38,083 nucleotides of DNA, from the NCBI GenBank assembly GCA_027483405.1, contig JAIXUU010000094.1:1-38083 (forward strand). The letters run 5' to 3'. The DNA is from Planctomyces sp. (GTDB lineage Bacteria; Planctomycetota; Planctomycetia; Planctomycetales; Planctomycetaceae). Position 1 is the first letter of the stretch. The number at the start of each line of letters is the position of its first letter. This document shows positions 1 through 38,083 of this stretch, piece by piece. The position numbers and the translations under genes are program-made. A model generated the notes under the pieces. That model did no database searches. It worked only from the letters and a program-made list of their open reading frames with translations, and was not told where the DNA came from.

Positions 1-629
1 ACAAGCAGCAAGCCGACCAGCTCGCAGCGAGAATCGCCAAGTGGAAGCTCTGGATCCAGAGGGACATGGTCTGCGAGTGGATAAGTAGTGGAACTGCGAG
101 TGAGCGCGAGCTGGTCAGTGTATTGGCCTGGCTCTGGCTTCACTCTCAGCATCACAGCGAGCAGGAGCTCATTCGTGAGAGCCTACACGTGGCGCTCAAG
201 GATGAGAAGCTGCCAGGAACATTCGGTGATAATCACTGCCTATTGATCCAGAGCCTGCTTAGTCTCGATAAACCGGATGATGACACGGTGTTTCCGAGAG
301 TGCTACGAAAGATGCTCATGTGGTTGTTAGTTCGCTGCGAGGTCAGACCGTATCGGATTTGCGACCCCTACATCATCGAGGTTGTTTTCAAGCATGCCAA
401 GCTCAACATCGAAACGATCTGGGCCTCGGCGTATGGCGAGGACATCGAGGAGTTCTTTGGGTTGCATTCGACCGCTCAACTGGACGCCCTGGCCAAGCAA
501 CTGAAAATCTCATGCAGCAGCCCCAAGAAGCAGGACATGATTGACGATCTCCTGCAGCACTGCTGGGGCAAGCCATGCCCGAAATCGATCATTGAGGCCA
601 AGGCCGATGATGCCATCGGGAAATGGTGA
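1..629 (+). CDS. C-terminal part of ParB-like protein (5' end cut by the window edge)
   Basis: The frame is open from base 3, so the ATG at 66 is probably internal. The first 21 codons give a charged amphipathic helix (KQQADQLAARIAKWKLW), followed by an alpha-helical region with several Trp/Leu-rich segments and a C-terminal 'LDALAKQLKI...KQDMIDDLLQHCW' stretch that resembles a SAP-like or winged-helix tail. I recognise no catalytic motif. The ParB-like gene at the other end of the window stops mid-gene in a Lys-rich helix (KKKADEQKGIEGKKDKK) that this helix would continue if the genome is circular. The join needs one extra base. Alternative: the tail of an unrelated gene. The reading frame is secure; the identity is inferred. 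Confidence 0.7.
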   Translation, partial: KQQADQLAARIAKWKLWIQRDMVCEWISSGTASERELVSVLAWLWLHSQHHSEQELIRESLHVALKDEKLPGTFGDNHCLLIQSLLSLDKPDDDTVFPRVLRKMLMWLLVRCEVRPYRICDPYIIEVVFKHAKLNIETIWASAYGEDIEEFFGLHSTAQLDALAKQLKISCSSPKKQDMIDDLLQHCWGKPCPKSIIEAKADDAIGKW

Positions 630-639
630 TTTTTGACGA

Positions 640-678
640 TCAACGGATTTTGCAAAATAATTCTGCAAAATCCGTTGA
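640..678. promoter_or_regulatory. Perfect 15-bp-arm inverted repeat, probable operator
   Basis: Arms 640-654 (TCAACGGATTTTGCA) and 664-678 (TGCAAAATCCGTTGA) are exact reverse complements around a 9-nt AT-rich centre. The right arm contains the -35 box of the promoter at 675-703, the usual position of a repressor operator. As RNA it could also form a hairpin at the end of the preceding gene, but there is no T-run right after it, so an operator is the better reading. Confidence 0.65.
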
Positions 679-703
679 CTTTCGTTTTCCGATCGTCGAT
701 ACT
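675..703 (+). promoter_or_regulatory. Sigma-70-like promoter for the 738-1619 genes
   Basis: TTGACT at 675-680 and GATACT at 698-703 are separated by 17 nt. This is a close match to a vegetative promoter, 34 nt upstream of the ATG at 738. The -35 box lies inside the right arm of the palindrome at 640-678, so the promoter is probably repressible. Confidence 0.6.
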
Positions 704-737
704 CATTCCATCAGACCTGCATCACACGGAAACGAAA

Positions 738-953
738 ATGAAACTCGCAGCTTACATCTACCCAGCCAGCCACGAACTGCACGGCAAAGTGATCTGCGTC
801 CTGCCAGCGAGTCACCGCGACCCAGTGATGAACAAGGCTTGCCAGCGGATTCTCGGGACCAAGGAAGAGCTGCCCGGAAAGGTCGCGACCCTCAAGGGTG
901 ACGCCGCCACACGATACACCGAATCACTGGCCGCCAACCGACTCTATCGATAA
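738..953 (+). CDS. Small unknown protein, 71 aa
   Basis: I do not recognise this family. The protein starts MKLAAYIYPASHEL, is soluble and basic, and has no Cys pairs or membrane segment. The ATG at 738 is chosen because it lies just downstream of the promoter at 675-703; upstream in-frame codons would place the start inside the operator. The leader carries ACACGGA, a possible CsrA-type ANGGA site, 7-8 nt before the ATG, and only a weak Shine-Dalgarno sequence. As first gene behind an operator-controlled promoter it is probably expressed early or under lysogeny control. Confidence 0.6.
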   Translation: MKLAAYIYPASHELHGKVICVLPASHRDPVMNKACQRILGTKEELPGKVATLKGDAATRYTESLAANRLYR

Positions 954-1016
954 CCAGCAACGCAGCACTTCGCTGCGACTGACAACAAGCCCCGGCAAGG
1001 GCAAGGAGAAATGAAG

Positions 1017-1310
1017 ATGAGCAAGTCAATTCACGAATTGCACATGGACGCGACAATGTGGGCGTTCAATTTAGGAATGCTCTGCGAGAAAATGACCCGC
1101 GAAAGCTATAACAGCGATGCACTCAAGCAGCACGGTCTGCGATGGGTGACATACAAGGCGTTCCCGGCCTATCGTGATGGCGAGTATGAGGTGCAGAGAT
1201 TGCGGTTGGTGGACAAAGAAGACAGCACATGGGGGTTCCAGACGGCCGCCCGATTGGTCAGCCAAGGCAACAAGTGGTACGCACTGGATGACTACCAGCC
1301 AGCGGTTTAA
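1017..1310 (+). CDS. Small unknown protein, 97 aa
   Basis: The family is not recognised. The sequence is globular and mixed alpha/beta (SIHELHMDATMWAFNLGMLC...KWYALDDYQP) with no signal peptide. AAGGAG at 1003-1008 sits 8 nt before the ATG at 1017, which makes that start better than the ATG at 1011, only 2 nt from the ribosome-binding site. It follows the 738 gene in the same direction and is closed by the terminator at 1324-1352. Confidence 0.6.
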   Translation: MSKSIHELHMDATMWAFNLGMLCEKMTRESYNSDALKQHGLRWVTYKAFPAYRDGEYEVQRLRLVDKEDSTWGFQTAARLVSQGNKWYALDDYQPAV

Positions 1311-1323
1311 TTGACGATCCAAG

Positions 1324-1352
1324 CCCGGCAGTCAGTGCTGCCGGGTGTTTTC
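1324..1352 (+). terminator. Rho-independent terminator
   Basis: CCCGGCAG (1324-1331) pairs perfectly with CTGCCGGG (1338-1345) around a 6-nt loop and is followed by TGTTTTCT. It ends the 738-1310 transcript, so the next gene (1398) probably depends on read-through or its own promoter. Confidence 0.8.
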
Positions 1353-1397
1353 TCCGCACACATTTTCGCGGCCATTGATCCGCTCAAGGATAGATCC

Positions 1398-1619
1398 ATG
1401 CAAGCACAAGTCTACAGCATCATTCGTTGTGAAAATCGTAAATCAGGTGTCGAGCATCACGTCGGCCATGTCCTTGCCTGCGGGCATCTGGACGCCATTG
1501 AGATTGCATCAGGTCTTGTCGAGTGCGACGACCTGCATCACCTCATTGCGCTACCTTGCGATGAGAATGAGTCTGCGTCTGCCTTGCCGCACATCATGAA
1601 CCAGGCTGTTGCCCGCTGA
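1398..1619 (+). CDS. Small unknown protein, 73 aa
   Basis: Not recognised. An acidic, His- and Cys-containing small protein (MQAQVYSIIRCENRKSGVEHHVGHVLACGHLD) with scattered C/H residues (VLACGH, VECDDLHH) that could bind a metal, though no classic zinc-finger spacing is present. AAGGA at 1386-1390 is 7 nt before the ATG at 1398, which decides the start; a longer TTG-started frame would run through the terminator stem at 1324-1345. A possible terminator follows at 1647-1696. Confidence 0.55.
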   Translation: MQAQVYSIIRCENRKSGVEHHVGHVLACGHLDAIEIASGLVECDDLHHLIALPCDENESASALPHIMNQAVAR

Positions 1620-1646
1620 TCAGTGTTGACTGACCATCTCCGCCGA

Positions 1647-1696
1647 CCGCCTCTGCGTTAGATCGCGAGCCTTGCCGGGTGAGGCGGCGGTTTTTT
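1647..1696 (+). terminator. Possible terminator upstream of the RHH-HTH gene
   Basis: CCGCCTC (1647-1653) can pair with GAGGCGG (1681-1687) across a long loop, or a shorter GCCT/AGGC hairpin can form; GTTTTTT follows at 1690-1696. The long loop makes it weaker than the terminator at 1324. Confidence 0.45.
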
Positions 1697-1720
1697 GGAG
1701 CCCTATTGAGACATTCCACG

Positions 1721-1993
1721 ATGCCACGACGAACAATCACCCTCACCGAGGAAATCGACGCCAAGGCCCAAAAAATGGCCTCGGAACGCGAGTTGACCCT
1801 CTCTGAGCTGGTGTGCTCGCTGATCACGGCCGATGAGGCACGCAAGCGGGCGGGCAGGCCCAAGAATGAGTTGCCGGTCGATGAGATCCTGGCTCAGCGT
1901 CAGGCCGGACAGAAGCTGCAGTCGATTGCCGATGCTCATGGGGTCAACGTGGCCACGATCCATCGGCTGCTGGCACGTCACACGAGCTCTTAA
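1721..1993 (+). CDS. Small DNA-binding protein: RHH-like N-terminus plus HTH C-terminus, 90 aa
   Basis: Residues about 3-40 (RRTITLTEEIDAKAQKMAS...LSELVCSLI) have the strand-helix-helix pattern of ribbon-helix-helix regulators. Residues about 66-85 (LQSIADAHGVNVATIHRLL) form a helix-turn-helix of the resolvase/Hin C-terminal type, without any recombinase domain. Two different DNA-binding units in 90 residues is unusual. The ATG at 1721 fits the RHH fold start; the Shine-Dalgarno is weak. Its stop codon shares TTAA with the stop of the convergent 2163-1990 gene. Probably a transcription regulator, perhaps of the lysogeny switch; target unknown. Confidence 0.65.
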   Translation: MPRRTITLTEEIDAKAQKMASERELTLSELVCSLITADEARKRAGRPKNELPVDEILAQRQAGQKLQSIADAHGVNVATIHRLLARHTSS

Positions 1994-2163
1994 CTGGCTG
2001 CCTCGATCTCTCGCAGGCCTCGCTCAATCAGTTCCAGCGCGAGGCTACGAATGGAGGGCGTGGTGCCTGGCTTGCGGCTGCGGTCGGCAATGACCTGCAG
2101 GCGGCGATCCAGTTGCGTCGTGGTGGGGATTCGCAAAAACTTTTGCCCGCGCTTTTCGGCCAT
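1990..2163 (-). CDS. Ribbon-helix-helix protein, 57 aa
   Basis: MAEKRGQKFLRIPTTTQLDRR, then a helix, loop and second helix (PSIRSLALELIERGLREIE): the CopG/Arc-type RHH layout, with the basic strand at residues 8-14. The ATG at 2163 has AAGGAC about 8 nt upstream on the minus strand, which favours it over an upstream start at 2217. It lies downstream of the 2566-2291 minus-strand gene and could be co-transcribed with it. RHH proteins of this size act as phage repressors or antitoxins; no toxin partner is visible. Confidence 0.65.
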   Translation of the reverse strand: MAEKRGQKFLRIPTTTQLDRRLQVIADRSRKPGTTPSIRSLALELIERGLREIEAAS

Positions 2164-2290
2164 TGTCTTTTGTCCTTGACGAGTAGAGAGTGCCGACTTC
2201 CAATCGGCGTCGTCCAAGGATGGACTGTTGTCGCTCTGGGGAGAGCCGCGATCGTCAGGTATCAGGATGATGCCTGGCGATCATTTTACT

Positions 2291-2566
2291 TCAGCCGAGC
2301 GAAACTTCTACAGGCTCTTCGCCCTGCAGGTGAGTGCGGGCAATCATGCGGCCGCGACGGATGAGCCGAGTCACTCGACCTCGATGGGTTTTGAGGACTC
2401 TGGCGATCTGATCAAGACTCAGGTTGCCGAGCAGTCGCAGCATCAATGCTGAGATCGCTCGAATGTTGCTGGGCGAGTCTTGATTCGCCCAGATCAGATA
2501 CGTCCACAAATCGTGACTGGGCCGGTCGAGATCAACCTTGGCCCCTTTCTTGTCCCTGAGTGACAT
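2291..2566 (-). CDS. HTH regulator resembling sigma-70 region 4, 91 aa
   Basis: The C-terminal half (LSLDQIARVLKTHRGRVTRLIRRGR, about residues 50-75) fits a sigma-70 region-4/LuxR-like helix-turn-helix with a strongly basic recognition helix. The N-terminal half (KVDLDRPSHDLWTYLIWANQD) is unassigned. AGGAGG lies just before the ATG at 2566 on the minus strand. It is divergent from the gam gene at 2663, with a short palindromic intergenic region between them, the classic position for a repressor or early activator. Function inferred from fold and position only. Confidence 0.65.
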   Translation of the reverse strand: MSLRDKKGAKVDLDRPSHDLWTYLIWANQDSPSNIRAISALMLRLLGNLSLDQIARVLKTHRGRVTRLIRRGRMIARTHLQGEEPVEVSLG

Positions 2567-2608
2567 ACGCCTCCTCTGCGCAACAGCGACGGTTTGGGTA
2601 CAGACAAC

Positions 2609-2620
2609 GGGCACGTGCCC
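2609..2620. promoter_or_regulatory. 12-bp perfect palindrome in the divergent intergenic region
   Basis: GGGCACGTGCCC lies between the minus-strand HTH gene (start 2566) and gam (start 2663), where promoters for both directions must be. It is a candidate operator for one of the small regulators at 1721-2566. I find no convincing -35/-10 pair around it. Confidence 0.4.
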
Positions 2621-2662
2621 ATTCTCTTTTCGTCCAACCGGATCCTGTTGCGCGAGGTGTTT

Positions 2663-3277
2663 ATGTCATCCGATGATCTTTTGCCGATTGACCCTGTGAT
2701 TTCCTCAGAAATCGATCTGCGAAAAGCCCTGAAGGAGCTGCAGCAGCTCGATGTGGCCATGCGGAGGCGAGCAGCGTCCATCGACCGCGAAGTGCGAGCG
2801 GTTTATGAGCGTTTCGGACAGCTCAAGGTTGATGTGCTGGGAGAATTGATCGAGGTGGATGCTCGCGCGAAGTCACTCCAGACCGCGATCATCAATTTTG
2901 CGAATGATTACCGCGAAGAGCTGCTCAATGGGCGGGACAAGAAATCGATCGATTACCCGGAAGGGTCGCTGGCCTGGCGAACTGTGCCTGCCACGATCGC
3001 CGCCAGTGAGGGGGTCAAGCCTGACGACATCATCGAGCGGGCCGACAAGGTCGCCCCCTGGACAATCATCGTCCGCAAGGTGCTGGAGAAAGTGAAGCTC
3101 TTTGGCATCGGTTTCTTCGAGATGTTCGATGTCGTTTACAAGCCCTCAATGACCAACATCAAAAAGGCATGGCAGGCCAAACGGCTGAAGCCAGCCGACC
3201 TGAAGAAGCTCGGTCTCGAAGTTGTGCCCGAACGCGAATCGGCCTCCTTCAAGCTCCCTGAAGTCTCGCTGGATTAG
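2663..3277 (+). CDS. gam: Mu Gam-like host-nuclease inhibitor
   Basis: 204 aa. Residues 15-90 are a charged coiled coil (DLRKALKELQQLDVAMRRRAASIDREV is its core region), followed by the family signature YPEGSLAWR at 98-106 and an alpha/beta C-terminal half, the Phage_Mu_Gam layout. Gam binds double-stranded DNA ends and shields them from RecBCD-type exonucleases (known for the family), useful to a phage with linear or recombining DNA. The ATG at 2663 starts the known domain; a longer frame would begin in the regulatory region. One of the dispersed palindromes (2697-2714) lies within its first 20 codons. Confidence 0.8.
   Translation: MSSDDLLPIDPVISSEIDLRKALKELQQLDVAMRRRAASIDREVRAVYERFGQLKVDVLGELIEVDARAKSLQTAIINFANDYREELLNGRDKKSIDYPEGSLAWRTVPATIAASEGVKPDDIIERADKVAPWTIIVRKVLEKVKLFGIGFFEMFDVVYKPSMTNIKKAWQAKRLKPADLKKLGLEVVPERESASFKLPEVSLD
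2697..2714. repeat. Dispersed palindrome copy 1 (inside gam)
   Basis: TGATTTCCTCAGAAATCG, matching TGATTTC-N4-GAAATCA except for the final base. Read in frame it gives VISSEI. Confidence 0.7.
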
Positions 3278-3363
3278 ACGAGCGAAAACCCGGTGCCGGG
3301 AGCTGTCTCCCTAACTCATTGTTACGTGTCCAATCTCGCTTTTCCCTCCGTTATGAGGCCAAC

Positions 3364-4476
3364 ATGCTGAAGTTCATTTTGTCATTTTTGGCGACTCTAT
3401 GGGCGAATGAGAAAGTTCGCTCGATCGTGAAGTCGGGCGGCTTGACCCTGACCGGGATTGCCGCCGCCGCCCTGGCTGGGTTGATCGCAAACCTTGATAC
3501 TCAATGGCTCGTTGCCGTCACCGCATTGACTCCATTCGTGATCAACGCCCTGCTCAAGCTCTACCCCAGCGACGGCGACGACTCGAACGGCGATTCGCTG
3601 AACGATTACGTTCAGACGGCGGTCAAAAACTTCGAGCAGAGGCTGAAGTCGGGGAGCATAACCCCCGAGGAAGCCAGAAAGGCCAACAAATGGATTGATG
3701 ATCTGCTGAAAAAGACGCCGCTGATCATGTTATGTGGCCTGCCATTCCTGCTGGCGGGTTGTGACTATACCGGCCCGACGCAGGCCCCTCGCGTGGTTAT
3801 TAGCGGGCCGACGACTGGTGTGCCTGGCGAGCTGCTGTTGCTCGATGCCAGCGCGACGGAAAACAGCCCGCAGCACTTCCGCTGGACGATTTCTCCCGCA
3901 TTGCCCGGCCGCCAGCAGCTCATCGTCCAAGACGGCGGCAAGCGGTGTTTTGTCGCGGGTTACCCGGGCTCGTTCGTGGTGACCTGCTCAGCCAGCAATC
4001 GAGCGGGCGTGGATACGTTGACGCATGCCATCACAACGCCTGGCACGCCGCCAGGGCCGCCGCCTGCTCCAATCGTCCCAAAGCCCGAACCAACGCCCAA
4101 CATCACGCCACAGCCCAGGCCTGAGCCTCCCACGCCGCCAACGCCCGCCCCTGAACCAATCGCCAAAACCTTTGGCATCGGTCCAGCGATCACAGACGTG
4201 GCAAGGTCGATCAATTCCCCTGATCGATCAGCCACCTGCAGGAGGCTGGCCAGTGAGGCCCGCAGAGTGGCCGAGGACAAGAACCTGAAGACTCAGGCGG
4301 CCATCCTCACGGCGGCCATGAAGCCAATAGGTGCTTTGGGCAGCGAATGGCAGCCACTGAAAGACCTGCTCAAGTCTCAAATCACCAAGCTCTATGGCGA
4401 TGGCAAGCTGGTCACGAATGACGACTACATCGCCCTGCTCTACGAGGTTGCGAAAGCCCTCGACGCCGCTGCCTGA
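3364..4476 (+). CDS. Membrane protein with internal lipobox and PKD-like/proline-rich region, 370 aa
   Basis: Residues 1-70 hold two hydrophobic segments (about 29-42 and 47-65), like a small holin. A charged linker follows, then at 120-133 a second signal-like stretch, IMLCGLPFLLAGC, with a canonical lipobox (LLAGC, Cys133). After this come a beta-rich region with a PKD-like look (APRVVISGPTTGVPGELLLLDAS, about 142-222), a Pro-rich linker (225-268) and a helical C-terminus. An in-frame ATG at 3727 would start a separate lipoprotein. This may be a fused or nested holin/lipoprotein pair of the lysis cassette; no known family is claimed. The ATG at 3364 is preceded by GAGG. Confidence 0.6.
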   Translation: MLKFILSFLATLWANEKVRSIVKSGGLTLTGIAAAALAGLIANLDTQWLVAVTALTPFVINALLKLYPSDGDDSNGDSLNDYVQTAVKNFEQRLKSGSITPEEARKANKWIDDLLKKTPLIMLCGLPFLLAGCDYTGPTQAPRVVISGPTTGVPGELLLLDASATENSPQHFRWTISPALPGRQQLIVQDGGKRCFVAGYPGSFVVTCSASNRAGVDTLTHAITTPGTPPGPPPAPIVPKPEPTPNITPQPRPEPPTPPTPAPEPIAKTFGIGPAITDVARSINSPDRSATCRRLASEARRVAEDKNLKTQAAILTAAMKPIGALGSEWQPLKDLLKSQITKLYGDGKLVTNDDYIALLYEVAKALDAAA

Positions 4477-4526
4477 GACGTTTCCTTTTTCTTTTGAGAC
4501 GATCTTCATCTTTTGTGAGACGATCC

Positions 4527-5561
4527 ATGCCAGTCTGGCTCATTCGGCTGATCATCACGTTAATCATCAGCTCACTGCTCTGCGTGGCAGTGGGTGCAAT
4601 TGGCCTGCTCATGCCTGGCACGCCGCCCGTCAACTACGGCCTGGCCGCTGGCTGGCGTGAGTCCTTTGCCGAGGTGCTCAGGGAAACGCCAAGATCTTTC
4701 TCGGACGTCATCGGCGAATCGAACGACGCGGCCTCGAAGGATGTGCGGCTCTATCGGGCCGCTCTGTTCGTCGAAAGCCCCACAAAGCCCTTTGGTCAGC
4801 AATTCCGCACGATCAATCAAGGAACTGGTGATTGTGTCTCTCAGGGCGTTCGAACGGCCCTACGCACCACGATGAGCGTCAAGGCGGCCAAGGGAGAGCG
4901 AAAGGTCGTGGAACCTTTCGCCCCGTACATCTTCGGCACGACTCGCAAGCTGGTCTCGCGATGGCCATGCGGTGCCGCTGGGGCTGATCCATCGGCCGCG
5001 ATGGTCGCGTTTGAGCAATACGGCATTGTCACCGAGGAAGAAGCTGGTGTGCCCTATAGCGGGGCTTTGGCCAACCGCTGGGCCTGTACCGGGCCGCCTG
5101 ACTCGCTTTTGAAGATCGGCAAGCAGCGAGCGGGTTCTTCGTTCCCGATCAGATCGGCCGATGAGCTTTGTCAGGCGATTAACAACGGCTACGCCTGCAC
5201 CTGGGCCACCGGCATGAAGCCATCCCGCTACGAAGAACGCGACGGCCGCTGGGTCGTGACACGTTGGGGCGGCTGGGCTCACCAGATGGCCATTACCGAC
5301 TTCGACGGCTCGCGTTCGGCCGATTTATCTCGGAAGTATTTCAACGTCTGGAACTCGCACAGCGAGGATCCCCGGATCAGTGGTCATCCCTTGCCGCTTG
5401 GCGATGAGCCACCGGGCAGCTTCTGGATGACGTGGAAAGACATCGACCGATTCATCAAGTCGGGTGATTCGGTCGTCTATGCCATTTCCGACGTGCAAGG
5501 CTTCGAGGCTGACGACGTCGGAAGCCTCCTCAAGAACCTCTTTCAGGAATCCGCAAGATGA
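4527..5561 (+). CDS. Signal-anchored papain-like (C1) cysteine peptidase, candidate endolysin
   Basis: 344 aa. Residues 5-28 form one hydrophobic membrane or signal-anchor helix with no obvious cleavage site. The catalytic domain shows Q98 and C103 in INQGTGDCVSQG, H252 in WAHQMAITDFDG and N276 in NVWNSH, the Gln-Cys-His-Asn order of papain-fold peptidases. It sits between two envelope-type proteins and overlaps the next gene by 4 nt (ATGA). In a phage an exported papain-fold enzyme most likely cleaves peptidoglycan peptides or envelope protein during lysis; the substrate is not shown. The start at 4527 is chosen because it begins the membrane helix; upstream codons add only a basic tail. Confidence 0.65.
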   Translation: MPVWLIRLIITLIISSLLCVAVGAIGLLMPGTPPVNYGLAAGWRESFAEVLRETPRSFSDVIGESNDAASKDVRLYRAALFVESPTKPFGQQFRTINQGTGDCVSQGVRTALRTTMSVKAAKGERKVVEPFAPYIFGTTRKLVSRWPCGAAGADPSAAMVAFEQYGIVTEEEAGVPYSGALANRWACTGPPDSLLKIGKQRAGSSFPIRSADELCQAINNGYACTWATGMKPSRYEERDGRWVVTRWGGWAHQMAITDFDGSRSADLSRKYFNVWNSHSEDPRISGHPLPLGDEPPGSFWMTWKDIDRFIKSGDSVVYAISDVQGFEADDVGSLLKNLFQESAR

Positions 5562-5965
5562 ACGGGAATAAACTCTGCTTTTGGCTGCTGGTGTTGGCTG
5601 GCTCGGCGATCTTGTTTGCGGTCGCTCACTACACCGAGGCCAACGACCGCTCTCCATTGGCGGCACTCGATTGCCTCGAATGTGGCCATGGCGAAGATGT
5701 GCTCGCTGCCCTCAACACGTTGAATCGCCCCGTGGCCAGTCAGCCGGTGATTGATCGTCAGGAGCTGGACTCGGTCTTGTCGATGCTTGATGCGCCGCGA
5801 CCGAGCAAGCCAACGCCTGGCACGCCACCAGTCAATGCGGCCAAGCCCAACCCCTTAACGCCTCCGCCGCCTCCAGTTGTCCCTCAGTACCTCAGGCAGC
5901 CCGTGTTGAATCAACCTCAGCTCAAGCTGAGATGCACCCGCAATGGTTGCGTCTGGACGTACTGA
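5558..5965 (+). CDS. Proline-rich single-span membrane protein, possible spanin-like protein
   Basis: 135 aa. The N-terminal helix (residues about 6-23, CFWLLVLAGSAILFAVAHY) is a membrane anchor or signal peptide. The rest is extracytoplasmic in character, with a Pro-rich stretch (PTPGTPPVNAAKPNPLTPPP) and a C-terminal Cys pair in LRCTRNGCVWTY. The start overlaps the peptidase stop (ATGA), so the two are translationally coupled. Its TGA stop is also the first three bases of a dispersed palindrome (5963-5980). Anchor plus proline-rich ectodomain beside a putative endolysin suggests a spanin-like role, but no family match is visible. Confidence 0.6.
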   Translation: MNGNKLCFWLLVLAGSAILFAVAHYTEANDRSPLAALDCLECGHGEDVLAALNTLNRPVASQPVIDRQELDSVLSMLDAPRPSKPTPGTPPVNAAKPNPLTPPPPPVVPQYLRQPVLNQPQLKLRCTRNGCVWTY

Positions 5966-5981
5966 TTTCTCCAGAAATCAG
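5962..5981. repeat. Dispersed palindrome copy 2 (overlaps a stop codon)
   Basis: CTGATTTCTCCAGAAATCAG is a near-perfect palindrome with 9-bp arms. Its TGA (5963-5965) is the stop of the preceding gene, and its right end abuts the ribosome-binding site of the HNH gene. Confidence 0.75.
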
Positions 5982-5990
5982 AGGATCGAT

Positions 5991-6293
5991 ATGCCCAAGA
6001 AACCACCATGCTTTCGGCCTGCTGCACCGAAGCGGAAAGAGAACCGGCCAAGCTCTCACCAGCGAGGGTACACTCGCCGCTGGTCTGCTTATCGCAAGCG
6101 GTTTCTTGCTGAGCATCCCCTCTGCGTGATGTGCCTTGGCCAAGGTCGATCTACGCCAGCAACTGAGGTTGATCACATCATTGCCCATGGTGGCAACCAG
6201 TCCCTGTTCTGGGCGGCCAGCAACCACCAGCCGTTGTGCAAGCCGCATCACTCAGCCAAGACCGTGGCCGAGGACGGCGGCTTTGGTCGATGA
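5991..6293 (+). CDS. HNH endonuclease
   Basis: 100 aa, typical of packaging-module HNH proteins. Zinc and catalytic residues are visible: C45/C48 (CVMC), D61-H62 (EVDHI), N78 (SNHQPLC), C83 and H86-H87 (KPHH). A basic Arg/Lys-rich N-terminus probably binds DNA. HNH genes directly before the terminase genes of HK97-like phages assist specific DNA cleavage at packaging (known for that group). GAGG at 5981-5984 lies 6 nt before the ATG at 5991 and touches the palindrome end. A G/C-tract terminator follows. Confidence 0.85.
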   Translation: MPKKPPCFRPAAPKRKENRPSSHQRGYTRRWSAYRKRFLAEHPLCVMCLGQGRSTPATEVDHIIAHGGNQSLFWAASNHQPLCKPHHSAKTVAEDGGFGR

Positions 6294-6296
6294 CCG

Positions 6297-6346
6297 ACCA
6301 CCCACCCCCCCACCCCCGGCCAGGGGGGGGAGGGGGGTCATTTTTG
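6297..6346 (+). terminator. C-tract/G-tract hairpin followed by T-run
   Basis: C-rich runs at about 6298-6318 face G-runs at 6323-6337 across a short GGCCA loop, followed by TCATTTTTG. The pairing is register-flexible because of the homopolymers. This is the likely terminator between HNH and the terminase genes. The G-runs (8 and 6) could also form a quadruplex. Another G8 run lies at 6411-6418, just before terS. Confidence 0.6.
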
Positions 6347-6423
6347 AGGGGGCTACGAATTGGCAAACCACACACTCTGGTTTTTGCGCGCGCCGTCAAG
6401 TTTTGCATAGGGGGGGGTGATCG

Positions 6424-6906
6424 ATGGGGAGACGCGGCCCGAAGCCCAAGCCAGCCGAGGCTCACATCGCTGCCGGCACGTACCGAGACGATCGGCACGC
6501 GACGATCAAGATGCCCTCGAATGAGTTTCCAGAACCACCTGATTGGCTGGGAGAACATGGCCTCAATGAATGGAGAAGACTGCAACCGATCCTGTCGTCG
6601 CGTGGCCTGTTGACCGAGGTCGATTGGATGCCCTTCACACTCCTCTGTCAGGCATGGCATGACTACATCGAAGCCACACAAGCAGTCGCAATCTACGGCA
6701 TCACGGCGATCGGCGGCGGCGATAACGGGTCGGAGTACCAAGCCCCGGCAGTCGGCGTCGCCAACAAAGCCTGGCAGCGAGTCCTCAAGGGCTGCCAAGA
6801 ATTCGGCTGCACGCCCTCCGCGAGGACAGGCATCATCCCCAAAGGCGGCGATGGATCCGAGGGTGAAGGATCGGATCAAAAGGCTAGAGGGGTTGTTGGG
6901 TTCTGA
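6424..6906 (+). CDS. terS: Terminase small subunit, P27 family
   Basis: 160 aa. The start MGRRGPKPKPAEAHIAAGTYRDDRH is the signature of P27-family small terminases, followed by P-W-L and a helical core (GEHGLNEWRRLQPIL...DYIEATQAV). It recognises phage DNA and recruits the large subunit for packaging (known role). The ATG at 6424 follows a G-run and TGAT; the G-rich tract may act as Shine-Dalgarno. The gene overlaps terL by 56 nt in another frame. The C-terminal end is rich in Gly/Ser and looks disordered. Confidence 0.85.
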   Translation: MGRRGPKPKPAEAHIAAGTYRDDRHATIKMPSNEFPEPPDWLGEHGLNEWRRLQPILSSRGLLTEVDWMPFTLLCQAWHDYIEATQAVAIYGITAIGGGDNGSEYQAPAVGVANKAWQRVLKGCQEFGCTPSARTGIIPKGGDGSEGEGSDQKARGVVGF

Positions 6907-8524
6907 GAGACCCAAGGGCAAGCTCGAAAAGGCTTGCATCAAAAGACAGATCGATGATCTGAAACATGGCCACAAGCGAGGCCTTGTTTGGAACGAGGAC
7001 GAAGCCCAAAGGGCCATCGACTTCTACCAGTTCCTCTGCCACTGGAAAGGTGAGTGGGCAGGCAAGCCGCTCGATCTGGAACTGTGGCAGCAGGAGCTGA
7101 TCATTGCTCCCATCTTCGGCTGGTACCTCACCGATGGCAGCCGCCGGTTTCGGACTGGGTACATTGAGATTCCCCGCAAGAATGGCAAGACCACGATTGC
7201 TGCAGGGATTGCCCTACGTGGTCTGACGGCCGACCTTGAAAGCGGTGCCGAGGTTTACTGTGCCGCGACCAAGCGCGACCAGGCCAAGCTGCTCTTTCGT
7301 GATGCGACGAACTTCATCCGGAAAGCTGATTACCTCAAGAAGCGGCTGAAGATCCAGAAGCATGCGTTGCTGTGCCCAAAGCTGAACAGCTCACTGGTGC
7401 CGCTATCAAGCGATGCCAATACGCTGGACGGCCTCAACCCTCACATGACCATCGTGGACGAACTGCACGCCCATCGCACACGTGACCTGTGGGACGTCAT
7501 GGCCACAGCGTCTGGCAGCCGGAATCGATCGCTGCTGCTGGCGATTACCACAGCTGGTCACGACCGCAGCACAGTCTGCTGGGAGCAGCGAGACTATTCG
7601 CAAAAGTTGCTCAACGGATCAATCGAGGACGATAGCTATTTCTGCTTCATTGCGTGTGCTGACGACAAGGATGATCCCTTTGATCCAAACACATGGTGGA
7701 AGGCCAACCCCAATCTCGACATCAGCCTCAAGCGGAAGTTCATCGAGAATCAGGCACGCAAAGCGAAGGAGTCACCCAGTTACGAAAACGCGTTCCGGCG
7801 GCTGCATCTCAATCAATGGACTGAAGCCGAGACACGCTGGCTCAAGATGAGCGACTGGGCCAAGGCCGCTGAAGAGTTCGACCTTTCGTGGCTGGTCGGT
7901 GAACGATGCTACGCAGGCCTCGACCTGTCCAAGGTCAACGACACAAGTGCCCTTGTGCTGGTCACTGAGATCGATGGCGACTGGTACCTTGTGCCATGGT
8001 TCTGGATCCCGGGCGACAATGCTTTCCGTCGAGAGGCTGAGCATCAGGTTCCATACACCGCCTGGCAAAGATCGGGCGCGATCCATTTCACCGATGGTGA
8101 CGTGGTGGACTACAGCTGGATCGGCAAGACCCTGATGGAGATTGCCAAAACCGTCCAGTTGGAGGGGGTGGCTTACGACCCATACAACGCAAGCCACTTC
8201 TCCCAACAAATGATTGCCGAGGGTCTGCCCATGGTCGAGTTCTATCAGACCTGGCGGAACTTGGCCGACGCGACCAGCGAGTTCGAGAAGCTGCTGGTCT
8301 CCGGCAATTTGCACCACAACAACAACCCGGTGCTCAACTGGCAGGCTGGCAACGTCTCGGTCAGGCGCAACGCTTCCGATCAGATTAGACCAGCGAAACC
8401 AATGTCAGAGGACGCCAAGAAGATCGACGGGATTGCAGCTGCCATCATGGGTCTGGCACTGGCCACTCGTAGTCAGCAGGCTTCACCATCGGTCTACGAG
8501 ACACGAGGATTCGTCACGCTGTGA
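6851..8524 (+). CDS. terL: Terminase large subunit
   Basis: 557 aa, normal family length. ATPase: Walker A variant PRKNGKTT at 108-115, Walker B TIVDE at 200-204. Nuclease (RNase H-like): D358 in YAGLDLSKVNDTSA, D443 in VAYDPYNASH, and a further Asp near 533 in AKKIDGIAAAI. This is the DNA-packaging motor and headful or site-specific nuclease of HK97-like phages. The ATG at 6851 is chosen because the terS frame overlaps upstream and MDPRVKDRIKRLEGLL begins family-like sequence; AAAGGCGG is a modest ribosome-binding site. It overlaps the portal start as GTGA. Confidence 0.9.
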   Translation: MDPRVKDRIKRLEGLLGSERPKGKLEKACIKRQIDDLKHGHKRGLVWNEDEAQRAIDFYQFLCHWKGEWAGKPLDLELWQQELIIAPIFGWYLTDGSRRFRTGYIEIPRKNGKTTIAAGIALRGLTADLESGAEVYCAATKRDQAKLLFRDATNFIRKADYLKKRLKIQKHALLCPKLNSSLVPLSSDANTLDGLNPHMTIVDELHAHRTRDLWDVMATASGSRNRSLLLAITTAGHDRSTVCWEQRDYSQKLLNGSIEDDSYFCFIACADDKDDPFDPNTWWKANPNLDISLKRKFIENQARKAKESPSYENAFRRLHLNQWTEAETRWLKMSDWAKAAEEFDLSWLVGERCYAGLDLSKVNDTSALVLVTEIDGDWYLVPWFWIPGDNAFRREAEHQVPYTAWQRSGAIHFTDGDVVDYSWIGKTLMEIAKTVQLEGVAYDPYNASHFSQQMIAEGLPMVEFYQTWRNLADATSEFEKLLVSGNLHHNNNPVLNWQAGNVSVRRNASDQIRPAKPMSEDAKKIDGIAAAIMGLALATRSQQASPSVYETRGFVTL

Positions 8525-10146
8525 ACCCTTTTAACTTTGCCGTCAATACGTCGCAGGTGACCAATACCGAGATCTCGGGCAATCCCGAGAATCCTGCTGT
8601 GCCGCTCGATCCTGATGCCTGGGAAGATCTCGGCTGGCTCGGCCGCATGACAGATGCCGGTGTCCGGGTCAATCACGAGAACTGCATTGGCCACCCGCCT
8701 CTCTGGCGAGCCGTCAACCTGATTGCTGGTGACGTGGCCAAGCTACCACTCAATGTCTACCGCCGAACTGATGGCGGTCATGAGCGAGACAAGGATCACG
8801 TTGCCAACTGGCTTCTGCGCCACAAGGTCAACGACTACATCCTCAGTTATGTGTTCAAGAAGACCTTGCAGTACCACGCGCTCCTGCATGGCAACGGCTA
8901 TGCCTACATTCATCGCGAAGGAACACAACCGAAGCAGCTTGTCCCGTTGAATCCCAAGACGACAGAGCCGGTTGTCATCGGCGGGAATCTGTTCTATGGC
9001 GTGACGATCAACGGCCAAAAGAGAAGGCTCTTTGCCACAGACGTTCTGCACATCAAGGGTCTTTCTGACGATGGCATCGAAGGAGTCGATGTCATTCAGG
9101 TCATGTCTCAGGCTCTGGCGTTGGGGATGGCTGCCCAGAAGTATGGAGCCAAGTTCTTTGGTTCTGGCGCGAAGGCTGGCGGCATACTGATGTTGCCACC
9201 GAACATGAAGCCAGCGGCCCGCAAGCAGCGGGAAGAGGAATGGAAGAAAGAGCAGGAAGGCCTCGACAATGCCTTCAAATCCATGCTGCTCGAAGATGGG
9301 GCCAAGTGGATCCAGAACACGATCACACCTGAGCAGGGTCAGTTCCTTGAGACCCGACAGTTCGAAGCCATCCAAGTGGCTCTCGTTCTCGGGACTCCCC
9401 CGCACAAACTCGGTGACAATGGCAAGGTCTCTTACAACTCATTGGAGCAGGAGAACAAGAGCTACCTGCAGGACTGCCTCGATCACTGGCTCGTCATGTG
9501 GGAGCAGGAGTGTTGGGACAAGCTGCTCACGGAAAACGAAAAGCGTAACGACACGCACTTCGTGGAGTTCAACCGCTCGGCCCTGCAGCGGACTGACGAA
9601 AAGACGGAAGTCGAATCACTGGAGAGACAGGTCAACTGCGGGATGCTTCTGCTGAATGAAGCCCGGGCGATCCGCAACCTGCCACCCGTTGAAGGCGGCG
9701 ATCGGCCACGCATGCCTTCGAACATCATCTTCACTGATGCGAAGCAGATCGAATCTAAGTCAGCGGCCACGAATTCGAGAATCAATCAGTCGATCGAGAA
9801 CGCTCTCAATGATCGGATCGATCGACTGCTCGAAGTTGAGCAGGCTGTGCGAGCAAAGAGCAACTGCTCGATCGAGCTGCTCACTCAGCATGGCCGCAAA
9901 CTGGCCAGTGCTGTGATTCCTGTTCTGGATGTCTATGCGGCCAGCCAGGGCCAGACGCTCGACTTCGATGTCACGACAGCTGCCATCGTGGCGGATTGTG
10001 TGAGCTATCAGGCTGCAGAGAACTGGCAAACCTCCCGGCGGAATCATCTCGCCACATTTTTGAAAGGCCTCGTGAATGGATCCCATCCTGAAGAAACTGG
10101 AAGAGCTGCGGGCGAAGCAGAACAAGCTGGCGAAACCCAGTCGTAA
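8521..10146 (+). CDS. HK97-family portal protein
   Basis: 541 aa. Recognisable portal features: PLWRAVNLIAGDVAKLPLNVYRR near residues 60-82, the YHALLHGNGYAYI stretch near 119-131, VLHIKGLSDDGIEGVDVI, and the late LGTPPHKLGD...LEQENKSYLQDCL segment. It forms the dodecameric DNA channel at the capsid vertex. The start is GTG at 8521, overlapping the terL stop (GTGA), implying translational coupling. The C-terminal extension after residue about 400 is long and helical and overlaps the protease gene by 71 nt. Confidence 0.9.
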   Translation: MNPFNFAVNTSQVTNTEISGNPENPAVPLDPDAWEDLGWLGRMTDAGVRVNHENCIGHPPLWRAVNLIAGDVAKLPLNVYRRTDGGHERDKDHVANWLLRHKVNDYILSYVFKKTLQYHALLHGNGYAYIHREGTQPKQLVPLNPKTTEPVVIGGNLFYGVTINGQKRRLFATDVLHIKGLSDDGIEGVDVIQVMSQALALGMAAQKYGAKFFGSGAKAGGILMLPPNMKPAARKQREEEWKKEQEGLDNAFKSMLLEDGAKWIQNTITPEQGQFLETRQFEAIQVALVLGTPPHKLGDNGKVSYNSLEQENKSYLQDCLDHWLVMWEQECWDKLLTENEKRNDTHFVEFNRSALQRTDEKTEVESLERQVNCGMLLLNEARAIRNLPPVEGGDRPRMPSNIIFTDAKQIESKSAATNSRINQSIENALNDRIDRLLEVEQAVRAKSNCSIELLTQHGRKLASAVIPVLDVYAASQGQTLDFDVTTAAIVADCVSYQAAENWQTSRRNHLATFLKGLVNGSHPEETGRAAGEAEQAGETQS

Positions 10147-10762
10147 GAATGCCGGCGAGAATGAGATCTACGTCTACGACGTGATCGGGCCAGCCGACTG
10201 GGGATACTTCGGTGCGGCCACCATGAAAGATGAGCTGAAGAATCTCGGTGCCGACGTGACCGAGATCGTCATCAGGATCAATTCCGTGGGTGGCTATGTC
10301 GGTGAGGCCTCGGCCATTTACCAGCTGCTGAAGGAACATCCCGCCAACATCCACGTCAAGATCGACGGCGAGGCGATCTCCTGTGCGAGCTGGATCGCCA
10401 TGGCTGGCGACAAGATCACGATTGCCGAGCATGGCCTGATGATGGTGCATGACCCGAGCACGTGGATATCGGGGACGGCTGACGATCTCCGGAAAGAGGC
10501 CGAGGTGCTCGATGCCTACAAGGAAGTTATTGCGGGGATCTATGCCGCTCGCAGCGGCACGGACGTGGAGGACGTCAAGAAGATGATGACGGACGAAACA
10601 TGGATGACAGCCACGCAGGCCAAAGAGAAAGGATTCGTGGACGAGATCTCGGCCAACAAGTCCAAGCCTGAAGCGACCAATCGCAAGCCAGTGCCCATCG
10701 CCAACTGGCAGATGGAGAACATCCGCCGCAGGCAGCAGCTCATCGAAGCGGCCAACGCCTGA
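10076..10762 (+). CDS. ClpP-like prohead maturation protease
   Basis: 228 aa. S14 fold: RINSVGGYVGEASAIYQLL (about 68-86), nucleophile Ser105 in DGEAISCASWIAMAGD, His125 in LMMVHDPS. This is the head-maturation protease that cleaves the capsid N-terminal scaffold domain in HK97-like phages. The ATG at 10076 lies within the portal gene (71-nt overlap), and the N-terminal 30 residues are a charged helix (ILKKLEELRAKQNKLAK). The gene is followed by a 166-nt leader with a strong stem-loop before the capsid gene. Confidence 0.9.
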   Translation: MDPILKKLEELRAKQNKLAKPSRKNAGENEIYVYDVIGPADWGYFGAATMKDELKNLGADVTEIVIRINSVGGYVGEASAIYQLLKEHPANIHVKIDGEAISCASWIAMAGDKITIAEHGLMMVHDPSTWISGTADDLRKEAEVLDAYKEVIAGIYAARSGTDVEDVKKMMTDETWMTATQAKEKGFVDEISANKSKPEATNRKPVPIANWQMENIRRRQQLIEAANA

Positions 10763-10807
10763 GGCGCAACACTCCCGGTCATTTTGTTGACGACGAACTC
10801 CAGTCCT

Positions 10808-10852
10808 CCCGCCAGTGCAGAGCATGCCCAGTCATGCCGAGGCACTGGCGGG
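10808..10852 (+). promoter_or_regulatory. Nested stem-loop in the capsid leader
   Basis: CCCGCCAGTGC (10808-10818) pairs perfectly with GCACTGGCGGG (10842-10852). Inside the loop GCATG (10822-10826) pairs with CATGC (10833-10837). No T-run follows, so it is not an ordinary terminator. Position between protease and major capsid suggests RNA processing, stability or translation control of the capsid message. Confidence 0.6.
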
Positions 10853-10928
10853 TGCTCACAGCTCAAGGCCCAGTCCTCGATCTGCGACGGAGGGAAGCAG
10901 CAAGATTTCCTGAGAGTGGAATCAGACG

Positions 10929-12242
10929 ATGACGATTAAAGAACTTCTCGAAAAGCGTGCCAACCTGGTTGCTGACTCCCAAAAGATTCTCGACAAGGCC
11001 GACGCTGAAAAGCGGGTCATGAACACGGATGAGCAGGGTCAGTGGGACAAGATGAATGCCGACATCACTGCGCTTACCAAGCACATTGATCGCATGAATA
11101 TCCAAAAGCAGCACGAAGAACGCAGCAAAGAATTCTCGGCAAACAACGATCTCGGCCCGACCCAGATCAGCAATCGCAAGAACAGCCGGACTGAAAAAGA
11201 GCCGTTGGTCGTTAATGACCTGGTGGCAGGCTGGGTGCGAATGGCCACTGGCCGTCGTGTAACTAATGCCCAGAAGAAGGCTCTCCAAAACCGTTCGGCA
11301 AAGATCAACGGTGGCGAGGTCTACATTCCGCTGCATAAGAACTTCAATGAAGTTAAGCGGGCTGTCAACGTTCTGACCACAGGAACTGGTTCCAGCGGTG
11401 GATACACAATTCCCGAGGGGTTTATTGCAGCTCTTGAAGTCGCCATGCTCACCTTCGATCCGGTCTCGGCAGTCGCTGATGTCTGGCGTACGAATGGCGG
11501 AAATCCTACAACCTGGCCAACTGGTTCGGATACTGCGAACTCAGGGGAACAGTTGGGCGAATCGACATCGATTGGCGCCAGCGTTGATCCTTCGATGGGC
11601 GTGGTGCTATTCGGTGCCTACAAGTTCAGCTCAAAGCCGATCATGGTTCCTTATGAGCTGCTTGAAGACACTGGCGTCAACCTGGCTCAGCAGCTGGGTG
11701 CATGGATCGGTGAACGACTCGGTCGCATTAAGGCTTTGAGAAATACCCTCGGTAACGGCACGACTCAGCCGCAGGGTGTTGTCACTGGCTCAGTTCTAGG
11801 TCACACAGCCGCTGACGATGTCACCATCAGCTTCGATGATGTGATCCGCCTCGAGCACTCAGTGCCTCGTGCCTACCGGGGCAACGCGGCCTACATGTGC
11901 AATGACGCGGTGGCACTGGCTCTGCGTCTGCTGAAAGATACGCAGGGCCGTTACCTCTGGCAGCCAGCAACCAACGCCGGTATGCCCGACCTGCTCAACA
12001 ATCGTCGGCTGATACTCAACGACAACATGACAGGCACAATTGCAGCCAGTGCCAAGACCATGCTCTGCGGTGATTTCAGCAAGTTCAAGATTCGCGAAGT
12101 TGGTCAGATCCGAATGAAGCGTCTGCAGGAACGCTATGCAGATTTGGATCAAGAAGCCTTCATCGGCTTCGAGCGCATGGACTCCAAAGTCCTTGATGCC
12201 GGTGCCGGCCCGATTCGCCACATGGTTCAAGCCGCCAGCTAA
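10929..12242 (+). CDS. Major capsid protein, HK97 fold
   Basis: 437 aa. Residues 1-75 are a charged coiled-coil delta/scaffold domain (KELLEKRANLVADSQKILDK...), expected to be removed by the upstream protease. The mature part begins near the TTGTGSSGGYTIPEGF segment, followed by typical phage_capsid features (KPIMVPYELLEDTGVNLAQQL, RNTLGNGTTQPQGVVTG, DVIRLEHSVPRAYRGNAAYM). The ATG at 10929 follows a purine-rich leader with several GGA triplets. A strong terminator lies directly after the gene. Confidence 0.93.
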   Translation: MTIKELLEKRANLVADSQKILDKADAEKRVMNTDEQGQWDKMNADITALTKHIDRMNIQKQHEERSKEFSANNDLGPTQISNRKNSRTEKEPLVVNDLVAGWVRMATGRRVTNAQKKALQNRSAKINGGEVYIPLHKNFNEVKRAVNVLTTGTGSSGGYTIPEGFIAALEVAMLTFDPVSAVADVWRTNGGNPTTWPTGSDTANSGEQLGESTSIGASVDPSMGVVLFGAYKFSSKPIMVPYELLEDTGVNLAQQLGAWIGERLGRIKALRNTLGNGTTQPQGVVTGSVLGHTAADDVTISFDDVIRLEHSVPRAYRGNAAYMCNDAVALALRLLKDTQGRYLWQPATNAGMPDLLNNRRLILNDNMTGTIAASAKTMLCGDFSKFKIREVGQIRMKRLQERYADLDQEAFIGFERMDSKVLDAGAGPIRHMVQAAS

Positions 12243-12272
12243 TTTGTGAAGCCGGTTCGCCGGCATGGATGA

Positions 12273-12309
12273 GCGGGCCAGGTCGCGGCCTGGCCCGCAT
12301 TTTTCTTTG
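12273..12309 (+). terminator. Strong rho-independent terminator after capsid gene
   Basis: GCGGGCCAGG (12273-12282) pairs perfectly with CCTGGCCCGC (12289-12298) around TCGCGG, followed by ATTTTTCTTTG. A smaller GCCGG/CCGGC hairpin precedes it (12251-12263). It probably sets a high capsid:tail transcript ratio through partial read-through. Confidence 0.9.
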
Positions 12310-12321
12310 TTGACCACTCAC

Positions 12322-12339
12322 TGATTTCTGCAGAAATCA
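12322..12339. repeat. Dispersed palindrome copy 3 (intergenic, after capsid terminator)
   Basis: TGATTTCTGCAGAAATCA is a perfect 18-bp palindrome, 13 nt after the terminator T-run and 51 nt before the next gene. Confidence 0.8.
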
Positions 12340-12372
12340 TTCTGAACAATTCACATGATTGAGGGTTTTGAG

Positions 12373-12675
12373 ATGCAGGAAGAACAACAGGTCAGTGTCA
12401 AGCTGACAACTTCGAGGGCTGGCAATAACGTCTCCCATGAAAAGGGCGACGTGATTCAGGTTTCACTGGCACGTGCCCATCGGCTGATCAATGCCGGGCA
12501 AGCTGAGTATGCCGGAGAAGGGGAGCTGCCCGCCTACACACCGGCAGTCCCTGTTCACGTTCCGGCGCCTGCTGCTCCTGAGAACGACGGCGATGACAGC
12601 GATGCCGATGACGGCGGCGAAGAGCTCGCCACCGAAGGCAAGTCCAAGCTGCGGTCCAAGAAGGCCGCCAAGTAA
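12373..12675 (+). CDS. Small post-capsid accessory protein, 100 aa
   Basis: Residues 1-45 (VSVKLTTSRAGNNVSHEKGDVIQVSLARAHRLINAGQAEY) form a compact beta domain of the type often encoded right after siphophage capsid genes (K-L-T-x-S-R-A ... KGD ... A-x-x-L-I-x-A-G-x-A). The C-terminal half is Pro/Ala-rich, then acidic (DGDDSDADDGGEE), then basic. The start at 12373 has GAGGG 8 nt upstream; the ATG at 12355 has no ribosome-binding site. Possible head decoration or head-tail accessory protein; function not assigned. Confidence 0.6.
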   Translation: MQEEQQVSVKLTTSRAGNNVSHEKGDVIQVSLARAHRLINAGQAEYAGEGELPAYTPAVPVHVPAPAAPENDGDDSDADDGGEELATEGKSKLRSKKAAK

Positions 12676-12721
12676 TTGAGGGTACCAACCCCAGAGTCCA
12701 GTTCGCGGGCGGCAATTCACC

Positions 12722-13309
12722 ATGCAGCATCATCCAACTCACGGTCGCGTTGTTACAACAATTGCACCGGCAGACGAACCGATCACACTGGCGGACTTCA
12801 AACGCCAGATCCGTGTCGATACGTCTGACGAGGATGATCAGCTCACGGCCTATATCACAGCCGCCCGCGAACTTCTGGAGGAACACACCGAACGGGCTCT
12901 CGTCACACAGACACGCCAGCTCTATCTCGATCGCTTTCCTCGCTGCCAGACGATCGAGATTCCCTGCACTCCCGTCACCTCGATTGAGTCGATTGAATAC
13001 ATCGATCCCACAGGCGTCCTGCAGGAACTCGATCCCGCCAATTATGTGGCCGATCTCATCTCCAGTCCGGCCCGCATTCGCCCGGCCTATGGCATGTTCT
13101 GGCCAGCGATCCGGTACCAGATGAACTCGGTGATTGTCACCTTCGAGGCTGGCCAGGATGTGGCCGCTGTGCCAGAGCGGGCGAAGCAGGCCATCCGTCT
13201 GCTGGCTGGCCACTGGTACGCCAACCGCGAAACTGTGCTGATTGGCACGATATCGAAAGAGGTCGAGTTCTCATTCAATGCTTTGGCTGGTCAGTTGAGG
13301 TGGCACTGA
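12722..13309 (+). CDS. Head-tail connector (HK97 gp6-like)
   Basis: 195 aa. EPITLADFKRQIRVDTSDEDDQLTAYITAARELLEEHTERALVTQT is shown here only by its parts: the LADFKRQIRV start, the DEDDQLTAYI helix and the LLEEHTERALV helix near residues 20-65 are the hallmark of gp6/phiE125 gp8 head-tail adaptors. A beta region and a final helix (RAKQAIRLLAGHWYANRE) follow. It joins the portal ring to the tail as a head-completion ring. It overlaps the next gene by one base at TGATG. Confidence 0.85.
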   Translation: MQHHPTHGRVVTTIAPADEPITLADFKRQIRVDTSDEDDQLTAYITAARELLEEHTERALVTQTRQLYLDRFPRCQTIEIPCTPVTSIESIEYIDPTGVLQELDPANYVADLISSPARIRPAYGMFWPAIRYQMNSVIVTFEAGQDVAAVPERAKQAIRLLAGHWYANRETVLIGTISKEVEFSFNALAGQLRWH

Positions 13310-13650
13310 TGGCACCTGCCGGCAAGTATCGCGATCGAGTCCGCTTCGAGTTTCAGACTTCGCAGCCTGATCCCAGTGGCAGTGGCCAACTGGTCGAAAC
13401 GTGGCAGACACTGGGGACGTTCTGGGCTGAGGTCAACGCCGTCTCGGGATCCGAGTCATTTCGTGGCCGGAAGATTCAGGGGCGTGTCTCTCACCTGGTG
13501 AGAGTTCGCGTCAACTCCTTGACGCTGCAGATCACCAATCGCCACCGCATGGTGATTAAGGGCAACGTCGTACACATTGCCAGCGTCTACGATCCCAACA
13601 ATCGAGGCATTGAGATCGAGGTGCAAGGCGAGGAGCTGCTCGATCCATGA
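13309..13650 (+). CDS. Head-closure / head-tail joining protein
   Basis: 113 aa, mostly beta (AGKYRDRVRFEFQTSQPDP, TWQTLGTFWAEVNAVSGSESF, HRMVIKGNVVHIASVYDPNNRGIEI), the SPP1 gp16/phage_H_T_join pattern. It plugs the connector after packaging. GAGGTGG ends 8 nt before the ATG at 13309, so this start is preferred to GTG at 13300. It is followed by an ATGA overlap with the next gene. Confidence 0.8.
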   Translation: MAPAGKYRDRVRFEFQTSQPDPSGSGQLVETWQTLGTFWAEVNAVSGSESFRGRKIQGRVSHLVRVRVNSLTLQITNRHRMVIKGNVVHIASVYDPNNRGIEIEVQGEELLDP

Positions 13651-14282
13651 GTGCCGCTGCTGCCCTAGGTCGCCAGCTACTGCTGGAATTGTCCGGCGAT
13701 CGGCAGTTGCTCAGATTGTTCGATCAACTCACCACCACGTCTCAAGCCAAGGCAGCCAGACGCGGTCTGGCCGCTGGCCTGAAGGTTGTCACCAAAGCAC
13801 AGAAGAATGCTGTGCCCTCCGTGAAAACCAAGGGCCACTCGACGAAGCGACTGAAGGCCGGGATTCGCGGCCGGCAGATGCGGATCAAAAAGGCCAACGT
13901 CTACGAGGCCAAGTCGGGGGTGAACGTCGGCAAGCGATCGAGGCGCAGCAAGTATTCGCAGGCCAAAGGGAATCTCAGCCGGGCCCCTCACCTGCATCTG
14001 TTTGTGCTGGGTACCCAGCCACGATTCACCGGATCGACCAGCCGCAAGGTTCGCGGTCAATCGACTGGCACACGAAAGGATGGAACGGCCTTCGTTCGTG
14101 GAAAACATAAGCCAGGCACAATCATCCGGAAGAAGACCGGCAAGCCGAAACGGTTTCGCGGCCGCATGCCTGGCAGCTCGTTCCTCAATTTCGCTCAGGC
14201 CACTTCACTCTCCGCAACTCAGTCCGCCGTGATCGACGCCATGAGGTCAACAATTGTTTCAGAAGCCACGAAAGGGAAATGA
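13647..14282 (+). CDS. HK97 gp10-like tail completion protein
   Basis: 211 aa, strongly basic (many Arg/Lys in residues 50-180). AARRGLAAGLKVVTKAQKNAVP near residues 36-57 and the late HLHLFVLGTQPRFTG stretch fit the HK97-gp10 family. It is longer than the usual 140-160 aa owing to a basic Gly/Lys-rich insertion (GRQMRIKKANVYEAKSGVN to RKKTGKPKRFRGR). The start overlaps the previous stop (ATGA) and its own stop overlaps the next start. Confidence 0.75.
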   Translation: MSAAAALGRQLLLELSGDRQLLRLFDQLTTTSQAKAARRGLAAGLKVVTKAQKNAVPSVKTKGHSTKRLKAGIRGRQMRIKKANVYEAKSGVNVGKRSRRSKYSQAKGNLSRAPHLHLFVLGTQPRFTGSTSRKVRGQSTGTRKDGTAFVRGKHKPGTIIRKKTGKPKRFRGRMPGSSFLNFAQATSLSATQSAVIDAMRSTIVSEATKGK

Positions 14283-14710
14283 TGTCGATCGAAGCCGCTC
14301 TGCGTGGAGTGCTGGTCGCAGCGACTGGTGTTGCCAACATCGTCGCCACCAACAGCACCAGCAACGACAAGGCCATTCGCCCTGAGCGTCTGGCTCAGAC
14401 GGACTCTTACCCGGGCATTGAAATCCAGATCAACTCCGAGGCTCATCAGGAAGATCTCGGGGAGTGGGACGGCACGAGTGATGTCGAGCTCACGTTGTTC
14501 TGCCTGGCCGAGACAGCGCAACAAGCCGCCGCAGTTGTGAAGGCTGTTCGCGAGACTCTGACCTCCATCAGCAATGTCAGCAGTGCCCACGGTCGCATTG
14601 AGAGCGTGGTGCTGACAGACACGGAAGGAAGTTATGAGCCGGAGGCGGATGGCAGTGATAAGGGGATTTATGTGAAATCCCTGACCTGCAGTGTCTGGTT
14701 TGTGGAGTGA
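14279..14710 (+). CDS. Tail terminator/completion protein (DUF3168-like)
   Basis: 143 aa. The N-terminal helix (SIEAALRGVLVAATGVANIV), a central SYPGIEIQINSEAHQEDL strand region and AETAQQAAAVVKAVRETL helix match the general fold and position of DUF3168 tail-terminator proteins between gp10 and the tail tube. Start at 14279 or 14282 (ATGATG), overlapping the previous stop. Confidence 0.7.
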   Translation: MMSIEAALRGVLVAATGVANIVATNSTSNDKAIRPERLAQTDSYPGIEIQINSEAHQEDLGEWDGTSDVELTLFCLAETAQQAAAVVKAVRETLTSISNVSSAHGRIESVVLTDTEGSYEPEADGSDKGIYVKSLTCSVWFVE

Positions 14711-14717
14711 GGTTTTC

Positions 14718-15131
14718 ATGAGCACAAAAGTTGCATCCAAGGGTACCAAGCTGCAGCTCTCAGTCGCGTCGGTCTACACCGACATCGGCGGGGTCAGCAA
14801 GATCGACTATCCCGATCGAGAGGCTGAACACTGGGATGCCACTGACCTTGATTCCGACGAACGGGAAGATGGCGAGCTGACGGGCCTGGTCACTCCCGGC
14901 ATGATCTCCGGCGAACTCTTCTACGATCCCGAGGATGAGCTGCATCAGGAGCTGGAGGATCTGCTGGCTACTCCTGCCTATCGCGATTGGCGGATCCGCA
15001 AAGGGACGCGAGTCGTGACCGTCAACGGGTCACTCAAAAAGTTTCAGCCATCGGCTGCTGTTGGCGACGGGATGAAGGCGACCTTCGAAATCAAGTGCCG
15101 CACGAAGCCTGTGATTTCCACTGTGGTCTGA
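14718..15131 (+). CDS. Major tail tube protein
   Basis: 137 aa. The family pattern is visible: MSTKVASKGTKLQLS, IGGVSKIDYPDREAEHWDATDLDSD (tail-tube type DxTxxxS loop), DGELTGLVTPGMISGELFYDPE and the ending GDGMKATFEIKCR. It forms the stacked rings of the non-contractile tail. The ATG at 14718 has GTGAGG about 7 nt upstream. Confidence 0.8.
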   Translation: MSTKVASKGTKLQLSVASVYTDIGGVSKIDYPDREAEHWDATDLDSDEREDGELTGLVTPGMISGELFYDPEDELHQELEDLLATPAYRDWRIRKGTRVVTVNGSLKKFQPSAAVGDGMKATFEIKCRTKPVISTVV

Positions 15132-15203
15132 TCTCAGCACTTATCCCCAGACGCGACTTCATTTCGTTGATCATTCACTGACGGTTTCCAGCAAGGTGAG
15201 TCC

Positions 15204-15506
15204 ATGAAAGCCAAGCTCATTCGAGATGCCGATGGGCCGAACCCCGAGTTCGACCGGAAGCAGAAAGTCTCTCCGACCAACCAGCCCCATGTGGTGATTC
15301 CCAAGGGAACCATCATCGAAGGGGAGAAAGCGTATCGCTTGTGCCAGGGGCCGAACCCTGTCGCCGAGCCAGAAGACGAGGAGTGCAAGGCGGCCATGGT
15401 GGATTACCACCAGAGACGTCGGGCTGTCCATCAGCAGCGAGCCGCTGAGCGAATCGCTGAGAAGGCCGAGTCCACCAAGGCCGAGACGACTCGCAAGGGC
15501 AAGTAA
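15204..15506 (+). CDS. Small tail-module protein of unknown function, 100 aa
   Basis: The N-terminal half has beta character (NQPHVVIPKGTIIEGEKAYRLCQGP). The C-terminal half is a charged helix rich in Ala, Arg and Glu (HQRRRAVHQQRAAERIAEKAES). AAGGTGAG precedes the ATG at 15204. It lies between the tail tube and chaperone genes, where some siphophages carry a small accessory gene. No family recognised. Confidence 0.6.
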   Translation: MKAKLIRDADGPNPEFDRKQKVSPTNQPHVVIPKGTIIEGEKAYRLCQGPNPVAEPEDEECKAAMVDYHQRRRAVHQQRAAERIAEKAESTKAETTRKGK

Positions 15507-15548
15507 TCCACACGCTCTCCCCGGGCCCATGATTCACTGCAGTCATTT

Positions 15549-15968
15549 ATGCGAAAGCCAGCCATGACCGAGAAAGCCAAGCCTGCAAAGCTCCTCACCG
15601 CGGATCTTCTCAGGCGACCTGCCAAGCGAGTGATTGTTGAGTGCCGGGTGCCAGATGATTTCCACGACCCCGACATTGCCGGCAGCACGTTCTACGTGCG
15701 ACGCATGAAGGCCGGGGAGCGTGGCCGGTATGAAATGCAGTTCAAAAACTCTAAGAGCGGTCAACTCATTTCGGGCCGTGCCGCTGAGATCCGTGAGCGG
15801 ATCATTATCCAGACACTCTGCGACAAGGAAGGGAATCTGCTTCTGGGCAAGGATGACCTCCAACAGCTCAAGCAGATGGACAGCGTTCTGGCTGACCTGA
15901 TTGTCACGAAGGCTCAAGAAGTGAATCAGGTGAGCGAGGAAGATCTGGAGGAACTGGCGGGAAACTGA
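15549..15968 (+). CDS. Tail assembly chaperone G
   Basis: 139 aa (134 if the ATG at 15564 is used; neither start has a good ribosome-binding site). Position between tail tube and tape measure, length, and the frameshift signal at its 3' end identify it as the lambda gpG equivalent. The protein is mixed alpha/beta with VRRMKAGERGRYEMQF and an acidic C-terminus (SEEDLEELAGN). It binds the tape measure during tail assembly and is absent from the finished tail (known for lambda). The last sense codons GGA AAC form part of the slippery heptamer. Confidence 0.75.
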   Translation: MRKPAMTEKAKPAKLLTADLLRRPAKRVIVECRVPDDFHDPDIAGSTFYVRRMKAGERGRYEMQFKNSKSGQLISGRAAEIRERIIIQTLCDKEGNLLLGKDDLQQLKQMDSVLADLIVTKAQEVNQVSEEDLEELAGN

Positions 15969-16318
15969 GAGCTGACCCGGGCCGCATGTTCGCCATGCGG
16001 CTGGCTCTCGCCATGAAACGGGTCGATGTCGATGGAATGCTGGATGAGATGGATCCGGAAGATCTCCGGGAATGGCAGGCTTTTGCGGCGATCGATCCCT
16101 TTGATGAAAGCCGTGCTGATCTGAGGAACGGGATTTTGCTGGCCAATCTGGGGGCGATGCTGGCACCGTTCTGCGGCGCGCATCTCGCCGATTTGCGGCC
16201 GTTGCAGTTCATGCCTTTTGAAGATCGAGCGGCAGTGATTTCCGCAGAAATCAGTGAAGAGCAGGAGGCTCTCAACTGGGCCAACCTGGAAGCGACCGTG
16301 GCCATGATGCCGGAATAG
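15549..16318 (+). CDS. Tail assembly chaperone G-T fusion by -1 frameshift
   Basis: Slippage at 15959-15965 moves ribosomes from the G frame into the frame that runs to 16318, so the product continues L-R-A-D-P-G-R-M-F instead of stopping at 15966. The T part (RLALAMKRVDVDGMLDEMDPEDLREWQAFAAIDPFDESRADL...) resembles DUF4035/gpT chaperone domains with the LxEW..FxxIDPF signature. The T frame has no ribosome-binding site before its first ATG (15986), supporting expression only as a fusion. The dispersed palindrome copy 4 lies inside the T part at 16236. Confidence 0.75.
15959..16009 (+). promoter_or_regulatory. Programmed -1 frameshift signal with downstream stem-loop
   Basis: GGGAAAC at 15959-15965 is a canonical X-XXY-YYZ heptamer in the correct phase (G GGA AAC, stop TGA next); lambda uses GGGAAAG. 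Downstream, GCCGCATG (15981-15988) pairs with CATGCGGC (15994-16001), and an outer stem GAGAGC (15967-15972) pairs with GCTCTC (16004-16009), a plausible stimulatory structure. Confidence 0.8.
16236..16253. repeat. Dispersed palindrome copy 4 (inside gene T frame)
   Basis: TGATTTCCGCAGAAATCA. In the T frame it reads VISAEIS. Confidence 0.75.
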
Positions 16319-16327
16319 GAGTGAATC

Positions 16328-18052
16328 GTGGCAACAGCTGGCATCCTCGTAACAAAGCTGGTGAGCAACACGGCAGGCTTCGGTCCACCGATCAAGGCGG
16401 CTGGCCGCGATGTCTCACAGTTCGCCGGCATCGTGGAGGGAACGCGATCGAGGCTGGGCGGTCTGATGGCAGCCGGAGCCGGAGCTCTGGGAATCACCAG
16501 CCTGGCGGGCGGTCTCGGTTTCGGGATCAAGCTGGCAGCCGAGGCTGAGCAGGCCGAGGTGGCGTTCGGCACGTTGTTCCAATCGACGGACAAGGCCAAG
16601 GCCATGCTGGGCCAGCTCAATCAGTTCGCGGCTGAGACTCCGTTCGAGTCTCCGGAGCTGGTCACTGCTGCCCGCATGCTTGCATCGTTCGGCACTCAGG
16701 CGGGCGACATCGTTCCTAACCTGAGAAGGATTGGCGACGTCGCCGCCGGCACGGGTCAGCCCATCGCTGAACTGGCTGAGCTCTACGGCAAAACCAAGGT
16801 GCAAGGCCGGTTGATGGGTGAGGACATCAACCAGTTGACGGGCCGCGGCATCCCGATCATTGGCCAGTTGGCCAAACAGTTCGGTGTGGCTGAGAGCGAG
16901 GTGAAGAAGCTGGTCGAACAGGGCAAGGTCGGCTTCCCGCAACTTGAACAAGCCTTTATCGACATGACCTCGAACGGTGGCATGTTCGCCGGGATGATGC
17001 AGGCCCAGAGCCAGACTCTAAGCGGGATGACTTCCACATTGATGGATAACGCCAAAGGACTGCTCCGTTCGTTTGGGGCCGAGGTCATTGCAGCCTTCGA
17101 TCTCAAGGGAGGCCTGACTTCCGGGATTGAATTCATTGCCTCTCTGCAATCCGGCTTCGATTCGATCCGGCCGTTGATCCAGCAGACGGGCAACGTTTGG
17201 CGGGCCTTCGTCGGCTTCATGGGTTCCGGCTGGTCTGGCCTCATGGGCGAGATCACATCGAGCACTGGCAGCACGTTTGGAGGCATCACGAACTGGATCA
17301 TGGAAGCCCTGGTCATGGGCGAGTTTCTCTTCCAGAACTTTGGCGATGTGATCTACCGCACGTTCATTGCTGCCCAGCTTTCGGCCGTGACGTTCTTCAA
17401 TGAGATGGTGCATTTCTTCTCAGTCGCGATCCCGGAATACATCCGCTGGTTCGGGGATAACTTCCCTGAGATTTTCATGACGGCTGCAGACACTGTGCTG
17501 ACAGTGCTGATCAATCTCGGGGAGAACATCCGCAACATCTTCAGTGAGATCTGGAAGTTCATTTCCTCTGGTGGATCCGATGGGCTGAACTTCGATCTGA
17601 AGCCACTGACGGAAGGAATTCACAACTCGATTCGCGAAATGCCCAACGTCCCGGAGCGTGTGGTCAGCGAGACCGAGGCGGCACTTCAGAGCCAGCTCAA
17701 CGATATGGATCAGCAACTCGGTCAAAGATATGGCGAGCTCGATCGACAGCGGGCCAATGCCATGCAGGCTCAATCGGCCGCGACCGCAGAGTTGCTCCCG
17801 TCAGATCCATCGAACCCAGCGACGGCCGCGACGGCTGCCAGCAAGAGTGCCAAGACGGCTCTCGGTGCGTCGGCTTTCGCCGGCACGCAGGAGGCCTATG
17901 CTATCATTGCCAAGGCCAGCTCAGCCCCGCAGAAGAAGCTGGAGACGGAAGCCAAGAAGACCAACGAGCAGCTCAAGCAAGCCGTGACCCACCTGGGCAC
18001 GATCGCTGAATCCGTTTCCCAACCTGTGACCCAAGATGTGGTGGACTTCTGA
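16328..18052 (+). CDS. Tape measure protein
   Basis: 574 aa. The N-terminal tape-measure domain is clear: Gly/Ala-rich membrane-active segment (LGGLMAAGAGALGITSLAGG, about 43-62), AEAEQAEVAFGTLFQSTDKA, then FAAETPFESPELVTAARML and GEDINQLTGRGIPII (typical TMP_3 motif). The middle has hydrophobic segments, the C-terminal third is helical and Ala/Gln-rich. At about 1.5 angstrom per residue it predicts a tail near 85 nm, short for a siphovirus. Start GTG at 16328 with AGGAGTG 7 nt upstream. Confidence 0.88.
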   Translation: MATAGILVTKLVSNTAGFGPPIKAAGRDVSQFAGIVEGTRSRLGGLMAAGAGALGITSLAGGLGFGIKLAAEAEQAEVAFGTLFQSTDKAKAMLGQLNQFAAETPFESPELVTAARMLASFGTQAGDIVPNLRRIGDVAAGTGQPIAELAELYGKTKVQGRLMGEDINQLTGRGIPIIGQLAKQFGVAESEVKKLVEQGKVGFPQLEQAFIDMTSNGGMFAGMMQAQSQTLSGMTSTLMDNAKGLLRSFGAEVIAAFDLKGGLTSGIEFIASLQSGFDSIRPLIQQTGNVWRAFVGFMGSGWSGLMGEITSSTGSTFGGITNWIMEALVMGEFLFQNFGDVIYRTFIAAQLSAVTFFNEMVHFFSVAIPEYIRWFGDNFPEIFMTAADTVLTVLINLGENIRNIFSEIWKFISSGGSDGLNFDLKPLTEGIHNSIREMPNVPERVVSETEAALQSQLNDMDQQLGQRYGELDRQRANAMQAQSAATAELLPSDPSNPATAATAASKSAKTALGASAFAGTQEAYAIIAKASSAPQKKLETEAKKTNEQLKQAVTHLGTIAESVSQPVTQDVVDF

Positions 18053-18945
18053 TGGCTGAGATTCTCGATGTTGAACGTCTGTTCGGTCGCGGGTTCGACG
18101 TCACGATTGATCCGAGCTCGAAGGTCACACGCACGTACAAGCACAAGCTCAGGTTGCGATGCGATACGAATCTTGATCCAGACGAACTGGCCAACCTCTA
18201 CGGAGTCGAACCACTCTACGCGCATCCCCGCGACCCGTTCGCATTCTTGCGCAAGCTCAGCTGCACGGACGTGGCCGACAAGATTGATCCCTGGATCTAT
18301 GAACTGAGTCTGGAATACTCGACAGACCAGCCCGACCTGCAGGAGCAGCCGCCGAAGGAGCCAGGTGAATCCGATGATCCGCTCCTCGATCCGATGGAGA
18401 TCGAGTGGCAGAGTGAAGAGACACAGGTCATCAAGTTCCGCGATCGGGACAATCGCCCATTCCTCAACACGGCGGGCGATGTGATCGAGTCACCGCCCCC
18501 GATCCCTGACGCCACGCTCAAGCTGGTCGTCACTCGAAACGAGGCCTACTACGATCCCGCCCGGGCCAGGTTCTTCGGCAACACGATCAACAAGTTTGCG
18601 TTCTATGGGTGTGAGCCTGGACAGCTCCGGCTCCATCCCTTTGGCTCGAAGCAGAGCCGGCGGAATGGGCGGATCTACTGGCCGCACACTTACATCATGG
18701 AGTTCAAGGAAGATGGCTGGCAGCCGAGCCAGATCTCTGCCGGATTCCGCGAACTGGTCGATGACCAGCTGACACGGATCAAAGATCCTGAGACGCGTAA
18801 CGATGTCAGTGAACCGATTCCTCTCGATGCCGATGGGCGGGCTATTCCGGCTGAAGACCTGAAGGCCAATCCCGATCTGGCGGTCTATGTCGAGTTCATC
18901 ACGTTCCGCGAAACCGACTTTGCCCAGCTCGGTCTCAACCTGTAG
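18052..18945 (+). CDS. Probable distal tail / baseplate protein, 297 aa
   Basis: Not recognised at family level. Beta-rich with several Trp/Tyr-rich strands (WIYELSLEYSTDQPDL, VIKFRDRDNRPFLNTAGDV, YIMEFKEDGWQPS) and a late RELVDDQLTRI helix. It directly follows the tape measure (TGATG overlap) and precedes the fibre gene, the position of distal-tail or tail-hub proteins. Repeated 'NTAGDVI/NTAG..F' phrasing is common in phage proteins that describe a column of beta domains. Role inferred from position only. Confidence 0.55.
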   Translation: MAEILDVERLFGRGFDVTIDPSSKVTRTYKHKLRLRCDTNLDPDELANLYGVEPLYAHPRDPFAFLRKLSCTDVADKIDPWIYELSLEYSTDQPDLQEQPPKEPGESDDPLLDPMEIEWQSEETQVIKFRDRDNRPFLNTAGDVIESPPPIPDATLKLVVTRNEAYYDPARARFFGNTINKFAFYGCEPGQLRLHPFGSKQSRRNGRIYWPHTYIMEFKEDGWQPSQISAGFRELVDDQLTRIKDPETRNDVSEPIPLDADGRAIPAEDLKANPDLAVYVEFITFRETDFAQLGLNL

Positions 18946-18978
18946 CGCAACGACTCAGCCTCTGGTGAGGAGCTGAGC

Positions 18979-21672
18979 ATGGCTGTGAAAGTTGCAGATC
19001 GCGTTCTCGAAACGACGAACACCACGGGGACTGGTAGCTTCACGCTGCTGGGGACTTCGACGGGTTTTGTGCGGTTTCGTGATGGCGGGATTCTGACGGG
19101 TGAGCAGGTCTATTATGTCGCCGAACATCCCACGCTCGATGAGTGGGAAGTGGGTGTCGGCACGTTGACCATCGGAACGCCGGACGTGCTGGCCCGGGTA
19201 CAGATCCTGAGCAGCTCGAATGCGGGATCGGCCGTCAGCTTTTCGCCCGGCCGCAAACGGATTCGCTGCACACTGCCGGCAGAGGAGTGGCAGAACATTG
19301 CCGACCTCGATGATCAGATCGCCGCGATCGAGGCTGATATCGTTGCCCTGGCGACGGGCAAGTCAGATGTTGGCCACACTCACACGATCGCCAACGTGAC
19401 CGGCCTGCAGACTGCCTTGGATGGAAAGGCGGCGGTCTCTCACACTCATGCCATTGGCGATCTGCCTGTTGCCACCAGTGGTACCAGCAGCTCGACTCAG
19501 CTTGTGCGGGCGGATGATTCCCGGCTAAGCAACGCCCGCACGCCGACAGCTCACTCCCATGTGATCGCTGACGTCACTGGCCTGCAGACGGCATTGGATG
19601 GCAAGGCAGCAGTCTCTCACACTCACGTGATTGCTGATCTGCCAGTGGCGACCAGTGGAACGAGCAGCTCAACTCAGTTGGTTCGTGCCGATGATTCGCG
19701 GCTCAGTAACGCACGCACTCCGACCGCTCACTCCCACGTGATCGCAGATCTGCCCGTGGCGACCAGCGGTACCAGCAGCTCAACTCAGCTTGTGCGGGCG
19801 GATGATTCGCGTCTCAGCAATGCCCGCACACCGACTGCTCACACCCATGGCAATGCCGATATCACGGACGTTGATGCCTCAAAGCTGACAGGGACAATTG
19901 ATCCTGCTCGTCTGCCGGTGCTGCCCAGCTCCGTGCAGATTGTTTCCAGTGGTGCCATATCTGCTCTGACTGCTCCCCAGCAGGCGGAGATTGGCGACGG
20001 CTCGATTGTCACGACGACCGATGGCAGACGATGGATCTATACAGGTAGCGGAAGCAAGACCCTCGAAGCCAGTTACATTGAGCTGGCTGACATCACTCCT
20101 GAATGGACGGCCGTTGCCAACAAGCCCTCCACATTCACGCCATCAGCTCACAGCCACGTGATTGCCGATCTGCCCGTGGCCACCAGTGGTACCAGCAGCT
20201 CGACTCAAGTTGTACGTGCGGACGATTCCCGATTGAGCAATGCCCGCACACCCACAGCTCACACGCACGTGGCAGCCGACATCACGGACGTCACGTTGCA
20301 GGCAAATCTGGGCACAGCTTCGACGCCGACTTTCTATTCAGCCAACTTCACTGGCTCAGTGGCAGGGAATAAAGCGGCCAACTTTACCAATACCAGCACG
20401 AACGCTGCTGCTCAGTCGAGCCTTAGTGTTGTGTGCGGTAGTCATTCTTTAGGGTTGAATGTTATCCATTCCACTCAAGCGGCTCGCATGTTTTTACCTG
20501 CTAACGGTCTCAACCTGGTCAATGCGGCCGGAACAACCAATGAAGGTTCCTTCGGCTCTCAGAAGTTCGGCTTGCCGGTCAATGCTGGTACACCGACTCT
20601 CGACTCGGGCCGCTCTTACCTGTGGTCAGATGGGTCAGGACGTCCATTCATTTCGAACGGTACCAGTAGCACGATTGACCTGGCTCGAATTGTGGGGCTC
20701 ATCCCCACCACACTGAAGACCAGCAACTACACCGCCGCTTCGGGTGAGTTCGTCCCAGTGCGAGCTCCTGGCACAAACACCGCCGGAGCATCAGCCACAT
20801 TCACCACGTTGACGGTCACACTCCCGGCTTCACCATCGGCGGGGGATCAGGTCGCTGTCTATGTCGCCGAGTCGTACCGCTGTGGAATTGTCCTGATTGC
20901 CCGAAATGGTCAACTGATCGACGGCGGCACGTCGGTCTCTCAATTCGTGATGAGCCAGTTGGGAGAGTGTCTGCTCTTCACATACACGGGATCGAGCTAT
21001 GGGTGGCAATCAAGACCCATTCACTCGAAGGTGCCCCGCAAAGCCTATTATTCGCAAGCCGCCGGAAACCTCACGCTGGCCACTAACTGGGCGACACTAC
21101 ACAACTCCACGCTGTCATACGCAGCGTGGGTCAGGACTCCGGTTGCCACTGGGACTCAATACTTGATACGCGCTTCAAATCCATCCTCACCGTTCCAGGG
21201 ATGGGAGGTAACGATTAATGCAGGCGTCCTGCAGTTCTATGACGGGGGCACGTCTCGCAGCTCAGGCTTCAACATTGCCGACAACGAATGGCATCACATC
21301 GCGATCATCTATAACGCGGGAACGTCAGTCTCGTTCTATGTGGACGGCATGTTTATCACATTCACTAGTGCATCGACTTTCACGTCGTTCTCGGGAGACA
21401 AGTTTATCGGTGCGTCCAGTGGTGGAGCATCCAGGCTCTACGGATCACTCGATGACCAGAGAATCTACTATGCGGGGTTGACTGAGGCTGACATTGACCT
21501 GCTCTACAACGGTGGTGACGGAGCGCTCAGCGAAGCGACTTCCATCAAGGCCAATATGAGTTCGTGGTTCAAATTCGACGGCACGAATTACTACGACTTT
21601 GTGAGAGGCTATGCGGCCACGGTTGATGGCACACTCAGATCCCCCGTCGTTTCCAAAATTCAGGCCTCCTAA
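18979..21672 (+). CDS. Tail fibre with HxH repeats and LamG-like C-terminal domain
   Basis: 897 aa. Residues 1-115 are an N-terminal attachment domain (TGFVRFRDGGILTGEQVYYVAE...). Residues about 133-430 carry eight His-x-His motifs (HTH or HSH) inside repeats containing VATSGTSSSTQLVRADDSR. In phage T4 fibres such HxH motifs coordinate iron along a trimer axis. The last 200 residues fit a LamG/concanavalin-like sugar-binding fold (WEVTINAGVLQFYDGG, NEWHHIAIIYNAG, VSFYVDGMFI, YGSLDDQRIYYAGLTEADI). Probably the host-receptor fibre. GAGGAG precedes the ATG at 18979. Confidence 0.8.
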   Translation: MAVKVADRVLETTNTTGTGSFTLLGTSTGFVRFRDGGILTGEQVYYVAEHPTLDEWEVGVGTLTIGTPDVLARVQILSSSNAGSAVSFSPGRKRIRCTLPAEEWQNIADLDDQIAAIEADIVALATGKSDVGHTHTIANVTGLQTALDGKAAVSHTHAIGDLPVATSGTSSSTQLVRADDSRLSNARTPTAHSHVIADVTGLQTALDGKAAVSHTHVIADLPVATSGTSSSTQLVRADDSRLSNARTPTAHSHVIADLPVATSGTSSSTQLVRADDSRLSNARTPTAHTHGNADITDVDASKLTGTIDPARLPVLPSSVQIVSSGAISALTAPQQAEIGDGSIVTTTDGRRWIYTGSGSKTLEASYIELADITPEWTAVANKPSTFTPSAHSHVIADLPVATSGTSSSTQVVRADDSRLSNARTPTAHTHVAADITDVTLQANLGTASTPTFYSANFTGSVAGNKAANFTNTSTNAAAQSSLSVVCGSHSLGLNVIHSTQAARMFLPANGLNLVNAAGTTNEGSFGSQKFGLPVNAGTPTLDSGRSYLWSDGSGRPFISNGTSSTIDLARIVGLIPTTLKTSNYTAASGEFVPVRAPGTNTAGASATFTTLTVTLPASPSAGDQVAVYVAESYRCGIVLIARNGQLIDGGTSVSQFVMSQLGECLLFTYTGSSYGWQSRPIHSKVPRKAYYSQAAGNLTLATNWATLHNSTLSYAAWVRTPVATGTQYLIRASNPSSPFQGWEVTINAGVLQFYDGGTSRSSGFNIADNEWHHIAIIYNAGTSVSFYVDGMFITFTSASTFTSFSGDKFIGASSGGASRLYGSLDDQRIYYAGLTEADIDLLYNGGDGALSEATSIKANMSSWFKFDGTNYYDFVRGYAATVDGTLRSPVVSKIQAS
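19370..20275 (+). repeat. Intragenic repeats of the tail fibre gene
   Basis: Four copies of a roughly 100-bp unit encoding LPVATSGTSSSTQ(L/V)VRADDSR to the next AH(S/T)H, near 19460, 19638, 19748 and 20168, plus two copies of a unit encoding NVTGLQTALDGKAAVSHTH-like sequence. Copies differ mainly at synonymous positions, which points to old duplications held under protein-level selection. They could recombine to change fibre length. Confidence 0.8.
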
Positions 21673-21681
21673 GGGAAATCC

Positions 21682-22323
21682 ATGTTGATCACTAGAATTT
21701 TAAGCCAAGGAACATGGGGCGAGGTTGTGGCCGTCGATGTCGATGGTGTGGTCATTCGCCGGACCGATCGCGGCCAAATCATTCGAAAAGAAGTGACGCA
21801 CACTTTTGAGAACGAGGGCTGTCTTCCCGAGACAATCACGCTGCCGATCTCGTTTGAAAGCATCCCTCCGTGGCAACTCCTCGAAGAAGCTGGCTTGCTC
21901 CCAGACCTCACACCGATTCCCGAGCCAGAGGAGCTGCAGCTTGCCCGCGAAAGGCAGGCCGCACTCGATCGGCTCCATCAGTCCTTTAATGAATGGACGG
22001 CGGCAGGCTGGAACACTGGTTTAGGTTTTCGCGTTCCGCTGGATTGGACATCCCCCATTCTCCAGCAGCTCCGGGAGACAGCCTCCACTTACCAACAGCT
22101 CATCATGCAGGGGGCCAAGTCAATCAGTGATGTCATCCCGATTAAGGACATGAATGGTACCGTGCAGATGGTGACCGCTGGTTATTTGTTGGCTAAAGCG
22201 GGCGAGCTGACACTCCTGAGGCAGAACGCCGTCGATCGTTTTACGTTGGCCGAAAGTGAGATTGCAGCCATTGAATCAATCGAGGTTGCTCAGGCCTGGC
22301 AGCCGCCAGCATGGGAGGACTGA
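21682..22323 (+). CDS. Fibre-associated protein, possible assembly factor, 213 aa
   Basis: N-terminal half beta (ITRILSQGTWGEVVAVDVDGVVIRR) and helical C-terminal half with VQMVTAGYLLAKAGELTLLRQNA, which resembles the DUF4376-like region of tail-fibre assembly proteins. It directly follows the fibre gene by 9 nt. Function inferred from position. It overlaps the next small gene at TGATG. Confidence 0.55.
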   Translation: MLITRILSQGTWGEVVAVDVDGVVIRRTDRGQIIRKEVTHTFENEGCLPETITLPISFESIPPWQLLEEAGLLPDLTPIPEPEELQLARERQAALDRLHQSFNEWTAAGWNTGLGFRVPLDWTSPILQQLRETASTYQQLIMQGAKSISDVIPIKDMNGTVQMVTAGYLLAKAGELTLLRQNAVDRFTLAESEIAAIESIEVAQAWQPPAWED

Positions 22324-22490
22324 TGTTCGGTTACGAAACGATTGGCGAAGTGGCCATGGGCGAACGTGTCCCTCGCGTGCCGGAAGTGGCTGCCAAGCTG
22401 GCCGATATTACGGAGACGCTCACGTTCCCGATCACTGAGATCGATGAACGAAACACAATTCAAGGCTCGGTTATCGAGCAGCCTGGTTAA
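22323..22490 (+). CDS. Small unknown tail-module protein, 55 aa
   Basis: Short frame MFGYETIGEVAMGERVPRVP to VIEQPG, overlapping the preceding stop (TGATG) and ending 8 nt before the next start. Acidic, with Pro/Val-rich N-terminus and no membrane segment. The overlap on one side and close spacing on the other support a real gene despite its size. Family not recognised. Confidence 0.55.
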   Translation: MFGYETIGEVAMGERVPRVPEVAAKLADITETLTFPITEIDERNTIQGSVIEQPG

Positions 22491-22498
22491 GGTGCCGC

Positions 22499-23020
22499 AT
22501 GCCTGGAGTGATCTATCTCGATAATGATCTCGACATCGTCATCAGAGGCCTCCGCCTGGCTGAGGACAACTCACCGATCAATGACGCCGAGCTGTATGTC
22601 GCGCTCGGCCGCAAGCTGATTTCTGGAGAAATCACAGCGGCCAGCAACGCGACTCCCATCGTGGTTACCAGTGCTGCCCATGGTCTCTCGAATGGCGACT
22701 CGGTCGTAGTCATGAACGTGGAAGGGAACCTCGCTGCGAATGGTGGCTGGGAAGTGGCCAACGTCACGGCGAACACCTTCGAGCTGGTCGGCTCCGTAGG
22801 GTCAGCCGCTTACTTGGCGGGTGGCGAATGGTATGCCGGCGTCACGGATGCGATCCACATTCCGCTCGAAAATGAACCCGGGGAGGCCGGTCACTACCGC
22901 GGCACGATTCCGGGCAGCATCAACATCGATCGCAGTGAGATGCTCGTTGAGCTGATCTACTGCCGAAACTATCAGCTCGGCTGGCAACGCGAACTGCAGG
23001 GAAGGATCCGCACACGATGA
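22499..23020 (+). CDS. Tail-tip protein with FCCH-like beta repeat, 173 aa
   Basis: Residues about 45-110 (ITAASNATPIVVTSAAHGLSNGDSVVVMNVEG...VANVTANTFELVGSVG) match the beta unit often labelled ubiquitin-activating E1 FCCH domain in phage tail proteins. Both flanks are beta-rich. The FCCH label is structural and does not imply ubiquitin chemistry. AAGGTG lies 4 nt before the ATG. The dispersed palindrome copy 5 lies at 22617 and encodes LISGEIT just before this domain. The stop overlaps the next start (ATGA). Confidence 0.65.
   Translation: MPGVIYLDNDLDIVIRGLRLAEDNSPINDAELYVALGRKLISGEITAASNATPIVVTSAAHGLSNGDSVVVMNVEGNLAANGGWEVANVTANTFELVGSVGSAAYLAGGEWYAGVTDAIHIPLENEPGEAGHYRGTIPGSINIDRSEMLVELIYCRNYQLGWQRELQGRIRTR
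22617..22634. repeat. Dispersed palindrome copy 5 (inside FCCH-domain gene)
   Basis: TGATTTCTGGAGAAATCA, identical to copy 8. In frame it reads LISGEIT. Confidence 0.75.
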
Positions 23021-23397
23021 CAGGTGTACTACTCAGCCAGGGGGCGGCGCGGAAGGTTCGCACTGCGACGGAGCGTGTGCTGGGCAAAGGGCCGCCGCCG
23101 CCGATCAATCGCTCTCGGTCCGCTCCGCTGAGTCCAGAGAACCGTTACATGGGCAAGTTCCTCACGCCCTTGGAAGCTCCCGAGATCGACCCGGAGATTG
23201 ACCGCATTGTGCCGACCTCGGCACTCTTCAACGTCTGGCTGCCAGATCCTGAGCAGACCGACGTGCAGCTTATCCCTACAGACATCGAAATGCTGGTACA
23301 TAACTTCGACCCCAGCCTGACCGCCGATCCCGACATCTTCGGAAAGATTGAATACCTGAATGGAGTCTGGTCTCCCTACTGGGCCAGCTGCGAGTAA
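23017..23397 (+). CDS. Unknown tail-module protein, 126 aa
   Basis: Not recognised. The N-terminal third is basic and Pro-rich (RKVRTATERVLGKGPPPPINR). The rest is acidic with VPTSALFNVWLPDPEQTDVQLI and a C-terminal GVWSPYWASCE. No membrane segment. It overlaps the previous gene by 4 nt and lies in the late operon, so a minor structural role is likely. Confidence 0.55.
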   Translation: MTGVLLSQGAARKVRTATERVLGKGPPPPINRSRSAPLSPENRYMGKFLTPLEAPEIDPEIDRIVPTSALFNVWLPDPEQTDVQLIPTDIEMLVHNFDPSLTADPDIFGKIEYLNGVWSPYWASCE

Positions 23398-23409
23398 AGG
23401 ATTGCTGAG

Positions 23410-24672
23410 ATGGGACGCCCCTGTGCCTGCTGCGGTTGTCGTTGCTATCTGGTGGATTATGGTTTCAGTCGTGACGATCTGGTCATCACGACATTTAATC
23501 AACTGACCGACGCCTCTGTCAGTACCTCAATTACACCGGGAGTGACTGACGGAACCACGATCAACTGTAAGGGCGGAACAAAAGAACCTTCGACACTTGC
23601 GGGTCGGCTGCAGCTCAATGCCGACAACACTTGGGTGACCGGTGCCGGCGATCCGCTGCGGACTCGCTTCTCCGTTGTCGATCAATCATGGTTCGATGCT
23701 CAGCGTCCGAGCGTTCCATTCCCGGCATTCCCCTCGATTGGCTCACCCTCGCAGACGCTGGCCTCTGGTACCGTCGAAACTCAGATTGAGTATCTGGCTT
23801 CTGCCAGTGCAGCTCAGAGGTACCGCACTTTCGGTTTCTACGAGGACAAGCCTGTTATTCCGGACGGCTCGGCGATCACACTCAATGTGGCGGCTGATGT
23901 CATTCGCGAATCGATCGACTGGCCACGTGCCAGGTTTGGCCGGTGGGATCTGGGGACAGGTCTTTACACTGATTACGTCACGCGTGGAAGCGGTGCCAGT
24001 TCTTGGACGTGGCAAACGACTCCGGTGAGTTCCTCCGATCCAACCTTTGGCAGCCTGATCTATGAGACCACGCAGGAGACATCACTGGATGCTCAAGGCG
24101 CGAGTGGTCACATCCGTTACCCAGTGAGGGCAGCTCTCGACTTTGCTCCAGCCATTCGCCAGGGCGATACGGTCTGGGTGATTTTTCAGGACTTGGAGAA
24201 TGCTGAGAGCACCTACTTTGCCGGAGGTTCAAGCTGGTCACGAGTGGATCAGGAGATCGATCTGGAGAACTGCACGGGACTTCCTCACGATCTCGATGGG
24301 ACGCCTCAGACTGCCGACGTGTGGAGCAAGTCCACCAACCTGGGTGGGCTGTTGGGCGGCACTCAGCCACAGGGTCAACCAAAGTACCCGGTGACGTTGG
24401 ATCTCAGCGACGGAGCCGCTCCGATCTATATCGGTTGGGCGATCCTGTTCGATGGCAAGAACGTGCTCAAGTTCAACGACGATCACGGACTGAGTGAGGA
24501 CGCCACAACCTGCCGTCATATCTATCAGTACAACGTCAGCTATGAAGGAGGAGCGTTCGATCGGATGCGTGCCTTCGAGTCACGACAAATGCTTTCCCGT
24601 TTCAGCTTCTGGAGAGAACTTGCCAGCTCACTCCTGATCGACCGGTTCTGCGTGAAGGTTCAAAGAGCATGA
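23410..24672 (+). CDS. Large late protein with Cys-rich N-terminus, 420 aa
   Basis: The start MGRPCACCGCRCYLVDYG holds five Cys in twelve residues, a possible metal-binding knuckle. The rest is beta-rich, with Trp/Gly-rich strands (SSWTWQTTPVSS, DTVWVIFQDLENAES, PIYIGWAILFDGKNV), suggesting a tail-tip or receptor-binding protein. AAGGA at 23396-23400 lies about 9 nt before the ATG. Last gene of the late module. Family not recognised. Confidence 0.6.
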   Translation: MGRPCACCGCRCYLVDYGFSRDDLVITTFNQLTDASVSTSITPGVTDGTTINCKGGTKEPSTLAGRLQLNADNTWVTGAGDPLRTRFSVVDQSWFDAQRPSVPFPAFPSIGSPSQTLASGTVETQIEYLASASAAQRYRTFGFYEDKPVIPDGSAITLNVAADVIRESIDWPRARFGRWDLGTGLYTDYVTRGSGASSWTWQTTPVSSSDPTFGSLIYETTQETSLDAQGASGHIRYPVRAALDFAPAIRQGDTVWVIFQDLENAESTYFAGGSSWSRVDQEIDLENCTGLPHDLDGTPQTADVWSKSTNLGGLLGGTQPQGQPKYPVTLDLSDGAAPIYIGWAILFDGKNVLKFNDDHGLSEDATTCRHIYQYNVSYEGGAFDRMRAFESRQMLSRFSFWRELASSLLIDRFCVKVQRA

Positions 24673-24685
24673 TCGCGCAACGCCT

Positions 24686-24704
24686 GGCCTCATAACGGGA
24701 GGCC
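24686..24704 (+). promoter_or_regulatory. Hairpin that covers the ribosome-binding site of recombinase 1
   Basis: GGCCTC (24686-24691) pairs with GAGGCC (24699-24704); the Shine-Dalgarno GGGAGG (24697-24702) is mostly inside the right arm. This could keep recombinase translation low unless the hairpin is opened. Confidence 0.5.
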
Positions 24705-24709
24705 TTGCT

Positions 24710-25561
24710 GTGTTGCTGGCAGATGCGATTGATGGATTCCTGAAGCATGTTCTCGCGACGCGCAAGCCCGCGACGGAACGTCATTATCGCGAACGATTGC
24801 AGTCTCTCCGGAAGTTGCACGGTGCCAGTGAGATCTCGTCACTGACCACATCGTCGATCGAGGAACACTTTGCCCGGGCCAATCACTGGCCGGACGGCAG
24901 GCCCAAGGCTCCCGATACCATCCGGGCCAACATCATTGCGTGGGAGCAGCTGCAAGCGTTCCTCCTGCAGGAGCAGCTCCTGCAGGAGAAGCTGACTGGC
25001 CCACTGGCCAAGCCCTCTGGTCAACTGCGCGAACGACTCCCGACCAAGGAGGAGGTGGCCAAGATTCTGGCGGCCGCCGTCCCTGCCTTTGCTCTGATCT
25101 ACCGGGCCTTGAGATTGTCCGGCTGCCGGCCGAGCGAGCTGGCCAAGGCGACATTTGCCGACTGGGATCAACGCGAAGGAGTGATCAGCCTGGCTGACCA
25201 CAAGACCGCCAAGAAATCCAAGCGACCCCGACGCATCGCCGTCGGTGACAAATTACTCGAGTATCTGCGCGTGGCGATCGGCGACCGTACGGAGGGGCCG
25301 CTTTTCCTGACCAGCCAGGGCAAGCCCTGGACTTCCGCCAGGCTTTCGCAGGAGTTCCGCCGCACGCGCGAGCGGGCCGGGCTCTCAAAGGATCTTGTGC
25401 TGTATCTCACGAGGCACGAACACGCGACCCAGTTGTGCGAGAAGCTCGATCTCAATGCGGCCGCTGAGGCTTTGGGCCATGCATCGCTCAACACGACCCG
25501 ACGTTACCTGCACCTCTCAGCCAAGAAGCTGAAAGCCAACCAAGACCTGTTCGAGGAGTGA
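24710..25561 (+). CDS. Tyrosine recombinase 1 (phage integrase or XerC/D-like)
   Basis: 283 aa. SAM-like N-terminal core-binding domain (residues 1-95), catalytic domain with R140 (LSGCRPSEL), Lys near 165 (HKTAKKSKRPRRI), R235 (YLTRHEHAT), H257 (LGHASLNTT) and nucleophile Y266 (RRYLHLS). In the HxxR box the usual His is Tyr (Y232). Length and simple layout are closer to Xer-type than to arm-binding integrases. Start GTG at 24710 with GGGAGG 7 nt upstream. A dimer-resolution role beside the ParB-like gene is an alternative to integration. Confidence 0.85.
   Translation: MLLADAIDGFLKHVLATRKPATERHYRERLQSLRKLHGASEISSLTTSSIEEHFARANHWPDGRPKAPDTIRANIIAWEQLQAFLLQEQLLQEKLTGPLAKPSGQLRERLPTKEEVAKILAAAVPAFALIYRALRLSGCRPSELAKATFADWDQREGVISLADHKTAKKSKRPRRIAVGDKLLEYLRVAIGDRTEGPLFLTSQGKPWTSARLSQEFRRTRERAGLSKDLVLYLTRHEHATQLCEKLDLNAAAEALGHASLNTTRRYLHLSAKKLKANQDLFEE
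24962..24988. repeat. Two tandem 12-bp palindromes inside recombinase 1
   Basis: CTCCTGCAGGAG occurs at 24962-24973 and again at 24977-24988, separated by CAG. It encodes LLQEQLLQE. Each copy is itself a perfect palindrome. Confidence 0.6.
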
Positions 25562-25566
25562 TTTTA

Positions 25567-25947
25567 ATGAGTAGATTTTTGGATAACTTTGAAGGCCCCC
25601 TTCTCTTTGCCTTGATCCTCTGTTTGATCGCTTTCGGCATCTTGATGATTGCCGACAGTGCGACGGGCGATCATGAAAGCATTGGCATCCATACGGTGGA
25701 AGATCGCTCGCATGCAGCCAGCACAGTCCAGGCCGTTCCCGTGTATGGACCCGACGGGAACATGAGTGTGGCTGTCTTTGGCGACCCTGAGCGATGGGAG
25801 ATCCTCTGCACGAAAGCTGGTCAAGTCGTGCCAGTGAAAGTGACCCCCCAGCAATGGGCCAAGTTCAAGCCGGGCGAGAAAGTCGAGCTATATCGGTGGC
25901 GTGGCGGGATCATCGGCGGAACTTCCGACCGTCCTTACATCCGCTGA
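25567..25947 (+). CDS. Single-span membrane protein, 126 aa
   Basis: The N-terminal helix at residues about 10-30 (PLLFALILCLIAFGILMI) anchors the protein; the rest is soluble (VPVYGPDGNMSVAVFGDPERW, VPVKVTPQQWAKFKPGEKVELYRWRGGIIGG), a small beta domain. GAGGAG lies 8 nt before the ATG at 25567, better than GTG at 25558. It may be co-expressed with recombinase 1. Candidate superinfection-exclusion or conversion protein; no family recognised. Its TGA stop begins dispersed palindrome copy 6. Confidence 0.6.
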   Translation: MSRFLDNFEGPLLFALILCLIAFGILMIADSATGDHESIGIHTVEDRSHAASTVQAVPVYGPDGNMSVAVFGDPERWEILCTKAGQVVPVKVTPQQWAKFKPGEKVELYRWRGGIIGGTSDRPYIR

Positions 25948-25962
25948 TTTCCTCAGAAATCA
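25945..25962. repeat. Dispersed palindrome copy 6 (overlaps a stop codon)
   Basis: TGATTTCCTCAGAAATCA. The first TGA is the stop of the membrane-protein gene. Confidence 0.75.
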
Positions 25963-25979
25963 GTGACTGAAAACAAGGT

Positions 25980-26011
25980 GGCCGTGGGGATGTTGACGCA
26001 CCCCCACGGCC
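25980..26011. other. 10-bp inverted repeat in the gap before methyltransferase 1
   Basis: GGCCGTGGGG (25980-25989) pairs perfectly with CCCCACGGCC (26002-26011). No T-run follows. The 25948-26193 gap otherwise holds only weak short frames (for example 26051 onward, MEREMQWRTCAQ...); I see no convincing gene there. Confidence 0.5.
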
Positions 26012-26193
26012 TGCAAATCGACCTGCGATCACAGGCCGACTGCCTTCGCGATGGAGCGAGAGATGCAGTGGCGAACCTGTGCGCAAAACGTAGGTCAACC
26101 TGCAGGCCTGAGCGGTCTGCCGCGTGGCCCTCCGGAAAAGATCGATCGACTGTTCGTCGTCTGGATCGATCATTCCGTTTGTGAGGGTTCATC

Positions 26194-27018
26194 ATGCGAC
26201 ATCAGATACTTCCGTGGTTCGGCTCGAAGGCGGCCTTGGCCGCTGAGATCTTGCCCGAGTTCGGCCAGCACAAGTCCTACGTCGAACCGTTCGGCGGCGG
26301 CATGGCCATGCTGCTCTCGAAGCCTGCCTGCCGATCGGAGACTGTCAACGATCTGCATCAGGATCTGACTCACCTGGCCCGGGTCATCGCTGACCCGTAT
26401 CAGGGAGCAGCACTCTACCGGCGGATGCGTCGAATCCTCTGCTGTGAGCAGCTACACCGCGAAGCCCGGGAAAGAATTAAACAGCCATTTATGGCCACGC
26501 TCGATCGAGCTGTGGATTTCTTTCTGGTGTCATGGATGTCCCGTCAGGGTGTTTGCGGTTCGCAGACCAGCAACACGATGGCTCACGGGTATCAGGTGTC
26601 GAGCCATCCCTGTTCCAACAAGCTGACCGGTGCTGTGGAATCGATTCGTGCCTGGCAGTCTCGCATGCGTCAGGTCACCATCACCAACCGCGATGCCTTC
26701 CAGTTGCTGGGGAAGCTGAAGGATGAAGCGGGGCTGTTGATCTATTGCGACCCCCCTTGCCTGCAGAAGAATGGTCGGTACATCTTCGACCTGAACGACG
26801 ACGGACATGATCAACTTGCTCAGTCACTCCAGCGGTTTTCCAAAGCCCGGGTGATTGTCAGTTACACCGAGCATCATCGCCTGGCTCAGCTTTATCCCGA
26901 AAAGAAGTGGGCCAAGAAGATTCTCAACTATAAGGCCCGGGCGAATCGTGGCGCTAAGGTGCCCTCGATCAAGCCGCCCGAAGTCCTGCTTATCAATGGG
27001 CCTCTCCTGAAGGCCTGA
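26194..27018 (+). CDS. DNA N6-adenine methyltransferase 1 (D12 class, Dam-like)
   Basis: 274 aa, family length. WFGSKAALAAEILPEF (residues 8-23) and the AdoMet site YVEPFGGGMAML (29-40) are clear. The catalytic DPPY is DPPC at 186-189 (IYCDPPCLQK), a Tyr-to-Cys change in a residue that normally stacks on the flipped adenine. Either the gene is degenerate in activity or the variant tolerates it. Such phage enzymes usually mark DNA against host restriction. No endonuclease gene is adjacent. ATG at 26194 starts the domain. Confidence 0.8.
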   Translation: MRHQILPWFGSKAALAAEILPEFGQHKSYVEPFGGGMAMLLSKPACRSETVNDLHQDLTHLARVIADPYQGAALYRRMRRILCCEQLHREARERIKQPFMATLDRAVDFFLVSWMSRQGVCGSQTSNTMAHGYQVSSHPCSNKLTGAVESIRAWQSRMRQVTITNRDAFQLLGKLKDEAGLLIYCDPPCLQKNGRYIFDLNDDGHDQLAQSLQRFSKARVIVSYTEHHRLAQLYPEKKWAKKILNYKARANRGAKVPSIKPPEVLLINGPLLKA

Positions 27019-27035
27019 GTCTATCAACTTCACCT

Positions 27036-27070
27036 GCAGCCGCTGGCTGTTGCTGGCGGCTGCCTTGTTT
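27036..27070 (+). terminator. Possible terminator between methyltransferases 1 and 2
   Basis: GCAGCCGC (27036-27043) pairs perfectly with GCGGCTGC (27056-27063) around a 12-nt loop, followed by CTTGTTTG. The T-run is short. Confidence 0.5.
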
Positions 27071-27072
27071 GA

Positions 27073-27828
27073 ATGCAGAGTATGAAACCGTTTTACGAAG
27101 ATGATCTTGTCTCGCTGTACCATGGCGATCTGTTCGACGTCCTGCCGACGATTGAGCCAGGCTCGATTCATTCGCTGATCACTGACCCGCCCTATTGTTC
27201 CGGCGCTCCGGGTGCCGGCGTGAAGGCTGACCCGATCACCAAGTATTGCCAGAACGGCAACGCTCTCGGTCGCCCGAGTTTTGGAGGTGACTCCAAGAAT
27301 GAACGTGGCTTTTCGTTCTGGTGTCTCCAGTGGCTGAGGATCTGCAGGCAGCTCGTGAAGGAGGGAGGCTACGGTCTGGTGTTCATCGACTGGAGGAACC
27401 TGCCCTCAATGTGTGATGCCCTGCAGGCGGCCGACTGGATCCATCGGGGAGTCGCGGCCTGGGACAAGGGGCTGGGTTCGCGATCGCCACACAAGGGATA
27501 CTTCCGCCATCAATGCGAATACATCGTGTGGGGGACGAATGGGCCTTGCCGCAATCGGGATGATGCCGGGCCATTCGTCGGCTGCCACCACATTCCGAAC
27601 GACCTTAAGGACAAGCATCACATCACAGGGAAGCCGGTGAAGTTGATGGCCGAGCTGGTGAAGGTCGCTCCTGTGGGAGAAACGATTCTCGATCCGTTTG
27701 CCGGCTCAGGTACCACACTCCTCGCAGCGAGACAGGCCGGGCGAAAGGCGATCGGCATTGAGCGCGAAAGATCGTATTGCGAGATCACTGCCAGACGTCT
27801 GCAGGCAGCTGCTCAACAGGCTGCCTGA
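27073..27828 (+). CDS. DNA methyltransferase 2 (N4-cytosine/N6-adenine, beta-type order)
   Basis: 251 aa (248 from the ATG at 27082). The catalytic motif DPPY is at 38-41 (SLITDPPYCSG), and the AdoMet motif DPFAGSGTT lies near the C-terminus (TILDPFAGSGTTLLAARQAG), the beta-class order. A target-recognition region lies between. It is the last gene before the tRNA-like attachment site, so it sits at the edge of the integrated prophage. Specificity cannot be read from the sequence. Confidence 0.88.
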   Translation: MQSMKPFYEDDLVSLYHGDLFDVLPTIEPGSIHSLITDPPYCSGAPGAGVKADPITKYCQNGNALGRPSFGGDSKNERGFSFWCLQWLRICRQLVKEGGYGLVFIDWRNLPSMCDALQAADWIHRGVAAWDKGLGSRSPHKGYFRHQCEYIVWGTNGPCRNRDDAGPFVGCHHIPNDLKDKHHITGKPVKLMAELVKVAPVGETILDPFAGSGTTLLAARQAGRKAIGIERERSYCEITARRLQAAAQQAA

Positions 27829-27868
27829 CAGCTGAACAATTAGCCCATCATAAAAGTTCAGGTCGTTG

Positions 27869-27925
27869 CAGAAGATCAACGGACTTTTAATCCGTAGGTC
27901 GAGGGTTCGAGTCCCTCCGCTCTCA
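27869..27925 (+). other. 3' part of a tRNA-Lys(UUU) gene, putative attP core
   Basis: Perfect anticodon arm: ACGGA (27879-27883), loop CTTTTAA with anticodon TTT, TCCGT (27891-27895). Then AGGTC, T-arm GAGGG-TTCGAGT-CCCTC (27901-27917), acceptor 3' strand CGCTCTC and discriminator A (27925); no encoded CCA. The 5' acceptor strand (GAGAGCG) and a D-arm are missing upstream, so this is not a functional tRNA. A 3' tRNA fragment in a phage genome is the classic attachment-site core that restores the host tRNA after integration. Confidence 0.8.
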
Positions 27926-28073
27926 CTCTCGATCGATCTTTGAAACATCTGAAACAGCGAGGGAATGAGGCCGTGTCCGTCAGGGCCACGGGATGTGATA
28001 GGCGTGCTCTTTGAGCCTGCGGGCTCCGCGATTGGGGCCATTGCATTTGTCAACCTCTTCCCCCCATGGCCGT

Positions 28074-28111
28074 CACCCCGCCGCTCAGCACCGGCGGGGT
28101 GCTTGCTTTTA
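28074..28111 (+). terminator. Rho-independent terminator downstream of attP
   Basis: CACCCCGCCG (28074-28083) pairs perfectly with CGGCGGGGTG (28092-28101) around CTCAGCAC, followed by CTTGCTTTT. It would insulate the attachment site from the accessory gene downstream. Confidence 0.75.
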
Positions 28112-28119
28112 GCCCCACG

Positions 28120-28154
28120 TAGATCATCGGATTGGTAGTCCGGTGATCTACCAA
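28120..28154. other. Two overlapping, mutually exclusive hairpins
   Basis: Hairpin A: TAGATCATCGGA (28120-28131) with TCCGGTGATCTA (28139-28150), one T-G pair. Hairpin B: TTGGTAG (28132-28138) with CTACCAA (28148-28154). They share bases 28148-28150 and A's loop is B's left arm, so only one can form at a time. Confidence 0.55.
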
Positions 28155-28193
28155 ACCAACAAGATAGGCAAAATGCGGTGAACAAGCTGGATG

Positions 28194-28221
28194 TTTACTT
28201 GCTCTTCTGAATAGATATGAT
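28194..28221 (+). promoter_or_regulatory. Sigma-70-like promoter for the 28265 gene
   Basis: TTTACT at 28194-28199 and TATGAT at 28216-28221, spacing 16 nt, 43 nt upstream of the ATG at 28265. With the terminators on both sides it makes the next gene an independent unit. Confidence 0.55.
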
Positions 28222-28264
28222 GCCTTAGCTAAAGGTGCCGTTTTCACTTTTCCCTAGGGCTCAC

Positions 28265-28816
28265 ATGAAAAGACTTTCTGGCTGTGCTGTCGTTTGCTTT
28301 CTGGGTCTGATCGCGTTGTGCATCGTCCCCGCCATCTTTGCCAAAAGAGGTGGGCCTGCTGCCAACAGAGTTGTACCTCAGCCAGTTAATCAGGACCCGG
28401 TAAAGGTTATCCCTGGTCTATTGCCAGCGGATGTCTACCTGAGTCTCACAAAGCGAGGGTTCTCTAAAGAAGGGCCTATCGGTAGTCCTTCGATGTGGCG
28501 ACTCAAACGGGAGTCAGATGGCGTGATGATGGATGTCGAGATCTTTTCTCCTGACAACACCAGCAGGGTCTCGTCAGTTAGAGCTTTCTGTGTTTCTCCT
28601 GATGGAGTGCGCGTCGATGAGGCTGGGAAAATGAAGTGGCTGTTTCCTTTTCTGGCCACACTACCCTATGAAGGAGCTGAGCCAATCAAGGCACAACAGT
28701 GGGTCATTGAGCACATGCAAACTGGCGGCGAGACGGTCATTGGCTCGGTGAAGTTTCAAATTCTTGGGACTGACTCTGAGTTCTCAAGAGCCCTCCGAAT
28801 CAGTGTTGTCGAGTAG
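28265..28816 (+). CDS. Exported or membrane-anchored accessory protein, 183 aa
   Basis: N-terminal MKRLSGCAVVCFLGLIALCIVPAIFAKR is a signal peptide or anchor (basic start, hydrophobic residues 6-25, AxA-like end IFA). The mature part is a small alpha/beta domain (VYLSLTKRGFSKEGPIGSPS, MMDVEIFSPDNTSRVSSVRAF, QWVIEHMQTGGETVIG) of unknown family. It stands alone with its own promoter and strong terminator next to attP, the layout of a lysogenic-conversion 'moron' expressed from the prophage. The T-rich, less GC-rich sequence around it supports separate acquisition. Confidence 0.65.
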   Translation: MKRLSGCAVVCFLGLIALCIVPAIFAKRGGPAANRVVPQPVNQDPVKVIPGLLPADVYLSLTKRGFSKEGPIGSPSMWRLKRESDGVMMDVEIFSPDNTSRVSSVRAFCVSPDGVRVDEAGKMKWLFPFLATLPYEGAEPIKAQQWVIEHMQTGGETVIGSVKFQILGTDSEFSRALRISVVE

Positions 28817-28834
28817 TTTTTTTGAGTACTGCAG

Positions 28835-28862
28835 AAGCCGCTCTCACGAGCGGCTTTTTTTA
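28835..28862 (+). terminator. Rho-independent terminator of the accessory gene
   Basis: AAGCCGCTC (28835-28843) pairs perfectly with GAGCGGCTT (28848-28856) around TCAC, followed by TTTTTTATT. Confidence 0.92.
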
Positions 28863-29389
28863 TTGCTTGACTTTCTCTGGCTTCGATGCTTTGATCATCG
28901 CCGCAGTCATCGGACTGTACCCCGTGACAAGGGTTCTGTTTTCAATCGCGTTCTCGACGTGTCCACTGGCGTGCTCTCAGCTCGCCGGGAGTCGCGGCCC
29001 GAACGCAACCTTTGGGTTCTATGTTCGGCCGGTCCCGTTTCCGCGATTGCGGGATTGTCACCGGCTCCCGTGTTCCGCCGCTGAGTTTTTGCTGGCTACC
29101 TACATAAGCAGACCCGCCCATGTAGGTAGATACCCACTACGCACGCACAGTTCCCATTCTGTGCGTGCGTGGTGACCAGCTTAATCGAGCGGCATGCCGG
29201 CAGATGATGATTCATCTGCGCAAGGATGTCGTGCGCTCATGAAAATTTTGAGCTATAGATCAGTAGGAGTCAGCTCCTCACGACTGATCGAGCAGTCACT
29301 CACCCAGCCCGTCATGGATGGTCTTTTGGAATCGAGCCGGGTCGCTCCCGGTGCGGGCATTCCCATGTCCCAGGAAGTCCACGGAAGCC
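28863..29389. other. Hairpin-rich non-coding stretch upstream of recombinase 2
   Basis: No plausible gene is seen. Perfect inverted repeats: CTACCTACAT/ATGTAGGTAG (29096-29105/29120-29129); ACGCACGCACAG/CTGTGCGTGCGT (29139-29150/29159-29170, extendable to 16 pairs); GCAGATGA/TCATCTGC (29200-29207/29212-29219); GATCAGT/ACTGATC (29258-29264/29283-29289) enclosing AGGAG/CTCCT. None is followed by a T-run. It could be a structured RNA, a recombination region or a control leader of the recombinase. Confidence 0.5.
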
Positions 29390-30505
29390 ATGCAGAATCA
29401 ATTCACAATCACACCTCCACGGCCACTACTGGCCCAGGCACCTCGCATCTTCAAGCTGGTGATCGACCCGGATCAATCCAGCCATGGAGACGCGCCTCTC
29501 TCGGTTCATTCCACATTGCGGGAATGCTTCGAGAAGGCGGTCTTGCCGGAGATCGAGATTGCCGAATCGACCATCATCGAATACGAGGCGATGCTCAACC
29601 ACTGGGAACGCATCATGCGCACCGTGGGAGTGGGCACGATCGACAAGGCCACGCTCAAGCAGTTTCGCGACAAGCTCGCCGCCGAACGCTGGACTCGATC
29701 GAAGTCACCCAAGGCTCATGGCAAGCCACGATCTGCCGCGACTGTCAACAAGATCATGCGGCACCTGAAGGCTGTCGTCATGAAGCTCTTTCCACCCGAC
29801 CGGCACAACCCCGAGGGGCTCGGCCTGGTACCGCTCTGCAAGTTCCCCGGGCGTCTGGAAGAGCCAGCGAAACTCCCCTTCACTTACAGTCGCTCAGCGA
29901 TGTCCGCGCTCTATCGAAACGCCCACGCAGCCAAGCCGGAGAAGACGACTCGATCGACGCCGCTCTATCGGCCGGAGCTCTGGCAGCTGGCGATTGTGCT
30001 CGGCTTTGGGACCGGGCCGCGATCGTGGGACTTGCTTTCGATGACTTGGGACCGGATTGGCTGGGAGGATTTTCAGTATGGGTCGATCAGCTTCAAGGCA
30101 CAGAAGACCAAGAAGCTGCAACGCATCCCACTGAGTCAGGTCGCACGCCGGCATCTGGAGATCGTCCGCGACCTGCAGCTGCACGAGACCGAAATCTTCC
30201 CGATGTTCCGGAAGACCAATCGCAGTGTCTATCGATGCTGGCGACGCATCTGTGTGGCAGCCGGACTCATTGCACCCGAGGGCCGCAATGCTCACTTCGA
30301 GGATCTTCGCAAGACCTGCTCGACAGCGTACGACGACATCTCGCCGGGAGTCGGTCCCTGGATCACGGGTCACGAGCTACAGGGGGTCAATGCCAAGAAT
30401 TATCAGAACCCTACGAAGCGGGTGTTGAAGGCTGTGAAGCAGCTCAAACAACCCTTGGCATTTCGCGAGGGGGCCGGGCTGATCAAGCCCTCCACCGAGA
30501 ACTGA
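29390..30505 (+). CDS. Tyrosine recombinase 2 (integrase-like)
   Basis: 371 aa. The N-terminal core-binding domain is residues about 40-135. Catalytic residues: R211 (GFGTGPRSWDL), Lys near 242 (KAQKTKKLQRIPL), R307 (FEDLRKTC), H328 (ITGHELQG) and nucleophile Y338 (KNYQNP). The His of HxxR is Glu304 (a His lies two residues before). ATG at 29390 follows ACGGAAG; the leader contains AGGA and ACGGA, possible CsrA sites. The longer frame starting at 29318 would need no ribosome-binding site. Distance to attP is 1.5 kb. Its TGA stop starts dispersed palindrome copy 7. Confidence 0.82.
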   Translation: MQNQFTITPPRPLLAQAPRIFKLVIDPDQSSHGDAPLSVHSTLRECFEKAVLPEIEIAESTIIEYEAMLNHWERIMRTVGVGTIDKATLKQFRDKLAAERWTRSKSPKAHGKPRSAATVNKIMRHLKAVVMKLFPPDRHNPEGLGLVPLCKFPGRLEEPAKLPFTYSRSAMSALYRNAHAAKPEKTTRSTPLYRPELWQLAIVLGFGTGPRSWDLLSMTWDRIGWEDFQYGSISFKAQKTKKLQRIPLSQVARRHLEIVRDLQLHETEIFPMFRKTNRSVYRCWRRICVAAGLIAPEGRNAHFEDLRKTCSTAYDDISPGVGPWITGHELQGVNAKNYQNPTKRVLKAVKQLKQPLAFREGAGLIKPSTEN

Positions 30506-30520
30506 TTTCTCTGGAAATCA
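30503..30520. repeat. Dispersed palindrome copy 7 (overlaps a stop codon)
   Basis: TGATTTCTCTGGAAATCA. The first TGA is the stop of recombinase 2. Confidence 0.72.
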
Positions 30521-30544
30521 ATCACATCACTGGTCTGCCGCAGG

Positions 30545-30597
30545 CGCGCCCGGTCTCTGCTGTTTCTCCTGGAGCAGAGGCCGGGCGTGGCCGTTTT
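30545..30597 (+). terminator. Long-stem terminator after recombinase 2
   Basis: GCCCGGTCTCTGCT (30548-30561) pairs with AGCAGAGGCCGGGC (30573-30586) with one T-G pair, extendable by three pairs; followed by GGCCGTTTTCAC. Confidence 0.75.
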
Positions 30598-30618
30598 CAC
30601 TCATCAAGGAATCTGATC

Positions 30619-30894
30619 ATGGGCTTTTCCCGCCCTCCACTCACGGTCGAGCAAAGGCTGGCTGCTCTGCGTGCCGGCATAAGTCATCAGAAGATCAACG
30701 TCTTTATGGACGTCTCGATGATTTTGCAGTTCGTGCATGAAGGCCGCTGCCTACACAAAGGCTGCCAGATCTGCCTTCAACTCGAGCTCATCGTCGAGCA
30801 AGGCCTGCTTCACCCGATGGAATCAACCACGGATCCACAGGCACAGCCTGCAGGTTCCGATATAGATCGGAAATCGGAAGGGGGGCCGGGCTAA
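30619..30894 (+). CDS. Small unknown early protein, 91 aa
   Basis: MGFSRPPLTVEQRLAALRAG then a helical core with CLHKGCQICLQLELIVEQGL holding a C-x4-C-x2-C pattern (residues about 45-55) that may bind zinc. AAGGA at 30606-30610 is 8 nt before the ATG. First gene of the early operon, overlapping the next start (TAATG). Family not recognised. Confidence 0.6.
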   Translation: MGFSRPPLTVEQRLAALRAGISHQKINVFMDVSMILQFVHEGRCLHKGCQICLQLELIVEQGLLHPMESTTDPQAQPAGSDIDRKSEGGPG

Positions 30895-31118
30895 TGCCAA
30901 TCGACCTGCAGACCGAGTTCCAAGGAATGCTAGCAGCAGCCTGGGACAAACCCGGCAGCATGCCTTCTGAGCAGTTTGAGCAGCTGCAGCAGGCCTTTTA
31001 CGGCGGGGCACTTTGTGCCCTCAAAGATCTGCCGCCTGAGGATCCCCATAAGCAGGCAATCAAGCTGCAGATCGATAACTACCTGCGCAACTACAAGCTC
31101 AGGCATGGCCTGAGATGA
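30894..31118 (+). CDS. Small unknown early protein, 74 aa
   Basis: All-helical acidic protein (LQTEFQGMLAAAWDKPGSMP, EQFEQLQQAFYGGALCAL, LQIDNYLRNYKLRHG). The ATG overlaps the previous stop. The 3' end forms a 7-bp hairpin (CTCAGGC/GCCTGAG, 31098-31114) followed at a distance by TTTTTT (31124-31129), a possible weak terminator before csrA. Family not recognised. Confidence 0.6.
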   Translation: MPIDLQTEFQGMLAAAWDKPGSMPSEQFEQLQQAFYGGALCALKDLPPEDPHKQAIKLQIDNYLRNYKLRHGLR

Positions 31119-31149
31119 TCCCGTTTTTTACTTACTGAAGGAACGCACG

Positions 31150-31359
31150 ATGCTAGTCCTCTCCCGCAAGCCGAATGAAACCATCCGCCTGACGATCCCT
31201 GAGAATCTTCCCCCTGGCACAGTGATTGAGATCACCGCGATCGATGTCAGGTCAAACACAGTAAGGCTTGGCCTGACAGCTCCTCGATCGGTGCAGATCG
31301 TGCGGGCCGAACTGGTTGACGAGTCGGCTGATCCGCAACTCTCAGCCGACGCCGCTTAG
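31150..31359 (+). CDS. csrA: Carbon storage regulator CsrA, phage-encoded
   Basis: 69 aa. The family signature MLVLSRKPNETIRL at the start, VRLGLTAPRSVQIVRAE at 38-54. Key RNA-binding residues L4, R6 and R52 (equivalent to R44 of the enterobacterial protein) are present. About 8 extra residues lie between beta strands 2 and 3 (PENLPPGTVIEI). CsrA dimers bind ANGGA in hairpins or leaders and usually block translation. AAGGA precedes the ATG at 31150, so it may regulate itself. Targets may include phage leaders with GGA motifs (recombinase 2, capsid). Confidence 0.9.
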   Translation: MLVLSRKPNETIRLTIPENLPPGTVIEITAIDVRSNTVRLGLTAPRSVQIVRAELVDESADPQLSADAA

Positions 31360-31388
31360 GTCAGGAGTCACCAGCAAGGAAGCTCCTG

Positions 31389-32429
31389 ATGAGTAAGCAC
31401 AAAGCACCAGCACCCGGGCAGCAGGCATTGATTGCCACGCCGCCATACCCAAGGCGGCCACCCTACTTTGCTCTCAAATTCCTGAGGCTTGTCGATCGAT
31501 TTTTCGGGCCTCAATACAACCCTCGAATTGTGCAGATCCTCATGTACGTGGTCTTAACTGAAGATCGACGTCGATACGCCAGCGAACCGACGTTCTGGCT
31601 CTCCCAGATCCGCGATCGCATTGGCCTGAAGGATGACAGCCACACGGCTGCCCTGATTCAACAGGCTGTGCAATCGGGCTGGCTCTACTGGCACAAGCCC
31701 TCGAATCGAGAACTTGCCACTGCCTGGGTGTTGGTGCCACTGGCTTATGAATGCGAGTTATCGAATGGATCAGAAGCGGAAGATCATTTACCCGGGCTGC
31801 AGCCCGGGTATCACCCCGGGTATCACCCCGGGTATCACCCCCGCAAAGACCCCGGCAAAGACCCAGTGAAAGACCCCCTGTCTTCTTTCCCTAACCTTAA
31901 CCCATCCCCCTCCCCCAAAGATGGGGTGGAAGAGGAGGTGGAAAAGTTGCTGCAGGCAGCAGGAGTGGCAAAGCACCTCGAAACGATCGAGGCATCGAGA
32001 AAGCTGGGCAACTCCTTCGAGTGGATCAGAGCCAAGATTCAATTCTTTCAAGCGAACAAGGGAAGCGACTGGGGGCCAGGTCTCCTCGCAACCCACCTGA
32101 AATGCCGTAGTTTCGCGGGGACGCCTGCGAACCATGGCTGGCCGACTCGAACCACATCCGTGGCTTCGAGGACGCCTGACGCTGCTGCAGAGGCCATCCG
32201 GTCAACGCAGCAGCTCGAACGTGACCGGCGGGAGAGGCAGCTCGAATTCCAGTTCGGGCCGCTTGTGGATCAGCTCTCATCCGATGAGCAGATCGATCTC
32301 CTCAAGGCACGTCCTGACGCCGATCGACTGATTGAACTCTTCCGCAGCTCATACCGAGCGAGAGGCAAGGGAGGCGTTGTCCGACGCGCCCTGCTTGAGG
32401 AGTTCGCCAGGCGGCATACCGCCGCCTGA
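31389..32429 (+). CDS. Replication initiator-like protein with repeat linker, 346 aa
   Basis: Residues about 45-125 (NPRIVQILMYVVLTEDRRRY, WLSQIRDRIGLKDD, AALIQQAVQSGWLYWHK) fit a winged-helix DNA-binding domain like lambda O-type initiators. Residues 138-165 are the linker LQPGYHPGYHPGYHPRKDPG continuing KDPVKDP, encoded by 12-bp tandem repeats. The C-terminal half is helical and charged. Iterons inside the initiator gene, followed by a pyrimidine-rich tract, mirror lambda ori. AGGAAG lies upstream of the ATG at 31389. No helicase loader or polymerase gene is visible, so host machinery is probably recruited. Confidence 0.65.
   Translation: MSKHKAPAPGQQALIATPPYPRRPPYFALKFLRLVDRFFGPQYNPRIVQILMYVVLTEDRRRYASEPTFWLSQIRDRIGLKDDSHTAALIQQAVQSGWLYWHKPSNRELATAWVLVPLAYECELSNGSEAEDHLPGLQPGYHPGYHPGYHPRKDPGKDPVKDPLSSFPNLNPSPSPKDGVEEEVEKLLQAAGVAKHLETIEASRKLGNSFEWIRAKIQFFQANKGSDWGPGLLATHLKCRSFAGTPANHGWPTRTTSVASRTPDAAAEAIRSTQQLERDRRERQLEFQFGPLVDQLSSDEQIDLLKARPDADRLIELFRSSYRARGKGGVVRRALLEEFARRHTAA
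31791..31878 (+). repeat. Iteron-like tandem repeats, putative replication origin
   Basis: An 18-bp palindrome CCCGGGCTGCAGCCCGGG (31791-31808), then three 12-bp copies of CCCGGGTATCAC (31803-31838), then three 12-bp copies related to GCAAAGACCCCG (31843-31854, 31855-31866, 31867-31878). A pyrimidine-rich stretch follows (31875-31918). The repeats keep the reading frame (PGYH, KDPG). Confidence 0.7.
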
Positions 32430-32447
32430 CTTCACCACGGATGGCCA

Positions 32448-32894
32448 GTGGGCACGGAGGCCCCTTTCATCAACCTCACACAGGAGGCACGCTCAGCGTG
32501 CGCACGTATGGCGAAAATCCCCACCACGATCGACGGCTTTTATGACTGGCTGTGCCGGCAGGTGCCTGATGGAAATAGCGTTCATTTCAATGTGGAGTTG
32601 TACCATCATAAAGATCGAGGCCGCCTGTCAACCTCGGCCTTCTACATCATTGACCTCAATGATTATGCGAAGGAGAAGCATGAGCAGATTCGCGAGCTGC
32701 TCCACAAGAGGTTTCATTCATTGGATGAGGCTGGCATGTGGGTCACGAACCACGCGATCCCTCTCCTGAAAGGGGCTCGGCTCGAAGTGCCGAGGCCAAA
32801 GCGGCGACGGCTCACAGACACGCCCATTGGCCTGCCCAACAAGCAGCCGCTGCGCCTCGAACACAAACCCGAACCATCCCCATTGATCCCGTGA
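32448..32894 (+). CDS. Unknown early protein, 148 aa (or 128)
   Basis: Core TIDGFYDWLCRQVPDGNSV, HFNVELYHHKDRGRLSTSAF and YAKEKHEQIRELLHKRF, then a basic Pro-rich tail. Start is uncertain: GTG at 32448 gives 148 aa; ATG at 32508 gives 128 aa; neither has a well-spaced ribosome-binding site (AGGAGG at 32482-32487 is 20 nt before 32508). Family not recognised; no membrane segment. Confidence 0.55.
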   Translation: MGTEAPFINLTQEARSACARMAKIPTTIDGFYDWLCRQVPDGNSVHFNVELYHHKDRGRLSTSAFYIIDLNDYAKEKHEQIRELLHKRFHSLDEAGMWVTNHAIPLLKGARLEVPRPKRRRLTDTPIGLPNKQPLRLEHKPEPSPLIP

Positions 32895-32903
32895 GCTGGC
32901 TAG

Positions 32904-33176
32904 ATGAAACGCTTCCTCTGCCGAATCTTTGGCTGCGAAATCCACACACGCCAGGACGGCTGCTGCGATGAATGCGGTGCCTATATCTACGACGGGGATT
33001 ACATCCAACAGCCTTGCTGTTTGATCCGCACGTGGCGGATCTGGTGGCGATGGCTGGCCGCCGTGATGCTCGGCCACAAGTGCTGCCACTGTGGCAAACG
33101 CTACTGGGTGCCAGGGCCGGGCGGCGGCGAGCTGTTCTGCTCTCTCGAATGCGACCGAGAATATGTTCCCTTTTAA
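32904..33176 (+). CDS. Cys-rich Zn-ribbon protein with central hydrophobic segment, 90 aa
   Basis: Cys pairs in DGCCDECG (residues 19-25), HKCCHCGKRYW (58-68) and FCSLEC (78-83) resemble zinc ribbons. The middle (RIWWRWLAAVMLG) is hydrophobic and Trp-rich and may be membrane-associated. No known family. It starts 10 nt after the preceding gene's stop. Ribosome-binding site AAGGA for the next gene overlaps its stop. Confidence 0.6.
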   Translation: MKRFLCRIFGCEIHTRQDGCCDECGAYIYDGDYIQQPCCLIRTWRIWWRWLAAVMLGHKCCHCGKRYWVPGPGGGELFCSLECDREYVPF

Positions 33177-33186
33177 GGATCTCCCC

Positions 33187-33441
33187 ATGAAGACCAAGCG
33201 AAACCCGAAGAACCTGAGAGAGTGGCAGGAAGCGGCCGACGCCGCCGAGCTCTTCCTGCAGATTGATTCGGCCAGATCTTACGGCCTGATTACTGGCGGC
33301 CCGGTCGTTGATGTCGATCGCTGCGAGGAGCTGCTCAAGCTCGCCGCTCGCCGCAAGATTCGACCCAACAAAGATGGCCTCGGTCTCATCCTGCAGGGAC
33401 TGAAGACCACAGGGGGTCAACTGGTGGAGAAGCCACGATGA
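33187..33441 (+). CDS. Small unknown early protein, 84 aa
   Basis: Basic N-terminus (MKTKRNPKNLREWQEAADAAEL), then a helical domain with VVDVDRCEELLKLAARRKIRP. AAGGA at 33174-33178 is 8 nt before the ATG at 33187. The stop overlaps the next start (ATGA). No known family. Confidence 0.6.
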   Translation: MKTKRNPKNLREWQEAADAAELFLQIDSARSYGLITGGPVVDVDRCEELLKLAARRKIRPNKDGLGLILQGLKTTGGQLVEKPR

Positions 33442-33788
33442 GAAACATCTCTTTCGCGATGACCACCCAGCAGATCCTCGATCGCACCAAGACGGTCACA
33501 CGTCGCCTGGGCTGGAAGTTCCTCAAGCCGGGCGAATTCCTGCAGGCCTGCGAGAAGTGCCAGGGGCTCAAGCCAGGTGAGAAGCTCTGCAAGCTGGCAG
33601 TGATCGAGGTGGTATCGATCCACACTGTGCCACTGAACTCCATACGCAATGAGGATGTGGCCCGGGAAGGATTTCCGGGCATGCATTGGCATCAGTTCGT
33701 GGCCATGTTCTGTGAAGCCATGGCCTGCCAGCCGCAAGACCCAGTCCAACGGATCGAGTTCAAATATGTGGATGAGGTGGCCCGATGA
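33438..33788 (+). CDS. ASCH-domain (PUA-like) protein
   Basis: 116 aa. NISFAMTTQQILDRTKTVTRRLGW then LKPGEFLQACEKCQGLKPGEKL and LAVIEVVSIHTVPLNSI match the ASCH proteins common in phage early operons: a small PUA-like beta barrel with the TKTVTRR motif. Such proteins are thought to bind RNA or modified nucleotides. The exact job is unknown. ATGA overlaps on both sides. Confidence 0.75.
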   Translation: MRNISFAMTTQQILDRTKTVTRRLGWKFLKPGEFLQACEKCQGLKPGEKLCKLAVIEVVSIHTVPLNSIRNEDVAREGFPGMHWHQFVAMFCEAMACQPQDPVQRIEFKYVDEVAR

Positions 33789-34171
33789 GTACCGCAACCA
33801 AGAAACGCTGCACCTGCATTGAATGCGGGATCTCTTTTGGCATTCGACCGCCTGGCACATTTTCGCCAGTGACTTGTGAGGAGTGTACCAGCAAGCTTGA
33901 ACCGAGACTGCTTTGTGCAAAGTGCGGTCGGATCATCGCCCGGGGAGAGTGTTATGTTCCGACTTGTATCTGCTCCGTCTGTGCTTCCGACTGGCTTCGG
34001 GAGGCCGAGATCGAAGCCTGGAACGATTACGTCGAAAGCGACGGCGACAACGAGCATGGCCGGTTCTCAGGACTGTATGAAAATCTCAGAGAAAAGTTGC
34101 AGTCTCGCAACTGGATCGAGTGCATCAGCTTGGCAAGGTGTATTCCAGTTTTGTTGGAGGTGGCACGATGA
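33785..34171 (+). CDS. Double Zn-ribbon protein, 128 aa
   Basis: C-x2-C pairs in CTCIECG and CEECT (residues about 9-36) and a second set CAKCG...CICSVCASDW (44-67). The rest is helical (REAEIEAWNDYVESDGDNE, LYENLREKLQSRNW). Probably a nucleic-acid-binding or scaffold protein of the early operon. Both ends overlap neighbours by 4 nt. Family not recognised. Confidence 0.6.
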   Translation: MSTATKKRCTCIECGISFGIRPPGTFSPVTCEECTSKLEPRLLCAKCGRIIARGECYVPTCICSVCASDWLREAEIEAWNDYVESDGDNEHGRFSGLYENLREKLQSRNWIECISLARCIPVLLEVAR

Positions 34172-34569
34172 AGCACCTCACCCTCAACAACGCCACGGGC
34201 TTCACGAGATCAGATCACTCCAAGACCTACCCTGCCGGCACGATCTGCATCGTCTATTCGGCGATTGATCACAACCAGTACCTCGACCTGAAGTGGCTTG
34301 CGGAAGAGATGAAGAAGGCCCGCAAGCTGAACGAAGGCCAGTCGGGTCCACCGGCCTATCTGGTCGTGATTGTGGCTGGTGAGTTCATCGCCGTGCTGCC
34401 ACGTGAGCAGATGGCTGTCATCGAGATCGATGAGCCAGAGCCATCGATCAACCTGGCAGGCTTCCGCGCTGGCCCGATCACTCTACAGCAATCGGAAGTT
34501 ATGCCGGCAGCCGCTCCCGAGTCGGTGAAGCCCTCCAAGAATGTCGCTCAAAGGAGTCTGTTCGAATGA
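34168..34569 (+). CDS. Unknown early protein with C-terminal QRSLF, 133 aa
   Basis: Beta-strand N-terminus (KHLTLNNATGFTRSDHSKTY, AGTICIVYSAIDHNQYLDL), a hydrophobic strand AYLVVIVAGEFIAVLP and an acidic tail. It ends AQRSLFE, which fits the sliding-clamp-binding consensus QxxLF, but these codons also hold the next gene's Shine-Dalgarno (AGGAGT). ATG at 34168 overlaps the previous stop. Family not recognised. Confidence 0.55.
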   Translation: MKHLTLNNATGFTRSDHSKTYPAGTICIVYSAIDHNQYLDLKWLAEEMKKARKLNEGQSGPPAYLVVIVAGEFIAVLPREQMAVIEIDEPEPSINLAGFRAGPITLQQSEVMPAAAPESVKPSKNVAQRSLFE

Positions 34570-35726
34570 CTCTAAAGCCACCGTTTCCATATTTTGGAGG
34601 CAAAGCTAAAGCCGCAAGCATTGTCTGGCGGCGATTTGGCAACGTGCGCAACTACATCGAACCGTTCGCAGGATCTGCCGCGATGCTGCTGGCTCGGCCC
34701 AGTACTCCGACGATCGAGACATTGAATGACGCCAACTGTTTCATCGCGAACTTCTGGCGAGCCGTCCAAAAGGAACCCGTGAAGGTTGCCCGGGCATGCA
34801 ATCATCCTGTCAATGAAGCCGATCTCCATGCATGGCATAGGTACCTGGTTCTCTCGGCTCGAGCCGCTGCTTTCCGGCAACAGGTTCGGGAGGATCCAGA
34901 GTACTTCGATCCAATCATTGCTGGGAAATGGGTTTGGGGACTTTGCCAGTGGATTGGTTCCGGATGGTGCAATCTCAATGAGAGTGAAGGTTGGGTTGAA
35001 GGTCGAACCGCCGAGGGCGATTGCGAAGGTAGACGTCCAGTCTTGTCTGTCTCGAATGGTGTTTTAAAACGTCAGATGCCATCCATTGGAGGAGACTGCG
35101 GAGCCTCAGGGCGGGGTGTTCATCGCAAGCTGCCTCGTCTCTCAGGCTGCAGTCCGGCTGGCGTGAAAATACATGCCCCGATGATGGCAGTCGATGTGAA
35201 GCGTCCTGCCTTGGGAAATCGTCGCGGCATCATTCGTGGCTGGCACGAAGATACCTGCGAACGTCGTGAGTCCTGGTTGATCGAGTGGTTCCATCAACTG
35301 CAAGACCGGCTCCGTCCTGTGCGTGTTTGCTGTGGTGACTGGAAGCGGGTGTGCAGCTCGCCGAGCGTCACTACGAAAATCGGTCTGACGGGTGTCTTCC
35401 TGGATCCGCCATACCTGGGCGAGGTCGAGGGAATCAAGTCGAGAGACTCACGAATTTACTCGATCGAGGATCTTTCAATCGCGAACGACGTGCGGGAATG
35501 GTGCCTCGCCCGTGGCCACAATCCGCTTTTCCGGATCGCTCTGTGCGGACTCGAAGGAGAGCACAATCCCCTCGAAGACCATGGCTGGACAAAGATCGCC
35601 TGGCGAAGCCGGGGTGGCTATGGCAATCGTCGGAAAGCAAACGCAAATCGGGATCGAGAACGCATCTGGTTCAGCCCTCATTGTCTCGATGTTGCCAGCA
35701 GCTCGGTAAGGAGTCTCTTTGAATGA
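34566..35726 (+). CDS. DNA N6-adenine methyltransferase 3 (D12 class)
   Basis: 386 aa, longer than usual. FPYFGGKAKAASIVWRRF (residues 7-24), AdoMet motif YIEPFAGSAAML (30-41) and catalytic DPPY (280-283, VFLDPPYLGEVEG). The region about 150-215 is an insertion (GRRPVLSVSNGVLKRQ...) between motifs that may hold extra target recognition. It ends SVRSLFE. Unlike methyltransferase 1 the DPPY is intact. It is translationally coupled to both neighbours (ATGA). Confidence 0.85.
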   Translation: MTLKPPFPYFGGKAKAASIVWRRFGNVRNYIEPFAGSAAMLLARPSTPTIETLNDANCFIANFWRAVQKEPVKVARACNHPVNEADLHAWHRYLVLSARAAAFRQQVREDPEYFDPIIAGKWVWGLCQWIGSGWCNLNESEGWVEGRTAEGDCEGRRPVLSVSNGVLKRQMPSIGGDCGASGRGVHRKLPRLSGCSPAGVKIHAPMMAVDVKRPALGNRRGIIRGWHEDTCERRESWLIEWFHQLQDRLRPVRVCCGDWKRVCSSPSVTTKIGLTGVFLDPPYLGEVEGIKSRDSRIYSIEDLSIANDVREWCLARGHNPLFRIALCGLEGEHNPLEDHGWTKIAWRSRGGYGNRRKANANRDRERIWFSPHCLDVASSSVRSLFE

Positions 35727-36205
35727 CGTACGCATCGAAAACAAAGGTTTCTGTTGAGAAGACTCGATTTGAGATCGAGAAGCTGCTGAAGCAATCAGGG
35801 GCTTCACACTTTGGTTTTGCCACCGAGCCTCAATTGGCCGTGATCCAGTTCATTTTGCGGGATCGGCATGTGCGAGTGTTCCTGCCATTGCCGGCCGCGG
35901 ACGAGAAGCAATTCAAGTTCACGCCAGCGGGGAGAGCGCAGCGCTCAGAGGCATCACGACTGGAGGCTTGGGAGCAGGCCTGCAGGTCACGCTGGCGGGC
36001 ACTACTCCTGTCGATCAAAGCCAAGCTCGAAGCCATCCGGGAAGGGATTGCGACGTTCGACGAAGAGTTCCTTGCGCACTTGGTTGACCGTGAGTCGGGC
36101 CGCAATGTGGGTCACCTGGTCATTCCCGACCTGCAGCAGCGAAACGCGAACATCAACAAGTCTCACGGGCCGCTCAGGCTTGGTCACAGCGAGGTGATTA
36201 AATGA
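35723..36205 (+). CDS. Conserved hypothetical phage/plasmid protein, 160 aa
   Basis: MTYASKTKVSVEKTRFEIEK, LKQSGASHFGF..., FLPLPAADEKQFKFTPAGRA and AWEQACRSRWRALLLSIKAK follow the layout of a widely seen, uncharacterised protein (short N-terminal strand, central helix with Arg/Trp, then FDEEFLAHLV). Its occurrence on phages and plasmids fits a DNA-maintenance role, but no function is known to me. ATGA overlaps at both ends. Confidence 0.65.
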   Translation: MTYASKTKVSVEKTRFEIEKLLKQSGASHFGFATEPQLAVIQFILRDRHVRVFLPLPAADEKQFKFTPAGRAQRSEASRLEAWEQACRSRWRALLLSIKAKLEAIREGIATFDEEFLAHLVDRESGRNVGHLVIPDLQQRNANINKSHGPLRLGHSEVIK

Positions 36206-36441
36206 GGCACCACAAGGTGAAGCCACTGGCCGGGCAGCTCTCACTGCTGGGCGAACTGCCTGTGAAGTATTGCCCGATTTGCGGCCGCCGACTGACCAGC
36301 GATCGCAGCCATAAGGCGGGCATTGGCCCGCAATGCCGACGTCAGGCTCACATCATTCAGCGTAAAGACTCCGTCGCCAAGTTGATCCAACGCATCGTCA
36401 CAAAAGTTAGGAAAGCCCCGTGTCAAAGGTCATCGAAGTGA
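36202..36441 (+). CDS. Small Zn-ribbon protein with clamp-like motif, 79 aa
   Basis: CPICGRRLTSDRSHKAGIGP then QCRRQ gives C-x2-C...C Zn-ribbon of the CPxCGRxLTxxxSxxxGxGPxC type (residues about 24-46), found in many phage small proteins. Residues 12-16, QLSLL, match the sliding-clamp-binding consensus. The C-terminus is basic. It overlaps the next gene's start by 22 nt. Confidence 0.65.
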   Translation: MRHHKVKPLAGQLSLLGELPVKYCPICGRRLTSDRSHKAGIGPQCRRQAHIIQRKDSVAKLIQRIVTKVRKAPCQRSSK

Positions 36442-36779
36442 AACAAGCCAAGCCAACAGAAGAAGATTACGAATGTTTTTTGGATTTCATGTACGGTCTT
36501 GAGCGAATGCTTGAGCATCGACTGCACCCCGATCGCGACAGGGATGAGGACATCGATACCAATTGGATCGATGAGAACTTGCGATACTGGATTGAAAGCC
36601 AATGGGAGAATCGAAGTAAACCTCACGATGTCTCTTGCGTCTGGCAGCGAGTGTTCTACGCCGGGCAATGTGCTGTCGAAAACTCCTGCGATCCATCCAA
36701 GGACGTCCTCGAATGGCGGCCTGAAATCCAGCAGGCTCTCGACTTCTACGAGGCCCACGGTCCGAAGGTGATGCAGTGA
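36420..36779 (+). CDS. Unknown early protein, 119 aa
   Basis: Acidic helical protein (EEDYECFLDFMYGLERMLEH, DEDIDTNWIDENLRYWIES, QQALDFYEAHGPK). Start GTG at 36420, with TAGGAAA about 8 nt upstream. Its stop (TGA 36777-36779) overlaps the GTG of the ParB-like gene (GTGA). Family not recognised. Confidence 0.6.
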   Translation: MSKVIEVKQAKPTEEDYECFLDFMYGLERMLEHRLHPDRDRDEDIDTNWIDENLRYWIESQWENRSKPHDVSCVWQRVFYAGQCAVENSCDPSKDVLEWRPEIQQALDFYEAHGPKVMQ

Positions 36780-38083
36780 TTGAATCACTATCTGACCTGC
36801 GGCCGCTCTTTGAGCAGCCGGGCGAGGAGGGCGACTGGTGGCGTGCGGTCATGCCTTACATCGCCAGCCAGGTCAGCGGCTGGAGTCCCGCCTGGCTGAC
36901 GGCCACCGAGGAAGAGCTGCTCAACCCGACTTATGTCGCTGTGCTGGCTCTGGGTTCCATCAACGACCGCACGAAAGGCCTTCACTTTGAACACGGTCAC
37001 TCATGGGTGACTTCCGAAGTCAACCACGCTCTGCGAAATCTCGAACTGATTTGTTCCCCAACCCCTGAAGAGGAAATCTTTCTTATGGCCACGAAAACGA
37101 AACCCGCCCCAACCAAGCCAGCGAAAACCACCAAGCCAGCCAAGCCGAAAGATGCCGCTCCTGAGGAGGCATCGATCGAGCATCCCGGAAAGGCGTTCGT
37201 CGTCGATCGAAGTCGCGACATCCCTTTGTCTCAAATGGATCCATCGCCCTGGCAGGTGAGAAAGAAAACCAACAGCCAGTGGATCGCCGAGCTCGGTCAA
37301 TCGCTCCTGCAGGACGGGCAGATCAATCCTCTGATCGTCAGGGCGTCAGACGCCAATCGATATGAGATCATCGCAGGCCACACGCGAGCCTTTGCGGCCG
37401 AACAGGTCGGCCTGAAGTCGCTTCGATGCGATGTTGTCGAATGCGATGATGAGACGGCTCAGCGGCTCGTGTTGATCGATAACGCGAAGCGAAAGGATCT
37501 CACGACGATTGAGCAGGCCCAGGCACTGAAGGCACTTGTCGATACTTACGAGGCCGCCGGCAAGAGCCAGAGGCAGCTGGCGGCCGACATCGGGATCAGC
37601 CAGGGCCAGATCAGCAACTTGACCCGGCTGCTGCTCCTGCCGGCAGAGGTGCAGGAGCTTGTGATTTCTGGAGAAATCACTCAGGCCGCCGCCCGCGAAG
37701 CAGTGCCCATGCTGCAGCATCCAAAGATCGCCAAGGCCTTTGTTGCGGAGATTGCTGAGTACAGAGATCAGGCGAGAGAGAGAGCGGAGAGCGACGGCGA
37801 GGAGCCCAAGATTGACCTGATGATTTCGATACGTTCAGTTGTGCGGGAGATCGGTCGATCACTTGATGGTCAGGCCTTTCACCAAGGCCGTTGGAAAGAT
37901 CGTGCGTTCAAGCTAACCCCTGAGATTGAGCAGCAGCTCGATATCATCGATCTTTCAGACAACCCCAAGCAGCCCCGACGATATGCACTCAACACCAAGT
38001 TGTGGGACGATCTGCAGGCGAAGGCAGAAGCCAAAAAGAAAGCGGATGAGCAGAAGGGCATTGAAGGCAAGAAAGACAAGAAG
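36776..38083 (+). CDS. ParB-like DNA-binding protein, N-terminal part (cut by the window end)
   Basis: Frame open from GTG 36776 to the last base (436 codons). From the internal ATG 37085: Ala/Lys/Pro linker (residues 1-35), ParB/sulfiredoxin domain with IPLSQMDPSPWQVRK, AGHTRAFAA (98-105, Box II-like) and NAKRKDLTTIEQA; HTH SQRQLAADIGISQGQISNLT (161-180); then LPAEVQELVISGEITQAAAREA. The 103 codons upstream of 37085 encode a Trp-rich helical domain (DWWRAVMPYIASQVSGW) not usual in ParB. GAGGAAA lies upstream of 37085, so both starts are possible. No ParA gene is seen. It probably continues at base 3 of the window. Confidence 0.8.
   Translation, partial: MIESLSDLRPLFEQPGEEGDWWRAVMPYIASQVSGWSPAWLTATEEELLNPTYVAVLALGSINDRTKGLHFEHGHSWVTSEVNHALRNLELICSPTPEEEIFLMATKTKPAPTKPAKTTKPAKPKDAAPEEASIEHPGKAFVVDRSRDIPLSQMDPSPWQVRKKTNSQWIAELGQSLLQDGQINPLIVRASDANRYEIIAGHTRAFAAEQVGLKSLRCDVVECDDETAQRLVLIDNAKRKDLTTIEQAQALKALVDTYEAAGKSQRQLAADIGISQGQISNLTRLLLLPAEVQELVISGEITQAAAREAVPMLQHPKIAKAFVAEIAEYRDQARERAESDGEEPKIDLMISIRSVVREIGRSLDGQAFHQGRWKDRAFKLTPEIEQQLDIIDLSDNPKQPRRYALNTKLWDDLQAKAEAKKKADEQKGIEGKKDKK
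37661..37680. repeat. Dispersed palindrome copy 8 (inside the ParB-like gene)
   Basis: GTGATTTCTGGAGAAATCAC, 18-bp core identical to copy 5. It encodes VISGEIT, at the place where ParB proteins often have an SGEIS-like motif, so protein selection could explain part of this copy. Confidence 0.7.

Follow-up and report, generated by a model that had tools for sequence, protein, structure and literature searches.

Where does a circular phage element of the Planctomycetota begin its replication? The question is raised by one predicted gene in a contig of a Planctomyces species (JAIXUU010000094.1, 38,083 nucleotides; 'the window' hereafter means this whole stretch), in which a palindrome, a run of short direct repeats and a pyrimidine-rich tract follow one another within the coding sequence. 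We propose, with a probability of roughly 0.85, that a circular extrachromosomal phage (a phage-plasmid) of a Planctopirus-like planctomycete starts its replication at this array, which lies inside the gene of the phage's own initiator. The array is most likely an intragenic iteron origin in the style of lambda O or pSK41 Rep. The proposal draws on the anatomy of the array, its DNA-level conservation throughout a family of homologues, the circularity of the replicon, the predicted fold and the relatives that match phage initiators; from these we infer protein binding and origin firing.

The window comprises the whole contig and is a circular permutation of pPLIM01, the 37,010-bp circular element of Planctopirus limnophila DSM 3776. 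A ParB-family gene spans the contig ends (36725-38083 joined to 1-629) and corresponds to an intact 681-codon frame in pPLIM01 (PLIM_RS22030). Since this gene bridges both ends, the contig represents a circle that was cut inside the gene; about 47 bp are absent compared with pPLIM01. That the element is a phage follows from its terminase, portal, tape-measure and tail genes, and a circular extrachromosomal element that carries phage structural genes (terminase, portal, tape-measure) is by definition a phage-plasmid; a 2025 paper calls the extrachromosomal element of P. limnophila a prophage (PMC11958385). No replicon type is listed for pPLIM01 in PLSDB, and no replication gene is annotated in the stretch of pPLIM01 that was inspected. 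There, the homologue of our gene (PLIM_RS21975, 96-97% identical) is annotated 'hypothetical protein'. A transposon screen (Tn-seq) in P. limnophila reports exactly one plasmid gene to be essential, with a product of unknown function (PMC10632474).

The element has other features of its own. A nearly perfect 39-bp palindrome at 640-678, just after the ParB-like gene, is a candidate terminator or partition site. A possible tyrosine recombinase gene (24710-25561) matches Phage_integrase; the pPLIM01 counterpart of a second frame (29194-30894, without a Pfam match in the window) is annotated as a tyrosine-type recombinase (PLIM_RS21950). Recombinases of an extrachromosomal prophage may be used for dimer resolution. 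The circle also carries a gene for a Mu Gam-like end-protection protein (2594-3277) and three DNA methyltransferase genes (26194-27018, 27073-27828 and 34566-35726), the last of which matches the D12 family over only about its first 80 residues.

The features of the array and of the protein are collected in Table 1. A preliminary description of the locus had listed a CCCGGG-containing palindrome, two iteron families and a pyrimidine-rich tract, all of which are present where it placed them. The palindrome is longer than described, being perfect over 22 bp, and the two types of repeat, both real, belong to a single lattice of six units that keeps its 12-bp register throughout, rather than to separate families. 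The units start at 31803, 31815, 31827, 31839, 31851 and 31863, and the lattice ends at 31874; its consensus is CCCGGSWAWSAC, with positions 1, 2, 8, 11 and 12 identical in all six.

Table 1. Coordinates of the array, the predicted initiator gene and its domains in the window
Feature	Position	Strand	Remarks and evidence
Predicted initiator gene	31389..32429	+	346 aa; ORF and translation; AlphaFold2 mean pLDDT 81; some relatives match PHROG replication initiators
Region coding N-terminal winged-helix domain	31446..31751	+	Profile A2, residues 20-121, E=4e-35
Region coding disordered linker, carries the array	31776..31883	+	Residues 130-165; pLDDT <50 (~40)
Perfect 22-bp palindrome TACCCGGGCTGCAGCCCGGGTA, head of the array	31789..31810	.	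Sequence, hairpin test, synonymous-shuffle test
Iterons 1-3, CCCGGGTATCAC three times	31803..31838	+	Sequence; two copies in pPLIM01
Iterons 4-6, CCCCGCAAAGAC, CCCGGCAAAGAC, CCAGTGAAAGAC	31839..31874	+	Continue the 12-bp register of iterons 1-3
Pyrimidine-rich tract, candidate melting or loading segment	31881..31916	+	31/36 C or T; family-wide codon bias
Region coding helical C-terminal domain	31917..32423	+	Model; domain also joined to other N-terminal domains

Under synonymous codon shuffling, with the protein kept, a palindrome of at least 22 bp is rare (p=0.0006), and the 12-bp self-match score of the array (35) exceeds those of all 20,000 shuffles (null mean 13.7, maximum 33); for the pyrimidine richness of the tract the same comparison gives p=0.03 in the window gene. 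The 5.36-Mb genome contains CCCGGGTATCAC three times, always in the array. Elsewhere in the window, extra copies of this sequence are not above chance, and those of GCAAAGACCCCG number 50 with 40.5 expected. No other family of direct repeats (at least 15 nt, within 150 bp) was found in 1-19300 and 21700-38083, that is, with the tail-fibre region excluded; the tail-fibre gene itself, which encodes phage tail repeat and laminin-G-like domains, holds long tandem repeats of 177 and 111 bp at 19386-19847. The window contains no DnaA box. GC skew was a weak origin marker: its detrended minimum falls about 1 kb downstream of the array, and further off in pPLIM01.

We modelled the 346-residue protein with AlphaFold2 on the basis of 34 relatives. 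The winged-helix domain of the preliminary description is borne out, with helices and a wing predicted at residues 27-114 (pLDDT ~95); a helical C-terminal part begins at residue 177 (pLDDT 78 for the C-terminal model), and the array coincides with the codons of the disordered linker that joins the two. The label 'initiator' was a guess when it was given, because the protein itself has no Pfam match at E<=1 and no significant PHROG match. Nor did a single-protein search of viral contigs and a phage collection return relatives, or a sequence search of solved structures any credible match. The winged-helix model aligns with the DNA-binding domains of the RepA/Rep initiators 4pql, 4pt7, 4pta and 5kbj, which rank with the better fold matches though at middling scores (VIA-align Z 7.4-8.7), on a par with many unrelated winged-helix proteins; since winged-helix folds are common, such matches are weak evidence. 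Predicted viral proteins named replisome organizer, replication initiator and GpO N-terminal align over much of the model, at E-values of about 1e-3 to 1e-4 and with low TM-scores. For the C-terminal fold we found weak matches, none of them clear among the chains compared, and a DnaD-like fold was not recovered.

The repeats might instead be a feature of the protein, that is, a flexible proline/glycine-rich linker whose length changes by replication slippage and whose DNA has no role, an alternative that the preliminary description itself had raised. The linker is indeed predicted to be disordered, all repeats of the window array are in frame, and the pPLIM01 array is shorter by exactly one 12-bp unit, which is one four-residue unit of the protein. 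Divergence from pPLIM01 is 2/121 changes within the array and 52/905 outside, a reduction that is not significant (p=0.08). Because the window repeats are all in frame, the DNA-level argument for the window gene rests on its relatives.

Of 170 genomes of the family, 23 encode winged-helix relatives, as do a few genomes besides. In about 34 homologues across the Planctomycetota, the array layout is found at the same junction, right after the winged-helix domain; L015 and L059 are among the relatives with a weak array or none. Most homologues show the same order after the domain: a hairpin or palindrome, direct repeats at intervals of 11 or 12 bp or multiples thereof (spacings of 11, 12, 22, 23, 24, 34 and 46 bp), then a pyrimidine-rich stretch such as CCTATCCCTATCC. 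The repeat sequences of most homologues are unrelated to one another, as are their linker peptides, yet the DNA layout is kept. A strong A+T-rich element is absent near the arrays, which are surrounded by about 43-48% A+T vs about 41% elsewhere in the homologue family.

To quantify these patterns we shuffled synonymous codons within each gene, holding protein and codon usage constant; the Fisher p-values that follow take no account of the partial relatedness of the genes. Over the 200 nt that follow the domain, in-frame repeats are in excess (p<=0.05) in 18 of 33 genes (Fisher 3e-14), and out-of-frame repeats likewise in 18 of 33 (Fisher 3e-13). Flanking regions of equal size, 200 nt in front and two stretches behind, show no repeat excess (p 0.2-0.95). 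Autocorrelation in the homologue genes has excess peaks at 11, 12, 13, 22, 23, 24, 34, 44 and 46 bp. Inverted repeats also exceed the shuffles (Fisher 3e-11), and a hairpin with an arm that recurs as a downstream repeat reaches p<=0.05 in 14 of 34 genes, the window gene included (Fisher 3e-13). At four-fold degenerate third positions, 221 of 274 tract sites (81%) are pyrimidines vs 2871 of 6106 (47%) elsewhere in the genes, with a p-value of 4e-29 that is inflated by the choice of the tract as the richest window; when this choice is repeated in each shuffle, the per-gene test still gives Fisher 1e-10. The same scan flags the annotated iteron region in two positive controls, lambda O and phi80 gene 15.

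With out-of-frame repeats in about half of the genes, the signal lies in the DNA: such repeats encode different peptides, so selection on a linker cannot produce them. A flexible linker would also leave unexplained the hairpins that match iteron arms, the strong synonymous bias of the pyrimidine tract and the persistence of the DNA layout among unrelated linker peptides. We therefore consider a protein-only origin of the repeats very unlikely.

Are the proteins of this family initiators? Several relatives match the PHROG 'replication initiation', 'O-like' and 'DnaD-like' families, the best at 1e-39 over the full length and at 5e-5 for the winged-helix domain alone, and the phage homologues of two such relatives sit just upstream of DnaB/DnaC-type genes. 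Linker repeats are also seen in most of ten phage initiators that are more distant, in an exploratory scan that took the best window without correction for multiple windows. In four genes the C-terminal domain stands behind other N-terminal domains; repeats at the junction are significant in three, and the fourth has hairpins clear by eye. Multi-copy chromosomal relatives (L010, L014 and L020, in G040 and G077, with four in G040) combine the same C-terminal domain with another N-terminal domain, and their junctions carry GATCA/CCCC-containing hairpins. Four pairs of genes with a winged-helix identity of at least 76% share 15-25 array seven-mers and pairs below 45% share about one; overall, the correlation of seven-mer sharing with winged-helix identity is weak (rho 0.10, p 0.05).

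The plan is already known from lambda O and from RepA_N proteins such as pSK41 Rep. In lambda O and phi80 gene 15 the origin lies in the middle of the initiator gene, as does the window array, which follows the DNA-binding domain. The comparison with lambda ori that had been drawn beforehand, iterons beside a strand-asymmetric stretch inside the initiator gene, thus holds as anatomy, strongly supported by the family-wide pattern, but not in detail: in lambda, a 40-bp A+T-rich region adjoins 19-bp inverted-repeat iterons at a spacing of about 20-24 bp (PMC5043065), whereas the window has 12-bp direct repeats, a single leading palindrome and a pyrimidine tract. The number of lambda-type iterons varies among related phages, from four in lambda to six in Stx phages, whose O protein is 13 residues longer (PMC7466680). 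Phage_rep_O has no match in the window protein and is absent among the 25 of 28 Pfam families listed for the 34 relatives. The pSK41 Rep protein (RepA_N) consists, much like ours, of a winged-helix domain, a central linker encoded by the origin and a conserved C-terminal domain; its four Rep boxes lie centrally in rep, and its N-terminal domain is swapped together with the origin, as in pPR9 (PMC5703833). A central repeat array that encodes the linker, as in rep, is likewise found in the window gene. However, RepA_N (PF06970) has no match in the window protein at E<=1 and is likewise absent among the 25 of 28 Pfam families listed for the 34 members; the window differs from RepA_N plasmids in its G+C-rich iterons and in being a phage element of the Planctomycetota. 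In the PLE satellites of Vibrio cholerae, the DNA-binding domain of RepA covaries with the origin and the C-terminal domain is conserved, similar to the family here; the PLE origin is intergenic, with semi-palindromic iterons of about 30 bp (PMC8263062), in contrast to the intragenic window array. The window gene thus shares the plan of lambda O and RepA_N and belongs to neither at the sequence level, differing in iteron size, in orientation and in lacking an A+T-rich region. The initiator family is most likely undescribed; a 2024 survey of the planctomycete plasmidome (doi 10.1111/1462-2920.16638) may already name the gene as a putative initiator.

Plasmid and phage iterons can serve regulation as well. 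The array could be a binding site of the same protein, or of the ParB-like protein that the element encodes across the contig ends, and act in autoregulation, copy control or partition instead of initiation. Against this, such arrays accompany initiator-like genes at the junction of the winged-helix and C-terminal domains, not parB; the true origins of lambda, phi80 and pSK41 lie at the equivalent place; and 1-19300 and 21700-38083 hold no second repeat array that could act as an origin. A role confined to regulation or partition is thus unlikely. Action in mRNA, by attenuation or through CsrA, has a csrA homologue directly upstream (31150-31359) and a potentially strong RNA stem to commend it. 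The GGA motif typical of CsrA sites is missing from the array units, and a stem does not require long runs of direct repeats, which makes such a mechanism extremely improbable. The csrA gene is also present in pPLIM01; there, its 3' end extends into the start of the initiator gene homologue.

How might an intragenic origin of this kind work? The N-terminal winged-helix domain would bind the 12-bp iterons, nucleating on the palindrome; its binding to the lattice is strongly suggested. The resulting complex may then open or expose the adjoining pyrimidine-rich strand, and the C-terminal domain would recruit the host replicative helicase or primase, so that replication would fire at the array. 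Strand opening near the tract and recruitment are modelled by analogy on lambda O and pSK41 Rep (PMC5043065, PMC5703833), and the part given to the C-terminal domain is putative, as its fold has no clear match among the chains compared.

Model planctomycetes have no replicative plasmid, in P. limnophila common vectors fail to replicate, and knowledge of the elements that plasmid replication requires is only beginning to emerge (2025 methods paper, PMC11958385). The intragenic layout known from phage lambda offers a candidate origin for these bacteria: one gene (PLIM_RS21975) and about 130 bp on pPLIM01 can be named as candidate initiator and origin, which a mini-replicon could test directly. 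The synonymous-shuffle test, for its part, detects intragenic origins without any sequence conservation. As a wider hypothesis, to which we give slightly less than even odds, there may be a phage and plasmid initiator family throughout the Planctomycetota whose genes each contain a rapidly changing origin module of their own (a leading hairpin, an 11/12-bp iteron lattice not bound to the reading frame, and a pyrimidine tract in place of the A+T-rich unwinding element) and exchange this module as a unit with the DNA-binding domain; the family member on pPLIM01 would be the sole essential gene of that plasmid. In the homologues described here, iteron sequences turn over quickly under a constant layout.
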